Notes: generated by a model from the letters alone, not told the origin. 64,000 nucleotides of DNA from an uncultured Halobacteriovorax sp. (GCA_913061265.1 CAJXVS010000002.1:124001-188000); one strand, 5' to 3'. Positions 1-64,000 are shown, counted from the first letter of the stretch. Translations and numbers: made by a program.

Positions 1-484
1 CTGAGAGTGCATCAAGAAATTCTTTATCGCTCAATTCATTAAGAGCAAACTCGGTCGAGTATAAGGCCCCAAGCTTTCCTTTCGTTTCATATTGAAAGCG
101 CACTTCAGAGGCAATGGCCTTGGGTGCTAGAAGAAGGTGAGAGTACTTTGAGTAGGAATTTTGCAAGGAGGACTTTGTTACACTATACCCGTGAGCGTAA
201 ATGATTCGAGATCCATCCTTAATATAAGGGGAGTTTAGTTTTAAAAAATCTTCATGAAGATGATCTGGAATTAAAAGTAAGATGGCAGATGAGCTGGGAA
301 AGTTAGCCTTTCCTAGTTCGAAACTCTTAAATCCCAAAGACGAAACGGTCTCTAATGAAGGACTATTTGCTCGCAGTCCAATAAGAACTTCGTGACCTGA
401 GTCTCTTAAATTAAGGGCCCATGCCTTGGCCTGAGATCCAAAACCGATCATGACAAGGGGCGCATTGATGATAGAATTCGTCAC
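1..484 (-). CDS. ilvC: Ketol-acid reductoisomerase-like protein, N-terminal part (runs off window)
   Basis: Reading from a GTG at 484 toward base 1 gives 161 codons with no stop. The product opens with a Rossmann-type nucleotide-binding stretch (IGFGSQAKAWALNLRDSG) and continues through segments typical of ketol-acid reductoisomerase (LLIPDDLHEDF, then YAHGYSV, then LLAPKAIASEVR). The family reduces and isomerises acetohydroxy acids with NADPH in branched-chain amino-acid synthesis. An AAGG box lies about 8 nt before the GTG. The catalytic Mg-binding acidic residues lie in the part outside the window, so activity cannot be judged. It is divergent from the aminotransferase at 552, which could serve the same kind of pathway, but that link is inference. 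Confidence 0.8.
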   Translation of the reverse strand, partial: MTNSIINAPLVMIGFGSQAKAWALNLRDSGHEVLIGLRANSPSLETVSSLGFKSFELGKANFPSSSAILLLIPDHLHEDFLKLNSPYIKDGSRIIYAHGYSVTKSSLQNSYSKYSHLLLAPKAIASEVRFQYETKGKLGALYSTEFALNELSDKEFLDALS

Positions 485-551
485 TTTCTTTACCTTTATT
501 CTTAGTCATCAAATAGCTATCATGCTGGCTTAAATGCAGCAAGGATAAGGC

Positions 552-1358
552 ATGAGTAATCAGACCCTTTTAAATGGAGTAGAGCCTTCTAAAGAAGAGC
601 TACTCTCACTTTTAAATTCTAAAGAAATTCTTAGAGGAAAGACTCCTTTTACAACCTTGCTCATCACTAAAGGAAAGATTCCTTTTTGGGATCAGCATCT
701 TGATAGGTTAAAGAAATCATTTTGTTTTCTCTATAAAGATCTAGAGTTTTCTAAACTTGAAAAAAAATTAGAGCAAGCCAAAAAGATTGGAACAAAAGAA
801 AAGTCTAAAGTTAAATCAATGCGCTTAACCATGATCAGATCTAAAGATAAAGTCGATCTCTTAACTCAAATTGAAGAACACAAAAAGAATGATCTTTCGC
901 CCTTAAAACTAAGAACTTGTTTGCATCCACAAAGAAGCAGCTCATTGCCTAAATTTTTAAAGAATGGAAACTATCTAGAGATTTCTCTAGAAGTTTTAAA
1001 AGCTACTGAACTTGATTTAGATGATTGTCTTTTTCTCGATAGAGAAGGTCATGCTGCTGAATGTTCAACAAGTAATATCTTCTTTAGAAAAGGGAGCCGC
1101 TTTTTTACACCGACTTTAGAAGGACCTGTCTTAGATGGAATCACGAGGTCTGTTGTTTTAGATATTATGAAGGGACTTGGTCAGGCCGTAGAAGAGATTA
1201 ATATTAGCAGACCAGAATGGGAAAATATGGATGAAGCCTTTATCACCAACTCATTAAAAGGGCTTGTTTCAGTTTCAGAAATAGATGGAAGAGGCTTTTC
1301 TGAAGAGTCTGATTTTCTTGCTCAGATAAAGAAAGAATATGAAGGAAGGCTCGAATGA
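552..1358 (+). CDS. Class IV PLP-dependent aminotransferase (IlvE/PabC/Dat family)
   Basis: The 268-aa protein has the fold-type IV aminotransferase signatures: an N-terminal TPFTTLLITKG strand, a candidate Schiff-base lysine in KFLKNGNYLE, the AECSTSNIFF cofactor-binding stretch, and GPVLDGITRSVV before the C-terminal region. Members are branched-chain aminotransferases, D-amino-acid aminotransferases or 4-amino-4-deoxychorismate lyases. Sequence reading alone does not separate these. The length is close to PabC. The start ATG at 552 follows AAGGATAAGG. The end overlaps the yacG start by 4 nt (ATGA), so the two are probably translationally coupled. The divergent ilvC-like gene favours an amino-acid role only weakly. 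Confidence 0.8.
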   Translation: MSNQTLLNGVEPSKEELLSLLNSKEILRGKTPFTTLLITKGKIPFWDQHLDRLKKSFCFLYKDLEFSKLEKKLEQAKKIGTKEKSKVKSMRLTMIRSKDKVDLLTQIEEHKKNDLSPLKLRTCLHPQRSSSLPKFLKNGNYLEISLEVLKATELDLDDCLFLDREGHAAECSTSNIFFRKGSRFFTPTLEGPVLDGITRSVVLDIMKGLGQAVEEINISRPEWENMDEAFITNSLKGLVSVSEIDGRGFSEESDFLAQIKKEYEGRLE

Positions 1359-1564
1359 ATAAAAAGCTCGAAGTAAAATGCCCAAACTGTGAAAAGAAGT
1401 TCAATTATTATGATGGAGAATTCAGGCCATTTTGTTCAGACCGCTGCCAAATGATTGATTTAGGCCAATGGTTCAACGAATCCTATGCTGTTCCAACCAA
1501 AGAAGCCCTTAGTGAAGAAGATATCGATGAAGTGGTTAAGAAGCTCGAATCAGACTCTGAATAA
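1355..1564 (+). CDS. yacG: YacG-type zinc protein (DNA gyrase inhibitor family)
   Basis: This 69-aa protein has the YacG zinc pattern: C9-x2-C12 followed by C27-x3-C31, then MIDLGQWFNESYAVP, a highly characteristic segment of the family. E. coli YacG binds the GyrB subunit and inhibits DNA gyrase. The acidic C-terminal tail (EEDIDEVVKKLESDSE) is also usual. It starts inside the aminotransferase stop codon (ATGA overlap). About 140 nt separate it from the next start, so it probably ends this small operon. Confidence 0.88.
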   Translation: MNKKLEVKCPNCEKKFNYYDGEFRPFCSDRCQMIDLGQWFNESYAVPTKEALSEEDIDEVVKKLESDSE

Positions 1565-1707
1565 ATCAAAGTAAAATCATCAAGAATATTAGTTGATCAT
1601 TTCTCTTTTAAGGGAAGTTAATCCTCTGCATTGACGTGCTTCCGGGCCAAACTTATAATTATATTAAGTATTTGTGCCCACTAATGACGGCAATTCAAGG
1701 ATTGAAT

Positions 1708-2673
1708 GTGAAAGAGACGATTAATTTAATTTTAACAAAATTTACAGATGAAACCTTATCTATCTCTATAGGATTGATGGGATTACTTTTTGTCATACTC
1801 ATAGCTTACTGGGTTTATTACAGAAGAAAATTTAACGATCTTAAGCACCAGATACCAGCGCAAGTTGTAAAAAATTATTTAGATTCAATCATTCAAAATT
1901 CTTCTGCTCTTAAGTCTTCTCTTTTTAGAGGAGGGGGACTTGATATTGAAGATGGTATTCCTTCAGTGATGCCAACTTCAGAATTAAGAGGAACACCTGT
2001 TCAAGTTAGTAATGCTAGTAGCGAAGAGCTTAATCAAAAGAATGCTGAGATTGCTTCTTTAAAAGTTTCTATTGGTGATAAAGATAAAACAATTACTGAA
2101 TTAGAAAAGAAATTAGGAGAAGCCTCAAGCGGTGCTCCTGCTTCTGCTCCAGATAATAGTGCTGAGATCTCATCTTTAAATGCAAAGATTGCTGAACTTG
2201 AAGCTGCTCTAGCTGCCGCAGGCAGTGGTGGCTCTGACGATGGGGATTCGAAGAAGCTCGCTGAGGTTACTCAAGAGAGAGATCAGCTTAAAGAGAAGCT
2301 TCAAGAATATGAAATCATCGAAGAAGACTTAGCTAACTTAAAAAGACTTCAGCAAGAAAATGAACAACTTAAAAAAGCTCTTGAAGCAGGTGGCGGGGCA
2401 ATGCCAGCCAGTGCTCCGGCTGAAGCAGAAGCAGAACCTGTTGCAGAAGCAGACCCTCTTCCGGTTGAAGAGCCTGAAGCAGAAGCAGACCCTCTTCCTA
2501 TTGAAGAGCCAGCTGCAGAGAATGAGCCAGACCCTCTTCCCGTTGATGAACCTGATCCACTTCCAGTAGAAGAAGCTGGAGATGCTGACGCTGAAATGGG
2601 TGTTCCCGCAAATGAAGGTGAACAAAAATCAGCTGAAGAATTATTAAGTGAATTTGAAAAGATGTTAGGCTAA
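1708..2673 (+). CDS. Membrane-anchored coiled-coil protein with acidic Pro-rich tail
   Basis: I do not recognise this protein. It shows one N-terminal membrane segment (SIGLMGLLFVILIAYWVYY), a linker with a GGGLDIEDG stretch, a predicted coiled coil (two heptad-rich segments separated by Ala/Ser/Gly linkers), an acidic Glu/Pro/Ala region with repeated DPLPVEEP-like units, and a short amphipathic C-terminus (AEELLSEFEKMLG). The frame is open from GTG 1636 and also offers ATG 1684. I prefer GTG 1708 because AAGG sits 7 nt before it and the others lack a ribosome site. It is followed 10 nt later by a secreted HEAT-like protein, probably in the same operon. A scaffold role is only a guess. Confidence 0.7.
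   Translation: MKETINLILTKFTDETLSISIGLMGLLFVILIAYWVYYRRKFNDLKHQIPAQVVKNYLDSIIQNSSALKSSLFRGGGLDIEDGIPSVMPTSELRGTPVQVSNASSEELNQKNAEIASLKVSIGDKDKTITELEKKLGEASSGAPASAPDNSAEISSLNAKIAELEAALAAAGSGGSDDGDSKKLAEVTQERDQLKEKLQEYEIIEEDLANLKRLQQENEQLKKALEAGGGAMPASAPAEAEAEPVAEADPLPVEEPEAEADPLPIEEPAAENEPDPLPVDEPDPLPVEEAGDADAEMGVPANEGEQKSAEELLSEFEKMLG
2449..2579 (+). repeat. In-frame degenerate repeat encoding DPLP(V/I)(E/D)EP units
   Basis: Within the preceding coding region the segment GCAGACCCTCTTCC recurs with a 36-nt spacing (about 2449 and 2485). A third copy follows 42 nt later and a diverged fourth comes after that. All copies are in frame and encode Asp-Pro-Leu-Pro followed by acidic residues. Such repeats can change copy number between strains without shifting the frame. 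Confidence 0.7.
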
Positions 2674-2683
2674 AGGAGCCCTT

Positions 2684-3481
2684 ATGAAAATCCTATCCCT
2701 GCTAGTAGTTTGCCTCTTCTCTATCAGTGCTTTTTCTAAAGCAAAGATTGAGAATAAATCATCTCGCACAGACTTTAACTCCGCAAAGTTAAAAGGTGTG
2801 AAAGCGATTATCCTTAGCGATTACTCAAAGGAAAATCTAACTAAAAAACAATTAGCAGAACTTAAAAAGAAGACCCTTTCTTTTGGTCCAGCAGCCGTTC
2901 CAGCGCTTATTGAGATTATGAAGAGTTCAAAGTTTCCTGATAAGAATAAATGGGTAGCTACTTTTCTCCTTGGAAAGATTGTTGGGAAGAAGTCTGCTCC
3001 TTTTATCTCTCGTTTTATTCAACATCCTAACTGGATCATGAGAATGGCGAGCTTAAAGACTTTGAATGCTTTAAAAGCATCTAATTATGATGGTCTTTAT
3101 GCCTTTGCTCTCAAAGATAAATCGATGATTGTTCGTGGCCAAGCTCTAGAGAATATTCGAGCCATGAGCCTGAATAAAATGGCACCTGCGGTGTGGGCCA
3201 TGCTTTATGATAAACAGAATTATCATGTTCCTAAAAAGAAGAAAGGAAAAATTAAGAGAACAAACTTAATCAAGAAAGTTATTCTTACTATAGGGGATTT
3301 AAAATTTAAGAAGGCTGAAACTTCTCTTTTAACGATGATTCAAAAAAAGAAGTATAAAGATATCTTTTCTGAGATGGACTATGCTCTTTCAAAGATAACA
3401 GGTAAGTTATCTCCAAAAGGTAGAGATCATATTAAGAAAGAATACTGGAAGAAATTTCGTATTAAGAATATGACAATTTAG
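2684..3481 (+). CDS. Secreted HEAT-like repeat protein
   Basis: The 265-aa product begins with a classical signal peptide (MKILSLLVVCLFSISAFSKA). The mature part is strongly basic and helical with HEAT-like repeats, for example PAAVPALIEIMKSS, then WIMRMASLKTLNAL, then SMIVRGQALENIRAM. HEAT arrays usually form protein-binding solenoids; no catalytic motif is visible. An AAAGGAG ribosome site precedes the ATG, and the gene lies 10 nt after the coiled-coil membrane protein, suggesting co-expression. Its stop overlaps the stop of the convergent lipoprotein gene by 4 nt. Function unknown. Confidence 0.7.
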   Translation: MKILSLLVVCLFSISAFSKAKIENKSSRTDFNSAKLKGVKAIILSDYSKENLTKKQLAELKKKTLSFGPAAVPALIEIMKSSKFPDKNKWVATFLLGKIVGKKSAPFISRFIQHPNWIMRMASLKTLNALKASNYDGLYAFALKDKSMIVRGQALENIRAMSLNKMAPAVWAMLYDKQNYHVPKKKKGKIKRTNLIKKVILTIGDLKFKKAETSLLTMIQKKKYKDIFSEMDYALSKITGKLSPKGRDHIKKEYWKKFRIKNMTI

Positions 3482-4005
3482 AAGGATGATTCAGCTTCTT
3501 TAGCTTTTTGTTCTTCAATGGCCTTAAGGCGGTTATCGATCTTAAGTTCTCTTTCGACTCTATAGATAATACTTTTTTCCATGATTCCATCTGAGCGGAT
3601 GATCTTCCAACCTTGAAGAAAGTCCTGCTCAACCATTTGCCTACGAAAGACTGTCACCTTACTAACTTCTCTTGTGCCTCTAAAACCTTTAACGACATTT
3701 ATAATAAGCTTGAACTTAGCGGCCTTAACAGCATCACTACTTCCAAAACTATCAGCGAAATTTAATTGAAGCGTATTATCAATCCACCTCGTCTTGATCA
3801 CACCGGATTCCTGATTTGTCACTTCTAGGTCATAGGTCTTCATAACTTGAAGGACCGCTTGCCAGGTTTGGGCATAGTCACTCTTGAAGACTTTGGTCGG
3901 GACTTCAAACTCTTCAGTCACGTACTGAAATTGCTTGTAACTCGAACAGCTAGCAAGCATCATTAGACATAGTGCAAAAATTGAAAATTTCTTTTTAGTA
4001 CTCAT
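3478..4005 (-). CDS. Lipoprotein, possibly BamC-like
   Basis: The 175-aa protein starts with a lipoprotein signal (MSTKKKFSIFALCLMMLASC, lipobox LASC), so it should be lipidated by Lgt, LspA and Lnt; an lnt gene lies nearby. The mature part (YAQTWQAVLQVMKTYDLEV, then SGVIKTRW, then a VTVFRRQ strand and a final charged helix) recalls the helix-grip folds of BamC/NlpB-like accessory factors of outer-membrane assembly. It is about half the length of E. coli BamC, so this is a tentative likeness. It is convergent with the HEAT-like gene and divergent from kdsD. Confidence 0.6.
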   Translation of the reverse strand: MSTKKKFSIFALCLMMLASCSSYKQFQYVTEEFEVPTKVFKSDYAQTWQAVLQVMKTYDLEVTNQESGVIKTRWIDNTLQLNFADSFGSSDAVKAAKFKLIINVVKGFRGTREVSKVTVFRRQMVEQDFLQGWKIIRSDGIMEKSIIYRVERELKIDNRLKAIEEQKAKEAESSF

Positions 4006-4059
4006 TGTGATAATTTTAACACTGCAACCCGATACTACGCCATAACTTTTGGAGATTAG

Positions 4060-5040
4060 GTGGAATTTCTTGAAACAATGAAGAATGTTTTGATACTTGA
4101 GGCAAAGGCTCTTGAACTAGCTTCAAGCAGGTTAAGCTCCTCTGATACCGATTCTCTAACTGGTTTGTTCGATCAGATAAGAAGAGATAGAGGGGTCCTT
4201 TATTTTTGTGGAGTTGGAAAATCTGGCCATGTCTCTCAAAAGCTCGCCTCAACCTTTAGTTCTCTTGGTCTAAGCAGTTTCTTTTTGCATCCTACTGAGG
4301 CCATGCATGGGGACCTTGGGCGATTGACTGAAAATGATGCCATCGTCTTTGTTTCGAAGTCTGGAACAACTGAAGAGATCATTAAGATTCAACCCTTTCT
4401 TCCCATGAAAAAAGAAAACTGTTTTGGACTCTTAGGTGTAGTAGATTCACCAATTGGTGAGAAGTGCGCCCATGTTTTTGATTGCTCTGTAGAAAAGGAA
4501 GCCTGCGTTAATAATCAAGCTCCAACCACTAGTTCAACCTTGGCCATGGCCATGGGAGACGCTATGGCCGTGGTTTTTGAAAAGTATATTGGGCTTTCTA
4601 AAGAGGGTTTTGCTCAGTTTCATCCTGGAGGAATACTTGGCAAAAGTATGCGCCTCAAGGTTTCAGATGTTATGGTCAAAAAAGAAAGCTGCGCTACTGG
4701 AACTAAAGATCAACCACTAAAAGATATCCTTATTGAAATGACAAGACTTCCAGTTGGTGGCTGCGCCATCCTCGAAGATGATAAACTTGCCGGGATTATT
4801 GTTGAAGGTGACGTAAGAAGAACTTTAACAAAAGATAATATGGGTCTTGAGACAAAGGCCATTGATATCATGGCCAAAAAACCAGTTGTGATCCTAGGTT
4901 CTGCTTTAGCTTCAGAAGCTTTTTCATTGATGGAAAGTAATAAACCCAACCCATTAAATGTTCTTCCTGTGGTCTCTAAAGAGGGAGCTTTCTTAGGCTT
5001 TCTTCAATTGCATGATCTTTTTAAGGAAGGCTTTTTCTAG
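4060..5040 (+). CDS. kdsD: Arabinose-5-phosphate isomerase (SIS domain plus two CBS domains)
   Basis: The 326-aa protein matches the KpsF/GutQ/KdsD family in length and order. A SIS sugar-isomerase domain (GVGKSGHVSQKLAST, SKSGTTEEII, and FHPGGILGK at its end) is followed by two CBS domains (from about residue 210, with VSDVMV and IDIMAKKP). KdsD converts D-ribulose 5-phosphate to D-arabinose 5-phosphate, the first step of Kdo synthesis for lipopolysaccharide. The start is GTG 4060 because GGAG lies 5 nt upstream. The last 20 nt overlap the convergent lnt gene. Confidence 0.88.
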   Translation: MEFLETMKNVLILEAKALELASSRLSSSDTDSLTGLFDQIRRDRGVLYFCGVGKSGHVSQKLASTFSSLGLSSFFLHPTEAMHGDLGRLTENDAIVFVSKSGTTEEIIKIQPFLPMKKENCFGLLGVVDSPIGEKCAHVFDCSVEKEACVNNQAPTTSSTLAMAMGDAMAVVFEKYIGLSKEGFAQFHPGGILGKSMRLKVSDVMVKKESCATGTKDQPLKDILIEMTRLPVGGCAILEDDKLAGIIVEGDVRRTLTKDNMGLETKAIDIMAKKPVVILGSALASEAFSLMESNKPNPLNVLPVVSKEGAFLGFLQLHDLFKEGFF

Positions 5041-6661
5041 AGTTTATCTTCGAAAGAGAAAAGCTAATAGCGGTTAGGATCAACCATAAAAATAATGTAA
5101 TTAAGAACCCATATGTTTGAAAGGGTGTCGCTTTACGTTTAGTAGTCTGCAATTCAAGATCAAGTACCTCTTTAACACCAATCTTTGTGCGCTTACTTTC
5201 AGATCCATCAGGATAGAGAACTGAAGTGATACCAGTATTTGTCATCCTAACTATAGGGATATTAAATTCTAGGGCCCTCCAATGGGCGAGGTATAGATGT
5301 TGATAGGGCTCATTCGTGTCCCCGTACCAAGAGTCATTGGTTAGGTTAACGATAAACTCTGGTTGAACCTTCTGGGCATTGAGATAATCACTAGTAAACC
5401 AAGAGAAGAGAATCTCGTAACAAATATGAGCAATAAAAGGAGTGTTATTCTTAGTTCTAAAGAGAGTGTATTTTTCTCCTTCAGCGAAATAAGAAACATT
5501 CGTAACGAGCTTGCTGAGAAATTCATTGAAGGGACCAAAGGGTAGTCCTTCTCCAAAGGGTATAAGCTTCATCTTGTGGTAAACATTCTTTAAGTTTTTG
5601 AAGGTATCAAAATGAAAGACTGTATTGAACTCACCTTGAAAGTTTCTTCTCGCTGCCTTTGTGTTTCGGTCATAACCGCCAATAAAAAGTTCGGCATCCA
5701 TTTTATCAATGATCTTTTTAAACAGAGCAGGAGTTGAACTTGGATAGGACTTTAAAAGCTCAGAAGTTAAGAGGTTAGGATAGGCAGTCTCTGGCCAAAC
5801 AATTAGATCGAGGGGCTTCTTTGTTTCCCTAGTACTTAGGTCTTCGTAAGTTTGATAAACCTCTTGCATAAAGGAGAGTGAGCCTCCTTCAGATTGAATC
5901 TTCATAAAATTACCAATATTGGCCTGAACCAGACGAATATTGGTTTGAGTTACTTCACCAACTCCTAACTTCTTAAGAGGAAAACTAATATTAACGATTA
6001 GAAATAAAGTGAAGGTAATGAAGGCAAGCTTATCTAAGCTTTTATTTTTAATCCAATCAACAAGAGCTAGGACTACCCAAAAGCTAAGAAAGGAAAAGAC
6101 TGGTGTACCGACAATAGGAGCTAGTCCTATATAAGGAGCTATAGTTAACCAAGGTTGACCTAGGTGACCTGGGAATTGTTGAGGAGTGTAGTACTCAAAA
6201 GCAGTGATGATAAAGGCGTAGAAGAGGTTTCTTCCTGAGCGGCTTTTAAAGACTTGTATGCTCTTTAATTTAAACTTCGAAACTAAGTTCTTTGCCAGAA
6301 TAAAGAGGAGAAAATGAGGAGCTATGATCAATGAAAAGAGTAGGCCTAAGACTTGATTAAATGGAAAAGGAATTTGACCAAACTCTTTAAGAGTATGAGG
6401 AATCCAGTAATAACCAGCAATGCAATAACCTAGGGAGAAAAAGAGTAGGGCAAGTAACTCTGTCTTAAGGCTTGATCCACTCTCATTCTTCTCTCCATTA
6501 TGGGGAAAGTGTAGAGCTAAAAAGAAAAGAGCCATCCCAAGCATTGGAGTGATAACCAATCCCTTGAACTCACCCATAGGAAAACCTGTAGGGAATAAGA
6601 GTCCACCTAGAAATGGCAGAAGGAAAGTAATCACTCTTGGATTGTTAAATAATGAATTCAC
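5021..6661 (-). CDS. lnt: Apolipoprotein N-acyltransferase
   Basis: The 546-aa inner-membrane enzyme has several N-terminal transmembrane segments and then a nitrilase-fold periplasmic domain. The catalytic triad is visible: Glu291 in VWPETAYP, Lys365 in KMKLIPFGE and Cys414 in HICYE. VNLTNDSWYG and the C-terminal membrane segment also match Lnt. It adds the third acyl chain to the N-terminal cysteine of lipoproteins, which fits the many lipobox proteins in this window. The start lies very close to the divergent zinc-ribbon gene, and the 3' end overlaps kdsD by 20 nt. Confidence 0.92.
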   Translation of the reverse strand: MNSLFNNPRVITFLLPFLGGLLFPTGFPMGEFKGLVITPMLGMALFFLALHFPHNGEKNESGSSLKTELLALLFFSLGYCIAGYYWIPHTLKEFGQIPFPFNQVLGLLFSLIIAPHFLLFILAKNLVSKFKLKSIQVFKSRSGRNLFYAFIITAFEYYTPQQFPGHLGQPWLTIAPYIGLAPIVGTPVFSFLSFWVVLALVDWIKNKSLDKLAFITFTLFLIVNISFPLKKLGVGEVTQTNIRLVQANIGNFMKIQSEGGSLSFMQEVYQTYEDLSTRETKKPLDLIVWPETAYPNLLTSELLKSYPSSTPALFKKIIDKMDAELFIGGYDRNTKAARRNFQGEFNTVFHFDTFKNLKNVYHKMKLIPFGEGLPFGPFNEFLSKLVTNVSYFAEGEKYTLFRTKNNTPFIAHICYEILFSWFTSDYLNAQKVQPEFIVNLTNDSWYGDTNEPYQHLYLAHWRALEFNIPIVRMTNTGITSVLYPDGSESKRTKIGVKEVLDLELQTTKRKATPFQTYGFLITLFLWLILTAISFSLSKINSRKSLP

Positions 6662-6690
6662 CTTTTTATCTTAACTTTCCTATTAAACCA

Positions 6691-6720
6691 TTGCCAATAA
6701 ATTGCTTAGGCAGATACACT
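6691..6720 (+). promoter_or_regulatory. Candidate sigma-70 promoter giving a leaderless transcript
   Basis: TTGCCA at 6691-6696 and TACACT at 6715-6720 are separated by 18 nt. A start site about 7 nt downstream would fall on the ATG at 6727, which has no ribosome-binding site. The promoter lies within and just upstream of the lnt start on the other strand. Confidence 0.4.
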
Positions 6721-6726
6721 TTATTA

Positions 6727-7359
6727 ATGGAAGAAAAGCTAAGCACCCCCCTTTTAGATGGTCATGACTATAAGCCAGTCAAAACCTGCCCAAAATGTAA
6801 GAGCGTCTTCGTCACTGATTCTGAATGTGAAGGATGTGGGTTTCAACTATCCTATACTCCTCTGGGTGAAGCTTTTGGTGAAAAGAGTCTATACGGGCTA
6901 AAGGATGATTATTGGATGTTCAGAAGTAGGCTTGTTAAGCAATGGCCTTCTTTAGAGAGAAAAAACTCCACTGACGCCATTAAGTATAAACGTGACCTTC
7001 TTCATCGCTATGAACTTCTTCTTAATTTTCTTTTAGGTGAATCTGATGAGGATAGAAGCTTCTATTGGATAGAGTTTAAAGATCTTTGTATTGAGCTTTG
7101 TGATTACTCGTTAAAACCAAGTGAACTCTCTCAAATGCTAAATGATCATTCCTTTCATGGATACGCCCCTTTAATTCACGACTTTCTGGAAGAGTTAGAT
7201 CATAGAAAACTAACGACCTCTACACTTTGGGAGAGATTTGTAGGTTATAAAGTTTTGGGGATCTTAAGGATTAAGTTCTTGATTCTCTCTGGGATTGCTC
7301 TTGCTGCCATCTCGACAGCAAGTATTCTTGTGTATCAGTATTTCTTACTCTTTACTTAG
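6727..7359 (+). CDS. Zinc-ribbon protein with C-terminal membrane anchor, unknown function
   Basis: I do not recognise this family. From ATG 6727 the protein has an N-terminal zinc ribbon (C21-x2-C24 and C34-x2-C37), an all-helical middle rich in aromatic and charged residues, and one hydrophobic segment close to the C-terminus (ILSGIALAAISTASILVYQYF). This suggests a cytoplasmic domain tethered to the inner membrane. The open frame continues upstream to an ATG at 6652, but that start would overlap the divergent lnt start. I prefer 6727, which may be translated from a leaderless mRNA. The stop overlaps the convergent protease stop by 4 nt. Confidence 0.65.
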   Translation: MEEKLSTPLLDGHDYKPVKTCPKCKSVFVTDSECEGCGFQLSYTPLGEAFGEKSLYGLKDDYWMFRSRLVKQWPSLERKNSTDAIKYKRDLLHRYELLLNFLLGESDEDRSFYWIEFKDLCIELCDYSLKPSELSQMLNDHSFHGYAPLIHDFLEELDHRKLTTSTLWERFVGYKVLGILRIKFLILSGIALAAISTASILVYQYFLLFT

Positions 7360-8561
7360 TTAGCTTTAAGGTAAGTTATCTTTCCTGTCTTTGGTTTTGT
7401 ATCAGAAGCCACTTTCTTATTAGCAAGTTCTCTCTTAAGAGATTTTGCTTTGATATATCTTTCAGCTAGATTGATGGCCTTACCAGCATTCAACCTTCCT
7501 CCTGAAGAACATCTTGAGAGAAGAGTTATTTCTTTTTTAGCAGATGACTTAATGATTTCTTTTAATTCAGCAGCCGTTAAGTTTGGATGCTTCGACTTAA
7601 GAAGAGCAGCAACACCACTAACAAAGGCCGTTGCTTGACTAGTTCCTGTTAGGTAACCAGATCTTCCATTAGGAAGGGCTGAGCGGATTCTATAACCAGG
7701 AGCCGTAATATCAACGCTTTCTTTTCCATAGTTAGATGAACTTAAAAGCCTAAGAGCTTGGTCATGAGCTGTTACAGTAATAATATTCTTTAGACCGTAA
7801 CTTGCTGGGTAATAAGCATTGTTCTTAATATCGATATTGCTCTCTTCGTTTCCTGCGGCTGCTACTACTAAGATGCCTTTCTTTTCAGCTAGCTTTAGAA
7901 TACGAAGTTCTTCAAGCGCTGGCTCTGGTCCACCTCCAGAATAGTTGATTATATCAACATTCTGATCAACGGCGTAACGAAGCGCTTTGATAGTTGAATT
8001 GAGATTATCCTGACCTGATGCCTGAGGATTATAATACTTTAAAGTAAGGATCTTAACTTCTGGATTTACTGATCTTACGATTCCTGAAACATGAGTTCCA
8101 TGTCCATGACTATCGCTTGGTCTATAAAGGTTAAGCTTATTTTTAGAAAAGTCTAGGCCGTAATTAGTCTGGCTAGAGTTACCTTGAGTAACATGAAGAT
8201 TGCTTTTAAGAAAAGGATGTCCTGGGTCGATTCCTGTATCAATAACAGCTACAACGATATCTTTTTTCTTTTCAAACTTTCTCCAAGCATCAAGAAGGTT
8301 GATTGATGATTTCTTATTTTCTGGATCCACACCCCAACTTACATAACGAGAGTGAAGCTCTTTTAGATTAAAGTAACTTTTTTCAGATGGCTTTAGGGAA
8401 GTCTTTTTGGCCGGCTTGGTAACCTTTTTAAGTAGGCTAGCTGGAAGAGAAGTTTTTCTCGATCCTTTGGCCATGGCTACAGAAGTGGATAAAGACGAGA
8501 CTACAAGGACCGAGGCCAATAGTGATGTCGTGCTAAAAATTCTACGGATGTCACATTTCAT
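7356..8561 (-). CDS. Subtilisin-like serine protease (S8), exported
   Basis: The 401-aa precursor has an N-terminal export signal (hydrophobic LLASVLVVSSLSTSVAMA) and then an S8 catalytic domain with all expected residues: Asp108 in VIDTGIDPG, His154 in HGHGTHVSG, oxyanion Asn238 in AAAGNEE and Ser308 in GTSQATAFVSG. The roughly 60-residue stretch between signal and catalytic domain is basic and short for a propeptide. Secreted subtilases degrade proteins outside the cytoplasm; in a predator one could act on prey, but nothing in the sequence proves this. It stands alone, and its stop overlaps the convergent gene by 4 nt. Confidence 0.88.
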   Translation of the reverse strand: MKCDIRRIFSTTSLLASVLVVSSLSTSVAMAKGSRKTSLPASLLKKVTKPAKKTSLKPSEKSYFNLKELHSRYVSWGVDPENKKSSINLLDAWRKFEKKKDIVVAVIDTGIDPGHPFLKSNLHVTQGNSSQTNYGLDFSKNKLNLYRPSDSHGHGTHVSGIVRSVNPEVKILTLKYYNPQASGQDNLNSTIKALRYAVDQNVDIINYSGGGPEPALEELRILKLAEKKGILVVAAAGNEESNIDIKNNAYYPASYGLKNIITVTAHDQALRLLSSSNYGKESVDITAPGYRIRSALPNGRSGYLTGTSQATAFVSGVAALLKSKHPNLTAAELKEIIKSSAKKEITLLSRCSSGGRLNAGKAINLAERYIKAKSLKRELANKKVASDTKPKTGKITYLKAN

Positions 8562-8941
8562 GTTTATAAGAACTCCCTTAACTTACAAGTAAGATTGGAC
8601 CCTACGACCAAGCCTCTTGTGTCTAACTTATAAGCAAAGGGCCTGCCAAAGAAAGCCTCGTGAATATGGGGACTTGCCCCTGATTTCCCATAGTGGAACC
8701 ACTATTTTATTGGCCACTGTTCAAGTTTTAGACAGTTTTGGGGCCAGGGTCCTAAATGATCCCTATTTAAGGTCAGAATTCCCGATAAAATAGGTCGGTT
8801 TGCACCTAGGACCTAGATGCACCATCTAACATACCGATATCACAACATCAATCTTGGCATTGGGATTGCTTTAAGAGAAGTAGGGAAACGATCGAAGGGT
8901 TATGAAAACCCAGGGATCAACATAGAACATTGGAGTGAGCT
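8562..8941. other. 380-nt intergenic region with inverted repeats and a leader hairpin
   Basis: No convincing coding sequence is visible between the divergent protease and the small secreted peptide gene. It contains a perfect inverted repeat TAGTGG-AA-CCACTA near 8690-8703, a sigma-28-like promoter (listed separately), and a GGGTT-N5-AACCC hairpin at 8897-8911 shortly before the ribosome site (GGAG, 8932-8935). I looked for c-di-GMP-I riboswitch landmarks and did not find them. The length is exceptional in this compact window. Confidence 0.5.
8814..8840 (+). promoter_or_regulatory. Candidate sigma-28 (FliA-type) promoter
   Basis: TAGA (8814-8817), 15 nt, then ACCGATAT (8833-8840) resembles the flagellar sigma consensus TAAA-N15-GCCGATAT, with 3 of 4 and 7 of 8 matches. 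It would drive the small secreted peptide gene at 8942 with a leader of about 95 nt. This is sequence resemblance only. Confidence 0.35.
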
Positions 8942-9160
8942 ATGAAAACTTTGAAAAACTTTTTAACTTTAGGATTATTCGCAGCTATGCCGGTTTTGAT
9001 CTTACTTGCAGTTCAAGTAGCACCAGCAAACACAGATGCAAATAAGTATGAAATGCCTAAAGCAGAAAGAAAGATTGTAACTATCGAAGATGAACTTCAG
9101 GTTATTTTATCGAAAACTAATAATATTTCACGATATAAAATGCAAAATGAAGGGTTTTAG
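8942..9160 (+). CDS. Small secreted or membrane peptide, unknown function
   Basis: The 72-aa product has a strong N-terminal signal or anchor segment (FLTLGLFAAMPVLILLAVQVAPA) followed by about 40 mixed-charge residues with no cysteine. It stands alone between a long leader region and a strong terminator. GGAG lies 6 nt upstream of the ATG, so translation is well supported. Such a monocistronic unit suggests an abundant small envelope peptide, but I do not recognise a family. Confidence 0.65.
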   Translation: MKTLKNFLTLGLFAAMPVLILLAVQVAPANTDANKYEMPKAERKIVTIEDELQVILSKTNNISRYKMQNEGF

Positions 9161-9191
9161 TATTGCCGTACGAACAAGTCCTTTTAATAAT

Positions 9192-9221
9192 AAAAAAGCC
9201 AGCATATAGCTGGCTTTTTTT
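9192..9221. terminator. Bidirectional Rho-independent terminator
   Basis: A-rich arm plus GCCAGC (9192-9203), a 5-nt loop, then GCTGGC and a T run (9209-9221) form a perfect hairpin with T tracts on both strands. It closes the small peptide gene (plus) and the DksA-like gene (minus). Confidence 0.9.
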
Positions 9222-9242
9222 ATTTCAAAATTTCAATTTTTT

Positions 9243-9611
9243 TTAACCCATCTTAGCGTAGCTAGTACCTCTTTCGGCTTCTTCAGCATGCTCGATACAA
9301 AGAGTTGTCCAAGGCTGATTCTCTAGTCTTTTAGCCCCGATGGCCTCGTCGCATTCTTCGCAGCAACCAAAGGTTCCTTTTTCAATTCGATGAAGAGCTT
9401 CGTCAATAAAGCGTAGCTTTGACAGCTCTCTTTGACGGATATTAAAAGTAACTTGTTGATTGATTACACTGTTCGCTAGATCTGCCTCATCTGGAAGATC
9501 ATCTGAAGAAATATGAAGATCTTCGTTTGAGCGAAGGATGCCTCCGTTTAAAATCTTAGTCTTCGTAAGAAGGAGATTTTCCTTAAATTTTTCCATTGTT
9601 TTCTTATTCAT
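9243..9611 (-). CDS. DksA/TraR-family zinc-finger protein
   Basis: From ATG 9611 the protein has 122 residues. An N-terminal helical coiled-coil hairpin precedes a C-terminal zinc finger GCCEECDEAIGAKRLENQP then LCIEH, matching the family pattern GxCxxCGxxIxxxRL. The usual last cysteine is replaced by histidine, giving Cys-Cys-Cys-His. Family members bind the RNA polymerase secondary channel and modulate initiation with ppGpp. An acidic DDLPDEADLA segment lies where DksA has its coiled-coil tip region. The frame stays open to an ATG at 9641, but GGAGG lies 5 nt before the ATG at 9611, which fixes the start. Confidence 0.82.
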   Translation of the reverse strand: MNKKTMEKFKENLLLTKTKILNGGILRSNEDLHISSDDLPDEADLANSVINQQVTFNIRQRELSKLRFIDEALHRIEKGTFGCCEECDEAIGAKRLENQPWTTLCIEHAEEAERGTSYAKMG

Positions 9612-9793
9612 TCTTCCTCCAGGAAGTAGGACTTCCATCAAAATTTAAGTCTCGGGTTACCAACTGCTATTTTAGCAAGCCCATGACTTAGAACCCAGAT
9701 GGGTAAAATGCTCCCGTTACTAGGAACATGATCTGTCTCTTCTCGGCTAAGAAGAGCCCTAACTTGAGGGAATATTGCTAAAACTCAATTAAA

Positions 9794-9821
9794 TTGACAG
9801 TTTAAGCGTAATTCGTAGGAT
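9794..9821 (+). promoter_or_regulatory. Candidate sigma-70 promoter
   Basis: TTGACA (9794-9799), 16 nt, TAGGAT (9816-9821). The expected start near 9828 leaves a short leader carrying GGGAGGAG just before the ATG at 9840. It would drive the HEAT-like gene and the flavin reductase gene. Confidence 0.5.
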
Positions 9822-9839
9822 TAGAGTTAGGGAGGAGCT

Positions 9840-10247
9840 ATGGCAGAGTATTTAGATCAAGTAGCGAGGGAAACCAATGCTGAAAGCTTAAAGCGCTATC
9901 TTGAAGAAGATCGCCCAGGTGTTGCTCGGACGATAGCGGCTTCCGAAAATGCCTCAAAAGAGATCTTCTCCACTTTATTTACTCACTCATCTTTAATGGT
10001 GAGAGTCTTAGTAGCAAGAAACCTCAAAACTCCCCCAGATATCTTAAAAGTCTTAAGCCTCGATACAGAAGTCGCAGTTAGAGATTCGGCCCGCTTTTCC
10101 CTGGCCCGTCTCGGAAGACCTAAGATCATAGAGGCTCCTGTAGAAAAAGTTGAAAGACCAGTTGAAGAAGTAGTTGACTCGATTAAAAAAGAAAAAAAGA
10201 AGAATAGAAAAAAAGATAAAAACAAAAATAAGGAGAAGAAGAAATGA
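9840..10247 (+). CDS. HEAT-like helical protein with lysine-rich tail
   Basis: I do not recognise a named family. The 135-aa protein has about 95 residues of short helical repeats (SLKRYLEEDRPGVARTIAAS, then SLMVRVLVARNLKTP, then EVAVRDSARFSLARLG) like variant leucine-rich or HEAT repeats. A charged linker follows, and then roughly 35 residues that are almost all Lys, Asn, Glu and Asp. The basic tail could bind RNA or DNA. The AAA/AAG-rich DNA of the tail also supplies the AGGAG ribosome site of the next gene, and the two genes overlap by 4 nt, so they are probably coupled. Confidence 0.65.
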   Translation: MAEYLDQVARETNAESLKRYLEEDRPGVARTIAASENASKEIFSTLFTHSSLMVRVLVARNLKTPPDILKVLSLDTEVAVRDSARFSLARLGRPKIIEAPVEKVERPVEEVVDSIKKEKKKNRKKDKNKNKEKKK

Positions 10248-10714
10248 GTGATGTAGAAGCCGCAAAGGCAGTAGGGCATATCCCATCTGGATTGTTTATC
10301 GTTTGCGCTAAAGATGGTGACCAAAAAGATGGCTACCTAGCAAGTTGGGTTCAGCAAATTAGTTTTAAGCCTCTCTTAATTGCTGTTGCCTGTAACCCTG
10401 ATAGAAAAGGATACAATACTATTCGTTCAGGAAAGACTTTTACAATTAATATTGTAGGAGATCATGAAGCTAATTATATGAAGCATTTCTGGAGTGGTTA
10501 TGATGAAAGTCCATTTACTGAAATTCCTCATAAGATAAGTGATAATGACGGAATCTTAATTGATGCCGCTAAGTCAGTTATTGAATGTAAGATGATTTCT
10601 AAGACCCAGCCAGGCGATCATGAAATCATCGTAGCAGAAGTTGTTGATTCTCATATTCTAAACGAAGAAGCCAAGCCAAAAACACATATTAGAAAGTCTG
10701 GTTTAGATTACTAA
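10244..10714 (+). CDS. Flavin reductase-like protein (FMN-binding split barrel)
   Basis: The 156-aa protein fits the flavin reductase-like domain: GHIPSGLFIVCAKDG, then the ASWVQQISFKPLLIAVAC segment where flavin contacts lie, and YNTIRSGKTFTINIV. Such proteins bind FMN or FAD and reduce it with NAD(P)H, supplying reduced flavin to partners. The same domain is found in diflavin oxygen reductases. It starts within the stop of the lysine-tailed gene (ATGA overlap). No partner oxygenase is adjacent. Confidence 0.78.
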   Translation: MSDVEAAKAVGHIPSGLFIVCAKDGDQKDGYLASWVQQISFKPLLIAVACNPDRKGYNTIRSGKTFTINIVGDHEANYMKHFWSGYDESPFTEIPHKISDNDGILIDAAKSVIECKMISKTQPGDHEIIVAEVVDSHILNEEAKPKTHIRKSGLDY

Positions 10715-10729
10715 TTAGACTTGATCACA

Positions 10730-10753
10730 GCCTTTGCTCAAAGGAGCAAAGGC
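10730..10753. terminator. Perfect hairpin in convergent gap, probable terminator
   Basis: GCCTTTGCTC (10730-10739), loop AAAG, GAGCAAAGGC (10744-10753): a perfect 10-bp stem between the flavin reductase stop and the mltG stop. On the plus strand a T-rich tract begins about 12 nt later, so it is not a canonical terminator. Confidence 0.5.
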
Positions 10754-10760
10754 CCATCCT

Positions 10761-11804
10761 CTATTTCTTTTTTTCATTTAACTGACGCCATGATTTTCCC
10801 TTTCGGTTAGCACGGTTCTTTTGCCAATAATCAACGGCTTTTAGATGTTCTTTATATGATTCCGTAAAAACATGGGTTCCATCATTTTTAGAAACAAAGT
10901 AAGTATAGTTATGCTTCTGTGGATTTAAGGTTGCTTTGATAGCAGCTAGTCCTGGATTGGCGATAGGTCCCGCTGGTAGTCCGCCCATTCTATAAGTATT
11001 ATAAGCGGTCTTTTCTTGAAGATGCTTCTTACGTAGGTTCCCATTCCAGGTCTCCCAAATTCCATAGATGGTCGTCGGGTCACTATAAAGTCTCATCTTT
11101 CTAGTAAGCCTATTATGATAGACCCCAGAGATGATAGGTCTCTCAACCCTAGCGCCGGTTTCCTTTTCCACTATAGAGGCCAAGATTATAACTTCGTGAA
11201 GGTTAAGTCCGTTAGGAGCGTCTTTAAAATCTAAGCTTGAGATTTGTTTTCTTAAATTTGAAACCATAGTCCGCGCTACATCTTTGGCAGGCATGCCTTC
11301 GGTTAGGCCATAAGTATCAGGATAGAGGTATCCTTCGAGGCGATCAGAGGGAACCTTGAGGGCCTTTGCGAACTTAGGGTCTTTGGCCACGGTGATAAAA
11401 TCGTCTTTAGAACAGATTCCAGCCTTCTCAAGAATCTCAGCGACTTCAAAAAGATTCTTTCCTTCAGGAATTGTAACGGAAGTTGTGATTGATTTACCGA
11501 TCGTTAATATTTCAATTACATCCAGCATGGTTGAGCCGGTTTCAATCTTATAGCGACCAGCTTTGAATTTTGTCATTAGACCTTTTGTCTTACAGTAGCG
11601 GTAAAATAACTTTGCTGAACTAATAAGCTCTTCACTTGATAGCCTTCCATTGATCTTAGAGAAGCTCTCTCCAGATCTAACTTCAAATATTCGAGGTTCC
11701 CCTTGATAGTTTGAGATGGCGATTGAGTAGTAAACTTTTATGGCAGCTAAAAATATGGCAAAAGCCGGAGCTCCTATAAGGAGTATCCAAAGATGTTTTT
11801 TCAT
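10761..11804 (-). CDS. mltG: Endolytic murein transglycosylase
   Basis: The 347-aa protein has an N-terminal membrane anchor, a LysM-like region (FEVRSGESFSKINGRL) and the YceG domain with the catalytic Glu213 in SIVEKETG. YSDPTTIYG and GGLPAGPIANPG are also hallmarks. MltG cuts nascent glycan strands in the periplasm and is thought to set their length as a terminase. It follows ruvX by 14 nt on the same strand, a pairing often seen in bacteria (ruvX/yqgF with mltG). Confidence 0.92.
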   Translation of the reverse strand: MKKHLWILLIGAPAFAIFLAAIKVYYSIAISNYQGEPRIFEVRSGESFSKINGRLSSEELISSAKLFYRYCKTKGLMTKFKAGRYKIETGSTMLDVIEILTIGKSITTSVTIPEGKNLFEVAEILEKAGICSKDDFITVAKDPKFAKALKVPSDRLEGYLYPDTYGLTEGMPAKDVARTMVSNLRKQISSLDFKDAPNGLNLHEVIILASIVEKETGARVERPIISGVYHNRLTRKMRLYSDPTTIYGIWETWNGNLRKKHLQEKTAYNTYRMGGLPAGPIANPGLAAIKATLNPQKHNYTYFVSKNDGTHVFTESYKEHLKAVDYWQKNRANRKGKSWRQLNEKKK

Positions 11805-11818
11805 TCTTTTATTTTAAC

Positions 11819-12280
11819 TTAGTTTTGAGCGGTCGCAAGAAAGTCTTCAAGAATAATTGACGCAGCTACTTCGTCAATCTTCTTCATGTCGACCTTAAAG
11901 TTATAGGCCGGAGAGTTCTTCATGCGGTCTTCCGCTTCAAAAGAGGAGAGGGTTTCATCTTGTAGATAGACCGGAAGGGCCGTCTTTAGCTTTAGGGCCT
12001 CACCAAAGGAGCGTACTCTCTTGGTCATCTCTGAATCAGTTCCGTCTGTGTATAGGGGCAGACCTAAAATAAGGATATCAAAGGCGTTTTCTTCTATATG
12101 AGCCTGTATTTCTTTAATAGATTCTTCGTCGTTTTTATAAATGATCCTGCCAAAGCACAGAGGATAAGGGTCGCGACCGACATTAAAAGAGGCTAAGCCC
12201 ATGACTTTTGTTCCATAATCTATGGAAAGAAGGTGTTTTCCTGCAAACTTCTCTGAATTGTAAGGGGCTATCGTTTTCAT
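11819..12280 (-). CDS. ruvX: RuvX/YqgF family RNase H-fold nuclease
   Basis: The 153-aa protein opens with LLSIDYGTKVMGLA (first catalytic Asp), then DILILGLPLYTDGTDSEMTKRV, and LQDETLSSFEAEDRM (second acidic residue), ending with KIDEVAASIILEDFL (third acidic residue). This is the YqgF family, associated with 16S rRNA 5'-end maturation and proposed as a Holliday junction resolvase. The frame starts at ATG 12280. It is the first gene of the ruvX-mltG pair and is divergent from rho. Confidence 0.88.
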   Translation of the reverse strand: MKTIAPYNSEKFAGKHLLSIDYGTKVMGLASFNVGRDPYPLCFGRIIYKNDEESIKEIQAHIEENAFDILILGLPLYTDGTDSEMTKRVRSFGEALKLKTALPVYLQDETLSSFEAEDRMKNSPAYNFKVDMKKIDEVAASIILEDFLATAQN

Positions 12281-12338
12281 TATAGGTTTTCAATTACCTT
12301 GGTTGGCGCATAGAAACAAGGGTTTTGCTTGGCGTTAT

Positions 12339-12366
12339 TGTTGACATCCTAACTCGCGCTGTTATT
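12339..12366 (+). promoter_or_regulatory. Sigma-70-like promoter of rho
   Basis: TTGACA (12339-12344), 16 nt, TATTAT (12361-12366) is close to consensus. A start site near 12373 would leave about 150 nt of A+T-rich leader before the rho ATG at 12525. In other bacteria rho is autoregulated through its leader; no specific element is visible here. Confidence 0.65.
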
Positions 12367-12524
12367 ATGAAAACAATCCTACCGATAAATCTCATAAAAA
12401 ATCCGTTAAATTTAAAACCCTCGGAAATTTTTAAAAGGATCGACCAAACAATATTAACTAGAACCAAATAATCATCTGATTAATCTATAACAAAAATAAA
12501 AATAAATATTTAGGAGAATTTTGA

Positions 12525-13772
12525 ATGCATCTTAACGACCTTCGGGAAATGGAAATTAAACTACTTAACAAGATGGCCGAGGAGCATAAAGTTGAAAATG
12601 CTGGCTCACTAAAAAGACACGAAGTGATCTTTGCTATCTTAAAATCTAACGCAAAAAATAAACAAGATATTTTTGGCGGCGGCGTGATTGAGATCCTACC
12701 TGATGGTTTTGGATTTTTAAGATCACCTGGATACAACTACCTTCCTGGAGCGGATGATATCTATGTATCTCCTTCTCAGATAAGAAGATTTGGTCTCAGA
12801 AAAGGAGATTCAGTCGAAGGTCAGATTCGTCCACCAAAAGATGGTGAAAGATACTTCGCCCTTTTAAAGGTTGATACTGTTAATGGTCATTCACCTGAAG
12901 ATCATAAGAAAACAGTTCTTTTTGATAACTTGGTACCTCTCTACCCTGAGAGAAAGATTAACCTAGAGAGTAAGCCAACAAATTATTCAACTCGTATGAT
13001 TGATCTCTTTGTTCCTCAAGGTTTTGGTCAACGTTGTTTAATCGTTGCTCCACCAAAGGCTGGTAAAACAGTTCTTCTTCAAGACATTGCAAACTCAATT
13101 AGTGATAACCATAAAGATGCTCACCTGATCGTTCTTCTTATTGATGAAAGACCAGAAGAAGTAACGGACATGAAACGTAACGTAAACGCTGAAGTTGTAT
13201 CAAGTACATTTGATGAGCCAGCTAACCGTCACGTTCAAGTTGCCGAGATGGTTATCGAAAAAGCTAAACGTTTAACTGAAGCAGGAAAAGATGTTGTCAT
13301 CCTTCTTGATTCAATCACTCGTCTGGCCCGTGCCTATAACACTGTTGTTCCACCGTCAGGAAAGATCCTCTCAGGTGGTGTTGACTCAAACGCCCTTCAT
13401 AGACCAAAAAGATTCTTTGGTGCTGCAAGAAATATCGAAAATGGTGGCTCACTTACTATTATCGCTACCGCTCTTGTTGATACTGGTTCAAGAATGGACG
13501 AAGTTATTTTCGAAGAATTTAAGGGTACTGGTAACTCTGAGGTTCAACTTGATAGAAAACTTCTTGAAAAACGTATCTTCCCAGCTCTTGATATTAATAA
13601 GTCATCGACTCGTAAGGAAGACCTTCTTATGGAGCCGGCAACTCTTCAGAGAACTTACTTACTTAGAAAAGTTCTGCATCCAATGAACACTATTGATGCA
13701 ATGGAATTTATGCTTAGTAGACTTCAAAAAACGAAGACCAATGATGAGTTCTTCGAATCGATGAATGGGTAA
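12525..13772 (+). CDS. rho: Transcription termination factor Rho
   Basis: The 415-aa protein is the standard hexameric Rho helicase: an N-terminal helical region, the cold-shock-like RNA-binding domain ([18 protein letters not shown], then [19 protein letters not shown]), Walker [25 protein letters not shown], and the C-terminal ATPase with the Q- and R-loop region ([20 protein letters not shown]). It lacks the long N-terminal insertions seen in some lineages. AGGAG lies 8 nt before the ATG. It heads the rho-prfA-prmC-murA-HIT run of genes. Confidence 0.96.
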
Positions 13773-13781
13773 GATAATTCT

Positions 13782-14855
13782 ATGAGTATGTTTGATAAGC
13801 TAGAGCAAGTCGTTCAGCGTTTCGAAGAACTAAGCGAAAAAATGGCCGATCCAACTTTATATGATCGGCAGGCTGAGTTTAAGTCTATTAGTTCTGAACA
13901 CCGAAACCTTGAAGAGCTCGTTTTAGCATTCAGAGAATATCAGGTTGTTAAAGCCGACATCGAAGAGTGCAAGAACATCCTTAAAAGTGAAAAGGATGAA
14001 GATATGCGTGAGATGGCCAAAGAAGAGCTGTCTGAAAATGAGTCTAAAATTCCTGGCATGGAAGAGAACCTTACTTTATTGCTACTTCCTAAAGATCCTC
14101 TGGATGATAAAAATGTTATGATGGAGATGCGTGCTGGAACCGGTGGTGACGAAGCCTCTCTTTTTGTAGCAGACCTTTATCGTGCCTATCAAAACTATTT
14201 TCGTGACCTTGGCTTTAAGTCAGAGATGGAATCAATCTCTGAAGGAAGCGAGGGAATTAAAGAAATTATTTTCACTGTCTCTGGTGAAAAAGTTTATTCA
14301 AAATTAAAATTTGAGTCAGGTGTCCATAGAGTTCAGCGTGTTCCTAAAACGGAATCTCAAGGTCGTGTTCATACTTCAGCGATTACTGTCGCTGTTATGC
14401 CTCAATCTGAAGATGTTGAATTTCAACTCGATATGAATGATGTTCGTATTGATGTTTATCGTTCAGGTGGTGCTGGTGGGCAGTCTGTTAACACAACTGA
14501 CTCCGCGGTTCGTGTAACTCACTTACCAACGAATACTGTTGTTGCTAACCAAGATCAAAAATCTCAATTAAAGAATAAAGAAAAAGCCTTAAAGATTCTT
14601 ACCACTAGAATCTACGATAAGATGGTTCAAGACGCCCATGCTATTGAGTCAGCTGAAAGAAAGGGACTTATTGGAACTGGTGATCGTTCTGAGAGAATCC
14701 GTACTTATAACTATCCTCAAGGACGCCTGACTGATCACCGAATCGGTCTTACTATCTATAATCTTGATAAGATTATGGAGGGGGCTATGTCTGAAATCAC
14801 CGATGCTCTTAATGCTCACAATCAAGCTGAGTTACTTAAGGGTCAAGAAGAATAG
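13782..14855 (+). CDS. prfA: Peptide chain release factor 1
   Basis: The 357-aa protein has the class I release factor layout. The PKT tripeptide in VPKTESQGR sits at the RF1 PxT stop-codon recognition site (RF2 would have SPF), and GGAGGQ in the domain that triggers peptidyl-tRNA hydrolysis is intact. RF1 terminates at UAA and UAG. It starts 9 nt after rho and is followed 2 nt later by prmC, the methyltransferase that modifies the GGQ glutamine. Confidence 0.95.
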   Translation: MSMFDKLEQVVQRFEELSEKMADPTLYDRQAEFKSISSEHRNLEELVLAFREYQVVKADIEECKNILKSEKDEDMREMAKEELSENESKIPGMEENLTLLLLPKDPLDDKNVMMEMRAGTGGDEASLFVADLYRAYQNYFRDLGFKSEMESISEGSEGIKEIIFTVSGEKVYSKLKFESGVHRVQRVPKTESQGRVHTSAITVAVMPQSEDVEFQLDMNDVRIDVYRSGGAGGQSVNTTDSAVRVTHLPTNTVVANQDQKSQLKNKEKALKILTTRIYDKMVQDAHAIESAERKGLIGTGDRSERIRTYNYPQGRLTDHRIGLTIYNLDKIMEGAMSEITDALNAHNQAELLKGQEE

Positions 14856-14857
14856 TT

Positions 14858-15727
14858 ATGCCTTGTGAACTTGGGCTAGCTAAGGAATTCTTTGATAAAG
14901 AAATTGACCTCCTAAGCGCTCATTATCCCGGACTAAATTGGCATCGCTTTCAACAAGAATTAAAAGACCTCTTTTTAAGAACTCATTATAGAGTCGGAAG
15001 TGATTCTGAGAGTAGAGCCGCCCTTGAGGAATTCTTTTCTCAAGTAAGAATGGGTGTTCCCTTTGAATACATCTCCAATAGGGCCTACTTCTATAGAAGT
15101 GAGTTCTACGTCAATGAAGATGTCCTCATTCCTAGAAGTGAGACAGAGTCATTAGTTGAGATTGCGGCTTCTTTCTTAAAGAAATCCATCGATAAAAATA
15201 AAGTTCTCGATCTTGGAACTGGATCTGGTTGTATTGCAATATCAATTGCTATGGAAGTAGGTAGAGCTCTTGAAGTCACCGCCTCTGATATAAGTGATAA
15301 GGCCTTAGAGGTGACCCGTATTAATTACTTTAGGCATCAGTTTCTTATGCCAAAGAAAACTAGCTTTAAGACCATAAAGTCAGACCGCTTTTCAAATCTA
15401 GAAGAAGGTTTTGACCTCATCGCCACTAATCCTCCTTACATAAAGGAGAAAGCTGACCGAGGGCTGGTCCATGATCAGGTAGATATGCACGAGCCACATT
15501 TGGCCCTTTATCTAAAAGAAGCAGAATATGATCAATGGTTTAAGGAGCTTTTTGATTCATCATTTAAGGCCTTGAACCCTGATGGAATACTTCTTATGGA
15601 GGGCCATGAGAATCATCTTAGTAATTTAGCACCTTTAGCCGAGCAATCCGGCTTCAATCATGTAAAAATATTACCTGATTTGCAGGGGAGCAATCGCTTT
15701 TTACAAGGGATTAAGTTACAACGCTAA
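14858..15727 (+). CDS. prmC: Release factor glutamine N5-methyltransferase
   Basis: The 289-aa protein has an N-terminal helical domain, the SAM-binding motif (VLDLGTGSGCIAISIA) and the substrate-recognition motif NPPY within FDLIATNPPYIKE. PrmC (HemK) methylates the glutamine of the GGQ motif in RF1 and RF2. Its position directly after prfA is the common bacterial arrangement and supports the assignment. Confidence 0.94.
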   Translation: MPCELGLAKEFFDKEIDLLSAHYPGLNWHRFQQELKDLFLRTHYRVGSDSESRAALEEFFSQVRMGVPFEYISNRAYFYRSEFYVNEDVLIPRSETESLVEIAASFLKKSIDKNKVLDLGTGSGCIAISIAMEVGRALEVTASDISDKALEVTRINYFRHQFLMPKKTSFKTIKSDRFSNLEEGFDLIATNPPYIKEKADRGLVHDQVDMHEPHLALYLKEAEYDQWFKELFDSSFKALNPDGILLMEGHENHLSNLAPLAEQSGFNHVKILPDLQGSNRFLQGIKLQR

Positions 15728-15763
15728 TCGTCAACTAACTACGTACGCGTGAATGGATAAATT

Positions 15764-17029
15764 ATGGATCAACTCGTAATCAACGGGCCTGCTAAATTAT
15801 CAGGCTCAGTAAAAGTATCAAGTGCAAAGAATGCATGCCTTCCTATCTTGGCCGGTGTTCTTCTCAACCCAAAATTAACTCACTTAAAGAATCTTCCGGA
15901 TCTTAGGGATATCAGAACGATGTGCCAGCTCTTAGAGATGCTCGGAGTGAAGATCACTAAGAATGATAATATAACAACTTTTGATGCTAGTAACTTAACC
16001 AGCACAGAAGCTACTTATGAATTAGTTAAGACCATGAGGGCCTCTATCTTTGTTCTCGGTCCTTTGATGGCAAGAAAGTCTAACGCTAAGGTTTCTCTCC
16101 CTGGTGGTTGTGCTATCGGTGCAAGACCTATTGATCTACATTTAACGAACCTAGAGAAGATGGGCGCTACTATCACCCTTGAAGAAGGCTATGTTAAGGC
16201 TGAAGGGAAGATGACGGGAGCACATTTTGCACTCGCTTTTCCTTCCGTGGGAGCCACTGAAAACTTAGTTATGGCCGCTGTTCTTGCTGATGGAAAAACA
16301 GTTATTGAAAACTGTGCCTTAGAGCCAGAGATCGGTGACCTCGCTAACTTCCTTAATAAGATGGGAGCTAGAATTGAAGGAATTGGAACCAAAACACTAA
16401 CTATTGAAGGTGTAATGGAATCTGAGCTTTGTGAATTAGAGTACGAAGCCATTGGTGATAGGATTGAAGCTTCAACTTACGTTATGGCGGCTCTTGCTAC
16501 TAAGAGTTCACTTAAGGTTGAAGGTTTTAATCCTGAGCATATTCAGTTTATCACTGATCAACTTATTACTATGGGTGCCAAGATTGAGAAGGGTGCTGAT
16601 TATCTTATGATCTCACCATCTGAACTTAAAGGAACAAGAGTTGATACAGCTCCATATCCAGGTTTTCCAACTGATGCTCAAGCTCAGATCATGGCCCTTT
16701 CTTGTTTAATTGATGGAAATTCACTAATTAGTGAAAATATCTTTGAAAATAGATTCATGCATGTTCCTGAACTCAAAAGACTTGGGGCCCGCATAACAGT
16801 AAAAGGGAATTCAAGTTTTATTGAAGGTGGATTCAAATTAACGGGCGCTCCTGTTATGGCAACTGACCTTAGGGCCAGTGCAGCTCTTATTATTGCTGCC
16901 CTTGCTGCAAAAGGAACGACGACTATTAGACGTGTTTATCACCTTGATAGAGGTTATGCTGATCTTGATAATAAACTCCGTTCAATCGGAGTTGATGTAA
17001 CTCGAGAAAACCCTGAGCAAGATAAATAG
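15764..17029 (+). CDS. murA: UDP-N-acetylglucosamine 1-carboxyvinyltransferase
   Basis: The 421-aa protein is full length for MurA. The active-site cysteine that fosfomycin targets is present (Cys116 in PGGCAIGARP), as are SSAKNACLPILAG near the N-terminus, EPEIGDLANFL, and RASAALIIAALAAKG toward the C-terminus. It transfers enolpyruvate from PEP to UDP-GlcNAc, the committed step of peptidoglycan synthesis in the cytoplasm. It follows prmC by 36 nt and is directly followed by the HIT gene. Confidence 0.96.
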   Translation: MDQLVINGPAKLSGSVKVSSAKNACLPILAGVLLNPKLTHLKNLPDLRDIRTMCQLLEMLGVKITKNDNITTFDASNLTSTEATYELVKTMRASIFVLGPLMARKSNAKVSLPGGCAIGARPIDLHLTNLEKMGATITLEEGYVKAEGKMTGAHFALAFPSVGATENLVMAAVLADGKTVIENCALEPEIGDLANFLNKMGARIEGIGTKTLTIEGVMESELCELEYEAIGDRIEASTYVMAALATKSSLKVEGFNPEHIQFITDQLITMGAKIEKGADYLMISPSELKGTRVDTAPYPGFPTDAQAQIMALSCLIDGNSLISENIFENRFMHVPELKRLGARITVKGNSSFIEGGFKLTGAPVMATDLRASAALIIAALAAKGTTTIRRVYHLDRGYADLDNKLRSIGVDVTRENPEQDK

Positions 17030-17365
17030 ATGAGTGATTGTCTCTTTTGCAAAATGATTAAGGGAGAGATCCCTTGTGAGAAAGTCTTTGAAAATGAAGA
17101 GGTCCTTGGCTTTAAGGATATTTATCCCCAGGCCAAGGAACATTATCTCTTTATCAATAAAGTACATTCAACAAATATAAATGATATTGAGCCGGTCAAT
17201 ACGGCTCAAGTCTTTTCTGCTATAAAAGAATTCACGACTTCAAATGATTTAGAGAAAGAGGGCTTTAGAGTCGTTACAAACTTAGGTGTTAACGGGCGTC
17301 AGAGCGTTTTTCACACTCATTTTCATGTTCTAGGTGGCGAAACCCTCGGAAGTTTTGGTTCTTAG
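17030..17365 (+). CDS. HIT-family nucleotide-binding hydrolase
   Basis: The 111-aa protein has the histidine triad HTHFHVLGG at its C-terminus and the N-terminal CLFCKMIKGEIP motif typical of HinT-type proteins. HIT enzymes hydrolyse phosphoramidates such as AMP-lysine and adenosine 5'-monophosphoramidate. The ATG follows the murA stop immediately. Its stop overlaps that of the convergent small membrane protein by 4 nt. Confidence 0.9.
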   Translation: MSDCLFCKMIKGEIPCEKVFENEEVLGFKDIYPQAKEHYLFINKVHSTNINDIEPVNTAQVFSAIKEFTTSNDLEKEGFRVVTNLGVNGRQSVFHTHFHVLGGETLGSFGS

Positions 17366-17568
17366 TTAGGCATCCACTGATACATTAATACAGAATAAAA
17401 AAAGAAGATTAGAGTAGCCGCTAAATCGCCAGGCCATGATTTAGGTGAGCTCTCATCAATTGTTTCATTAGAAATTAATTTATTGATTCCAGCCTTTAGC
17501 TTAATGGCCAAAAAGAAAGCAGGGATAAAGCAAAGTACGCCTATAAGAGAAAAATAAAACCAATCCAT
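17362..17568 (-). CDS. Small two-segment membrane protein, unknown
   Basis: This 68-aa protein has a hydrophobic segment near each end (FSLIGVLCFIPAFFLAI and LAATLIFFFYSVLMYQW) with a charged loop between. I do not recognise it. It lies 6 nt after the 110-aa hypothetical protein on the same strand, so both may be one transcript. Its stop overlaps the HIT gene stop by 4 nt. Confidence 0.55.
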   Translation of the reverse strand: MDWFYFSLIGVLCFIPAFFLAIKLKAGINKLISNETIDESSPKSWPGDLAATLIFFFYSVLMYQWMPN

Positions 17569-17574
17569 AACGGC

Positions 17575-17907
17575 CTATTGATAAAGTTCTTTTATGATCT
17601 TCTTTCTCTCAGTGGCTAGTTCTTCTAAGATATGAAACCAATTCTTGGCCACTTCTCTAGCATTAGGAGAGATCTCTGGATCGCAGGCCCTTTGAATAGT
17701 CCAAGTCCTGAATTCACCAAGGGTATTATCATCTTCACTCCTATAATCGCAAGGGTCTTTGGCCATGAAATTAACAAGATACTTTAAAGTGATAAAAAGC
17801 TCTGGAGCGTAAAAGTCGTCGTCGAGTAAATTAGGGATTTCAAGTAGTAGTGTGTTTGGTTCCATCTCCTTAAGTGTCTCATTAATTGAGCGGGGATCAA
17901 TAAACAT
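17575..17907 (-). CDS. Hypothetical cytoplasmic protein
   Basis: The 110-aa product is acidic and helical with no signal peptide or membrane segment (LLLEIPNLLDDDFYAPELFI, then FMAKDPCDYRSEDDN). I find no recognisable motif. The reading frame is clean, A+T-rich like its neighbours, and lies between two same-strand genes, which supports it as real. Confidence 0.55.
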   Translation of the reverse strand: MFIDPRSINETLKEMEPNTLLLEIPNLLDDDFYAPELFITLKYLVNFMAKDPCDYRSEDDNTLGEFRTWTIQRACDPEISPNAREVAKNWFHILEELATERKKIIKELYQ

Positions 17908-17946
17908 TTGATTACATCTGAATAAGATCTTGAGAGAAAAACTAGG

Positions 17947-18831
17947 TTACTGATCTATTGAAACTTTAACTTTGGCCAAGTTCTTTTTTAAATAGAGAAC
18001 AAATCCAGGGATATTTTTTCCATCCACTCTAAAAAGAGGAATAGACCAACCGTATTTGAAGTTAAAGTTGATATTCTTCCAGATAGTATCTGTGAGAACT
18101 CGAACAATCATTCCTTCAAAGGTCATCTTGATAATCGGAGCAGGCTTTTCCTGTGAGAAATAGGTTTCTATATTCTTGGCAATATCTTTATGAAGAGAAT
18201 CTCTCTTGCCAGTTTCTTTTACAAACTGAACTAACTCAGTCCTTTCAGCGAGAGTATCTACAGCTTCAAAGTCAACATGAGATCCATTTCTTGCCTGAAA
18301 GAACTTTATCTTTTTAAGAGCAGAATCTTCATCATCGCTTTCTTCGTTGATAAAATAAACGATGCCTTCTTTATCTTTGCCTTGAATCTTAACTCTAAAT
18401 TTAGATCCTTTCTTTGAAAAAGTTAAGCTTTCAACTTGATCCACAACATGCATTATCTTTTCATCAATAGGTTCACCGAGTAATTCTTCAAAACCTTTTA
18501 TCAGCTTGATTATATTAACAGCATCAAGACTATAGTTTCCGAAGCTGCCTAAATAGTGAAAGAGGGTGGCTCCAAAGGTTAATCCTTCAGATACTTTTAG
18601 TTCTTCACTTGCATTTTCTTGGAGGATAAAAAGATGCTCTGCCATTTCTCGCAGGAGCTCATCGTTGACCTTGATCTCTCTCTTATTAATCTTCTGGGCC
18701 GGTTTTTTTAAAGGAGAATAACTCGTGTTATTTCCATCCCAGGCAGGAGCGAGTTTAGACTTCTTATCGGCGCAAGCGCTTAGAAGAAGAAAGCTCGAAA
18801 GAGTGAATAGAAAGATCAGTTTAGCCATCAT
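17947..18831 (-). CDS. Lipoprotein of unknown function
   Basis: The 294-aa precursor carries a lipoprotein signal (MMAKLIFLFTLSSFLLLSAC, lipobox LSAC). Two adjacent ATG codons (18831 and 18828) make the exact start uncertain. The mature part is mixed helix and strand (LFILQENASEELKVSEGLTF, then IVYFINEESDDED, then IPLFRVDGKNIPGFVLYLKK). I recognise no family. It is one of several lipoprotein genes in the 17-22 kb stretch. Confidence 0.6.
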   Translation of the reverse strand: MMAKLIFLFTLSSFLLLSACADKKSKLAPAWDGNNTSYSPLKKPAQKINKREIKVNDELLREMAEHLFILQENASEELKVSEGLTFGATLFHYLGSFGNYSLDAVNIIKLIKGFEELLGEPIDEKIMHVVDQVESLTFSKKGSKFRVKIQGKDKEGIVYFINEESDDEDSALKKIKFFQARNGSHVDFEAVDTLAERTELVQFVKETGKRDSLHKDIAKNIETYFSQEKPAPIIKMTFEGMIVRVLTDTIWKNINFNFKYGWSIPLFRVDGKNIPGFVLYLKKNLAKVKVSIDQ

Positions 18832-19044
18832 GAAAGATCAAATTATCAAAGATTTGGACGGCTTAGGGAGAATTCACTGACAAAAAAGCCATTTTCTGTA
18901 AATCCTTTAATTTCAGGTCCTTATCCTGCCTAAACCCTAAACAATCCTTATAATATTTTCATATCTGAAAAACCTCCTGCTTAAATCGAGTTCTAAATAT
19001 CTTTTACTCCTCCTAAGAACTAGTTTCTGACCACGGAGGTAAGT

Positions 19045-20667
19045 ATGAAAAAGATCATTTTTTTATTAGGTGTTTTAGGGTTTTTAGTCAGTTGTGAAGG
19101 TGAAAAAGGAGGTAAGAAAAGAAGGATTTACTATCCGCAAAATGAACAAGAATTAGAGCACGAAGTTGATAAGCTCAAAATAAGAAATATAAGGATTGCC
19201 TCTCTAAAGGCCGAAAAACTAGAGGTGAATTTAAAGAATGAAGGAATCTTAGATTCAAGAAAACTCAATATTGGAAGAAACAGATATCTTAGAGAAAAGA
19301 TCCTCGGACAGGCCTTTGAAAATATCTATAATCAAAAAGAAAAACAAGGCCTCTTAATTGATGCTTCTGATGAAAGAAAATTCTTTCCAAACGAATTGAG
19401 TTTCGAAACAAAACTTATAACCAGTGAGGCAATTCAAGCTTCGGAGAGTAAGAGTGGAAGCTGGTCTTTTAATATTAAAATGAGCTGGAGAGGATTACTT
19501 AAAGATGATTCCTTAAGTGATATCTTAATCTCTTTAGGCTCTGTAGATAAAAAGACTAAGGTTGTCGGCCAATATGGAACTGACTTAATAAAGAAAGAAA
19601 ATGGTCTCACCTATTCTTTTGATAATAAATCAGGGATGAAAAAATTCAACCTGAAGTTTGAAGATGTTCCCTTGAGTTTGATGAATAGTATTGTTGAGCC
19701 AAATACGAAGATCTTCTTTGAAATCAAAGACTTTAAAATGAACAAGAAAGGAATGAAGGAGTTTTACCAAGATCAAGCAGCGGAGATGACAAGGTTAATT
19801 ATTTCTCTGCCTTATGGGGAGAAGCTCTATTGGTTGAATAAAGGAGAGAAGCTAGAGGATTTCTTAACAGAGCTAGATCCGTCCTTTGAATTAAATTATG
19901 ATCATAGTCTCCTCTCTCTCTTTGGACATCTTCAAGATGAAGTGTTCTCTTATCCAGATAGAAACATCTTAAATGATGAAAGTATTGATGATGGACTTAA
20001 CTTTTGGTGGAGTAATAAAGAAGGGGATTTTAATAAGATAAAAGCTGATGGAAGCACTATTGTTCTAACTTATTTTAGCCTCAAGGAAATAAAAAAGAAT
20101 CAAGAAGTATGGTTACCCCTTCGTTTTGATTTTAAAGAATCAATTCCTCTAAAAGTAAAAGACAGGAAAGGGATTATAGGGAAAGTTAAAAAATACTCCG
20201 TGGAGTATCGTTTTCAAGACTCAGAAAAACAAATCCCTTTTGAAATTGGAAAAAAAGTTTGTATGGAAGATAATCGATTTGAAAGAAAGGGAGGAGATTG
20301 CACCATTCATTGGAACCCTGCCTTTTCATATCCCGTGGCTCATTTTCGAAGGCAAATTGTTGATGAGAAAAAGGAGAGAGAGATCTTTCAAAAAGAAATC
20401 TTAATTAAAAAGAATGATCGAGAAAAAGAAGCAAATGCTGGCTGGCTCGAAGTAAAACACCTTACTAACGAAACTCTAGAGGTTAAGAAAGAATCATTGA
20501 ACGCCATTGGTGGAGGCTTTGTAGGGTGGAAAAGCTATGATTCAAGACTGAACGGTTATCAAGTGCGAGCGCCTCATGACAACTTGGCATCATATGAAAT
20601 TCTAAATGGCTTTGAGAATGAATATGAATTTAAAGGCTGGAAACTGATGTTTCCAGCAAAGCACTAA
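19045..20667 (+). CDS. Large lipoprotein, unknown function
   Basis: The 540-aa protein has a lipoprotein signal ending at LVSC (MKKIIFLLGVLGFLVSC) followed by a basic GGKKRR stretch. The rest is lysine- and glutamate-rich with many predicted strands (IQASESKSGSWSFNIKMSW, then EVWLPLRFDF, then KAPHD-like loops near the end). No known domain is apparent. The start is well fixed by GGAGGTAAGT directly before the ATG, one of the best ribosome sites in the window, so high expression is likely. The stop overlaps the convergent gene by 4 nt. Confidence 0.65.
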   Translation: MKKIIFLLGVLGFLVSCEGEKGGKKRRIYYPQNEQELEHEVDKLKIRNIRIASLKAEKLEVNLKNEGILDSRKLNIGRNRYLREKILGQAFENIYNQKEKQGLLIDASDERKFFPNELSFETKLITSEAIQASESKSGSWSFNIKMSWRGLLKDDSLSDILISLGSVDKKTKVVGQYGTDLIKKENGLTYSFDNKSGMKKFNLKFEDVPLSLMNSIVEPNTKIFFEIKDFKMNKKGMKEFYQDQAAEMTRLIISLPYGEKLYWLNKGEKLEDFLTELDPSFELNYDHSLLSLFGHLQDEVFSYPDRNILNDESIDDGLNFWWSNKEGDFNKIKADGSTIVLTYFSLKEIKKNQEVWLPLRFDFKESIPLKVKDRKGIIGKVKKYSVEYRFQDSEKQIPFEIGKKVCMEDNRFERKGGDCTIHWNPAFSYPVAHFRRQIVDEKKEREIFQKEILIKKNDREKEANAGWLEVKHLTNETLEVKKESLNAIGGGFVGWKSYDSRLNGYQVRAPHDNLASYEILNGFENEYEFKGWKLMFPAKH

Positions 20668-21428
20668 ACCCAGTTTTCTTGAAGGCCGTCTACAAGAGTC
20701 TTTAGGATCGTTTTTTGAAGCCTAGTTAATCCATAAACATTGGCCATGATGATGACTGGGCTTTTCTTAATAGAACAAAGGGCTACAAGCTGTCCTTTTT
20801 CTTTATTGAACTCAACCACTTCAAAAACAGGGCTGAAGATATTTTCATAATTCTTCATTAGGTTTGCTTCAAGCTCTCCGCCTTCTTCAGGGTTTGCTTT
20901 TAGCTTTCCATGGACCTTAACTCGTATAAGCTTGTTTTTCTCGCCTTCCTTCTTTGCTTTCTTAACATCGTTATAAACAATAGTAAGTTCGCTTGTACCA
21001 AGATTTCTCTTTAAAAGGTTCCAAAGTTCTTCAAAGAAAGCCGTTCTCTCATTGGCCCAAAGAGAGTTGAGGTGTTTATAAACATTAGTCATCTCTTCAA
21101 GTAGACTTAGGTTATTTTGTAGAATCCATGACTCATATACTTTCTTAAAATAAGGAGTCGCTGATTCAGTTGAGAGGGCCTCAAAGCTATCTAAGTCGAG
21201 TCCAAACTCTTCAGAAGTTCTAATGGGATTAACTTCAGTAGTAGAGTTAAGAGTTCCAAGAAACTCTGTATCTTGAAGTAGTTCTTCTGGAAGGAAGAGT
21301 CCTTGAAGATTTAGCTTCGGCAGTTCATCAATATCCATAATTTTGCCTTTAGATTGAGTTTGGTTTTCACCAAAATCCTTAAGGACGATTTGTTGTGAAT
21401 TCTTGATGTAAGCCAGCTGAAAATTCAT
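20664..21428 (-). CDS. Hypothetical protein, 254 aa
   Basis: I do not recognise this protein. It is probably cytoplasmic: no signal peptide, an N-terminal disordered stretch (ENQTQSKGKIMDIDELPK) and then helical and strand segments (NRTSEEFGLDLDSF-like region, WANERTAFFEELWNLLKRNL, PVIIMANVYGLTRLQKTIL). The end is mostly alpha-beta. The start ATG 21428 has only a weak ribosome site (GAGGCAC); an internal ATG (MDIDELP) is an alternative. Confidence 0.55.
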   Translation of the reverse strand: MNFQLAYIKNSQQIVLKDFGENQTQSKGKIMDIDELPKLNLQGLFLPEELLQDTEFLGTLNSTTEVNPIRTSEEFGLDLDSFEALSTESATPYFKKVYESWILQNNLSLLEEMTNVYKHLNSLWANERTAFFEELWNLLKRNLGTSELTIVYNDVKKAKKEGEKNKLIRVKVHGKLKANPEEGGELEANLMKNYENIFSPVFEVVEFNKEKGQLVALCSIKKSPVIIMANVYGLTRLQKTILKTLVDGLQENWV

Positions 21429-21517
21429 AGAGAGTGCCTCTTGTCTAAGTGTCTGTGTGAATTAGTATCCTATAACAAGCTGTCCCAATTTGAAAGAAAT
21501 GCGCGGAGGCTAAGTTC

Positions 21518-22186
21518 TTGAAGTATAATAAATCTATGGAAAAGAAGACCGTCAGAACGCTTGGCGTTATATTCTTGTTACAGTTTGGGCTCTTCGCTGA
21601 GGCCCAAGATGAAAGGTTTACCAGGGAGCTTCTCTCTGGGGACTTGACTCGTATCGTAGCCCCTCAATCAGAAAATAAATATAACTACAAAGTAAGAAGT
21701 CCTTATTACGAGATCGACTTAAATAATGATCATAAGAATGAATCTTTTGTTGTTGAGAAAAAAGACGGTGAAGATTGGGTCTATGTTTATAACTATAATA
21801 AAGAAAAGATCTATAGCTTTAAGCTTGAAACGACTGGGGCGCATAGCCGTCTTTATCGCATAACGAGTAAGAACTTATCCAGGGACTCTAAGGTTTATGT
21901 CCTTCACTTCTTTGAAGGAGTGACTCAATTCTTAAAATTTAAATCTCAAGCTAGGTTTTACTTCTTAACAATCGATAAAAATAACCTAAGCACGATCTCT
22001 ACTTATAAGGGGCCGGCTTTTTGGGAAGAGTTTAAGAGCTTTAAGCATAACCATTACCATCAAAGAAAGTATGAACTAACGGCAGTTGATCTAAATCGTG
22101 ATGGGGTAAAAGAGTTAACCCTTAGCTATAACGATACGCGAAGGGTTTATTTCTATAGAGGAAATGGCTCTTGGCAAAGCTTCTAG
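21518..22186 (+). CDS. Secreted protein with FG-GAP/VCBS-like repeats
   Basis: The 222-aa product has a signal peptide (TLGVIFLLQFGLFAEAQ). Two segments, DLNNDHKNESFVV near residue 68 and DLNRDGVKELTLSY near residue 190, have the Asp-rich DxNxDGxxE pattern of FG-GAP or VCBS repeats that bind calcium in beta-propellers. Only two repeats are seen, too few for a closed propeller. The start is TTG 21518 because GGAGG lies 8 nt upstream; the ATG at 21536 lacks such a site. Confidence 0.6.
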   Translation: MKYNKSMEKKTVRTLGVIFLLQFGLFAEAQDERFTRELLSGDLTRIVAPQSENKYNYKVRSPYYEIDLNNDHKNESFVVEKKDGEDWVYVYNYNKEKIYSFKLETTGAHSRLYRITSKNLSRDSKVYVLHFFEGVTQFLKFKSQARFYFLTIDKNNLSTISTYKGPAFWEEFKSFKHNHYHQRKYELTAVDLNRDGVKELTLSYNDTRRVYFYRGNGSWQSF

Positions 22187-22633
22187 TTAAGAAGCTTTTG
22201 GAATATTGAAATCATCATCGTCATTATCATCATCTTTCTTCTTTGATTTTGGAAAGGCTAATGTATTGTCTTCGATTTCTTCATCTTCTTGAAAACCAAT
22301 TTCACTCTCAGGCTCATCCAATTCTCCATTCATGAAAAACCAAATTCCAAAAGGGAGTATTAATAATAAAACTAAGATAAAGGCTGGCTTTAAGCTTGGC
22401 TCGGTCGTCTCCGAGATTGATCGGCTTGGTAACTTAGAAGTATCTCCTTTTGGAGCGACGGCCTCAGTTGTTATTTTAGATTCATCTTTGTTCCAATTAA
22501 AACCTTTAGCCTGGCTTGGCGGGACTTCTTTGTACTCATCGATACTGATTCCCGTAACTGGTTCTACAGCAGGCTTTCTTGCAAAAGCGCTAAAGGGAAG
22601 GAGCAAAATAAGAAGAATCGTAAGTTTATTCAT
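22187..22633 (-). CDS. Exported single-pass membrane protein with acidic tail, unknown
   Basis: The 148-aa precursor has a signal peptide (LTILLILLLPFSAFA), a charged periplasmic stretch, a central membrane segment (AFILVLLLILPFGIWFFM) and an acidic tail with a DDDNDDDDF run. The topology suggests a small inner-membrane protein. I find no family. It is convergent with the VCBS-like gene (the two are adjacent with no gap) and divergent from the acyl-activation operon. Confidence 0.55.
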   Translation of the reverse strand: MNKLTILLILLLPFSAFARKPAVEPVTGISIDEYKEVPPSQAKGFNWNKDESKITTEAVAPKGDTSKLPSRSISETTEPSLKPAFILVLLLILPFGIWFFMNGELDEPESEIGFQEDEEIEDNTLAFPKSKKKDDDNDDDDFNIPKAS

Positions 22634-22678
22634 AATAACCTCTAAAGACTCATCGGCAGGAAAGGATCTTCAATTTAG

Positions 22679-22704
22679 CTAAGTAAAATCATGTACTTAC
22701 TTAG
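22679..22704. promoter_or_regulatory. Operator-like inverted repeat upstream of the LuxE/LuxC operon
   Basis: CTAAGTAA (22679-22686) and TTACTTAG (22697-22704) form a perfect 8-bp inverted repeat with a 10-nt spacer in the divergent intergenic region. The half-site TACTTACTTAG is itself partly repeated. A regulator site is plausible but no neighbouring regulator gene is present. Confidence 0.35.
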
Positions 22705-22799
22705 TCTTTTCGCCTGTATTCTTTTCAAAAAGAGGAGGCTTTTAGCCTTTTTATGATACATCGCATAAGCAATGATAACCAGTGGGTAAAAGAGGAATT

Positions 22800-23957
22800 A
22801 TGGGACTGATAATAGATAGGGCCAATATTGACGATATCAATGAGTTAATCGGTCTATACCTGACTATTTATGGAAAGGATTATCCCCTCGAAGTTGGAAC
22901 CAACAAGGATGTGATGAAAAAGCATATCCTTGATAAGGACCAAACTCTCTGGCTTCTCATGAGAGATACAGACACTTCAACTATTGCTGCCTCATGTATC
23001 TTTGAACTTGATCTTGAATATAAGATTGGGAAAATTACGGGAATGACAGTGAATCGCTCTTATAGAGGGCGAGGGCTTGCTAAGCAATTATTAGGTGCAG
23101 GGATTGATGAAGTTCTACATGTTGGTAAGAAGGTTCATTCTCTCTACGCTACAAGTAGGACTATAGAAGTTAGTTCACAGAAAATGCTAATCGCAAATGG
23201 ACTAAAACCTTTAGGGATTTTTCCTAACGCCAGAAAAATAAAGCACTACGAAACCTTAACTTTGATGGGAATCTTTGGAGAAGGTGTTCTTGAAAGAAGA
23301 AGTAAAGTTGAAAGAGTTCCACCTCAGATGATTCCACTTTATAATTCTATTGGTGAAGTTTTAGGAAGCGAAGGGCATCCTGCTGTAGGACATGCCTGTC
23401 CTGTCCTAAAGAGTGATAGCTCCTTAGAAATTAATGAAGAGGACTTTGAATATATCGACGCTCCTATGTTTGTTAAGAAGAGGTTTGAAGAAACCTTTAG
23501 GGGAGACAAAGAATCTATCTTTTATCCTTTTCATAAACCCAATCTCATTATCTCTTCGGAGAAATGTGACCTTGAAATTTTCGCTTCTTTTAGTAAAAAG
23601 GATCATTACTGTGTTTTGATTACAGCAAACAACTCTATTCGCGATTTAGAAGATCAGTTTAAACAGTTGATCTTCTCTATGAAGGAAAAGGGTATCTATT
23701 ATATCGAAACTTTAATGAGAGCCGATTACTACGAAGTGATTTGTTTTTTATTACAAAATAAGTTCCTTCCATCAGCTTTGTATCCTGCCATGAGAGAAGA
23801 GGATGGGGTTATGCATGACTATGTTCTTCTTACGAGAACGATGGTGCCCCTAGATTTTAGTGAAACTCATATAGATGATTGTTTCCTTCCTTTTGTGAAT
23901 CAATATGTAGAGCAATGGGTTGAAATGAACCTAAAGAGTCTTGGAGTAAATAAATGA
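22800..23957 (+). CDS. Two-domain GNAT-family N-acetyltransferase
   Basis: The first 150 residues form a GNAT domain with the acetyl-CoA-binding motif (GMTVNRSYRGRGLAKQLL) and YATSRTIEVSSQKMLIANGL. The remaining roughly 235 residues show no recognised motif and may be a second, degenerate acyltransferase-like domain. The enzyme should transfer an acyl group from acyl-CoA to an amine. GTG 22782 is possible, but AGAGGA just before ATG 22800 favours the latter. It overlaps the LuxE-like gene by 4 nt (ATGA) and is the first gene of the operon, so it probably acts on the substrate or product of the activation and reduction enzymes. Confidence 0.72.
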   Translation: MGLIIDRANIDDINELIGLYLTIYGKDYPLEVGTNKDVMKKHILDKDQTLWLLMRDTDTSTIAASCIFELDLEYKIGKITGMTVNRSYRGRGLAKQLLGAGIDEVLHVGKKVHSLYATSRTIEVSSQKMLIANGLKPLGIFPNARKIKHYETLTLMGIFGEGVLERRSKVERVPPQMIPLYNSIGEVLGSEGHPAVGHACPVLKSDSSLEINEEDFEYIDAPMFVKKRFEETFRGDKESIFYPFHKPNLIISSEKCDLEIFASFSKKDHYCVLITANNSIRDLEDQFKQLIFSMKEKGIYYIETLMRADYYEVICFLLQNKFLPSALYPAMREEDGVMHDYVLLTRTMVPLDFSETHIDDCFLPFVNQYVEQWVEMNLKSLGVNK

Positions 23958-25111
23958 ATTTGAAAGCTCCTGGAGAAGGAAAATTGAGTTCTGTTGAAGA
24001 GCTATGTTTATTAAAGAATCCTTATATTCCTTTTAAAGATAATAATGATCTTTTCATGAAGGCGATGAGAGAAAATATTTCTTGGCATAGAGAAAACTCT
24101 TCCTACTACGAAGCTCTTTGCCTTGAGAGTGATTTTGATGAGAATAGCTTTGCCGATATAAGTGAGATTCCCTATATCTTAGCCAATTTCTTTAAGCGGC
24201 ATGAGATAAAGTCAGTTAAAGACGAAGATATAGATGTTCATCTAACTTCATCAGGTACCTCTGGGCAAAAATCACAGATGTTCTTTGATTCTTGGACTAT
24301 TAGGTCGGCACAGCAAATGGTTGCCAATATCTTTGATTATTATGATTGGCGCTCAAAAGATAAAGTTAACTATCTTCTTTTTACATATGAACCTGAAGAA
24401 GGTTCGAAGTTAGGAACTGCTTATACGGATAATTTCCTCTGTGAGTTTGCTCCTATCAACTCAGTTCACTACGCCTTAAGATATACAAAAGGTGGACATA
24501 AATTTGATGTCTTTGGTTGTATAGAAGCGCTTAAGAGGTTTGAAGAAGAAGGTCTTCCTGTGAGGATTTTTGGCTTTCCTGCCTTTATGAACTTTACCTT
24601 GGAGCAGATGAAAGAATTAGGTGTAGGGCCTTTAAAGCTACATCCTGATTCGATGACTTTCTTTGGAGGTGGCTGGAAAGGTCACCAAGAAAAAGCAATT
24701 GAGAAGTCCGTCTTTTATAAGAACTTAGAAGAAGGTCTTGGAATTCCTGGAAAAAATTTGAGAGATGGATTTGGGAGTGTTGAGCATTGTGTTCCTTATG
24801 TAGAATGTGAGAATCATGAGTTTCATATTCCTACTTATTCTAGAATTATCATTCGCGATGTAAAAACCTTAAAACCTATGGACTATGGAGAGACTGGTTA
24901 TCTTAACTTTATTAGTCCCTACATAACTTCTGTTCCTGCCAATAGTGTCTTGATGGGAGATTTAGCTAGCTTACATGAAGCAAAAGAATGTTCATGTGGG
25001 TTAGAGACACCTTTCTTTAAGATTATCGGAAGAGCGGGTTTATCAAAGAATAAAAGTTGTGCCATCGCAGCCTCAGAGATCTTGAAAGAGTTTTCAGGAG
25101 GTCAGTCATGA
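23954..25111 (+). CDS. LuxE-like acyl-protein synthetase
   Basis: The 385-aa protein matches LuxE, the acyl-AMP-forming synthetase of the fatty acid reductase complex. It has the adenylation loop LTSSGTSGQKSQM near residue 98 and FGFPAFMNFTLEQM. Toward the C-terminus comes GRAGLSKNKSCAIAA, where Cys369 lies at the position of the acyl-accepting cysteine of Photobacterium LuxE. LuxE activates a carboxylic acid with ATP and holds it as a thioester before passing it to LuxC. It is coupled to both neighbours by ATGA overlaps. No luxAB luciferase genes are present, so the product is probably not luminescence substrate. Confidence 0.85.
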   Translation: MNLKAPGEGKLSSVEELCLLKNPYIPFKDNNDLFMKAMRENISWHRENSSYYEALCLESDFDENSFADISEIPYILANFFKRHEIKSVKDEDIDVHLTSSGTSGQKSQMFFDSWTIRSAQQMVANIFDYYDWRSKDKVNYLLFTYEPEEGSKLGTAYTDNFLCEFAPINSVHYALRYTKGGHKFDVFGCIEALKRFEEEGLPVRIFGFPAFMNFTLEQMKELGVGPLKLHPDSMTFFGGGWKGHQEKAIEKSVFYKNLEEGLGIPGKNLRDGFGSVEHCVPYVECENHEFHIPTYSRIIIRDVKTLKPMDYGETGYLNFISPYITSVPANSVLMGDLASLHEAKECSCGLETPFFKIIGRAGLSKNKSCAIAASEILKEFSGGQS

Positions 25112-27591
25112 AACATTTCTTTAAAGGAAAGTGGATCGATTCTAATAATACCTCACAGATCCTAAACTCAATTGAAGCCGAAGTGATCGACTCATTAGGT
25201 GTTGATCTTAAACTGCAAGAAGTTTTAGATGCTTGTGATCTTTTTTCAAAGAGACTCATAAGCGATATTAGCTTTAGACAAAACCTCTTAGGAGAACTTA
25301 GTGATGTTAGCCTCTTAGATGAAATAGCAGCTTTTTGCGATAAAAGGTTCTTACTTAAAAAAATCAGTAAAGAGCTCGGTGGTGTTGATAGCTTAGAGCT
25401 TAAGAAGCAAAGCTATACTGATTCTGCTTTTGAGGCCTTTTCTCCTATCGGAACTCTTGTTCATATAACGCCTTCAAACTCAGAGGGACTAAGTTTTTTA
25501 GCCGTGGTTGAAGGTCTCCTAAGTTTAAATAATAACTTGGTAAAGATAAGTTCTAGAGACAATAACTTTACGGCTCTGGCCCTAGAGGCTCTTATCTCTT
25601 GTGACCCGACTGGTAAGATCTCTAAGAAGATTGGAATACTACGAATCTCAAGTAAGGAAAAAGAAAACCTAATAAAGCTCCTTAGCGTTGCTGATGGGGT
25701 CTCTGTTTGGGGCGGGGAAGCTGCTGTAAGAGAAGTACAAAGTATTGCGCCTTTAGGCGCCCGCTTTATTCCTTGGGGTCATAAGATCTCTTTTTCGTAT
25801 ATTGATAAAGAAAACTTAGAAAACCCGGATGCTTTAGAGAAGATGGCCTTTGAGGTTGTTTGTAATGATCAACAGGCCTGTAGCTCACCTCAAGTTCTTT
25901 ACTTAGAAACAGGCTCTTTTGAACTATGCAAAGAATTCAGCAAGAGACTTTTTGAAGTCTTAAAATCTGAAAGTGATAAAAAAGAAATAGCTGTTCTTGA
26001 TATTCAACAGCAAGCTGAGATTACCAATCAAGTTGAACTCGCAAAACTCGAAATTCCTATGGAACTCTCAGCCGTTTATGAAGACAAAGATAAGAGTTTT
26101 AGGATCATTGTCGAAAAGAACCCTGGCTTACGACCATCACCTTTGTTTAGAACTCTTATTGTAAAGCCATTACCGAGAACTGATATTATTAAAACGCTTT
26201 ATCCTTGGCGGCATTACCTACAAACAGTTGGACTTTATTCAGATAGATCAAATGCAGCCGAGTTATCAAAGATCTTTATCGCAGGGGGCACAGTTAGAGT
26301 TACTAAGCTTGGTGAGATGTTAAATTCTTATGAAGGTGAACCTCATGATGGAGTCTATGCTTTAACCCGATTTATGAAGCGAGTAAGGGCCGAAGTTAAG
26401 GGAGCTGAGGATATCTATCGTCTAAGTGACTTTGAAGAAAAACCTATTCATAAATTTTCTGGAACGATAATCGGTAAGAGTGATTTTCAAAAATTAGCAA
26501 AAGAGAATATTGATAAAGCAGAGCTCTTCTTTCGATCAGGTGGCTCTTCAGGAAAGACCGCCTTAAGTTTATTTAGTTACGATGATTATCATGATCAAAT
26601 GAAGAATGCCTCCGAGGGGCTTTTTGCAGCGGGACTTGAGCCGAGTACTGATAGAGTAATAAACCTCTTCTTTGGAGGAGGGCTCTATGGAGGCTTTACT
26701 AGTTTTTTTACGATCTTAGAGAACTTGAAAGCGGTTCAATTTCCTATGGCAGCCTATGAAAACTTAGAGATGGTCGGTGATATGATCATCGAAGGTCATG
26801 TAAACACTCTACTTGGGATGCCCAGTTATTTGATCCAGCTTATTAAGGCGAACCTTGATCGATTTAAAGAGTATGGAAAGATAGAAAAAATATTCTATGG
26901 CGGAGAGCATTTCTCTGAAAAGCAAAGAACTTGGCTTAAGAAAGAGCTAGGAATAAAGATCATTCGTTCTGCTGCCTACGGCTCTGTTGATGCGGGCCCA
27001 CTAGGCTTTCAGTGTCCCCATTGTGAAGGATCAGTTCATCATCTTTTAGATAGTAATCAAAGCTTAGAGATCTTAAAGATCGAATCAGATTCTCCTTGTG
27101 AGGTTGGCGAAGTGGGCCGGTTAGTTTTTACAAGTAAGAATAGAGAAGTCATGGAGATCAAGCGTTATGATCTAGGAGATCTCGGAGCTTGGGTTCCCGG
27201 GAATTGTCCTTGTGATAGGAAGACACCTCGATTTGAGTTAAAGGGAAGAGCGGGAGATATCTTTAGAGCCGGAGGAACTTTTTTGAACTTTCAAAATTTT
27301 GACCTTTGCCTAAAGAGTAAGTTTGATTACTCAGGTGAGTTACAGGTTTTGATTGATCAGAAAGAAGGCCTCGATCATGTCTTGCTTCTTATCGATACGG
27401 AGTTCACTTCCTTTACGGAAGGTGAACTAACAAAGGTTATATTAGATCAGTACTACGAGCTGCAAGAAGTCGCGGTGAAAGAAAAAGGTCTTTACTTTGA
27501 AGTAAACTTTATAAAAGGAGATTCTTTTAAAAGAACAAAAGGTTCGGGGAAACTTATTCGTGTTTTAGATAAAAGGGATGAGTCGTGTTGA
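25108..27591 (+). CDS. Fusion of LuxC-like acyl-CoA reductase and PaaK-like adenylation domain
   Basis: The protein is 827 aa from ATG 25108 (AGGAGG upstream, ATGA overlap with the LuxE gene). Residues 1 to about 440 are a LuxC-type acyl-CoA reductase: FSPIGTLVHITPSN, VWGGEAAVREV and the catalytic Cys258 in NDQQACSSPQ. From about residue 450 a second module begins with FFRSGGSSGKTALS (phosphate loop), then YGGEHF, AYGSVDAGPLGFQC and RYDLGDLGAW, as in phenylacetate-CoA ligase-type adenylating enzymes. The reductase would turn an enzyme-bound or CoA acyl group into an aldehyde. Joining it to an activating domain in one chain is unusual. Confidence 0.82.
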   Translation: MKHFFKGKWIDSNNTSQILNSIEAEVIDSLGVDLKLQEVLDACDLFSKRLISDISFRQNLLGELSDVSLLDEIAAFCDKRFLLKKISKELGGVDSLELKKQSYTDSAFEAFSPIGTLVHITPSNSEGLSFLAVVEGLLSLNNNLVKISSRDNNFTALALEALISCDPTGKISKKIGILRISSKEKENLIKLLSVADGVSVWGGEAAVREVQSIAPLGARFIPWGHKISFSYIDKENLENPDALEKMAFEVVCNDQQACSSPQVLYLETGSFELCKEFSKRLFEVLKSESDKKEIAVLDIQQQAEITNQVELAKLEIPMELSAVYEDKDKSFRIIVEKNPGLRPSPLFRTLIVKPLPRTDIIKTLYPWRHYLQTVGLYSDRSNAAELSKIFIAGGTVRVTKLGEMLNSYEGEPHDGVYALTRFMKRVRAEVKGAEDIYRLSDFEEKPIHKFSGTIIGKSDFQKLAKENIDKAELFFRSGGSSGKTALSLFSYDDYHDQMKNASEGLFAAGLEPSTDRVINLFFGGGLYGGFTSFFTILENLKAVQFPMAAYENLEMVGDMIIEGHVNTLLGMPSYLIQLIKANLDRFKEYGKIEKIFYGGEHFSEKQRTWLKKELGIKIIRSAAYGSVDAGPLGFQCPHCEGSVHHLLDSNQSLEILKIESDSPCEVGEVGRLVFTSKNREVMEIKRYDLGDLGAWVPGNCPCDRKTPRFELKGRAGDIFRAGGTFLNFQNFDLCLKSKFDYSGELQVLIDQKEGLDHVLLLIDTEFTSFTEGELTKVILDQYYELQEVAVKEKGLYFEVNFIKGDSFKRTKGSGKLIRVLDKRDESC

Positions 27592-28808
27592 TTAGTGAAA
27601 TTGAGCTTATCCTATTAGCGAGTTCTCAGTCCCCTTATTATAAAGAGCTCTATTCAAAGTTATCTAAAGACGATTTAACTTTAGAGAAACTTCCTGTTGT
27701 AAATCAAGAAGACTTTTGGAAATTCAATGACTTTAAAGATAATAAGCTTTTAACAGGACCCATTGAAGATGGGGTTGTCTTTAAAAGTGGTGGTACAACT
27801 GGGAAACCAAAGTTTTCCGTTTATACAAAAGAGGAGTGGCAGCTTTTTACCACGCTCTTCGGTGAAGGGATGGATAAACGTTGTTTGAAAGAAGGGGATA
27901 GAGTTGGGAATCTTTTTTATTCAGGAGACCTCTACGCTTCCTTTTTATTCATCACTAAATCACTTGAAAATGCGAAAACGAAGATCACTCAGTTTCCTAT
28001 GACTGGTGGAATGAAATTAGAAGATATGATTAAGACCGTCGAGGAATATGGAATCAATGTTCTCGCGGGAGTTCCCACTAGCTTTATTGCTATGGCCGAT
28101 CTTTTGATTAAAAAAGGAAAGACCTTGGGTCTTGACCGAGTTCTTTACGGAGGGGAATCACTTTTTCCTGAACAAGAGAAAATACTTAAGACAGTCTTTC
28201 CGAAGGCTGAGTTTATGTCGGTAGGCTATGCCAGTGTTGATGGTGGACATTTAGGATATATAGACGAGGACTGTGGACCTTCTGAGCATAATGTTTTTCC
28301 TGGAACCATCATGGAGATCCTTGATGACTATGATAAGCCGATTACTAAGATGGGAGAGGTTGGGAAGTTAACTTTTACCAATCTTTGCAGAACTCTTATG
28401 CCTATCATTAGATACCCCGTTGGAGATATGGGTTGTTGGGTATCTACAGGTAAATTTAAGCTACTCGGCCGCTCTGACGAAGGAGCGAGAATAGGTCCAG
28501 TGACTGTTAGTCGTGATGATCTTGTAGAAGTCTTTAGGTCCTTTAACCTTTTTGAGAAGATTTCTAATTTTCAAATGCTCATCTTAAACTCTGAGGGTAA
28601 GGATAAGCTGATCGTTCATTATACGTCAGGCTCTGAGTTATCTAATCTTAGAGAAAATTTCTACCAAGAAAGACCTATGTATCTTGAGGCCGTTAATAAA
28701 AATCATATTAGAGATGTCGATTTTATAAAAGTCGAAGAGTCTGAGCTTATTCATAATGAAAGAACGGGAAAGTTAAAACTTGTTATTGATCAACGGATTC
28801 AAGGATAA
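27585..28808 (+). CDS. PaaK-like AMP-binding enzyme, paralogue of the preceding C-terminal domain
   Basis: The 407-aa protein has VVFKSGGTTGKPKFS (phosphate loop), VLYGGESLFPEQE, GYASVDGGHLGY and RYPVGDMGCWV. These are the same landmarks in the same order as in the C-terminal half of the upstream fusion (for example YGGE, Y-x-SVD-x-G-x-LG). The two are therefore likely tandem duplicates. It would activate a carboxylic acid as an adenylate and perhaps a CoA thioester. The GTG start overlaps the upstream gene by 7 nt. The 3' end overlaps the convergent amidotransferase by 26 nt. Its substrate is unknown. Confidence 0.8.
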   Translation: MLISEIELILLASSQSPYYKELYSKLSKDDLTLEKLPVVNQEDFWKFNDFKDNKLLTGPIEDGVVFKSGGTTGKPKFSVYTKEEWQLFTTLFGEGMDKRCLKEGDRVGNLFYSGDLYASFLFITKSLENAKTKITQFPMTGGMKLEDMIKTVEEYGINVLAGVPTSFIAMADLLIKKGKTLGLDRVLYGGESLFPEQEKILKTVFPKAEFMSVGYASVDGGHLGYIDEDCGPSEHNVFPGTIMEILDDYDKPITKMGEVGKLTFTNLCRTLMPIIRYPVGDMGCWVSTGKFKLLGRSDEGARIGPVTVSRDDLVEVFRSFNLFEKISNFQMLILNSEGKDKLIVHYTSGSELSNLRENFYQERPMYLEAVNKNHIRDVDFIKVEESELIHNERTGKLKLVIDQRIQG

Positions 28809-29637
28809 TCTTCATATCACTATCAATTGCAATGATCTCTCCTACTTTCATAGGGAGCCAAATATTCTCACCAGACAATGGTTCACTAGAGAAAATAAGA
28901 TGATTGATATAGCCATCAACTGATGGGTTTTCACAAGCGTCTGTAAAAGACGGACAATTATCACGGTCTCCACACTTCGTTTTATAAGTGGAGTAAAATA
29001 AATTCTTTCCGCCTTGATGGGCGACCATGGTTTCACCATTAGTAAGAAGAAAGGTTAAATACGTCTCAGTCTCGCCATTGTCATCAATTCTTGAAAAAGG
29101 ACCAATTATTTCGACAAGGGATTTGATAGCTTCTTTACTGGCCTTAATGACTTTGCTGGCTTCGCAGTTCTTTTGAGAAATATCCATTTCCTTCATTAAA
29201 TAACTTAAGATGTAAAAAAAGATGATCTCACTATCGGTTTCTCCGAGGATGAACCTTTTTAATTCAGGGTTTATCCTGGCGGTTATCTTAGATTTAACTT
29301 TATCAAAATCTTTGATATTTCCATTATGAGCAAAGACCCATTGACCAAATTGAAAAGGATGGGTGTTAAGAAGGGTATTATCGCCCTGAGTTGAGTTTCT
29401 TAAATGGGCTAAGACCGTTTGGCTTGAAACAACACCAGAGACTTTCTTAAAGAGATTACTTTTAATGGCGGCTGATTCAGAAGACTTGATAATATGAGGG
29501 GTGCCTTGGACGTAGTAGCCAACTCCCCAACCATCAGGATGCTTGTTGCTTTGAAAGGCCAAGGCATTATCAGCACTAACTAAACTGCTATGAACCTGGC
29601 TAAGAATGACGGATCTAAATCCAAAGAGACGACACAT
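28783..29637 (-). CDS. Class II glutamine amidotransferase (YafJ-like)
   Basis: The protein begins Met-Cys (MCRLFGFRS), with Cys2 as the expected N-terminal nucleophile. It continues with HPDGWGVGYY, LAHLRNSTQGDN and WVFAHNGN, all typical of the class II (Ntn) glutaminase fold, and later GETDSEIIFF. At 284 aa it contains the glutaminase domain only, as in YafJ, so an acceptor partner, if any, is a separate protein. It stands alone, with a 26-nt convergent overlap with the acyl-activation operon. Confidence 0.85.
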   Translation of the reverse strand: MCRLFGFRSVILSQVHSSLVSADNALAFQSNKHPDGWGVGYYVQGTPHIIKSSESAAIKSNLFKKVSGVVSSQTVLAHLRNSTQGDNTLLNTHPFQFGQWVFAHNGNIKDFDKVKSKITARINPELKRFILGETDSEIIFFYILSYLMKEMDISQKNCEASKVIKASKEAIKSLVEIIGPFSRIDDNGETETYLTFLLTNGETMVAHQGGKNLFYSTYKTKCGDRDNCPSFTDACENPSVDGYINHLIFSSEPLSGENIWLPMKVGEIIAIDSDMKIILESVDQ

Positions 29638-29652
29638 ACCTCTATTATGCCT

Positions 29653-31593
29653 CTAAGCCTGAAGGAGTTCAAATTCCTCATACATGGAAAGAAGTGACTC
29701 CTCTAAGGTGCCCATTTCTGAAGCCACTTCAGCTAATTGCTTGGATTCTTCTTGGGTAAGCTCTTTAGTTCCAAGATCTACTGCTATTGTGTTTAGCTCT
29801 TCAATCTTAGCTTCTGTGTTTTCAATAAGCTTTGGGAGTTTCTTTAGTCTATCTTTTTCTTTATTTGAAAGTTTCTTCTTCTTTTGAGGAACAGGCGCTC
29901 CAGCAGACTTACTAAGTTCTTCAGATTGACTTTCTTCTTCAAACTCTTTTGAAAGGGCCAAGGCTTCAAGATAGGGAGAAACCTGTTCATAACCAGCTTG
30001 GAAGAATTCAATCTTCTTTTGATCTAAAAGCCAAACGCGGTTTGTAATATTTGATAAAAAGCTTCTATCGTGACTAATAAGAATAATAGATCCTTCAAAA
30101 TCCATTAAGGCCTTCTCTAAAATTTGTAGAGTTTCTAAATCGAGATCATTGGTAGGCTCATCAAAGATCCAAATATCACCTGGCTCTTTTAAGTTAAGCG
30201 CCATTTGAAGCCGGCTTCTTTCACCACCAGAGAAAGTTCTAAGAGGTCTATTGATTTCTTCTCTTGGGAACATGAAGTCTTCTAAGTAACTAATGACATG
30301 TTTTTGTCTTCCATCAGGCATGAAAATAAACTCGCTGCCATCACCTAGAATTTCATAAGGAGTTTTTTCTAGATCAAGCTCGTCTCTTTTTTGAGAAAAG
30401 TACTTAATAACAATATCATCAGCTTTTTGAACAATGCCATCAGTAGGCTTGAATTTTTCAGAGATAAGTGAAGCTAATGTTGATTTTCCAACTCCGTTAG
30501 GACCGATAAGACCAATCTTTTCACCTTTGGTCATAATGAGATCTATATTTTCAAAAAGGTTAACTCCATCGAATCCAAAACTTACTTTCTTAAACTCAAG
30601 AAGCTTCTTACGCTTCTTATCAGTTGAGGAAATATTAAGGCTCATGCTTTTTCTTGTCTGAGAAATGATATTCTCAACTTGGCCTTTTAGTTGTGTAAAG
30701 TTATCGACGCGACTTTTCGCTCGAGTCCCTCTTGCCTTAATCCCTTGGCGCATCCAATCTGTTTCTCTTCTTAAGCTGTTCTTAAGTCTTGCAAGAACTC
30801 TCTTTCTCTCTTCTTCTTTCTCGGCAAGAAATTCTAAGTAATCTGCATAAGAGCCTTCATACTCCTTGATCTCACCAGTTGTAATATGAAAGATCTTTTT
30901 ACAAACCTTTGAGAGAAGGGTTCTGTCATGGGAGATAAGGATATAGGCTCGATTCGTTTGCCTTAGCTCGTCTTCAAACCTTTCAATTGTTTCTATATCA
31001 AGGTGGTTGGTAGGCTCATCCCATAAAACCAAATTAGCAGTAGAAGAAAGCCCTACACTTAGAAGGATCTTCTTTTGCTCCCCGCCACTTAAAGTTAAAA
31101 CATCACCATCAACATCGGGAACTTCAAAGAACTTTAAATAATTTTCATAATTAGAGGCAAGCCTCCAAGCGTCCGCATGATCAAGCTTATCAAATAAATC
31201 TTTTTGTTCGTGCAGGTATTTTTCATCGGTAGCAACGAGGCTCTCAAGTTCAATAAGTCTTTTATGCCATTTACTTAATTCAGGATAATACTCAAGATAG
31301 TATTCTTTAATAGGTCTTTCTTTCACGACCACAAAGTCTTGCGGGATTTGAAAAACAGTAAAGGCCTTTTGAGGGTCATTGACCCCTTTGGCTTTATCAA
31401 ACATAAACGGAGGGCTACTTATATCAGGGTTCACTTGGTCCGTGAGTATTTTAAAGAGCGAACTCTTTCCTCGACCATTAAGGCCTAGGAGTCCAATCCT
31501 ATCTCCGGTGTGAATATTAATAGTTGCATCATTAAACAGGAGTTTGGTCCCGTATGATAAGTGCAGATTTTTCAAGGTGCAAAGCAAGCTCAA
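29653..31593 (-). CDS. uup: ABC-F family ATPase (Uup-like)
   Basis: The 646-aa protein has two ABC domains in one chain and no membrane segment. Domain 1 has GLNGRGKSSLFK, LSGGEQKK and VLWDEPTNHLD. A charged helical linker with RRETDWMRQGIKARG follows. Domain 2 has GPNGVGKSTL, FSGGERSRLQ and IFDEPTNDLD. A C-terminal coiled coil (about the last 90 residues) is the Uup-specific DNA-binding-like extension. ABC-F proteins act at the ribosome E site. Uup has also been linked to transposon excision and replication-fork events. The gene stands alone. Confidence 0.88.
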   Translation of the reverse strand: MSLLCTLKNLHLSYGTKLLFNDATINIHTGDRIGLLGLNGRGKSSLFKILTDQVNPDISSPPFMFDKAKGVNDPQKAFTVFQIPQDFVVVKERPIKEYYLEYYPELSKWHKRLIELESLVATDEKYLHEQKDLFDKLDHADAWRLASNYENYLKFFEVPDVDGDVLTLSGGEQKKILLSVGLSSTANLVLWDEPTNHLDIETIERFEDELRQTNRAYILISHDRTLLSKVCKKIFHITTGEIKEYEGSYADYLEFLAEKEEERKRVLARLKNSLRRETDWMRQGIKARGTRAKSRVDNFTQLKGQVENIISQTRKSMSLNISSTDKKRKKLLEFKKVSFGFDGVNLFENIDLIMTKGEKIGLIGPNGVGKSTLASLISEKFKPTDGIVQKADDIVIKYFSQKRDELDLEKTPYEILGDGSEFIFMPDGRQKHVISYLEDFMFPREEINRPLRTFSGGERSRLQMALNLKEPGDIWIFDEPTNDLDLETLQILEKALMDFEGSIILISHDRSFLSNITNRVWLLDQKKIEFFQAGYEQVSPYLEALALSKEFEEESQSEELSKSAGAPVPQKKKKLSNKEKDRLKKLPKLIENTEAKIEELNTIAVDLGTKELTQEESKQLAEVASEMGTLEESLLSMYEEFELLQA

Positions 31594-31646
31594 TTGACTA
31601 TTCCTATGTTGTTTCGATCAGTTAGATTTACTTCAGAGGAGCTAAT

Positions 31647-31724
31647 ATGGCAAAGATTGCCCCTTGCCGAGGCAACTTAAACTTATCTCGTATAATTTTA
31701 ATAGGATATTGTTTTGGAGGTTAA
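31647..31724 (+). CDS. 25-codon leader ORF before the YkgJ-like gene
   Basis: An ATG at 31647 with an ideal ribosome site (AGGAG, 5-nt spacer) opens a 25-codon frame (MAKIAPCRGNLNLSRIILIG...) that stops with TAA at 31722-31724. A GGAGG inside its last codons (31716-31720) is well placed for the start of the downstream gene. This arrangement fits a translationally coupled leader peptide. A frameshifted N-terminus of the next gene is the main alternative. Confidence 0.5.
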   Translation: MAKIAPCRGNLNLSRIILIGYCFGG

Positions 31725-32376
31725 GATTTTTTTTCCAGCAATCGCATATAAAACCTATGAAAGGCTAAAAGACGAGAAATTGTTTAAGAAGCTGTTCAGG
31801 CAAACAAAGAAAAAGCTCAGGCTTTTAGGCTCCCCAATACCAAGAGCGGTGCTTACTCATAAATTAATTGATATTGAGATTAATCAACTTTTTGAAGATC
31901 CCATCGTAAAAGAAAATGTGACCTGTAAGAAGTCTTGTTCAGCTTGCTGTCATACTCAAGTTAGCGTGACTAGGGATGAAGCTGAACTTCTCGCTAGTAA
32001 AGTCCTTGGTGGGGCGATGGTTGACTTAGGAAGGCTCCGCCTTCTAGCTGAAGCGGGAAATGAGTCAGAGCTCTTCTATCAATTCTCCTACGAGCAGCGA
32101 GCTTGCCCTTTCCTTAATAGTGAAGGAGCTTGTGAAGTCTATGAGAATAGGCCTTCGGTTTGTCGTACTAATCATGTTATCTCTGAAGCAGAGCTATGTG
32201 AGACTCGTGACGGAGTTGAGAAGCCTGTTCGTCTCCTTAATACATTCAAAGCCGACATGATTATCATGGCGGCGTTCAAAACAAGCCAAGAAAATGGATC
32301 TCTTCCTTTTATGCTATGGAAAGCCTTGAAAAGACGAAGTAAGTCTACAAATGAGCAGGTTGTCATAAAAGCATAA
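31714..32376 (+). CDS. YkgJ-like cysteine-cluster protein
   Basis: The protein (220 aa if read from TTG 31714) has the CxxxCxxCC-type cluster typical of YkgJ-like proteins (TCKKSCSACCHTQ), then RACPFLNSEGACEVYENRPSVCR, consistent with a metal or Fe-S centre. The biochemical role of the family is not known. The start is uncertain. TTG 31714 has AGGA 7 nt upstream, while a GGAGG at 31716-31720 points to an in-frame ATT at 31726, a rare initiation codon. The 25-codon leader ORF ends 1 nt before that ATT. Confidence 0.75.
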   Translation: MEVKIFFPAIAYKTYERLKDEKLFKKLFRQTKKKLRLLGSPIPRAVLTHKLIDIEINQLFEDPIVKENVTCKKSCSACCHTQVSVTRDEAELLASKVLGGAMVDLGRLRLLAEAGNESELFYQFSYEQRACPFLNSEGACEVYENRPSVCRTNHVISEAELCETRDGVEKPVRLLNTFKADMIIMAAFKTSQENGSLPFMLWKALKRRSKSTNEQVVIKA

Positions 32377-32412
32377 TTTCTCTATATTTCCCTTTTACGG
32401 AAGGGAGACAAA

Positions 32413-32751
32413 ATGTACCAAATTTACGGAATATCTAATTGCGATACTGTCAAAAAAGCAAGGAAACACCTTGAGTCATTAGAGATAGAATTTGAATTCC
32501 ATGACTTTAAAAAAGCGCCACCAACAAAGGCCCTCATTAGTCGTTGGAAAGAGAAGTTAGGGGAGCTGCCTTTAAATAAGAAAAGTAGAACCTATAGAGA
32601 ACATAAAGAAACTTATGATGGGCTCAGTGCTTCTAAAAAAGTTGATATGCTCATTGATCAATCTTCACTCATAAAAAGACCACTTCTTGAAAAAAATAAC
32701 AAGCCAATTACCATGGGTTATTCAAAAGATGAATACGAACAACTTAGCTGA
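32413..32751 (+). CDS. ArsC/YffB-like thioredoxin-fold protein
   Basis: The 112-aa protein has the family motif ISNCDTVKKARKHLE with one active-site cysteine, then FHDFKKAPPTKALISRWKEKLG, and IKRPLLEKNNKPITMGYS containing the conserved Arg-Pro. This is the ArsC/Spx/YffB group. YffB-like proteins are glutathione-dependent thiol reductases of uncertain substrate. True arsenate reductases have similar motifs. A GGAGACAAA ribosome site precedes the ATG. Its end overlaps the DTW gene start by 23 nt. Confidence 0.8.
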   Translation: MYQIYGISNCDTVKKARKHLESLEIEFEFHDFKKAPPTKALISRWKEKLGELPLNKKSRTYREHKETYDGLSASKKVDMLIDQSSLIKRPLLEKNNKPITMGYSKDEYEQLS

Positions 32752-33463
32752 AGCAGGCCGCTGCTATTCATGTTTCCGTTCAAAGAAAGCTTGTCTCTGT
32801 GATGAGATAAGTTGTTTTGAGACTAAAACTAAGGTTGTTATCTTGATTCATCCTAAGGAAGCAAAAAAGCAAAGGATTGGAACAGGTAGGTTAACGCAAA
32901 AGAGTTTATCTAACTCAATGATGATCATGGGTATAGACTTCAGTGAAGATAATCTTGTAAATAAATTAATCAATGACACTACTAAAAGATGCTTTCTCCT
33001 TTACCCCGGAGAAGAAGCTATTAATTTAAGTCAGAATGAAGAATTTCCTAAAGGCGATGATAGAGAGAATGTTATCTTTGTTTTAGATGGAACCTGGCCT
33101 TGCGCTAAAAAAATGCTTAGAGAAAGCAAGAATCTACAGGCCCTTCCTAGAGTTTGTTTTGATTCAAATGAAAGCTCTAAGTTTTCCATAAAACATCAGC
33201 CGGCTGAAGGCTGTCTTTCAACTATTGAATCTGTAAGCTTACTCTTAGAGGAGCTCTCAAAACAAAAAGTTGAATCTCTAGGCAATGGACCAAAGTCTAT
33301 GATTGATACTCTAGATAAGCTTGTTAAGTTTCAAAGAGAATGTGCAGCGGACCCCAAAAAGCCTGGATATAGACGTAAGCCTTATTCAGTTCAAGAGCAT
33401 AGAGAAAGCTTTATCAGACCAAAAAGTAGACTGTTTTACTTTGATAAAAAGAATTTCTCTTAG
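32729..33463 (+). CDS. DTW-domain tRNA-uridine aminocarboxypropyltransferase
   Basis: From ATG 32729 the protein has 244 residues. An N-terminal zinc-like cluster (CYSCFRSKKACLCDE) is followed by IHPKEAKKQRIGTGRL and the DxTW motif in VLDGTWPCAKKML, then LPRVCFD. DTW proteins (TapT/TtuT) attach a 3-amino-3-carboxypropyl group from SAM to uridine (acp3U) in tRNA. The frame is open from 32687, but that start lies further inside the ArsC-like gene. Both genes probably share a transcript. Confidence 0.85.
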   Translation: MNTNNLAEAGRCYSCFRSKKACLCDEISCFETKTKVVILIHPKEAKKQRIGTGRLTQKSLSNSMMIMGIDFSEDNLVNKLINDTTKRCFLLYPGEEAINLSQNEEFPKGDDRENVIFVLDGTWPCAKKMLRESKNLQALPRVCFDSNESSKFSIKHQPAEGCLSTIESVSLLLEELSKQKVESLGNGPKSMIDTLDKLVKFQRECAADPKKPGYRRKPYSVQEHRESFIRPKSRLFYFDKKNFS

Positions 33464-33646
33464 AGTTTTTTACTCAAGAATTCCAAGTTGTTAATTTTAA
33501 TCGAATCATAACTCAGGACCTCCTTAGTTTTATGCCCTCCCTAATGCTGATGAAGGTCTTTCAAAAACCCAGAAAGTTGACTAAAATTTTAATGATAACC
33601 CTTTGGATTTAAAGGGAATTTCTTAACGACAGAGGGATCATAGGAA

Positions 33647-36541
33647 GTGATACTTTTTAGCAGATTACAATTCATTTTATTTTTATTCGCCATAACTCTT
33701 GTTACCGTTTTTACGGTGCCTTCAAAGTTGAAGCTTGGAATGATTTATTTCCATTCTTATAAATATGAAAAGGCCTTTGAATACTTTAATCAAGTCAAGG
33801 CCTTTGACGATGATAATGTTCAAGCGCTTAAAAAGATTAAGCAGTACTTCCTAATTCATGGGGATACGAGAAAAGCTTTAGAGCTGCAGAAGAAACTTGT
33901 TCTTATAAAACCAAAGAATGTTGATTACTTAATTGAGTTAGAAAAACTTTATGATTGGAACTTAATCCCTTACGAAAAACTAAAAGTTATGGAAAGACGC
34001 GCTTCCTTGGCCAAAAAAGAGGAAGACCGAGATGCCATTCTTCTTGAAGCCGCTAACGGTTATAGATGGTTAAGAAAGTACGATGATGCTAATAGGCTTT
34101 TTGAAAAATTAAAAACAGTCGAAGATATCAATTTTACAAAAGAGCTGATTGATTACTTTCTTGCAACTCGGCAAGTAGATAATGCCATTGAACTTCTAAA
34201 GAAATACACTCTAAACGAACAAGCACCTTATTCATATAATGACTTTCTTTCTCAAGCTTATCTCCTAAAAGAGGACCATACAGGGGCGCTCAATCAAGAA
34301 TTGATTCTTTTTATGCTTGATAAAAAGGCAGCACGCTTCGCCTTTTCAGATTCTTTTTTAGATTCAATCCCAAGTAAAGACATCCTCGTTCGGATTGAGC
34401 ACCTTGAGAGAATCTTATTTCATTATCAGAAGCTTGACTCTCAAGGAGTAATCCAGAAGATTCATTTTAAGCTCTTAAAGAAACTACCTAATAATTATAA
34501 TGTGAAGTTTATTGTAGCTGAATCTAAGTTTAAAGGCGGCGATAAGGATGAAGCAGCTAAACTCTACAAAGAATTAAAAAGCATACCAGTGGCTAAGAGT
34601 GAAATTTTATTTGATGTTAGTAAAAGGTTCTCTGAAATGAAGAAGCATGGCGATGCAATCGTTGTTCTTCGCCGCCTATCTAGAGCTTATCCAAGAAATA
34701 TTGAATACCTTGAAAACTTAGCGGAGGAATATTATGAATCCGGTGAAAAGAAAAAGGCTCGTGATATCTATATAAGAATCTTTAAACTTGAAAAGAGAAA
34801 GGTAAAGAGAAGAGTCTTTAATAGTTTAATGAATAATCAGGTCTTAGCTTTTAATAAATATGGACGAAGAGATAAACCAAGCTTGTTACTTAATAACCCA
34901 AATGTTTCTCCTATTATTCCTATGGGCAATATTCGTTACCGTATGGGTAAGATTAAGACTAATTTAGAAAAATATAAAGGCCGAATTATAGAGATACTTG
35001 AAGAGATTAATAACCCCAAGGAATCCTTAGAAATATATTTGGACTTACTAGATAGTTACCCAAATGATCTAGGTCTCGTGAAGAGAGTAGGTTACAACTA
35101 TATCGAACTTAATGACTTTGGTTCTGCTTACCCTTACTTTGAAAGATTCTTAAGGGGGAATCCAGAAGACAAAGATAGTCTTGAAATACTAGCCGGTCAT
35201 GATATTTCACAGAAAGATTACGCTAGTGCTGAAGAAAAATTAGAGAAGATTAAGGAGCTTACTAAGTTAGAGAACCTAAATATATACAGCTTAGGAATGC
35301 TTGAGGAAGTTTACTTTCAGTTAGGAAAGACAGAAGGGCGAGTTGAACTCTGCTCGAAGATCTTAGCAAAAGAACTGCCAGGGAAGAATACAAAGTTTCG
35401 TGAAGTCGATAAAACGCAACTTGAAATCCGTTGCTTAGAAAGAGCTGGAAAGAGAGAAGCTGCCTATGAACTTCTAACCAAACTTTTAGAAGGGAACCCT
35501 GAAGACTCTAGTCTTTTAACAGTCATCGTTTATTACGAAATTGAACTTCGAAGGTTCGATTCAGCTAGGTCAAAGTTAGACTTTCTTTACTCGAGAAGAA
35601 AGTACACAGAGGAAAACAAGAGACAAGAAACTTATTTGAAAGAGGCCCAAGAAGCGGTTAAATTTGACTATGCTTGGGACTTAGAAGTTTTAGGAAAGTA
35701 TCATATTGCAAAGAATTACTCTTACTACCAAAATGATATAAGAGTTGGGAAAAGGCAGAATAAGTACCGTATAGGGTTATGGCATAATCAAGTTCTGACT
35801 TTTGATCAAGGTGTTCAAAACCATGGTTTTATTGCTCCGCATATTTCTTTCTTTAACGAAGCAGATAGTTTTGAAATCGGCTATTATGTGACAACAGGTC
35901 ACAAGTCTTTAGATGCTCCTATCTATATGAATGGGTACTTTGGGCGCTTTGACTGGATTAAAATTTTTCTGACTTACAAGAACTCTCACGCAGAGTATGA
36001 AAATCCAGAACTTGCTAATGAGAAGAAGTCTTACTCTAGAAGCTTCTTAGCTTACTTTAGTGAAATGCATCTAATGCAAAAAGATATTTGGGATGCGTCT
36101 TTAGGATTTGATTCAGTAACTTTTAGAGATGAAGATGGAGAAAATGTTTTTGCTAATATGGAATACCTTGCACCAATTGGTGGGCGAAAACAATTCCATG
36201 TTGGAGCTCAGGTCTATATGCGATCTTTGTCGAGCTCCGGGGCTAATGTGAAAAGGCTTTATGGTGAAGGATCAACTTCTTACTTTATTGTTTTAAGAAA
36301 AGAATTTACTTTAAGTAGCGAGTTTAACAAGACAACAAAAGCTGCTTTTAAATATTCTTTTGGTGGAGATACCAAGAGAAATATTGGTTTTGGTAAAGCT
36401 TGGGATATCCTAGGCGAAATTTATAGTACTTACGGAATCGCCAAAAGCTGGCGAGGATATATTGAATATTTTAAAGAAACAGATAACTTTAGCACTGGGA
36501 ACTCCGGAAATATCGGGTTCTCTTGGAATCATTGGTTTTAG
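33647..36541 (+). CDS. PelB-like outer-membrane polysaccharide export protein (TPR plus barrel)
   Basis: The 964-aa protein has an N-terminal hydrophobic segment, about 640 residues of tetratricopeptide-type helical repeats (for example SYKYEKAFEYFNQVKAF, then KKHGDAIVVLRRLSRAYP), and a strand-rich C-terminal part of about 290 residues ending in WNHWF, as outer-membrane barrels do. This order is that of PelB, the Pel periplasmic scaffold and export porin, although P. aeruginosa PelB is longer (about 1190 aa). GTG 33647 has AGAGGG upstream. Being first in a run ending with pelG supports the call; sequence identity itself was not tested. Confidence 0.72.
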   Translation: MILFSRLQFILFLFAITLVTVFTVPSKLKLGMIYFHSYKYEKAFEYFNQVKAFDDDNVQALKKIKQYFLIHGDTRKALELQKKLVLIKPKNVDYLIELEKLYDWNLIPYEKLKVMERRASLAKKEEDRDAILLEAANGYRWLRKYDDANRLFEKLKTVEDINFTKELIDYFLATRQVDNAIELLKKYTLNEQAPYSYNDFLSQAYLLKEDHTGALNQELILFMLDKKAARFAFSDSFLDSIPSKDILVRIEHLERILFHYQKLDSQGVIQKIHFKLLKKLPNNYNVKFIVAESKFKGGDKDEAAKLYKELKSIPVAKSEILFDVSKRFSEMKKHGDAIVVLRRLSRAYPRNIEYLENLAEEYYESGEKKKARDIYIRIFKLEKRKVKRRVFNSLMNNQVLAFNKYGRRDKPSLLLNNPNVSPIIPMGNIRYRMGKIKTNLEKYKGRIIEILEEINNPKESLEIYLDLLDSYPNDLGLVKRVGYNYIELNDFGSAYPYFERFLRGNPEDKDSLEILAGHDISQKDYASAEEKLEKIKELTKLENLNIYSLGMLEEVYFQLGKTEGRVELCSKILAKELPGKNTKFREVDKTQLEIRCLERAGKREAAYELLTKLLEGNPEDSSLLTVIVYYEIELRRFDSARSKLDFLYSRRKYTEENKRQETYLKEAQEAVKFDYAWDLEVLGKYHIAKNYSYYQNDIRVGKRQNKYRIGLWHNQVLTFDQGVQNHGFIAPHISFFNEADSFEIGYYVTTGHKSLDAPIYMNGYFGRFDWIKIFLTYKNSHAEYENPELANEKKSYSRSFLAYFSEMHLMQKDIWDASLGFDSVTFRDEDGENVFANMEYLAPIGGRKQFHVGAQVYMRSLSSSGANVKRLYGEGSTSYFIVLRKEFTLSSEFNKTTKAAFKYSFGGDTKRNIGFGKAWDILGEIYSTYGIAKSWRGYIEYFKETDNFSTGNSGNIGFSWNHWF

Positions 36542-36547
36542 GAATTT

Positions 36548-36925
36548 ATGGAAAATAAAAAAATACGCCTCCTCGTTTTAGATGACTCTAAAGAATTCGT
36601 CTTTCTGCTTACTAGCTTGCTCACTTTTCATGAAATAAAAGTTGATACAGAGAGTGATCCTGAATCTGCTTTAAAGCTCACTCAAGAACAGAATTATGAC
36701 TTGATCATAACAGATTATATGATGGATCAGATGGACGGCATCTCCTTCGCTGAAGAAGTGAGATCTGGTGGAATAAATAAAGAAACAAAAATTATCCTTT
36801 TGACTGCTAAGCATTTAGAGAATGACGAACTCTCTTTAGTTAATAAGAATGGGTTGGTTTACGTCAATAAGCCCATCCTCCCAAATGATCTTTATAGAAA
36901 AGTAATGGAAACAATACAGGGCTAA
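36548..36925 (+). CDS. Stand-alone response-regulator receiver protein
   Basis: The 125-aa protein is a complete CheY-like receiver: acidic pocket D12-D13, phospho-acceptor Asp56 in LIITDYMMD, Thr86 in ILLTAK and Lys108 in VNKPI. It has no output domain, so it would act by binding a partner when phosphorylated. It lies 6 nt after the pelB-like gene and 1 nt before pelD, so it belongs to the Pel operon. No histidine kinase gene is in the window. A receiver in this position is not part of the classical pelA-G set. Confidence 0.88.
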   Translation: MENKKIRLLVLDDSKEFVFLLTSLLTFHEIKVDTESDPESALKLTQEQNYDLIITDYMMDQMDGISFAEEVRSGGINKETKIILLTAKHLENDELSLVNKNGLVYVNKPILPNDLYRKVMETIQG

Positions 36926-36926
36926 T

Positions 36927-38306
36927 ATGAAAAATCTGAATCAATTGAAAGACTTTTTTCTTATTGTTCTTATCGTACTAGGTGTAACGGGCCTCTTTTA
37001 CTTAAATAATAATGAAAACCCTGCCATGCTCGGATTTACGCCCCACCCTTACTTTGTCATTAGTATTCTTATCTCTGCATTCTATGGTTTTAGAATTTCA
37101 ATCTTTGCATCACTTTTTTCAGCAGGATTATATTTTTTACTCTTAAACTCTCAACTCGATTACGATGAAGTTGAGACGATCTTAGATTTTGAGTTTATCT
37201 CTATGCCACTGTCCATGGTTTTTATTTCAATGCTAGTAGGGGAGTTAAAGCAAAGGACGATTCGTGACCTTTTTGAAGCAAACTTAAAAGTTGAAGAAAA
37301 GGAAATTGTTATTGAAAATAACCAAAGACAGATCGATATATCAGAGCAAGAGTTAAGTGAGATGAAGCAGAGGCTTGTTAGTAAACTAGAAACACTTGAA
37401 GAAATCTATGATATTGGACTAGGGCTATTTCGAAATAATATCGATGAACTATTTCCTAATTTTTTGGTTATTCTACATAAACATTTAGATGTAGAAGGGG
37501 CCAGTATCTATATTCGTGAAGATAGTGATCTTAACGACGGCAATTTTAAACTGGCAAAAGGTTTTCCCTTTACTGATGAGTTTAAAGATGAAGTTAATGC
37601 CTTTTCTACGACGGATCTTCTTTTTAGAAAGGCCTTTAAAGATAAGACTCTTGTTACGATTAAGGATGTATCGAACAAGGATGAATACGAGTCTTGGGCA
37701 AAGCAAACAGTCATTTCAATGCCGGTTGTAGTCTCTGGTGAAATTCATGCCATCGTAAATATTCATAAGATACCATTTCTAAAGTACACACCGACCTCTT
37801 TTAAAAAAGTGAAACTTCTCGTAAAGTGGTTGGGACATTCTTTGCAATATGCCCTTAACTACGAAGGTTACTCAAAATACTCTGTCTTAGATGAAACCTT
37901 GCACATCTTTAAGAATGACTACTTTGTGGAACGGCTTGAAGAAGAAATGCAAGTCGCCGAAAAAGTTTCTTCTCCTCTAGCAATTTTAAAAATCAAGATT
38001 CAAAACTACGAAAAAATAAGTGAAATAAAGAAGATTCCCTATCGTAAGCTCATCAGTGATGCTTGTTTACGGATGACGAGAAGAAGGGACTGTGTTGCTG
38101 AAGGAAATAGTGAAGACGAATTCTTACTCTCGATTCCTAATCTTGATCCCAAAGGAACTATCATCTTTAAAGAAAGAATCCATCAAGAACTTGGTAAGTT
38201 TAAGTTTTTAGATAGTGATAATGAAAGGATTAGCTTTGAACTTAAGAGCGCTGGCTTTAAAGGCGGAATGTCTGGAACTGAAAAATTCTTAGGGGAGTTG
38301 TCTTAA
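36927..38306 (+). CDS. pelD: PelD, inner-membrane c-di-GMP receptor of Pel synthesis
   Basis: The 459-aa protein has the PelD order: about four N-terminal membrane segments (to about residue 105), a helical stalk, a GAF domain (about 150-310) and a degenerate GGDEF domain. In the last, the GGDEF motif is replaced by NSEDEF while the inhibitory-site RxxD is kept (R385 to D388). In P. aeruginosa PelD this site binds c-di-GMP and is needed to turn on Pel polymerisation. The length is nearly the same as P. aeruginosa PelD (455 aa). It is followed directly by pelE. Confidence 0.85.
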   Translation: MKNLNQLKDFFLIVLIVLGVTGLFYLNNNENPAMLGFTPHPYFVISILISAFYGFRISIFASLFSAGLYFLLLNSQLDYDEVETILDFEFISMPLSMVFISMLVGELKQRTIRDLFEANLKVEEKEIVIENNQRQIDISEQELSEMKQRLVSKLETLEEIYDIGLGLFRNNIDELFPNFLVILHKHLDVEGASIYIREDSDLNDGNFKLAKGFPFTDEFKDEVNAFSTTDLLFRKAFKDKTLVTIKDVSNKDEYESWAKQTVISMPVVVSGEIHAIVNIHKIPFLKYTPTSFKKVKLLVKWLGHSLQYALNYEGYSKYSVLDETLHIFKNDYFVERLEEEMQVAEKVSSPLAILKIKIQNYEKISEIKKIPYRKLISDACLRMTRRRDCVAEGNSEDEFLLSIPNLDPKGTIIFKERIHQELGKFKFLDSDNERISFELKSAGFKGGMSGTEKFLGELS

Positions 38307-39332
38307 GTGATTTCAATCTTGGGCATTATATTTATTAAATTGTTTCTATTTTTGGGGATTGTCTCTAAATTTATGGATGCTGATTTATTTCTATATGTCT
38401 TAAATCCATTAAGCAGTTTTCTTTGTGCCTGGATTATTTACAAAAGAAGCTCGAAGGCCGTCAACAGCGCAACCTTCTTAGTCATAGACATCTTCTTACC
38501 GGTGTTTGGATTTATCTCTATAGGTCTCTTTTTATTATTAGGGCCACTATATAACCGAATTTATAAAAACTCTGAGATCGATGTGTATGATATTCCTATG
38601 GGAGAAGAAAATTTTAATGATTACACTACTGAAAAAAGAGTGCTGATAAAAGGTGTGTCTGACGAAAAAATTGAAGATGAACTCTATGAAAACTATCAGA
38701 TTCAACCTTATTTAGATATTTTCAATCAAGAAGATCTTGATTTGAAACTAAATGCCATCGAAAAACTTTCCCGTTCTTTTACGAAAGAGAGCGTTCAAAT
38801 ACTAAAGAAGGGACTTGATGATATCTCTTATGAAGTTCGTTATTTTGCTAACAATGCTCTTGATAAGATTGAAAAAAAGATGTTTTCTAAAATTGATATC
38901 GCTGCCGAAAATATTAAGCGTTTTCCCAACGACTTTCATAATTACAATACAAGAGGTCAACTCTATCTAGATACCTACTTCCTAGGAATCTTAGACAATT
39001 CGTTAAAAGGTTTTTTCCTCGAAAAGTCCCTTTACGATTTTATTTTCTCATTGCAGGTAAACACCAAACAATCTCACTTATATTTGAAAATAACGCAGAT
39101 CTATTTACAACAAGAAGATTTTACTAAAGTTCTCGATATTGCTGACCAAGCTTTAGAAAATGAACTAAGTGAAGAAGATAGGGCAAAAATTAGATTCTAT
39201 AGAGCAGAGGCGAATTATAATTTAAAGAATTACGATAAAATACCAGAAGATTGTGAAAGCTCTAAAGCAGTAGGTTTACTCTACGAAAAAGTAAAAGAAT
39301 CTAGTGACTGGTGGTCGAAAATTGAAGATTGA
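38307..39332 (+). CDS. pelE: PelE-like inner-membrane TPR protein
   Basis: The 341-aa protein has N-terminal membrane segments (LGIIFIKLFLFLGIVSKF and TFLVIDIFLPVFGFISIGLFLLL), a short HEAT-like unit (LNAIEKLSRSFTKES to NNALDKIEKK) and then TPR-like helices. Length, topology and position between pelD and pelF fit PelE, which bridges PelD and the PelF-PelG polymerase complex in P. aeruginosa. The GTG start directly follows the pelD stop, with GGGGAG upstream. The call rests on architecture and synteny more than on motifs. Confidence 0.72.
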   Translation: MISILGIIFIKLFLFLGIVSKFMDADLFLYVLNPLSSFLCAWIIYKRSSKAVNSATFLVIDIFLPVFGFISIGLFLLLGPLYNRIYKNSEIDVYDIPMGEENFNDYTTEKRVLIKGVSDEKIEDELYENYQIQPYLDIFNQEDLDLKLNAIEKLSRSFTKESVQILKKGLDDISYEVRYFANNALDKIEKKMFSKIDIAAENIKRFPNDFHNYNTRGQLYLDTYFLGILDNSLKGFFLEKSLYDFIFSLQVNTKQSHLYLKITQIYLQQEDFTKVLDIADQALENELSEEDRAKIRFYRAEANYNLKNYDKIPEDCESSKAVGLLYEKVKESSDWWSKIED

Positions 39333-41271
39333 TAAATTAAACAATATTCTCGATAGGCTAAGTTCACCCGTTTGGTCTGACCGAACGAATTCACTAAAAG
39401 AACTATGTGAAATAAAAACTCAAGATGAGGTCTTAACTCTCTTTAAAAGGGTTTGGAGAGAGAAAGATGTAAACCATATGTTTGCCATGCTTCAGCTCAT
39501 AGAGGTTCTACTCCAGGAACCCAAGGTTGAATCAATTGGGATTGGCCTCTTTTGCTTGAACTACTTTAGAGACTTTGAAAATATCAAGATTAAAGCAGAA
39601 AGCATTAAACTTCATGACAACTTCTTCGAGTCACCAGTTACGTATAGATATTTAAAAGTCGCCTCACTTAAAAAATGTTGGGAGTTAAGTGCGATTGCCA
39701 AACGTTATCATCTTACAAAGACTATCGGTGAGAATCACTTCTTCGAATTAGTTCCAGCCGTATTATCTAATTTTGAGCATAAGAATAGACCTCTTATCTT
39801 ATTGTCTATTGAAGTTATTAAAAAGCTTGAAGACCCTAGGGGAATCAGGTTCTTTAAGAAAATTTCCAAAGAGACTGAAGACGAAGAAATATTATTGGCC
39901 TGTATCGTTGGTTTGGAGAGAATCGGAAGTTTCTTCGATGGCTTCTTCTACAGACAATACTTAGATCACAGCAATAGAAAGATAGTCTTAGCCTCTATTA
40001 GTGGAATGGCGAGTCTCTTACAAAAATACTCAATTCCCTATTTTAAAAAGCTTTATTCAGACGCTAATACTACAGAGTTAAAATCAGAAGTCATTCAAAA
40101 GGTTGGTACAGTTCAACATCAAAAGGCGGGAGAATTCTTAATTAGCTTGTATGAAGTTGAAACTGATGGAGATGTACTTGTAAAACTTGAATGGGCACTC
40201 CAAGCTCTCGATAAAAAATTTGTTGTAGAACCTCTAACTAAGCTCTTTATCAAGAGTACTGACCAAGTTCGGTTTCGAGTCTTAACTTTTTTTGGGGAAA
40301 TCTATCATGAAGATTGCTACAAGTTATTAAGAAAAGTTATTCAAGGTGGATATAATGAATTTATAACTATATCTGCTCTTGATTCTATTGCTGTCTACGA
40401 TAATGCAGAAGCAGCGGCTCATATTGAGAAACTAGCTTTAGATACAGAAAGTCAGATTTGTTACTATGCTCTTATCTCACTTTATCATCATGATAGTTAT
40501 GATCACGAAGGTCTTGTTACTAAATTTATCAACCTTAGAACTGAACCTTCTCATTCTGGTCATCAAATTATTCTTAATATTATTAGAAGCAAAAAATTGT
40601 CTTTCTCCAGAAAAAAGACCATAGAAAAATATATCGAAGACGTATTAACTTCTAAGGCCAATAATAATACTTTTTTGGCCATTGAATGTTCTGCTATAGT
40701 TTTTAATGAAGAAATATTTAAAAGGCTCTATTTCATTAGTCAGCAGAATAAGAACAAGTTCATCGAAAAATCTTGTGTCGAAAGCTTAATCAAGATCCTT
40801 GGGAAAGACCCTTTGATGATGAAAATTAATCCAGATGTTCTGGTTGATGAGAGGGTCTTAGCCAAATTCAACCCGAGTAAGATGAAGAAAGATTTCTTGT
40901 TCTCACTTCTCTCTGTCATTGAAAATGTGGGATGGGATCTTTACCTACCTTTTACAAATAAGTTTGGTAGTTATGTCTCCGAGAACGTTAAAACCTATTT
41001 GAGAAGCTGGGAATCGGTAGAAGAGTTAAGTCAAATGTTAAAGTTCTTAAATAGAATTGGTTATAAAGGTAGCCTTGAGACAGTCGAGTATCTAGTAGAA
41101 GAAGTTTATCATTTATGTGACCCAGATAATCAATTCCTGATTTTAAATTTAGTAAGTAATTATAATAATCCAGACTACTTAGATTTTATTCTCAATGAGT
41201 CATTAAAAAACAAGAAGTTTGGTGATGTGGGCTATGAGCTCGTTCAACATTATGTCGATGGGTTAGTTTAA
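39304..41271 (+). CDS. Large HEAT-repeat protein inside the Pel operon
   Basis: The 655-aa protein lacks a signal peptide and is built almost entirely of helical repeats of HEAT type (for example RFFKKISKETEDEEILLACIV, shown here in part, and KVRFRVLTFFGEIYHEDCYK-like units). I recognise no catalytic motif, so a cytoplasmic scaffold or adaptor is likely. It overlaps pelE by 29 nt, or 11 nt if TTG 39322 (GGTGG upstream) is the true start, and its stop abuts the pelF ATG. This tight coupling implies a role in the Pel complex. It has no counterpart in the classical pelA-G operon. Confidence 0.72.
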   Translation: MTGGRKLKIDKLNNILDRLSSPVWSDRTNSLKELCEIKTQDEVLTLFKRVWREKDVNHMFAMLQLIEVLLQEPKVESIGIGLFCLNYFRDFENIKIKAESIKLHDNFFESPVTYRYLKVASLKKCWELSAIAKRYHLTKTIGENHFFELVPAVLSNFEHKNRPLILLSIEVIKKLEDPRGIRFFKKISKETEDEEILLACIVGLERIGSFFDGFFYRQYLDHSNRKIVLASISGMASLLQKYSIPYFKKLYSDANTTELKSEVIQKVGTVQHQKAGEFLISLYEVETDGDVLVKLEWALQALDKKFVVEPLTKLFIKSTDQVRFRVLTFFGEIYHEDCYKLLRKVIQGGYNEFITISALDSIAVYDNAEAAAHIEKLALDTESQICYYALISLYHHDSYDHEGLVTKFINLRTEPSHSGHQIILNIIRSKKLSFSRKKTIEKYIEDVLTSKANNNTFLAIECSAIVFNEEIFKRLYFISQQNKNKFIEKSCVESLIKILGKDPLMMKINPDVLVDERVLAKFNPSKMKKDFLFSLLSVIENVGWDLYLPFTNKFGSYVSENVKTYLRSWESVEELSQMLKFLNRIGYKGSLETVEYLVEEVYHLCDPDNQFLILNLVSNYNNPDYLDFILNESLKNKKFGDVGYELVQHYVDGLV

Positions 41272-42759
41272 ATGAGTGATGTTTGTCTTATTCTTGAAGG
41301 AACTTATCCATACGTTGCTGGAGGTGTTTCTACTTGTGTCTATCAGTTGATTAAAGAGACTCCTCATATTAAATACAGCATCCTTTATATCGGGGCTACT
41401 AGAGACTCTCAAAAAGAATATAAGTACCCCATCCCTGAAAATGTTCGATTAATCAAGGAGTGCTATCTCTTTGATTATAATTTAAAAGGTAAAACTAAAG
41501 AGCTAGGAATTGACTTTGATTTTAAAAAGTTAATGAAGTTCCACGCTGGCCTAAAGACTGGTGATGTTAGTCAGTTTAAGGAGTTCTATAGCACATTCTT
41601 TGATCCCGATAAAAGAATTTGTGATCCTATGGACTTAATGGAAAGTAAGGAAGCTTGGGACTTTTTGGTTAAATACTATGAGATGCAGTTTAAGGGAAAT
41701 TCAGGTATTTCCTTTATTGACTATTTTTATTCATGGAGATTTACACACTATCCAATGTTTAAGATTCTATCAGCAGATATTCCAAGGGCTCACCTTTATC
41801 ATTCTTTGTGTACTGGATATGCCGGTCTACTCGGAGCAGCAGCAAGTGTTAAGTATAAAAGACCCTTTATTCTTACTGAACACGGAATCTACAGTCATGA
41901 AAGAGAGATTGAAATCTATCAAGCTGATTGGATTTATAATACGGATAAAGACTATAGAGCGAAAAAGAATTTAAGTTATTTTAAAGAGTGGTGGATTAAG
42001 ATCTTTCACTTCTTTTCGAAAGTCTCATACGATAGGGCTGACGTCATCACGACACTCTATAATGGAAATAAAGAAAAACAGATTGCCTATGGAGCCGACG
42101 AGGAAAAGATTGAACTTATTCCTAATGGAATCCGTTTAGAAGACTTTGCAGAACTTGCGGCTAATAAAGTATCAAATGAAAAATTAGCGATAGCACTTAT
42201 TGGTAGGGTCGTACCTATTAAAGATATTAAGACATTTATCAAATCCATAGCCTTTGTGAAAAATCAAGTTGAAGAATTTGTCGTTTATATAATGGGTCCA
42301 ACTGATGAAGATGAAGACTATTATGAAGACTGTAAAAGGCTAGTATCCCTTCTTGGTCTTGAAGAATATATCGTCTTTACCGGACGAGTAGACATTAAAG
42401 AATACTTTTCAAAGATTGACCTGCTTGTATTATCTTCGATCTCTGAAGGGCAGCCTATGGTTATTCTCGAGGGGTACGCTGCTAAAATTCCAACTGTAAC
42501 GACTGATGTTGGTGGCTGTAACGAGCTTATTAATGGCTCAACTAAAAAAGATATCGAACTAGGTCCAGGTGGATTAGTCGTTCCATTTGGGAAACCAGAG
42601 GAATTAGGAAAGGCCATAAGCCAGCTTCTCAATAACTCAGAAGAAAGATTACAGATGGGTGAGAACGGTTACCAACGAGTAAAAGAGTACTATCAAGAGA
42701 ATATGACCGTAACTAATTATATGAATGTTTATAATCGCTACTTATCAAGTAGTATGTAG
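41272..42759 (+). CDS. pelF: PelF, GT4-family glycosyltransferase of Pel polysaccharide
   Basis: The 495-aa cytosolic GT-B enzyme starts with the PelF signature LILEGTYPYVAGGVSTCVYQ and has ALIGRVVPIKDIKTFIKS. Near the C-terminus it has the donor-site EGQPMVILEGYAAKIP (E-x7-E). PelF uses UDP-GlcNAc or UDP-GalNAc to build the Pel chain together with PelG. The ATG directly follows the HEAT gene stop. Length agrees with P. aeruginosa PelF (507 aa). Confidence 0.92.
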   Translation: MSDVCLILEGTYPYVAGGVSTCVYQLIKETPHIKYSILYIGATRDSQKEYKYPIPENVRLIKECYLFDYNLKGKTKELGIDFDFKKLMKFHAGLKTGDVSQFKEFYSTFFDPDKRICDPMDLMESKEAWDFLVKYYEMQFKGNSGISFIDYFYSWRFTHYPMFKILSADIPRAHLYHSLCTGYAGLLGAAASVKYKRPFILTEHGIYSHEREIEIYQADWIYNTDKDYRAKKNLSYFKEWWIKIFHFFSKVSYDRADVITTLYNGNKEKQIAYGADEEKIELIPNGIRLEDFAELAANKVSNEKLAIALIGRVVPIKDIKTFIKSIAFVKNQVEEFVVYIMGPTDEDEDYYEDCKRLVSLLGLEEYIVFTGRVDIKEYFSKIDLLVLSSISEGQPMVILEGYAAKIPTVTTDVGGCNELINGSTKKDIELGPGGLVVPFGKPEELGKAISQLLNNSEERLQMGENGYQRVKEYYQENMTVTNYMNVYNRYLSSSM

Positions 42760-42767
42760 GAACAAGT

Positions 42768-44162
42768 ATGGCTGGAATAGGGTTTCGTCTAACCAAGTAT
42801 TTTGAGCACGATAATCTTTTAGGAAATATTAAAGGAACTATCTACTCCATCATTATAAGTACAGGTCCATGGCTGATCTCGGTGCTCTCTGTCGCATTCG
42901 TTTCTTACTTCGCGCAAAGGCAATTAGATAACCACGACCTTTATGTCTTGAAGGCCATGATTTGTTATACCTATGCAGGAAGCCTGATTATATTTGGTGC
43001 AGTCGAGATGCCTGTTACTAGGTTCTTAGCAGATAAACTTTATATAAGTGATCTAACCACTTTTCGAAATGTCTTCCTCACCATTCTTTGTGGATTTGTT
43101 ATGGTTGGCTCATTGGTCAGTGGGATCTTTTATTCTTTCTTTGATTACGATATTCTCTTAAAACTTATCGCCATGGGATTCTTTATAAGCGTTCTTACGA
43201 TCTGGCTAAATATGATTTTTTTGAGTGCGGCGAAGAACTATCATCAAATCGTTATAAGCTTCTTTATTGGAGGAGTCCTCTCAATCGCAGGGGCTCTCAT
43301 CTTAGGTAATTACTACGATCTCGTAGGTTATATTTTGGGCTATACGCTGGGACAACTTGCTATTGCCCTTCTTTTAACAAGGAACCTCTTTGCAGAATTT
43401 AGAGATTTTGACTATGTAAGCCTCGAGTTTATTTCTTATTTTAAGAAGTATAAGACAATGGTTTTCGTTGGGCTTTTTTATTATTTAGGTATCTGGGTAG
43501 ATAAATTTATCTTTTGGTTTGGAGGAGTAGGTGAAAAAGTAGAATCTCTTTTTTATACCAATCAGTACTATGATACGGCGATGTTTCTAGCTTATTTAAC
43601 GATTGTGCCAAGCTTTGCTGTTTTCTTGGTTCAAGTAGAAACAAACTTCTATGTTAAGTATGCTTATTACTTTCGCTCTATTGAAAGTAAGAATAATCTC
43701 AAGTTTTTAGATAACTCAGTCAATGAGATCATCGCTGCCTTAAAGAGTACAACGATAAGCTTATTGAAGATTCAAACATTTGTTTCAGTTATCGTTTGGT
43801 ACTTTGCAGAACAGATCTTAAGCTTCTTACACCTGCCAAGTATGATGGAGCCTATGTTTAAGTATGGCGTTATAGGTGCCTATTTGCAGATTCTCTTCTT
43901 AGTTCTTAATATCGTCCTTCTTTATTTCAAGCAAGCTAAGCAAGCGATGATTAATTATGGAATATTCTTTGTTCTAAACGCCGGGCTGAGCTTTTTATCT
44001 TTGAAGGCAGGTATCCAATTTTATGGCATGGGTTATTTAATCTCTTGTCTTGTAACCTTGATCATCTCATTTGTTGCTTTAAACCATACCCTTGGAAATC
44101 TTAATTACCTAACATTTATGGGACAACCCTTATCTAGGAAGAATTTTGGTGAAGAACTCTAA
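42768..44162 (+). CDS. pelG: PelG, polytopic membrane transporter for Pel
   Basis: The 464-aa protein has about 12 hydrophobic segments and the MOP-exporter (Wzx-like) look of PelG. It opens with AGIGFRLTKYFEHDNLLGNIKGT, a characteristic PelG beginning (shown here to 20 or so residues as a landmark), and has YYLGIWVDKFIFWF in the middle. PelG carries the growing Pel chain across the inner membrane. It starts 8 nt after pelF, and its last 14 nt overlap the MepA-like gene. Confidence 0.9.
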   Translation: MAGIGFRLTKYFEHDNLLGNIKGTIYSIIISTGPWLISVLSVAFVSYFAQRQLDNHDLYVLKAMICYTYAGSLIIFGAVEMPVTRFLADKLYISDLTTFRNVFLTILCGFVMVGSLVSGIFYSFFDYDILLKLIAMGFFISVLTIWLNMIFLSAAKNYHQIVISFFIGGVLSIAGALILGNYYDLVGYILGYTLGQLAIALLLTRNLFAEFRDFDYVSLEFISYFKKYKTMVFVGLFYYLGIWVDKFIFWFGGVGEKVESLFYTNQYYDTAMFLAYLTIVPSFAVFLVQVETNFYVKYAYYFRSIESKNNLKFLDNSVNEIIAALKSTTISLLKIQTFVSVIVWYFAEQILSFLHLPSMMEPMFKYGVIGAYLQILFLVLNIVLLYFKQAKQAMINYGIFFVLNAGLSFLSLKAGIQFYGMGYLISCLVTLIISFVALNHTLGNLNYLTFMGQPLSRKNFGEEL

Positions 44163-45003
44163 ACTATTGTTAATCCTTTTTGTTATGAGTTCCTGCGCGA
44201 AGGTTCCTATTGGTCATATGACCCTTAGTTCTCAAACACCAACTGATAAAAGCCCCGAGTCCATTGGTTATTATTCATTAGGATGCTTAGATGGAGGAGT
44301 TTCCCTGCCTCCAAGTGGTCCTGGTTTCCAAGTTATGCGCCTCTCAAGAGGAAGATTTTGGGGACATCCAAGTCTTATCAAATTTTTAAAAGAAACTTCA
44401 AAACAAGTCTTAAAAAAAACGAATGAACAAATTCTCATTGGAGATTTAGGACACGCTCGTGGAGCCCCTTCATTAACAGGTCATAACTCTCATCAAACGG
44501 GTCTCGACGTTGATATTTGGTTTAAGACAATACCAGCTAAGAAAAACTTAGATTTGAAAGAGAGAGAAGTTATAAGTGCCCCAAGTTTCCTAACCTCTAG
44601 AGAAGAAGTTAATGAAAAGCTTTGGACTAAGACACAATGGGAAGTCTTAAAGACCTATGCTTCCCATGAAAATGTAGAAAGGATCTTTATCAATCCTGCG
44701 ATTAAGAGGCTCCTTTGCCAAAAAAGAAGATCAAGTTTTACAACCAAAGAGATGTCCAAAATAAGGCCATGGTATCGTCATGATGATCATTTTCACGTAC
44801 GTTTAAAATGCCCAAAGGATTCAAAAGAATGTATCTCTCAAAAAGTTCCCGCTGAAACTGATGGCTGCGATGAAAGCTTAGATTGGTGGTTTACCGAAGA
44901 AGGTAAGGAGAAGATTGAACCTTGGGATCATTATAAATACTTTAAGGAAAAAAGAGCGGCTCTTCCTAAACGTTGCAAAGAGTTATTGGGAGACTATTTA
45001 TAA
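44149..45003 (+). CDS. mepA: MepA-type murein endopeptidase, predicted lipoprotein
   Basis: The mature protein has the peptidase M74/MepA features: GHARGAPSLTGHNSHQTGLDVDIW (metal-binding His and Asp), then PWYRHDDHFHVRL (metal-binding His), and cysteines near the C-terminus. E. coli MepA is a zinc endopeptidase cutting D-Ala-meso-DAP crosslinks of peptidoglycan. Here the N-terminus has a lipobox (FVMSSC), so it is probably anchored to a membrane, unlike soluble E. coli MepA. GTG 44149 is preferred over TTG 44146 because AGGAAG lies 7 nt upstream. It overlaps pelG by 14 nt and so is probably co-translated with the Pel operon. Confidence 0.87.
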   Translation: MKNSKLLLILFVMSSCAKVPIGHMTLSSQTPTDKSPESIGYYSLGCLDGGVSLPPSGPGFQVMRLSRGRFWGHPSLIKFLKETSKQVLKKTNEQILIGDLGHARGAPSLTGHNSHQTGLDVDIWFKTIPAKKNLDLKEREVISAPSFLTSREEVNEKLWTKTQWEVLKTYASHENVERIFINPAIKRLLCQKRRSSFTTKEMSKIRPWYRHDDHFHVRLKCPKDSKECISQKVPAETDGCDESLDWWFTEEGKEKIEPWDHYKYFKEKRAALPKRCKELLGDYL

Positions 45004-45713
45004 GATTCTATAAGGGCAGGAATGTCTTTTGAACTCTTTAAGTTAATTAAGTCTTTATCAGTTAAAACAGTATTCCAATCTTCAAATCCTAGTTGAAAGG
45101 CCTCTTCTAAAGCATTATAGGCAAGGTCTATGTCTTTCATTAAAGAGTAGGCACAGGCTAAGTTATAACAACCAAAAGGTTCTTCTAAGTCACAAGCTTT
45201 TCTAAAATACTTAACCGCCCCTTTATACTTTTGTTCACCAAGATAAAAATGACCTATCCTCTCGCAACCTGCAGCCTCTCCTTCTTTACAAGCATCCTCA
45301 AGAAAAGGGAGACTTTCTGTTAATTGGCCAAGGAGGCTATAGGATTCACCCACATAGAAACAGGCCGTAGAACTCTTTGGGCAATGATCCTTTCCGAACT
45401 TAATCGAACTTTCATATTTTTTAACGCGGAAGAAATACCAACTGAGCACAACGCAGGCACTTGGTTGATTGTTAGCACAAGTTTGAACCAGCTTTTGAAG
45501 AGATTTCTCTGTTACATGCTCAGGGCCAAACTGATCAAGCATGGCCTGAAGCTCGTTGCACCTGTTCTTGTTGGCGATATTAAAGTTACAAAGGAGATGG
45601 TATTTCTCCCAAGTTGAATCAAAGGTAATGATCTTGTCCTCGCTACTATCTTTAGAGCAAGAACAGGAGTTAAGAACTAGTAAAAATGATACAAATATTA
45701 AGGAGAGCTTCAC
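44994..45713 (-). CDS. Sel1/TPR-repeat lipoprotein
   Basis: The 239-aa precursor has a lipoprotein signal (MKLSLIFVSFLLVLNSC). The mature part has Sel1-like repeats with paired cysteines (FLEDACKEGEAAGCERIGHF, then KACDLEEPFGCYNLACAYSL). Such solenoids bind proteins at the envelope. The cysteines, spaced about one repeat apart, resemble disulfide-stabilised Sel1 proteins. It is convergent with mepA and overlaps its end by 10 nt. Confidence 0.75.
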   Translation of the reverse strand: MKLSLIFVSFLLVLNSCSCSKDSSEDKIITFDSTWEKYHLLCNFNIANKNRCNELQAMLDQFGPEHVTEKSLQKLVQTCANNQPSACVVLSWYFFRVKKYESSIKFGKDHCPKSSTACFYVGESYSLLGQLTESLPFLEDACKEGEAAGCERIGHFYLGEQKYKGAVKYFRKACDLEEPFGCYNLACAYSLMKDIDLAYNALEEAFQLGFEDWNTVLTDKDLINLKSSKDIPALIESYK

Positions 45714-45833
45714 TCTGTAAATTGTACAAGTTCCTGTAAAAACAATCCATTACTTATTGAGAAGTACAATCAACCGAGTCTTTTACTCTGGCAGGCTTTA
45801 GACAATTTTCCAATCTGCCGTTAACCTCTAGTA

Positions 45834-46676
45834 ATGAAAATAATAATAATGCTTATTTTGTTTAATAGTGGTTTGGCTTTTTCGAAAGAAGTTAGTTTCG
45901 AGAATAAAGTAAAGCTATCTCTTAGTGACTTAAAGAAAAATTATAAGGTTCATAAAGTTGAAGTCTATAATTTCTCTACAAGGTCCTTTGAGTTCTATAA
46001 TGCTTTTTCTATGAAGGAGATCTTAAATACAATCTATCCCGATAAGAAATGGAGAAACTCACCTTATATAAAGGTCTTAACCACGACAGGCTATGAGCCA
46101 ATGATCGAAGGTTATAAGTTTAAAGAGAGAAAATCTTATCTAGCCTTTGAAAGATCTGACAAACGTCCTTTCACGACAATGAGTGGTTATAGAGATGTGG
46201 TTTCTAACTTAGGTCCATTTTATTTGATCTGGAAAGAGGACTATAAAGATAAAGCAGCCATAAGACGGGATCACTGGCCTTTTATGATAACAGGCTTCAG
46301 GCTTCAAGATAATCCTGATTCAAAATTCATACCCACGAATGCTGACTCAAGTAATATCTCATGGGGTTATAAGAACTTTATTAAGCAATGTGTAGCTTGT
46401 CATAGCATTGATGGCTTCGGAAGTGAGAAGGATGGAGAATTAATCTCAAATGGAAAGATTGATTCATTTAGCGATGAATATTTAATGAAGTTTATCTCAG
46501 ACCCAAAGTCAGTTAAGAAAAATAGTAAGATGGACCCCTTTCCTTTGAAGATTGATCTTAGGAAGAAAAGAATAGGGGACACTATTAAATACCTTAGGCA
46601 TGTAAGTCTTAAATATAAGAATAATTACAGAAAATCTAAGTCTAAATCTCTAGATAAAATAATGGATGGGCTATAA
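45834..46676 (+). CDS. Periplasmic monohaem cytochrome c with N-terminal domain
   Basis: The 280-aa precursor has a short signal peptide (ending near GLAFSKE). The C-terminal third is a class I cytochrome c domain with one haem site CVACH and a likely distal Met in KNSKMDPFP. The N-terminal 150 residues (TRSFEFYNAFSMKEIL, then LGPFYLIWKEDY) recall the beta-rich core of molybdopterin-oxidoreductase-like domains but lack a clear cofactor cysteine, so this is tentative. It overlaps the SGNH-gene region by a few codons only if that gene starts early, and the two are probably co-transcribed. Confidence 0.72.
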   Translation: MKIIIMLILFNSGLAFSKEVSFENKVKLSLSDLKKNYKVHKVEVYNFSTRSFEFYNAFSMKEILNTIYPDKKWRNSPYIKVLTTTGYEPMIEGYKFKERKSYLAFERSDKRPFTTMSGYRDVVSNLGPFYLIWKEDYKDKAAIRRDHWPFMITGFRLQDNPDSKFIPTNADSSNISWGYKNFIKQCVACHSIDGFGSEKDGELISNGKIDSFSDEYLMKFISDPKSVKKNSKMDPFPLKIDLRKKRIGDTIKYLRHVSLKYKNNYRKSKSKSLDKIMDGL

Positions 46677-46677
46677 C

Positions 46678-47376
46678 ATGAAAAAAACTCTTATGATTTG
46701 TAGTATCTTGCTGGCAAGTTGCACTCATAAAGAAAGAACTCCTTCCTCAGTAAAGTCTCTTCTCTATATAGGAGATTCTCAAAGTGAAGGTTTCTTAGGA
46801 GAGCTCGTCTATAAGCATCTTAGTCCAAATGTTAAAGACCTCAATGTCTTTGGATTTGGCTCTAGTTCCCCTAGGCATTGGGGAGATGAACTAAAATCAA
46901 AGAATTCAAAATGGCTTTGTAAAAGAAAGGGAAGGCATAATCTCAATCGCTCTATTGCTATAAAACCTTTTGCCTGCACAGGTTCATCGCGTACTTCTGC
47001 CTTTGAAAACCTAAACTCAGAAAAACCTGACTTTGTTGTCTTTCAGTTTCTTGGGAACTCAATGGGTTTTAATAAAAAGTATATTAATTCTAAGGTAACA
47101 AAGTTGTTAACCAGCCTCGATGATAAGCAGCAATGCCTTTTTATCACTTCGCCTCCTTACTATAAGGACTTAGTCGAAAAGAATGAATTGAGAGTAACTA
47201 CTCAAGAGTATTTTATAGAGGCCATTGGAAGCCGCTGTAAGATTATCAAAGGGGTGAATGAGGAAACACTAAAGGGCTATGCTTTTGATAGAGAAAATTA
47301 TTTAGGAGATAGGATTCATTTGAGTAAAAAAGGGGCAGCAGCTTTCTTTGAAATGATGAGAGCTTCACTGCCTTAA
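46678..47376 (+). CDS. SGNH/GDSL-family hydrolase, predicted lipoprotein
   Basis: The 232-aa precursor has a lipoprotein signal (MKKTLMICSILLASC). Block I (YIGDSQSEG) with the catalytic serine is clear, FQFLGNSMG has the asparagine of block III, and the C-terminal GDRIHLSKKG carries the Asp-x-x-His pair. The family hydrolyses esters and also includes peptidoglycan or polysaccharide O-deacetylases. The start is ATG 46678 (GGATGG 8 nt upstream), just after the cytochrome gene stop. The frame stays open upstream to 46666. Confidence 0.78.
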   Translation: MKKTLMICSILLASCTHKERTPSSVKSLLYIGDSQSEGFLGELVYKHLSPNVKDLNVFGFGSSSPRHWGDELKSKNSKWLCKRKGRHNLNRSIAIKPFACTGSSRTSAFENLNSEKPDFVVFQFLGNSMGFNKKYINSKVTKLLTSLDDKQQCLFITSPPYYKDLVEKNELRVTTQEYFIEAIGSRCKIIKGVNEETLKGYAFDRENYLGDRIHLSKKGAAAFFEMMRASLP

Positions 47377-47382
47377 TAAAGA

Positions 47383-47412
47383 TCGGTTGATTAATAAGAA
47401 TCAATCAACCGA
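47383..47412. terminator. 10-bp inverted repeat in a convergent gap
   Basis: TCGGTTGATT (47383-47392) and AATCAACCGA (47403-47412) pair perfectly around a 10-nt loop, between the SGNH gene stop and the stop of the convergent hypothetical gene. There is no T run, so a weak or bidirectional terminator, or a processing hairpin, is possible. Confidence 0.4.
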
Positions 47413-47420
47413 GTTAAACT

Positions 47421-47837
47421 CTATTTACAATGATTAGTTTCAAACTGAATTTCTTCAAGGTTCTCAGCTGTCACAGGAACATTCTCAACAGTGATCACTT
47501 CATGACCTCCATCAAAGATATAAAGCTTTAAGTTAACAGTTTGATCAATTAAAACTCCTAGCTCTCCCATACTCTCTACAAAATGCTCAGCAAGGCGGCA
47601 TTTAAAGTCTTTTCCATAAAGCTCTTTAGCTTCTTTAAGGATGTCTTTATAGCCTTTACCATTCACCTCAAGAAGAAAGTGAGACTTGTCTCCGTTAAAG
47701 TGGCTTGGGTTTTGGACCTTAATAAAGTTGCCCCAACCAGCGAAGATTCCAAAATCTATACTCGTAAATGGAGTACGCTCAGTTGCAAGTGCGTTAAGTG
47801 ACAGAAATAATGTAAAAATAAGGACTAACTTCTTCAT
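47421..47837 (-). CDS. Secreted protein of unknown function
   Basis: The 138-aa precursor has a signal peptide (LVLIFTLFLSLNALA) and a mature part of about 120 residues with two cysteines (FKCRLAEHF and the C-terminal NHCK). It is otherwise strand-rich (FTSIDFGIFAGWGNFIKV). I recognise no family. It is divergent from the TonB receptor by about 65 nt. Confidence 0.6.
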   Translation of the reverse strand: MKKLVLIFTLFLSLNALATERTPFTSIDFGIFAGWGNFIKVQNPSHFNGDKSHFLLEVNGKGYKDILKEAKELYGKDFKCRLAEHFVESMGELGVLIDQTVNLKLYIFDGGHEVITVENVPVTAENLEEIQFETNHCK

Positions 47838-47901
47838 TGGCTTGCTTCCTCGGTTTATGAACTAACTTTACGTGCATCGTTATAAATGCTAATAGTTTGG
47901 C

Positions 47902-49908
47902 GTGTCAATTTATTTAAATCTAACATTATTTTCTCTGCTTTTGCAGTGCTTTTCTGGAACTCTTTTAGCTCAAGAAATTGAAGCTAAATTACAAGACTCA
48001 AGCAGTATCTTGGTTATAGGTGAAGAAGAGATAAGTGACGGCCTAATTGATGCACCCGTAAAGGTAGAAGTAGTCGGTAACGAACAGATAAAGAAACAGC
48101 AATATCAAGACCTCTCCCAAACCTTAACAGAAATCCCTGGTGTCTCAACCACAAGTACATCGAGACGAGCAGGAAGTAAGTCCGCTTTAATCCAAGGCTT
48201 TGGCGAAAGCTCAGTCCTCGTGATGATTGATGGAACACCAGTCTCCCAAAATAATAGCTTCGGCTTTGACCTTACCCAAGTCTCTACTTCTGATATAGAA
48301 AAAGTAGAAGTGATCAAAGGAGGGGCATCTTCTCTTTATGGGTCTCAGGCCATGGGGGGAGTGATCAATGTTGTTACAAAGAAAGTTGGCCGAAAGAATA
48401 AGATTGAAATGGAAGGCTCTGGTGGCTGGGTCTCTAATGGTGAAGGTGGCGGCAATAGAAACCTCAAAGTGGGGATGGATCGAAAGATCGGAAGAGCTGG
48501 GTTAAAAGCTAGCTTTAGCCATAGAGATCAAGATTCATTTGACCTAGATCCTTCATCGATAACAAAAGATGGTGCCGCCTCAACAAGACAGCACGGAAGT
48601 TTAAAGATTGAGGGTAAGTACGGGCGCCGAACTTACTTTGCCAAAGGAATGTTCCTAAGAGGAAAGGTTGAGTCTGAAACCTCTAGGCCTTATAGCTCAA
48701 GTGCTTTTGGAGCGAGCTTAAATACCACAGATACAACTTCTCAAAACTATAAAATCGGAACAGAGGAGAAGCTAGGAGCCGGCACTCTCAAAACTGAACT
48801 GAACTATGAAATAAATAGAGATAAGTTGAGCTTAAATGATAATCCGCTGACTCCTTTTACTGAGACTCTAAAAGAAACTCGCTTTGAAGGAAGAAGACTT
48901 GATTTAAAGTATAAGAATATAAAGATTGGTGACCATGAAGTTACAACAGGTATCTTGATTCGTGAAAATATAGTCGATCAAGAAACAACAACTGAAGCAG
49001 TTCCAGGAAATATCGTCAAAACAATTGATATTGAGAATAAATCGATAAGTTCTTATGAAACCTTTGTTCAGGATACTTTCTGGCTCGGAAACTTCGAAGT
49101 CTCGCCTGGAGTTCGTTATCAATATGACAAAGACTTTGGCTCGCACGTGTCACCTAAAGTGAACCTTTCTCATTACACGGATCTTGGAAACATAGGCCTT
49201 AAATCATGGGTAACCGTGGGCACTGGCTATAGAGCCCCTTCAATTAAAGAGCGCTTCTTCACATTGGATCATTCATCAGTGGCCAACTATATAGTTGTCG
49301 GGAATAAGAACCTCTCTCCTGAGCAATCTGTAAGCCTGCAGATAGGTGAAGAAATTCAATTTTCAAAGTCTTCATTATATGGAAATCTTTTCTTAAATAA
49401 GATCTCTAATCTAATCGAATCTGTTGAACGCAGAGGGGATGGAAGCGGAAGAATCTTTACCTATGAAAACTTAGATCAAGTCATTAGTAGAGGGATTGAA
49501 GTTGGGGTTAAATCAGAAGTTTTACCTAAACTTAATCTAAAGCTAAATGGCTCTTATACGGAAACAATTAATAGAAACTCAAATCTTCTTTTAGCGAACA
49601 GGCCTTTGTATTCAGGAATGTTCTCAGCCGCTTATCAGTTTGTTGATAGCCTCTCTCTTATTAGTAGCACTAACTATACAGGTGCAAGTTATATAGCTCA
49701 GGATAATAAGGATATAAGCCCTTCTTTTCTAACAACAAATTTAAAACTTAATTATCAATTTAATAAACAGATAAATTCTTTCTTTAGTATTAATAACTTA
49801 CTAGATAAGACCAGAGATGCTGGACAAGATTTAGTAAATCCTAAAGTAGATAATAGACCAGCAGAGGGACGATCCTTCTTCGTGGGTTTTAATATGACGG
49901 TGCTTTAA
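47902..49908 (+). CDS. TonB-dependent outer-membrane receptor (BtuB/HmuR-like)
   Basis: The 668-aa protein has a signal peptide, a possible TonB box (SSILVIGEEE), a plug domain (QTLTEIPGVSTTSTSRRAG, VLVMIDGTPV, KVEVIKGGASSLYGSQAMGG, GVINVVTKK) and a 22-strand-type barrel ending with FFVGFNMTVL. Such receptors import haem, siderophores or cobalamin with TonB energy. The next gene, 1 nt downstream, encodes a HmuY-like lipoprotein, so haem is the likely substrate. GTG 47902 has only a weak ribosome site. Confidence 0.88.
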   Translation: MSIYLNLTLFSLLLQCFSGTLLAQEIEAKLQDSSSILVIGEEEISDGLIDAPVKVEVVGNEQIKKQQYQDLSQTLTEIPGVSTTSTSRRAGSKSALIQGFGESSVLVMIDGTPVSQNNSFGFDLTQVSTSDIEKVEVIKGGASSLYGSQAMGGVINVVTKKVGRKNKIEMEGSGGWVSNGEGGGNRNLKVGMDRKIGRAGLKASFSHRDQDSFDLDPSSITKDGAASTRQHGSLKIEGKYGRRTYFAKGMFLRGKVESETSRPYSSSAFGASLNTTDTTSQNYKIGTEEKLGAGTLKTELNYEINRDKLSLNDNPLTPFTETLKETRFEGRRLDLKYKNIKIGDHEVTTGILIRENIVDQETTTEAVPGNIVKTIDIENKSISSYETFVQDTFWLGNFEVSPGVRYQYDKDFGSHVSPKVNLSHYTDLGNIGLKSWVTVGTGYRAPSIKERFFTLDHSSVANYIVVGNKNLSPEQSVSLQIGEEIQFSKSSLYGNLFLNKISNLIESVERRGDGSGRIFTYENLDQVISRGIEVGVKSEVLPKLNLKLNGSYTETINRNSNLLLANRPLYSGMFSAAYQFVDSLSLISSTNYTGASYIAQDNKDISPSFLTTNLKLNYQFNKQINSFFSINNLLDKTRDAGQDLVNPKVDNRPAEGRSFFVGFNMTVL

Positions 49909-49909
49909 A

Positions 49910-51070
49910 ATGAAGACGAGTTTAAATCTTATTCTTCTTTTTAGCTTAACTTTTATGTTGAGCTGCCGTGAAGTCGTGCAGTCTCCTAAGCTCGACTCAA
50001 GCCCAAGCATAGATGCCTATCTTCTCCCTTTAACTCCGTATATGGGAGATCAGAATTTCGATTTCTTCGTTGAAAATTCTTGGTACGCCTATGATGAAGC
50101 CAATCATATTATCTGGCCTAACTTTAGAGTCTATTCTCTAAGAATATCGAGCAAGTATTATAAGATTCAAGTCGTTGATTACTACGATGATAGATCTCTT
50201 CCGGGGTATTTTACTCTTAGGGTAAAGCCAGAAGGTGAGGCTAGTTATTTTATAGACTTTGAAGCTGCCGGTTGTGGAAACGTATATACGAACCCTAGAT
50301 ACAAAGAGTGCATTAAAAGCCCTGAGACAAATGTTTATACTTACGTAGATATTGAAAAGGCAACAAGCTCAAAACTCTCTGCAAAGAGCGCTTCATTAAG
50401 TAAAGAATGGGACATTGCCTTTAACGGCACAGATGTAAAGTTAAACTCCGGCTCTAATGGACCTGGAGATGTTCGCGCTGCTAACCTCTATCTCTATGGA
50501 GGATTCTTTATTTCAGAAGGATTTAACTTTCAAAGAATAGCCGAGGAGGCTTTTGGTCTTCGAGGGGAGCGCTTCCTGGCTCTTGATTTTAATGTAAGAA
50601 GAGCTGCTTATGGTCTTCCTACCGGGCAACCAAGGGCGATCTTTGAAACTGATTGGTTTAAAGAATCGGGAGATTTCTTCGAAGCTAATTCTCAAAATTG
50701 GTGGATTATCGAAGGGGCAGAGGCCAATACTTTCTCTAAGTTTAATGTGAAAAAAATTGATGAAGAAATATCCGGAGAATTTATCCAAACAAAGATTACT
50801 CTTAGTCTTTATAATCAAAGTGAAAGAGATTCGGAATTTAAAGAAGAAACTATTTGGGAACTTCCTTCTTTTTCAAGTGAGACCCGCTTATCTAAGACCT
50901 GCTTAGATCTCAATTTAAAACAAGTTATTAAGTGTTCAGACCCAAAGGCCGATTTGATTCTTACTGTTCTTAATAGGAATTCAAAAAGGCGTTGGCGTAT
51001 CAATGTTATCAAAGGGGCTGTCGGCCCACTCTTAAAAGATGAGATGTTGAATTGGGTTCGTGGTGACTAA
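49910..51070 (+). CDS. HmuY-like haem-binding lipoprotein
   Basis: The 386-aa precursor has a lipoprotein signal (lipobox LSC in LTFMLSC). Its centre contains KEWDIAFNGTDVKLNSGSNG, the W-DIAF-NSG pattern seen in HmuY proteins, which take haem from host carriers and pass it to a TonB receptor (HmuR). It is longer than Porphyromonas HmuY, with an extra C-terminal domain of about 180 residues. The gene is 1 nt after the TonB receptor, a pairing that supports the assignment. Confidence 0.72.
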   Translation: MKTSLNLILLFSLTFMLSCREVVQSPKLDSSPSIDAYLLPLTPYMGDQNFDFFVENSWYAYDEANHIIWPNFRVYSLRISSKYYKIQVVDYYDDRSLPGYFTLRVKPEGEASYFIDFEAAGCGNVYTNPRYKECIKSPETNVYTYVDIEKATSSKLSAKSASLSKEWDIAFNGTDVKLNSGSNGPGDVRAANLYLYGGFFISEGFNFQRIAEEAFGLRGERFLALDFNVRRAAYGLPTGQPRAIFETDWFKESGDFFEANSQNWWIIEGAEANTFSKFNVKKIDEEISGEFIQTKITLSLYNQSERDSEFKEETIWELPSFSSETRLSKTCLDLNLKQVIKCSDPKADLILTVLNRNSKRRWRINVIKGAVGPLLKDEMLNWVRGD

Positions 51071-51075
51071 GCTTT

Positions 51076-51378
51076 CTATTTAGTTAGTGCCCAACTTTTA
51101 GTATGAACAGATCCTGTAGGAGTCTTCCCGCTATATTCAGAATAGGTAAGTTTTAATTTATCATCTATTGAATAGAGTCGTTTTTCTTTGAGAGTGATCT
51201 TTTTCTTTTGCCCTGTTTTGAATCCGCAGTCTCCGAAACCCGATTTTCCTTCGACTACTTTTAAGATTCTTACTTGAAGATCATTTGGCTTGGCTGACAC
51301 AACCTTGGCCTCTACTTGGCAGGTTATAAAACTTGAGGCTAGGGCTTGGTTTAGGAGTAGAGTTAGGATGAGTTGCAT
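51076..51378 (-). CDS. Small secreted protein, unknown function
   Basis: The 100-aa precursor has a short signal peptide (MQLILTLLLNQALA) and a mature domain with two cysteines (ITCQVEAKVV and FGDCGFKTG), probably a small beta-rich fold. I recognise no family. It is convergent with the HmuY-like gene with a 5-nt gap. Confidence 0.55.
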   Translation of the reverse strand: MQLILTLLLNQALASSFITCQVEAKVVSAKPNDLQVRILKVVEGKSGFGDCGFKTGQKKKITLKEKRLYSIDDKLKLTYSEYSGKTPTGSVHTKSWALTK

Positions 51379-51522
51379 TTGTTTCTCGGTTTTTGGGTTG
51401 TGGGTATTTTATCTTGGTTTTGTTTTTTGGGCAAAGGGGTCTCAGGTTTGGGGGTGTTCGTGCCGCCTCCACCCCAATCACTGTTTCTAGGGGGCTGGTC
51501 TTGTAGGGATTTGTTAAATGGT

Positions 51523-51549
51523 AAAAATAGTCCGCTGGACTATTTTTTT
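51523..51549. terminator. Rho-independent terminator downstream of tRNA-Arg
   Basis: AAAAATAGTCC (51523-51533), loop GCT, then GGACTATTTTTTT (51537-51549): an 11-bp perfect stem with a T run on each strand. On the minus strand it lies about 85 nt after the tRNA gene. Confidence 0.85.
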
Positions 51550-51556
51550 GGGGTGG

Positions 51557-51597
51557 CAAACCAGTTCTGGTTCGAATCAAACCGGTGCTGTGGTTTG
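51557..51597. repeat. tRNA-arm-like nested inverted repeat between tRNA-Arg and its terminator
   Basis: An outer perfect 7-bp stem (CAAACCA 51557-51563, TGGTTTG 51591-51597) encloses an inner stem (CTGGTT 51567-51572, AACCGG 51580-51585). The 12-nt CTGGTTCGAATC (51567-51578) is identical to the T-arm of the adjacent tRNA, but in inverted orientation. No complete cloverleaf is present, so this may be a tRNA remnant. Confidence 0.55.
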
Positions 51598-51632
51598 AAG
51601 AGTCTTGATTTCTTGTTTTAGGGGGAGTGAAA

Positions 51633-51709
51633 TGGCACAGCCGCCTGGATTCGAACCAGGGACCTTCCGCTTAGAAGGCGGAAGCTCTATCCAGCTGAGC
51701 TACGGCTGC
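51633..51709 (-). tRNA. tRNA-Arg (anticodon UCU)
   Basis: Reading the minus strand from 51709, a full cloverleaf forms: acceptor GCAGCCG pairing with CGGCTGT (one G-U), D-arm GCTC/GAGC, anticodon stem TCCGC/GCGGA with loop CTTCTAA (anticodon TCT), T-arm CCTGG TTCGAAT CCAGG, discriminator G and encoded CCA. It decodes AGA (and AGG), the arginine codons that dominate this A+T-rich window. Confidence 0.97.
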
Positions 51710-51798
51710 ACATTTTCAATTTGGATTACAATCTATCCGTGGCTACTATTGCGTTATTCAACGCAGCAAAGACCAGAATGAATCCTTAGAACCGTGTG

Positions 51799-51827
51799 AA
51801 ATTAAGGCTTTTTTTGAGCTTTGTCAA
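51799..51827 (-). promoter_or_regulatory. Candidate sigma-70 promoter of tRNA-Arg
   Basis: On the minus strand TTGACA (51827-51822), 17 nt, TAATTT (51804-51799). It points at the tRNA with a leader of about 80 nt. A small inverted repeat (TGCGTT-N4-AACGCA) lies in that leader. Confidence 0.5.
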
Positions 51828-51854
51828 TAACTGTGAATCTCTAACAGGGTAAGA

Positions 51855-53237
51855 TTGCAAATCTTTATGTTAGACTTTATTTCAATGGCATTAATATCGA
51901 AAACTTTTAAGAACACGAAGGAAGTATCCAGGCATCTTTGCTCGAGTTTACCGACTTTTTACCATACCTCACGAACATCAACCGTTGTTCCTTACGAGAT
52001 CCTAGAGAAGGCCTTAGGGGCTGAGGATAGGGATGTAGTTGTGGGAGACCTATCCGTTATTAAACCTGAGATGAGTTTGAATGAGGAAGGCTGCCTAGTT
52101 GTTCGTGGAGCGGTGACTTGGAAGGACGCCAAGGAGTTTTGTTTAGCAAATGGGCGTGAAGTGGGAACCTCTCCCACTGAAGAATTGGCCGGAGTCCTCT
52201 CCGGGCTTGCCACTTCCTGCACAGGGGAGCGCGCTTTTGGTTTTGGGACTCTTCGAAACCAAGTTGTGGAGTGTAAGTATCTCGATCATGAAGGTATTGA
52301 GAGAGTATTAAGCCGAGAAAAGGAATTAAAGGATCATCCATTCTTTGAAAATCAGGCCGCTCTTTTGAAAACCTATGAAAAAAGCTTTGAGCAATATTCA
52401 ATATACAAGAATGCTCCGTTCCCTCGCATGCAGGTTGAAACCGATCTCATGATTGGGACAGAAGGGCAGTTAGGGGTTATTACTGAAGCAACTCTTGAGA
52501 CGACGCCAAAAGCAGAGGTGATCTATCTCTTTTTAATGCTCCCAAAATGGGAAGTTGATTACTCTCATCATTTAGAAATCTATCAATCAGTCCAAAACCT
52601 GAGAGATAAGATCTATGCCTGTGAACTTATTGACGAAAACTCCTTATCCTATCTTGAGGAAGAGGATCGTCCTGCCACGGGGAAAGACTTAATCTTTTTA
52701 GAAATTGATTCAATCTACTTCGAGGAGATCTATGAGAGCTTTCTCTCTAAAATTAAACTTCCTGAAGAAGATATCTTTGAGATCGCAGCTAACAAATGTA
52801 GGCAGTTACGAATGAATATTCCTAGGGCCATCTTTGAAGTGAATACTAAGATGGGAGTGACTAAGAAAGGGACTGATGTTCAAGTCTCACCCGAAAGGTT
52901 CAGCGATTTAATGGATTATTATAGAGGCTTCTCTAAGGGTGGCGTTCCTTATAACCTCTTTGGTCATTTTGGTGATGCTCATTTACATTTTAACTTTATG
53001 CCAAAGCCAGAGGAGAATGAGCAATGCCAAGAACTGCTGGAGGGACTCTACAAGGCCGTTAAAGGCTGGAGTGGCTCTCCCTTTGCTGAACATGGCATCG
53101 GAATCATCAAGCAGAAATTTATTGGCGAATACTTCACGGATGGACAATACAAGCTTTTTTCCTTTTTAAAGGGACAGATGGACCCAAAGAATGTTTTATT
53201 TCCGGGGGGATTTATGAACATGGGGAAAAGCAATTGA
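51855..53237 (+). CDS. FAD-binding oxidoreductase (GlcD/VAO family)
   Basis: The 460-aa protein has a FAD_binding_4 N-terminal domain (VRGAVTWKDAKEFC, GTLRNQVVECKYL, TDLMIGTEGQLGVITEATLE) and a C-terminal cap domain ending in the FAD-oxidase pattern (HFGDAHLHFNFMP, then HGIGIIKQKFI and DPKNVLFPGGFMN). The family oxidises hydroxy acids such as glycolate or D-lactate; the substrate cannot be read off. TTG 51855 (AGGG 5 nt upstream) or ATG 51867 may be the start. It overlaps the rsgA start by 4 nt. Confidence 0.82.
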   Translation: MQIFMLDFISMALISKTFKNTKEVSRHLCSSLPTFYHTSRTSTVVPYEILEKALGAEDRDVVVGDLSVIKPEMSLNEEGCLVVRGAVTWKDAKEFCLANGREVGTSPTEELAGVLSGLATSCTGERAFGFGTLRNQVVECKYLDHEGIERVLSREKELKDHPFFENQAALLKTYEKSFEQYSIYKNAPFPRMQVETDLMIGTEGQLGVITEATLETTPKAEVIYLFLMLPKWEVDYSHHLEIYQSVQNLRDKIYACELIDENSLSYLEEEDRPATGKDLIFLEIDSIYFEEIYESFLSKIKLPEEDIFEIAANKCRQLRMNIPRAIFEVNTKMGVTKKGTDVQVSPERFSDLMDYYRGFSKGGVPYNLFGHFGDAHLHFNFMPKPEENEQCQELLEGLYKAVKGWSGSPFAEHGIGIIKQKFIGEYFTDGQYKLFSFLKGQMDPKNVLFPGGFMNMGKSN

Positions 53238-54178
53238 GTAAGGCGCGCGTATACAGGTCATCATCTAGAGAGTTTGAGTGTAAGCTCATCGATACTGGAG
53301 AGATGATCATGGCCACCGCCCTCGGCAACCTTCTTAAAAGAGATAATAATATAGTCGTTGGTGACATCGTTCTTTTAGATGAAGAAGGTGTGATCACTGA
53401 AGTTGAAAAAAGATCTAGTGAGATCTTTCGTTTTCTCCCTAGAACTCAAAAGAAAAAGATAACAGCGGCCAATTGTGATCTTCTTATCATTCTCAATTCC
53501 GTTTCTAAGCCTGACTTTAAAAGAGGCTTCTCTGATCGCTTTTTACTTAGGGCCAGTCAGTGGGGAATTAAGCCGGTGATGATCTTTAATAAGATGGATC
53601 AGTTCACAGATCAATTCGATTTTAAATTTGAAGTAGATAGGCTTAAAGATCTTGGAGTTGAATGTTTTGAGATTTCAGCTAAGTTTCCAGAGACTGAAAA
53701 ACGGTTTATTGAAAATGGGACTGCTGAACTTCAAGAATTTGTTAAGGGAAGAACAGCTATATTTTTAGGTCAGTCCGGAGTTGGAAAGAGTAAGACCATA
53801 AGCTTACTTGCAGGAATGGATATTGAGCTTAAGACCCAAGAAGTTGGTAAAGCCGGTAAAGGATCTCATACCACAACCTGGTCTGAGATCATCGACTGTG
53901 GTGACTTCTCTCTTATAGACAGCCCTGGAATCCGCTCTTTTTCATTAGAAGATTTAATCGAAGATGACCTCTTAGAGCTCTTTCCTGATCTTGAAGAAAG
54001 AGCTGTGAATTGTAAGTTCTCGGACTGTAAACATACTCAAAAAACCAAAGGCTGTGCCTTTTTTAAACCCCACCTAGACCCGGATTCCTACGAAGGTCGA
54101 CTAGTTCACTCAAGATTAGAATCCTATTCTAGAGTGCATGAAGAGATAACCGAGAATCCTGCTTGGTCAAAAAAATAG
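53234..54178 (+). CDS. rsgA: Small ribosomal subunit biogenesis GTPase RsgA
   Basis: The 314-aa protein shows the circularly permuted GTPase order of RsgA: an N-terminal OB fold, G4 (NKMDQ), G1 (GQSGVGKS), G3 (DSPGIRSF), then the zinc-binding CKFSDCKHTQKTKGC region. RsgA helps late 30S maturation in the cytoplasm. The TTG start overlaps the FAD oxidase stop. Its stop codon lies inside a terminator hairpin. Confidence 0.92.
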   Translation: MSKARVYRSSSREFECKLIDTGEMIMATALGNLLKRDNNIVVGDIVLLDEEGVITEVEKRSSEIFRFLPRTQKKKITAANCDLLIILNSVSKPDFKRGFSDRFLLRASQWGIKPVMIFNKMDQFTDQFDFKFEVDRLKDLGVECFEISAKFPETEKRFIENGTAELQEFVKGRTAIFLGQSGVGKSKTISLLAGMDIELKTQEVGKAGKGSHTTTWSEIIDCGDFSLIDSPGIRSFSLEDLIEDDLLELFPDLEERAVNCKFSDCKHTQKTKGCAFFKPHLDPDSYEGRLVHSRLESYSRVHEEITENPAWSKK

Positions 54179-54198
54179 CTAATTAGCTGTTTTTTTTA
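54169..54198 (+). terminator. Rho-independent terminator overlapping the rsgA stop
   Basis: An A run, TAGCT, AATT loop, AGCTG and a T run (54169-54198) form a stem through A-T pairs and AGCT/AGCT with an eight-T tail. The rsgA stop TAG (54176-54178) is inside the left arm. Confidence 0.65.
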
Positions 54199-54218
54199 AC
54201 TACGAACCTTTTACCCTC

Positions 54219-54245
54219 TTTAGTTCAACCTACATTTTCCGATAC
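54219..54245 (+). promoter_or_regulatory. Candidate sigma-28 (FliA-type) promoter of the PilZ gene
   Basis: TTTAGTTC (54219-54226), 11 nt, TCCGATAC (54238-54245) resembles TAAAGTTT-N11-GCCGATAA with 5 of 8 and 6 of 8 matches. It lies about 30 nt before the PilZ start, whose ribosome site is TAGGAG. Flagellar-sigma control would suit a motility-linked c-di-GMP effector. Confidence 0.4.
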
Positions 54246-54275
54246 GCTTGTAGAACAAAAGTCGTAGGAGACATC

Positions 54276-54737
54276 ATGACGGAAAAAGTATTAGATTTTA
54301 ACTCCAAGAGAATCGAAAATATTGAAGAAAAGAGAAGAACCTTTGAACGTGTTCTTTTTCAAAACTTCCTTGGCTGCTATACAGTTATCCAACAAGAAGG
54401 CGTGATCTATCCTGTCGAGCTTGTTGATATTTCTTCTGATGGTTGCCTCTTTCAAGTTCCGTGGGATGTTAAAAGTGGAAAGAAGTTTGAACAAGGAACT
54501 GAAGTCACTCTAAGATTCTATTTTACTAATAGCACTTATATTCCCGTCATAGTGGAATCGAAATATGGTAAAGAATATGTCGATAATACAGGCGAAACCT
54601 ATATGCGTTATGGCTGTGAGTTCGATACTTCTTATCCAACATTTGAGGCCTTAAAACCCTTTATCGAGTTTATGTATAAGTTTGCAGAGCATTCTGCCAC
54701 GGATAAAGGCGATACTAAGATCTATAACCTAAGATAA
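54276..54737 (+). CDS. PilZ-domain c-di-GMP-binding protein
   Basis: The 153-aa protein carries both PilZ signatures: R21-x3-R25 (RTFER) and D51-x-S53-x2-G56 (DISSDG), spaced as expected for c-di-GMP binding. The rest is a single beta barrel with a C-terminal helix. It has no output domain, so it would work by binding a partner. It stands between terminated rsgA and a Rossmann-fold gene, with its own possible sigma-28 promoter. Together with PelD it is the second c-di-GMP receptor candidate in the window. Confidence 0.82.
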   Translation: MTEKVLDFNSKRIENIEEKRRTFERVLFQNFLGCYTVIQQEGVIYPVELVDISSDGCLFQVPWDVKSGKKFEQGTEVTLRFYFTNSTYIPVIVESKYGKEYVDNTGETYMRYGCEFDTSYPTFEALKPFIEFMYKFAEHSATDKGDTKIYNLR

Positions 54738-54792
54738 CGCTTAGCACGATCCTCTTTTAAAAGTCTATTAGGCCGTGGTATGTTCGGCCCCT

Positions 54793-55920
54793 ATGAAAGT
54801 TGCTGTTTTAGGCGGTGGAGCTCTTGCTATGGAAATGGCCAGGGCCCTTAATGAATTAGAGGCCGCTGTTACATTATTTAGTGATTCAGACGAGCTTAAG
54901 GGAATCGTTCCCATTAAGAGCGCAAAAGTTCTAAGAGTTACCAAAAGGTTCTTAGGACCAGAAGACGTTCTTGAAAACAGATCACGTCTTGCTGATCTCT
55001 TTAGAGTAACTTATCAAATTGACCCCAAAAAATTGATTGAATCTCAGCAGGAAGATAATCCTGAACTCTATAAACAATTTGATGAGCAGATGATGAAGTC
55101 TCTTGGAAAAGAGTTAGAGTCCTTTGAAGACTTTGACCTCGTTGTTGATGCATCAGAGAACAAGATCCCTCTCATGCTAGGGCCAGGTGGTAGCCCCGCT
55201 TTGAATGAACTTTCATTAAAAGACGAAGGCCCTCTTTTTTATGGTGAGGATTGTTTTGAGTTCTTAAAAAATAAACCGGCAAAGCCTCACCTTGTTTTAA
55301 ATGGGGAAGGGGATGATATGGCGCGGGCTCTTCTAAACTTGAAAGAGTGGACGAAGGAGAGTGGAAACGAGTTGACGCTTGTAACTGATAGAGATCTTCC
55401 CTTTGAAGGTCTCAGTAAAGAGTTATCAATTGAGATAGATACCTTTATTAAAGAAGAAGAGACAAACTTTACTTTAAAGATGGAAGCCTATCGGGATGAA
55501 GTCTTTAAGTGGCGTGAGTTAGAAGATTATATGAAATCTAAGATTCCTATGCCTACAGAACCAAAGCCTCCTTTTGAGATACTGTTAAAATCCTATATTA
55601 CTTCTATTGATAAGCTTATTGATAATGAGGGTTGGTACCTAACAGTAGAATCTCCTGATTTTAAAATAGGGGATGCAAAGGTAGAACTTAAAACGCTAAA
55701 GGCCGATAATATTTTAGTGCTTAAAGGCTATAAAAGAGACTTAAGTCTTTGTGAGCATCTTCAAACCGAATACAACAAGAAAAAGAACAACTCTTTAGAC
55801 CCAAATGGTTTTCATTCAGAACCTGGTTTTTACACTTTATGTGCCGAGAACTTAGAGGATGGAAAGCTAAAGGTTAAAGAGATCATCAGCAATATGCTTA
55901 GTTTTTTTAGTAGGGTATAA
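54793..55920 (+). CDS. Rossmann-fold protein of unknown function
   Basis: From ATG 54793 the protein has 375 residues. It opens with a dinucleotide-binding motif (VAVLGGGALAMEMARALNEL), and FDLVVDASENKIPLMLGPGG and HLVLNGEGDDMARALLNL follow. The last 130 residues are helix-strand with no recognised motif. A flavoprotein or NAD(P)-dependent dehydrogenase relative is likely, but I cannot name it. GTG 54775 is an alternative start without a better ribosome site. A lipoprotein gene follows 2 nt later. Confidence 0.6.
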   Translation: MKVAVLGGGALAMEMARALNELEAAVTLFSDSDELKGIVPIKSAKVLRVTKRFLGPEDVLENRSRLADLFRVTYQIDPKKLIESQQEDNPELYKQFDEQMMKSLGKELESFEDFDLVVDASENKIPLMLGPGGSPALNELSLKDEGPLFYGEDCFEFLKNKPAKPHLVLNGEGDDMARALLNLKEWTKESGNELTLVTDRDLPFEGLSKELSIEIDTFIKEEETNFTLKMEAYRDEVFKWRELEDYMKSKIPMPTEPKPPFEILLKSYITSIDKLIDNEGWYLTVESPDFKIGDAKVELKTLKADNILVLKGYKRDLSLCEHLQTEYNKKKNNSLDPNGFHSEPGFYTLCAENLEDGKLKVKEIISNMLSFFSRV

Positions 55921-55922
55921 TA

Positions 55923-56681
55923 TTGAAATTTTTATTATTGGGACTTCTTTTTTTAACAGGCTGTGGCACGACTGGTGCTGATAAGCAGATGAAGAGAAGA
56001 AACTTAGAAGAATATTTTTCTGGATCTGGTGTCGTAAAGTACTTCCTCTCAGACCTTCCAAACTGGGCGAACTTTTCACAAACAGCTTCATGTCAAAGGA
56101 CTATCTCTCCGCGCTACTTAAATATAAATACCCTGATAAGCAGCTATAGCTATAAATACGAAGAGGCTATTCAGCTTCAGTATATGTACAACGTGGAAAT
56201 GAATAAGCTGAAGAAAAGAACGGAGTCTGAATATCTTCCTTTTAGCGATGAAGAAAAACTCTTCTTTACCCTTAGCGATAAGATTCAAGCAGATATCAGA
56301 ACCTTTAGAGCGCCCAAATTTAAGCAGGTTAATCTTATTTGGATTGATCCACTGTTAAAGAATAAGAAAGGGTATGAAAAACTAATAGGTCTTTTAAATG
56401 GATCTGCAATGGAGAAGGGACATCCTGTTCTAATATCATTATGCATGAATCACTTTGAGTTTGAAGCCTACTTAAGTAAAAGAGGACTTCTCAATAGAAA
56501 TATTAGATATATCCCATATGAAATGTTCTCTTCTTATTCAGTAAAAGGAGAGCGGGAGCCAATATTTCAGTTACATATAAATGAGTTTTTTAAGAATGAC
56601 CAAAAAATATTTTTATATATCCCTAAGGGTTCGAACAATCCAAGCGAATTTGTGGGCAAGTTTAAATTACAACGATTTTAA
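55923..56681 (+). CDS. Lipoprotein of unknown function
   Basis: The 252-aa precursor starts at TTG 55923, directly after the Rossmann gene, and has a lipoprotein signal ([14 protein letters not shown], lipobox LTGC). The mature part is helical with a central [18 protein letters not shown] segment and a [20 protein letters not shown] segment, then strands. No family is recognised. It is followed 14 nt later by the cyclophilin gene. Confidence 0.6.
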
Positions 56682-56695
56682 TTATAGGAGTTCAA

Positions 56696-57232
56696 ATGTT
56701 TGGAAAAAATGAAATTAAAAAGAATGATCACAAAGAAGATATCGATAGAGCAAAGGCCGTTTTTAATACGACTCTAGGTAACTTTACTATTGAGCTTTAT
56801 GCTAAAGAATGTCCTGAGACTGTATGGAACTTTATCAATCTTGCTGAAGGTCGCCAAGAAACAGAGAAAGAAGGAAATTTCTATGATGGGCTTATCTTTC
56901 ATAGAATCATCGAAGGATTCATGATCCAAGGTGGTTGTCCTGCTGGCTCTGGAACAGGTGGACCAGGTTATCGCTTCGAAGACGAATGTAAAGCTGAACT
57001 CTCTCACGATGTTGAAGGTGTTTTATCAATGGCGAACGCTGGACCAGGAACAAATGGTTCACAGTTCTTCATTACACTAGCGCCAACTCCACATTTAAAC
57101 GGTCGTCATACTGTTTTTGGTAAAGTTGTTGAAGGTATGGATATAGTTAGAGCTATCGGAACTGCAGCGACAGGACCTATGGATAGACCTACTGAAGAGA
57201 TCAGAATCGAAAAAGTAGAGATTCAAAGATAA
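56696..57232 (+). CDS. Cyclophilin-type peptidyl-prolyl isomerase
   Basis: The 178-aa protein has the cyclophilin core: [13 protein letters not shown] with the catalytic Arg, [34 protein letters not shown] and a typical VEIQR end. It lacks a signal peptide, so it should act in the cytoplasm like PpiB. AGGAG precedes the ATG. It ends 1 nt before the end of the convergent PIG-L gene. Confidence 0.9.
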
Positions 57233-57910
57233 TTAAAAGGCCCTCTCAAAGATCGATGATCTAAAGAGTGAGAGGTGATCTTTGAAAGCCTTATAGTTGA
57301 CGAGCCCTTTTGGTTCGTCGACTTCTTGGCTTAATAAGTATTGAGCTAACTTTTCAACTTCATCGAGAGAGCTTTGAGTAAAGAGTTCCTCTGAAGGGAA
57401 GTGAATAAAACGGCTAAAGCGCATGAGTTCCTGATTATATACTTTCGCTAAAATTTCTAATTTCCTATTATACTGAGCCTCGGTAAGTACTTCTCTTTTT
57501 GTAGCAAAGCAATTGATGGCCGGATGCCAGATTGGGGTGCCTTCAAAGAATTTATGAACTGCAAACGATGTTTGAATATGATGAGGATGCCCATACTCCC
57601 CAAGCGGGCCGTGAGTATAGATAGCATCGACTTCAGGTAGAGAGGCGAAAAACTTTTTTAACTTTCTTTGGTCTAGGTTTTGATCATAAGTATCTTCAAA
57701 AGAAGCTTTGATGACCGATTGAACACCTAAAAGGTCACAGGCCTCTTCTAGTTCGGCCATTCTTTCATCCCCGCGTCCATCAGCATTTCCATCTGTTAAA
57801 CAGACAACTGTCCATTCTTCATTTGGGCGCGAAAGGATAGTTCCTCCAAAAAAGAGAGTTTCATCGTCGGGGTGGGCAGTAATGACCATATTTCGTAGTT
57901 GATTTGCCAT
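57233..57910 (-). CDS. PIG-L/LmbE-family deacetylase
   Basis: The 225-aa protein has the zinc-binding AHPDDE motif (residues 12-17) and a later EYGHPHH motif, both diagnostic of the PIG-L (LmbE) family of GlcNAc de-N-acetylases. Substrates include GlcNAc-containing lipids, thiols and antibiotics. It is divergent from a NagB-like protein with only 29 nt between starts, and since both families act on amino sugars, a shared pathway is plausible (inference). Confidence 0.86.
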   Translation of the reverse strand: MANQLRNMVITAHPDDETLFFGGTILSRPNEEWTVVCLTDGNADGRGDERMAELEEACDLLGVQSVIKASFEDTYDQNLDQRKLKKFFASLPEVDAIYTHGPLGEYGHPHHIQTSFAVHKFFEGTPIWHPAINCFATKREVLTEAQYNRKLEILAKVYNQELMRFSRFIHFPSEELFTQSSLDEVEKLAQYLLSQEVDEPKGLVNYKAFKDHLSLFRSSIFERAF

Positions 57911-57939
57911 GAATATATCTTCTCGCTTAACCTAGAATT

Positions 57940-58629
57940 ATGAAAGTTTTAATTGGATTAAATAGTACATTTGTTGATCAAATGACTCAAACATGGATGC
58001 ACCGAGAATTTGAAAATGGTGTAAGAGATTTCTTTATCCCAGCTGGAGGTACTCCAGAAGGTCTTTATTCTCTGTGGAGAAAAGAAAAGCCTGATTGGAT
58101 AGATAAGACCTTTCTTTTTCAAGTCGATGACATTGTAGACGGTCCTCAAAAAAATAAGTTCTATGACTTTTTTCAAAAGCACCTAGGTGATTATCGCCAA
58201 AGGCTACAAAGAATTGGCGAAACAAAAGCTCCTACAAAGTTCTCTACTATTCTAGGTCTTGGGCTAAATGGACATGTCGCTTTTCATGAACCTAACCTAG
58301 ATGAAAACTTTAGTTTTGGAGAAGTTGAGCTAACAGAGATTACTAAGAAGTACCTAGGCCTTCGAGAAGATTCTGTTAAAGGAATTACTTATGGGGTTGG
58401 AACTTTTTTAAAGTCAGAGTCTATCTTACTTATGGTAAAAGGGACTCATAAGGCTGATATTTTAAACCGCTTTTTGCGAGATGATCCTAGTTGTCCGGCC
58501 ATTGCTCTAAAGAAGAACGCAAATTTAACTTTAGTTGTTGATGAGGAACTGTGGAAACTTGTTGATGAAGATTTAAAAAAAAATTCGATTAAGAAAGTGA
58601 GAGACTCTCATATAAATTTCTTCGTATAG
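57940..58629 (+). CDS. NagB-like (glucosamine-6-phosphate deaminase family) protein, altered active site
   Basis: The 229-aa protein follows NagB through its length: FFIPAGGTPEGLY (phosphate loop), FQVDDIVDGPQ (matching the NagB Asp72 region), LGLGLNGHVAFHEP and ITYGVGTFLKSESILLMVKGTHKADIL. In E. coli NagB the third motif has Asp141-x-His143; here the Asp is Asn (Asn110) while His112 and Glu117 remain. It is shorter than NagB (266 aa). It may be a deaminase with altered chemistry or a sugar-phosphate-binding relative. It is divergent from the PIG-L gene. Confidence 0.75.
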   Translation: MKVLIGLNSTFVDQMTQTWMHREFENGVRDFFIPAGGTPEGLYSLWRKEKPDWIDKTFLFQVDDIVDGPQKNKFYDFFQKHLGDYRQRLQRIGETKAPTKFSTILGLGLNGHVAFHEPNLDENFSFGEVELTEITKKYLGLREDSVKGITYGVGTFLKSESILLMVKGTHKADILNRFLRDDPSCPAIALKKNANLTLVVDEELWKLVDEDLKKNSIKKVRDSHINFFV

Positions 58630-58633
58630 AGAG

Positions 58634-60376
58634 TTACTCTGTCTCTATACGATTTACCATCAATTGAATATATTCGTTGCCTCGGTAGCGGTTAATCCCT
58701 AGCTGACAATATACATATAGCTCTTCATCCATTTGAGAAGCTGAAAATAAATCATCTGGAGACTTTACGCCAAACTTATCAACATAATTAAAACTAATTC
58801 CTTTATAAAAAGAATCGTTATAAGAAAAATTCCATCTAACATGAAGTTCTTTTAGAATATCAAAAGAAGCTAGCTTTAAACCTTTGACCCTAAAGAGTGG
58901 CTTTTGATTACCCATTCCAAAAGGCTCTAACATTTCGAGTTCTTTGAGGAGCCTTGGGTTTATCTCATTCGGAAGGATTTCAAGGTCGTAATAGTCTTGA
59001 ACAGTTCTCTCGATACTCGGAACCGTTTTTAAATTATCTGTGAGGGCCTGTCTCAACTGAGCGAGATTCTCTTTAGGCATTGAAAGCCCTGCTGCAGCCT
59101 TATGACCACCAAACTTAATAAAGAGGTGTTCTTGAGCCTTGAGAAGGCTAAAAAGATCTAGCTCTCCTGCACTTCTAGCAGAGGCCTTAATGATCCCTTC
59201 TTGTTCTGAATCAGTAAAAACTATGGCTGGAGCCTTATAAGTTTCAACTAGACGAGAGGCCACAATACCAATCACACCTTCATGCCATTCTTTATCATAG
59301 ACCATGGTGAGAAGATGCTCTTCACCATCCATTGTTTGAAGCACTTGTTCAGAGGCACTTTTAAAAACCTCAGAAGTGATGATCTTTCTTTCTCTATTTG
59401 ATATCTCTAAGTGTGAGTAGCACTCATGTGCGCGGTCATTATCTTTTGCAATAAGACACTCTAAGGCCATCTCAGGATGATCGAGTCTTCCCTTTGAATT
59501 AATTAAGGGACCAATATTAAACCCAAGTTTTTCACTAGGAACAAACTTGGCGAGTCTTTCTTCATTCGTGAAGAACTTTCTTATTCCAGGATACTTTGTC
59601 TCGTGCATTTGCTTTAGGCCATGACGGACAAGCTTTAAATTAAGGGGTGTTAAGTTCGCCATGTCACAAACTGTTCCTACGGCCACCCATTGAAGTAGAG
59701 GATAGAGGCTTGGAACCTTTTCACCCTTTGCTTCTAGAATTTTCTTGATCTCCCAGCAAATGGCAAAAGCTACACCAACTCCAGCTAAGACTGTTAGTTT
59801 TGAGTCTTCAGGTTCATCTCTTCTATTTGGATTAACAATGGCATAGGCATCAGGCATTGATTCACGAGCATCTTTATGATGATCAGTAATAATTAAATCT
59901 AAGCCTCTTAGCTTTGCATACTCTGCGGCTTCATTATTTGAAATTCCACAATCAACAGTAACAAGAACTTCAATACCCATTTCCTGGGCCTTATCAATTG
60001 AACTTGGGTGTAGACCATAGCCTTCCACAAAGCGGCTTGGTTGAATGAGGCTTACTGTAGTATCAAGCATTTCAAAGAAGTGATGAAAGAGAGCACAACT
60101 TGTAGTTCCATCTACGTCGTAGTCACCATAGATTCCAATCTTCTCACCATTAACGATGGCCTTGATGATTCGCTCAGAAGCTTTAGTCGTGTCTAACATG
60201 GAAGTGATATCTGGCATCTCAAGTAAATCCCAGCTAAGGAATTCCCGGATAGCCTCTTCATCAAGCCCTCTTGATTCGAGGAGCCTTGTGATGACAGGGT
60301 GTAAGTTTAAAGATTTCTTTGGGCCGTTATCAATTGTTTTTGTAGCGACCGATTCTTGTGTGTGTACTTCGCTCAT
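58634..60376 (-). CDS. recJ: Single-stranded-DNA exonuclease RecJ
   Basis: The 580-aa protein has the DHH-family motifs GIYGDYDVDGTTSC, VTVDCGISN and ITDHHKDARE, then NPNRRDEP, and the DHHA1 region with FGGHKAAAGLSM. RecJ degrades 5'-ended single strands during recombination and mismatch repair and usually has this length. The start is ATG 60376. It is adjacent to and convergent with the NagB-like gene (5-nt gap) and divergent from apt. Confidence 0.93.
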   Translation of the reverse strand: MSEVHTQESVATKTIDNGPKKSLNLHPVITRLLESRGLDEEAIREFLSWDLLEMPDITSMLDTTKASERIIKAIVNGEKIGIYGDYDVDGTTSCALFHHFFEMLDTTVSLIQPSRFVEGYGLHPSSIDKAQEMGIEVLVTVDCGISNNEAAEYAKLRGLDLIITDHHKDARESMPDAYAIVNPNRRDEPEDSKLTVLAGVGVAFAICWEIKKILEAKGEKVPSLYPLLQWVAVGTVCDMANLTPLNLKLVRHGLKQMHETKYPGIRKFFTNEERLAKFVPSEKLGFNIGPLINSKGRLDHPEMALECLIAKDNDRAHECYSHLEISNRERKIITSEVFKSASEQVLQTMDGEEHLLTMVYDKEWHEGVIGIVASRLVETYKAPAIVFTDSEQEGIIKASARSAGELDLFSLLKAQEHLFIKFGGHKAAAGLSMPKENLAQLRQALTDNLKTVPSIERTVQDYYDLEILPNEINPRLLKELEMLEPFGMGNQKPLFRVKGLKLASFDILKELHVRWNFSYNDSFYKGISFNYVDKFGVKSPDDLFSASQMDEELYVYCQLGINRYRGNEYIQLMVNRIETE

Positions 60377-60494
60377 AGAAAAACACTACCATGATCGTCT
60401 TAAAATGCCTTAGGATGCTGCGATGCTTAAAGAGTGGTAATTGAAGATGTATCGTAATTTCAATAGAGTGTAAGAGAATTAAATCGGAGAAAAT

Positions 60495-61022
60495 ATGCCC
60501 ATAAAATCTAAAATCAGAACCATCCCTGACTTCCCCAAAGAGGGGATTATGTTTCGCGATGTGACAACTCTTATGAAAGACCCTGAAGGCTTTAAGCTGA
60601 CTATTGATGGGCTGGTTAATCAGTACAAAGATAGGGATATTGACGTGATCGTTGGGATCGAAGCTCGCGGTTTTGTTCTAGGTGCGGCCATGGCCTACAA
60701 CATGGGTTTAGGCTTTGTTCCTATTCGTAAAAAAGGAAAATTACCTGGAGAGGTTCTAAGCGAAGATTATCAATTAGAATATGGAATCGATACGATTGAA
60801 CTTCATGTTGATGCTATTGAAAAAGGTCAAAAGGTTTTACTCGTTGATGATCTTCTGGCAACTGGTGGAACTATTCTTGGAGCCATCTCTCTTGTAGAGC
60901 AAGCTGGAGGAGAAGTTGTTGAATCATGTTTTATTGTAGACCTTCCAGATTTAGGTGGGTCTAAGAAATTAGCAAAGGCTGGTTATAAGTATTATTGTCT
61001 TACTGATTTTGAGGGCGAATAG
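60495..61022 (+). CDS. apt: Adenine phosphoribosyltransferase
   Basis: The 175-aa protein has IRTIPDFPKEGIMFRDVTTL at the start, GIEARGFVLGAAMA, FVPIRKKGKLPGEV and the PRPP-binding loop VLLVDDLLATGGT. It converts adenine and PRPP to AMP in purine salvage. CGGAG lies before the ATG. The last 23 nt overlap the convergent lipoprotein gene. Confidence 0.95.
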   Translation: MPIKSKIRTIPDFPKEGIMFRDVTTLMKDPEGFKLTIDGLVNQYKDRDIDVIVGIEARGFVLGAAMAYNMGLGFVPIRKKGKLPGEVLSEDYQLEYGIDTIELHVDAIEKGQKVLLVDDLLATGGTILGAISLVEQAGGEVVESCFIVDLPDLGGSKKLAKAGYKYYCLTDFEGE

Positions 61023-61401
61023 AACTAAGCTTAATTTTCTTATCTAGGAGAAGCTCCTGAACTCGAAACTGAAAAGCATCTGCTTCGTTGTATTGGATTA
61101 GCTTTGGCAGGTTTTGTTTCAGGATATTCTTAAAGCTTTGATACTCTCTCTCAGAAACACCCATTAAATCAGAGTACTTTTTTAGAAGCGGTCCTTGCTG
61201 ATCGACAATCTCATTAATGATCTTTCTTTGATTGATAGAGATGAAGGCCAAGACTTCTAGGTATTGCTTAGGAATCGTCGACCTTGGTCTAAGACTGCTT
61301 TGCTCTTCATTAGGTTTTACTTCAACAGCAACTTCTCTAGGCTTTGTAGCACAAGAAGAGGTAAGTAAAATCAAGAGTATAGCTAAGTTTAAACGCATCA
61401 C
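61000..61401 (-). CDS. Small lipoprotein, unknown function
   Basis: The 133-aa precursor has a lipoprotein signal (MMRLNLAILLILLTSSC, lipobox TSSC) followed by a short linker with EVKPNEEQSSLRPRSTIP and a helical domain (LAFISINQRKIINEIVDQ, then LMGVSEREYQSFKNILKQ). I recognise no family. It is convergent with apt, overlapping by 23 nt. Confidence 0.6.
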   Translation of the reverse strand: MMRLNLAILLILLTSSCATKPREVAVEVKPNEEQSSLRPRSTIPKQYLEVLAFISINQRKIINEIVDQQGPLLKKYSDLMGVSEREYQSFKNILKQNLPKLIQYNEADAFQFRVQELLLDKKIKLSSIRPQNQ

Positions 61402-61462
61402 AGTAATCCTTTTGATAGCTTAGCAATATTGGACTAAATGAGATTAATCGTAAAGAAGGAAA

Positions 61463-61714
61463 TTACCAAAGAACAGTAATGCCTTTAATGAGGTCGTCTG
61501 GGTGAAGGTCTTCAGAGCGTGCGAATAGGTTCTTGAACTCTTCAGAAGTTTTGGCATGAACCTTTGAAAAGTAATTGAGAGGGAGGAAGCCTTTTTTACA
61601 TTTTGAACAAGACTCCATTTCTTTTTGTCCTTCATTAACAAATCCACAAACATGACATTTTTTTATGATGGTAGATTCAGATGAATGGGCTTTTCTATGG
61701 TGTTGATTACTCAT
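61463..61714 (-). CDS. Small zinc-ribbon protein
   Basis: The 83-aa product has two CxxC pairs (KKCHVCGFVNEGQ and ESCSKCKKGF), a classic zinc ribbon, then a short helical tail (SEEFKNLFARSEDL). No signal peptide is present, so it is probably cytoplasmic. An RNA or DNA or protein-binding role is likely, but the partner is unknown. It lies between a lipoprotein gene and a strong hairpin. Confidence 0.65.
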   Translation of the reverse strand: MSNQHHRKAHSSESTIIKKCHVCGFVNEGQKEMESCSKCKKGFLPLNYFSKVHAKTSEEFKNLFARSEDLHPDDLIKGITVLW

Positions 61715-61766
61715 GCACCTTACTGATCGAAACTTTTGACGAAATATTTAGGAAAAAGTGGAAGAA

Positions 61767-61792
61767 TTTTCCGCTCTAAAGCAGAGCGGAAA
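61767..61792 (-). terminator. Hairpin terminator after the coiled-coil gene
   Basis: TTTCCGCTCT (61768-61777) and AGAGCGGAAA (61783-61792) form a perfect 10-bp stem with a 5-nt loop just beyond the stop at 61804 on the minus strand. The downstream minus-strand tract is T-rich but not an uninterrupted run. Confidence 0.6.
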
Positions 61793-61803
61793 GGACGGTT
61801 ACT

Positions 61804-63207
61804 CTAGAAGGCAAAGAAGCCTTTAGCTGCAGGAGTTCTTGAACGGCTCATATTCCCGCCTACAAAGTCAAAGCCTTGAGAAGGACTTGAAAATGCGCTT
61901 AGAGGGCTATCTATTGGGGCTGCGAAGCCTCCTGGGTAGCCACCAAAGCCTTGTCCTAGTTCTCCAAAGTAATTATTTGGACCTATGCTTCCCCATGAAG
62001 TTCCCATTGGGTTTATGGCCGAATTATATAAAAAGGCATCAGTTTCTGTTTGAGGCATATAGTAATAACTATTCACTTGAGAGTTACCACCATTAAAGTC
62101 AAAAGGACTAGCTCCGCCCTGACGGCTCATATTCCCCATCATTGAAAGCATCATGTATTGGTCCCAATTCACCATACTAGAATCTGTAAGTGGGTTGTGA
62201 TGGATCATAGGCATTTGTGGTTGAGGCTGTTGCCCCATTAGCGAAGCGTACATTGTAAATTGATTCATAAGTGCTTCAATTTCTTTCTTCTCTTTGGCTC
62301 TTTCAAGAGCAGTTTCTTCTTTTTCTTTTTTAAGGGCTGCGAGAACTTCGTCCATTTCAGTCTTTTCAGTTTCAAAGGCTTCAACTTGTTTTGCGAGGTC
62401 TTTTAATTGCTCTTGTTGATTACACTCAGCTTCTTTTAAGGCAGCTAGAGATTGTGATTGTTCGTTAATCTGAGTTTCTTGTTCGGTAAGTTTGAGGTTC
62501 TGCTCTTCAATCTTAGTTTGCTTTCCTTCGAGTTCAGTACCCAAGGCAGCAACTCTATCGTTTAATTTAATAAGATCTTCTTTAGCAGTATTTAATTCTC
62601 CGCTTGTTTCATTTAACTGGGTTTGAACAGTTAAGAAATTCTGGGATGCAGACTCAAGTTCAGCAAGGGCAGCAAGCTTAAGTTTCTTTTCAGAATCTTT
62701 TTGCTCAGTCTCTGAAGCAATACTTTCTTTTAATTTAGAGATATCGTCATCAAGTTTTTGTTTTTCTTGTTGGTGAAGTCTTTTTGTAGCGATAAGCCTA
62801 GACTCTAATTCTCCTCTTTCAGACTTCATAGTTTCAAGCTTACTAACAGCACTCTCGATAACATGAGAAGCGGTTTGATTCTTTGATCTAAGGTCTTTGA
62901 TCTCGGCGATCTTTTTCTCAAGAGCAGCATCTTTTTGCTTAATTTCTTTAAGAAGCTTTTTATTGTCACTTACTTGAATACGAACTGATTCAGCATACTT
63001 TGTTCTTTTATAAATGATGCCAAAAGGAGTGACGATAAGAACTTCCTCGACAGCCGCTTTATCAATTGCGATCTTTACATCAGAAGCTAAGCCTCTTGAG
63101 GCTATCTTTCTTTTAGTAGGCGCTTTAACAGTCGCTACGTTTGAAGCTAAAAAAGTAGCCACTAAGCAGAAACAATAAAATCCTAATCTCCAATTTGTCA
63201 TTTTCAT
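61804..63207 (-). CDS. Secreted coiled-coil protein with low-complexity C-terminal tail
   Basis: The 467-aa precursor has a signal peptide (FYCFCLVATFLASNVATVKA). About 270 residues of long heptad-rich coiled coil follow (for example QDELTKLEE-like Lys/Glu heptads), ending near NQFTMYASLMGQQPQPQM. The C-terminal 120 residues are rich in Gly, Asn, Ser, Met and aromatics (SQVNSYYYMPQTE, then FGGYPGG) and end RSRTPAAKGFFAF. GGAGAGAG directly precedes ATG 63207; ATG 63201 is another option. A related gene lies just upstream. No known family is recognised. Confidence 0.72.
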   Translation of the reverse strand: MKMTNWRLGFYCFCLVATFLASNVATVKAPTKRKIASRGLASDVKIAIDKAAVEEVLIVTPFGIIYKRTKYAESVRIQVSDNKKLLKEIKQKDAALEKKIAEIKDLRSKNQTASHVIESAVSKLETMKSERGELESRLIATKRLHQQEKQKLDDDISKLKESIASETEQKDSEKKLKLAALAELESASQNFLTVQTQLNETSGELNTAKEDLIKLNDRVAALGTELEGKQTKIEEQNLKLTEQETQINEQSQSLAALKEAECNQQEQLKDLAKQVEAFETEKTEMDEVLAALKKEKEETALERAKEKKEIEALMNQFTMYASLMGQQPQPQMPMIHHNPLTDSSMVNWDQYMMLSMMGNMSRQGGASPFDFNGGNSQVNSYYYMPQTETDAFLYNSAINPMGTSWGSIGPNNYFGELGQGFGGYPGGFAAPIDSPLSAFSSPSQGFDFVGGNMSRSRTPAAKGFFAF

Positions 63208-63334
63208 AACTCTCTCCGAATAATTGAAATCTTGTAGTTTTATAAGAGCAAGTCTTGTGCCAGAAAAGAGGGGGGTAAGTAGCTGATTAGGGAGTGAAAA
63301 GTGGTAAAAATTATAGGACTGTCTAAATTATATA

Positions 63335-63368
63335 CACCCCCGCGCGCGCTGTTGGCAGCAGGGGGGTG
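63335..63368. repeat. G+C-rich hairpin with alternating CG tract between the two coiled-coil genes
   Basis: CACCCCC (63335-63341) pairs with GGGGGTG (63362-63368). Inside are a GCGCGCGC tract and a GCTG/CAGC stem (63348-63351, 63356-63359). It is far richer in G+C than its surroundings. It lies after the upstream gene's stop, so transcription termination or RNA stabilisation is possible, though no T run follows on the minus strand. Confidence 0.55.
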
Positions 63369-63376
63369 CAAAGATG

Positions 63377-64000
63377 TTATTTTAGTAAGATTGAACTTTG
63401 AAGACCATTTGCTCTCGCAGATGTTGGAATTGATCTTGTGTACTGAAGGCCATCAAAGCTAGGCATTAGCCTTGGCATGAAATTCTCTGCAGCTGGGGTT
63501 CTATTATCAAGTGAGAAGCCTCCAAAAGCTGGACTAGCCTGTACTCTTGCTCTTTGACTAAAGTCTGGGAGAGATGAGTTCATATAGTAAGTATTCACCT
63601 GCGATCTAGCACCTTGATTTTGATTCTTAAACATAGACATCATCATGAACATGGCCATTGGATTGCTTGTTGGGGCCATGAATGAAGGTGGGCTCATTTC
63701 AAAGAATGATCTTTGCTGAGCTTGGATATGTGAGAAGAAATCCGCATATGTTGATACGTCAGTGCTAAAGCCATTGGCGTTGTCTACTTCTTCAGTTTCT
63801 TCAACTTCCGCTACGACTTCTTCTTTATCTTTAAGAAGACCAGCGATCTGAGCCTTGATATCTTCTAATAAACCTTTGTTTTCGCATAGTTTTTCATTGG
63901 TAGAAGCGATTGCCGCTTTTTGCTCTAGAAGCTCTCTCTCTTGAACACGTGAGATCTTTTGATTTAATTTATATCCTAATTTTGATTTAAATAACTCGTC
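63377..64000 (-). CDS. Coiled-coil protein with shared RTPAA tail, C-terminal part (runs off window)
   Basis: The minus-strand frame stays open from the window edge to the stop at 63377 (207 codons plus the stop). The visible part has a coiled-coil segment (QKISRVQERELLEQKAAI), an acidic stretch (VVAEVEETEEVDN), then a Met/Gln/Ser-rich tail with SQVNTYYMNSS and DNRTPAAENF. The same two motifs, SQVN(S/T)YY and RTPAA(K/E)xF, occur in the neighbour at 61804-63207, so the two are paralogues. The true start lies outside the window; internal methionines such as that at 63697 are not needed. Confidence 0.7.
   Translation of the reverse strand, partial: DELFKSKLGYKLNQKISRVQERELLEQKAAIASTNEKLCENKGLLEDIKAQIAGLLKDKEEVVAEVEETEEVDNANGFSTDVSTYADFFSHIQAQQRSFFEMSPPSFMAPTSNPMAMFMMMSMFKNQNQGARSQVNTYYMNSSLPDFSQRARVQASPAFGGFSLDNRTPAAENFMPRLMPSFDGLQYTRSIPTSARANGLQSSILLK

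Follow-up and report, generated by a model that had tools for sequence, protein, structure and literature searches.

A conserved four-gene operon encoding tandem GNAT, LuxE-type, LuxC-PaaK and PaaK-type proteins in Bdellovibrionota and other phyla

Four overlapping genes in a 64,000-nucleotide stretch of DNA from an uncultured Halobacteriovorax sp. (the window) encode a tandem GNAT-fold protein, a LuxE-type acyl-protein synthetase, a fusion protein in which a LuxC-type acyl reductase is followed by a PaaK-type adenylation domain, and a further PaaK-type enzyme that stands alone. On balance, we favour the view that this operon encodes one compact small-molecule biosynthetic pathway, and the pathway has most likely been moved horizontally.

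Organization of the operon and properties of its proteins

The operon extends over nucleotides 22800-28808 as four open reading frames on the plus strand, with successive overlaps of 4, 4 and 7 nucleotides (Table 1). This is in agreement with the initial annotation, which had described four same-strand genes overlapping by 4 to 7 nucleotides and had assigned them to a GNAT protein, a LuxE-like protein, a LuxC-like protein fused to an adenylation domain and a further adenylation enzyme; the Pfam and structure matches agree with these assignments. The likely start of the GNAT gene is the ATG at 22800, with the sequence AAGAGG just upstream (an in-frame GTG is present at 22782), and the free PaaK gene has a GTG start at 27585. 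The residues of the LuxC-PaaK fusion are numbered by counting from position 25105. LuxC and LuxE are each present as one copy in the 3.97 Mb genome. Promoter and terminator scans of the operon gave nothing usable.

Table 1. Features of the operon and of the LuxC-PaaK fusion, in window coordinates
Feature	Coordinates	Strand	Size and basis
Tandem GNAT-fold acyltransferase gene	22800..23957	+	385 aa from ATG 22800; Pfam, AlphaFold2, Foldseek, VIA
LuxE-type acyl-protein synthetase	23954..25111	+	385 aa; PF04443
LuxC acyl reductase-PaaK-type adenylation domain fusion	25108..27591	+	827 aa
LuxC reductase domain (PF05893) of the fusion	25240..26379	+	Pfam residues 46-425; 7xc6_A match
LuxC/PaaK linker, low-confidence, residues 432-449	26398..26451	+	pLDDT < 50, AlphaFold2 model
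Fused PaaK-type adenylation domain, conserved cysteines C637, C701, C703	26512..27576	+	Matches 4r1l, 2y4o
Second, free-standing PaaK-type adenylate-forming enzyme	27585..28808	+	407 aa; PF00501; 4r1l

The active-site comparison proposed in the initial annotation finds the acyl-accepting cysteines of LuxC and LuxE, and the adenylation lysines, to be invariant. The LuxE protein scores 132.1 bits against its Pfam family PF04443 (cut-off 24.9) and matches the LuxE chain of PDB entry 7xc6 at 4.1e-22. The C-terminal cysteine of 7xc6_E aligns with the acyl-accepting Cys369 (codon 25058-25060), which is a cysteine in 100 of 100 distinct relatives. The LuxC domain scores 277.9 bits against PF05893 (cut-off 21), its DQQAC-type active site aligns with 7xc6_A, and Cys259 (codon 25879-25881) is a cysteine in 102 of 102 distinct full-length relatives. 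Invariant glycines in the LuxC alignment are candidate cofactor-binding residues.

Luminous bacteria reduce fatty acids to aldehydes with LuxE and LuxC: the acid is activated with ATP, bound as a thioester to LuxE, passed on as a thioester to LuxC and reduced with NAD(P)H to the aldehyde. When compared with the luminescence equivalogs, the window proteins reach 105 bits (LuxE, NF052244, cut-off 550) and 72.8 bits (LuxC, NF052251, cut-off 750), and neither is an equivalog. Because these scores are so far below the cut-offs, the substrate of the pair, and even the reaction, may differ from those of the luminescence enzymes. The luciferase family PF00296 has no match in the source genome, which is 99.75% complete, and the control genomes were matched. 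A luminescence (lux) operon is therefore out, and the absence of luxAB noted previously is borne out. The luxD family PF02273 likewise gave no match in the source genome, but the control genomes gave none either. The earlier reading of a non-luminescent pathway acting on carboxylic acids is well supported by the conservation and by the invariant residues, and checks of the two outcomes that the initial annotation had named as speaking against it did not refute it.

Both adenylation units are PaaK-type adenylate-forming enzymes (ANL superfamily), as seen from their matches to 4r1l and from the C-terminal adenylation lysine. The fused domain reaches 20.3 bits for the Pfam AMP-binding family, which is under the cut-off of 29.9; it matches PaaK structures, at 8.5e-21 when the sequence is used (4r1l) and at 1.4e-58 with the family profile, and its Lys816 (codon 27550-27552) is a lysine in all of the distinct full-length relatives (102/102). 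The free-standing enzyme scores 37.2 bits against PF00501 (AMP-binding, cut-off 29.9) and matches 4r1l at 2.7e-13; Lys396 (codon 28770-28772) is conserved as lysine in 104/104 distinct relatives. The AlphaFold2 model of the fusion (mean pLDDT 83.7, pTM 0.47) predicts two folded domains but does not fix how they are positioned with respect to each other.

A frame error as the source of the LuxC-PaaK fusion is out, as open frames of this length are found repeatedly and LuxC and PaaK are also known from separate genes. When 291 Bdellovibrionota genomes are searched with PF05893, nearly all strong matches lie in frames of about 740-925 aa with PaaK attached, and one lineage (L059, also found as L145) has a gene for each of the two parts, side by side and with an overlap. 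Since the two occur there as separate neighbours, LuxC and PaaK belong together as parts. BdhE (9ldl), a Foldseek match of the fusion at 12% identity, belongs according to its paper to the group of ALDH-ADH fusion enzymes (PMC12454647) and is not a precedent for the LuxC-PaaK protein. The terms 'luxC' and 'paaK' both occur in PMC11481866, but luxC serves there solely as a reporter.

The GNAT protein matches Acetyltransf_1 (PF00583) with 29.7 bits (cut-off 20.7). Its AlphaFold2 model has a mean pLDDT of 91.8, GNAT structures were matched in Foldseek and VIA structure searches, and the first domain matches GNAT structures with Z up to 15. This domain contains the acyl-CoA loop RGRG (at about 23064-23075), which fits the pattern R/Q-x-x-G-x-G/A. 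The second half has the same predicted order of strands and helices, without the acyl-CoA loop, and is read from the model as a second GNAT-like domain, the structure search having barely covered that half. Glu304, Arg168 and Asp341 are invariant among the distinct relatives. The window protein shares the canonical loop with 47 of 80 distinct relatives; in the others the loop is changed, so that the donor may not be acyl-CoA, or the role of the protein may be non-catalytic. The GNAT protein as such is conserved, with an uncertain acyl donor.

Conservation and distribution of the gene set

In profile searches of the 291 Bdellovibrionota genomes, LuxC is found in 81, accompanied by LuxE in 81/81 and by the GNAT protein in 78/81, and only 7 of the 291 have the GNAT protein without LuxC. 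The nominal Fisher p-value for this co-occurrence (p < 1e-57) is inflated by the kinship of the genomes. The GNAT gene is missing from the operon in two genomes that belong to one genus; each of these carries a strong GNAT homologue (424-430 bits) elsewhere, and no additional pathway gene was seen among its neighbours. The joint conservation across Bdellovibrionota envisaged in the initial annotation is thus observed, with the set kept together far beyond the source genome, and this conservation across genomes excludes chance or a local artefact.

A search of a genome collection with the window protein alone gave no matches, and an alignment-based search succeeded. The latter used a single peptide pattern and returned the best 80 of 124 confirmed loci, so that its counts are a lower bound. 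Among these best 80 of 124 loci, 35 are from Bdellovibrionota, 19 from Actinomycetota, 10 from Pseudomonadota, 3 from Thermodesulfobacteriota and 2 from Campylobacterota, the remainder being single loci of other phyla and 6 unassigned loci. Removal of duplicates from the locus table left 102 distinct loci, with components counted within the fetched stretch. All four components are present in 78 of the 102, an MFS transporter in 29 (about 28%) and a HATPase-GNAT protein in 20. The last PaaK is missing nearby in 12 of the 102, and the last-PaaK step is therefore not universal.

The commonest gene order is that of GNAT, LuxE, LuxC-PaaK and PaaK, in some loci with an MFS gene in front. The proteobacterial order is LuxE, LuxC-PaaK, PaaK and HATPase-GNAT; in several actinomycetes the PaaK gene is divergent, and some versions lack the last PaaK. 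The MFS gene (PF07690) that recurs in these loci adjoins the GNAT, LuxC-PaaK, LuxE or PaaK gene; none is encoded beside the window operon. Plasmid copies are found in Streptomyces sp. NBC_00158, where PaaK, MFS, GNAT, LuxE and LuxC-PaaK form a tightly packed operon, in Streptantibioticus cattleyicolor, in Streptomyces sp. BHT-5-2 and on two conjugative Salmonella plasmids. No DNA resembling the Salmonella plasmid version was found in E. coli genomes. The scope given to the set in the initial annotation was too narrow: it extends to other phyla, other gene orders and plasmids, frequently with an MFS gene.

In a tree of the LuxC domain, built with a quick method and with SH-aLRT support only, the fused proteins are set apart (SH-aLRT 100) from the standalone LuxC proteins of Azospirillum, Pantoea and Priestia. 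The clade of the fused proteins also takes in, on long branches and with unsure placement, another two standalone LuxC proteins from plasmids. The mixing of phyla in this tree fits horizontal transfer.

Regulatory genes also accompany some of the operons. In the loci of Sulfurimonas, Desulfobulbus and Desulfogranum, a STAS protein, a HATPase protein and a SpoIIE-type phosphatase are encoded beside the operon, and a SpoIIE-type phosphatase is near it in Lysobacterales and Azonexus. The proteins tested from Sulfurimonas and Desulfogranum have HATPase_c_2 fused to the GNAT. No STAS, HATPase or SpoIIE-type regulators were seen beside the window operon. A SpoIIE-type phosphatase gene is also located near three Streptantibioticus/Streptomyces operons, which, being close relatives from a group in which such genes are common, are not strong evidence.

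Proposed pathway and alternative functions

By analogy with the established LuxE-LuxC reaction, and because the residues for it are intact, we infer the reductive activation of one acid. LuxE would adenylate a carboxylic acid with ATP and keep the acyl group as a thioester on Cys369, from which it would move to Cys259 of LuxC; NAD(P)H-dependent reduction there would give an aldehyde, the course known from the fatty-acid reductase of luminous bacteria. It is conceivable that fatty aldehydes made in this way would go into wax esters, fatty alcohols or other aldehyde-derived lipids, the GNAT protein being a later acyltransferase: LuxE and LuxC of luminous bacteria do reduce fatty acids, and the fold and active sites are retained here. 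This would, however, leave the two PaaK-type units, the exporter and the scattered, plasmid-borne distribution unexplained, and the proteins are distant from the long-chain-specific equivalogs. We consider a lipid function improbable.

In the small-molecule pathway, the two PaaK-type units probably activate other acids, one or two in number, which would give CoA thioesters or acyl adenylates. From the kinship with PaaK an aromatic substrate is plausible; PaaK-type structures have been determined with phenylacetyl adenylate (2y4n/2y4o), aminohydroxybenzoate (9s45) and salicylate (6tm4). In the phenylacetate pathway, PaaK-type ligases serve degradation, and, as both the fused and the free domain match PaaK structures, the operon could be envisaged as a catabolic or detoxifying module with a comparable CoA ligation step, by which aromatic acids, fatty acids or aldehydes from the environment would be converted. 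When compared with the phenylacetate-CoA ligase equivalog TIGR02155, however, the two units score 62 and 50 bits, far under the cut-off of 646, and are not equivalogs. Nor did a set of degradation genes stand out as recurrent in the inspected neighbour clusters, three adenylating centres with a reductase and a GNAT protein would be costly for this purpose, and the link with an exporter argues for secretion, so that there is little chance of a catabolic role.

In the last steps of the small-molecule pathway, the tandem GNAT protein probably transfers an acyl group; it would move one of the activated acyl groups onto an amine or similar nucleophile of an intermediate, and the product would be an aldehyde or an amide. 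In many relatives the neighbouring MFS protein would export this product; for the window operon, the exporter would be encoded elsewhere or not be needed. Because of the exporter in relatives, the pathway points to a secreted small molecule. By our reading, the four proteins would share a single route with the direction, products and substrates of the steps outlined above, and the biological role may be that of a signal, a defence compound or a predation metabolite.

A more detailed version of this proposal can be put forward only tentatively. In this version the operon would represent a new class of mobile specialised-metabolite or signal pathway with three separate adenylation centres, those of LuxE, the fused PaaK domain and the free PaaK. 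Together with the acyl-thioester reductase and the tandem GNAT protein, these would make an acyl product that derives from an aldehyde and is exported, no carrier protein being involved. The HATPase-GNAT protein of some proteobacteria would connect the pathway to partner switching of the RsbU/V/W type.

Relation to known systems

A close comparison is with the LuxC-LuxE fatty-acid reductase of Photobacterium phosphoreum (7xc6), which has homologous partners, both acyl-accepting cysteines and adjacent genes. Unlike in that system, the window LuxC carries a fused adenylation domain, and its operon also contains another adenylate-forming enzyme and a tandem GNAT protein; the window also differs from luminous LuxC-LuxE in that its genome has no luciferase match and its sequences are far under the equivalog cut-offs. 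The structurally solved PaaK-type ligases PaaK1/PaaK2, BT_0428, NatL2, AjiA1 and ClxA share the fold, the adenylation lysine and the sequence profile with the PaaK-type units of the operon but, judged by chain length and PDB titles, have no fused reductase. In the plasmid loci of Azospirillum, Pantoea and Priestia (L157-L159), LuxC also lies beside an acid-activating enzyme, a standalone long-chain ligase; these loci differ in that LuxC is unfused and on a separate branch, and in that an ABC transporter and/or a short-chain oxidoreductase are neighbours.

GNATs can also modify sugars, and the acyl or aldehyde unit might decorate a glycan in a modification of cell-surface polymers or proteins. 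Such a function has been proposed for flagellar glycosylation islands, and the excerpts describing the flagellin glycosylation islands of Aeromonas (PMC7874193) and Enterobacteriaceae (PMC4875605) list LuxE, LuxC, ACP, a ketoacyl-ACP reductase and an AMP-dependent synthetase. The islands thus resemble the window operon in that LuxE, LuxC and an AMP-dependent synthetase occur together in a non-luminescent setting. Unlike the window operon, they contain the ACP, the ketoacyl-ACP reductase and glycosyltransferases, and neither a LuxC-PaaK fusion nor a tandem GNAT protein is described in these excerpts. On inspection of neighbour clusters and translations, ACP and glycosyltransferases were not noticed to recur, and the operon travels alone, on plasmids and between phyla, often with an MFS exporter. 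Surface modification is therefore rather unlikely, and, given the points against each, this function, catabolism and the supply of lipid aldehydes are all less likely than the small-molecule pathway.

A literature search of open-licence papers found no description of this gene set, of the LuxC-PaaK fusion or of its linked distribution. The enzyme families are all known; it is their combination, the LuxC-PaaK fusion and the wide, linked distribution that find no description in the papers searched. LuxE and LuxC are textbook enzymes of luminescence, and, to our knowledge, their non-luminescent relatives have been little studied. Here they belong to a short cassette, complete in itself and most likely spread by horizontal transfer, which relatives of predatory bacteria share with actinomycetes, sulfur-cycle bacteria and conjugative plasmids. 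Since it comprises just four or five genes, the cassette can be cloned as a whole, and secreted metabolites of a new family might come to light in this way.

Genes flanking the operon

The order of the three small upstream genes is kept in many family members, whatever operon variant they carry, and the first and last of these genes (254 and 148 aa) have no Pfam match. On the other side, the convergent glutamine amidotransferase gene overlaps the end of the operon by 26 nt; its product is EgtC-like, yet its score of 81.5 bits is far below the EgtC family cut-off of 218.65.

Coordinates of the flanking genes and of the compared loci
Feature	Location	Position	Strand
Three small genes (254, 222 and 148 aa), upstream of operon	window	20664-22633	
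Gene for a class II glutamine amidotransferase, convergent to operon	window	28783-29637	-
LuxE, LuxC-PaaK, PaaK	IncF Salmonella plasmid (L153)	8464-14627	
LuxE-LuxC pair and neighbors	Chloroflexota plasmid CP069395.1 (L155)	6880-13087	
LuxE-LuxC pair and neighbors	Streptomyces europaeiscabiei plasmid NZ_CP109155.1 (L156)	1-7344	
HATPase-GNAT and following genes	L116	8673-13896	
HATPase-GNAT and following genes	L141	10679-14784	

Plasmid-borne relatives

Genes for LuxE, LuxC-PaaK and PaaK lie near recombinase genes on two conjugative IncF Salmonella plasmids (L153 and L154), and a shorter GNAT is annotated in just one of these. DNA resembling this version was found in no E. coli genome of the searched collection.

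In the Streptomyces plasmid, the LuxE-LuxC pair is directly downstream of a group of DUF692, MBL-fold and YcaO-like genes, the last of them divergent. These surroundings look like a RiPP-type cluster, within which LuxE and LuxC might reduce a carboxylate. In the Chloroflexota plasmid, a heliorhodopsin gene is a few genes away from the pair.

Plasmids of an alphaproteobacterium (Azospirillum, L157) and a Bacillus relative (Priestia, L159) share almost the same six genes: a standalone LuxC, an acid ligase, a 3-oxoacyl-ACP reductase and the three components of an ABC transporter (ATPase, permease, binding protein).

HATPase-GNAT fusions

In two further loci (L116 and L141), a HATPase domain is fused to GNAT, and downstream of this gene come those for a STAS protein, a HATPase and a SpoIIE-type phosphatase, apparently forming a partner-switching module tied to the pathway.
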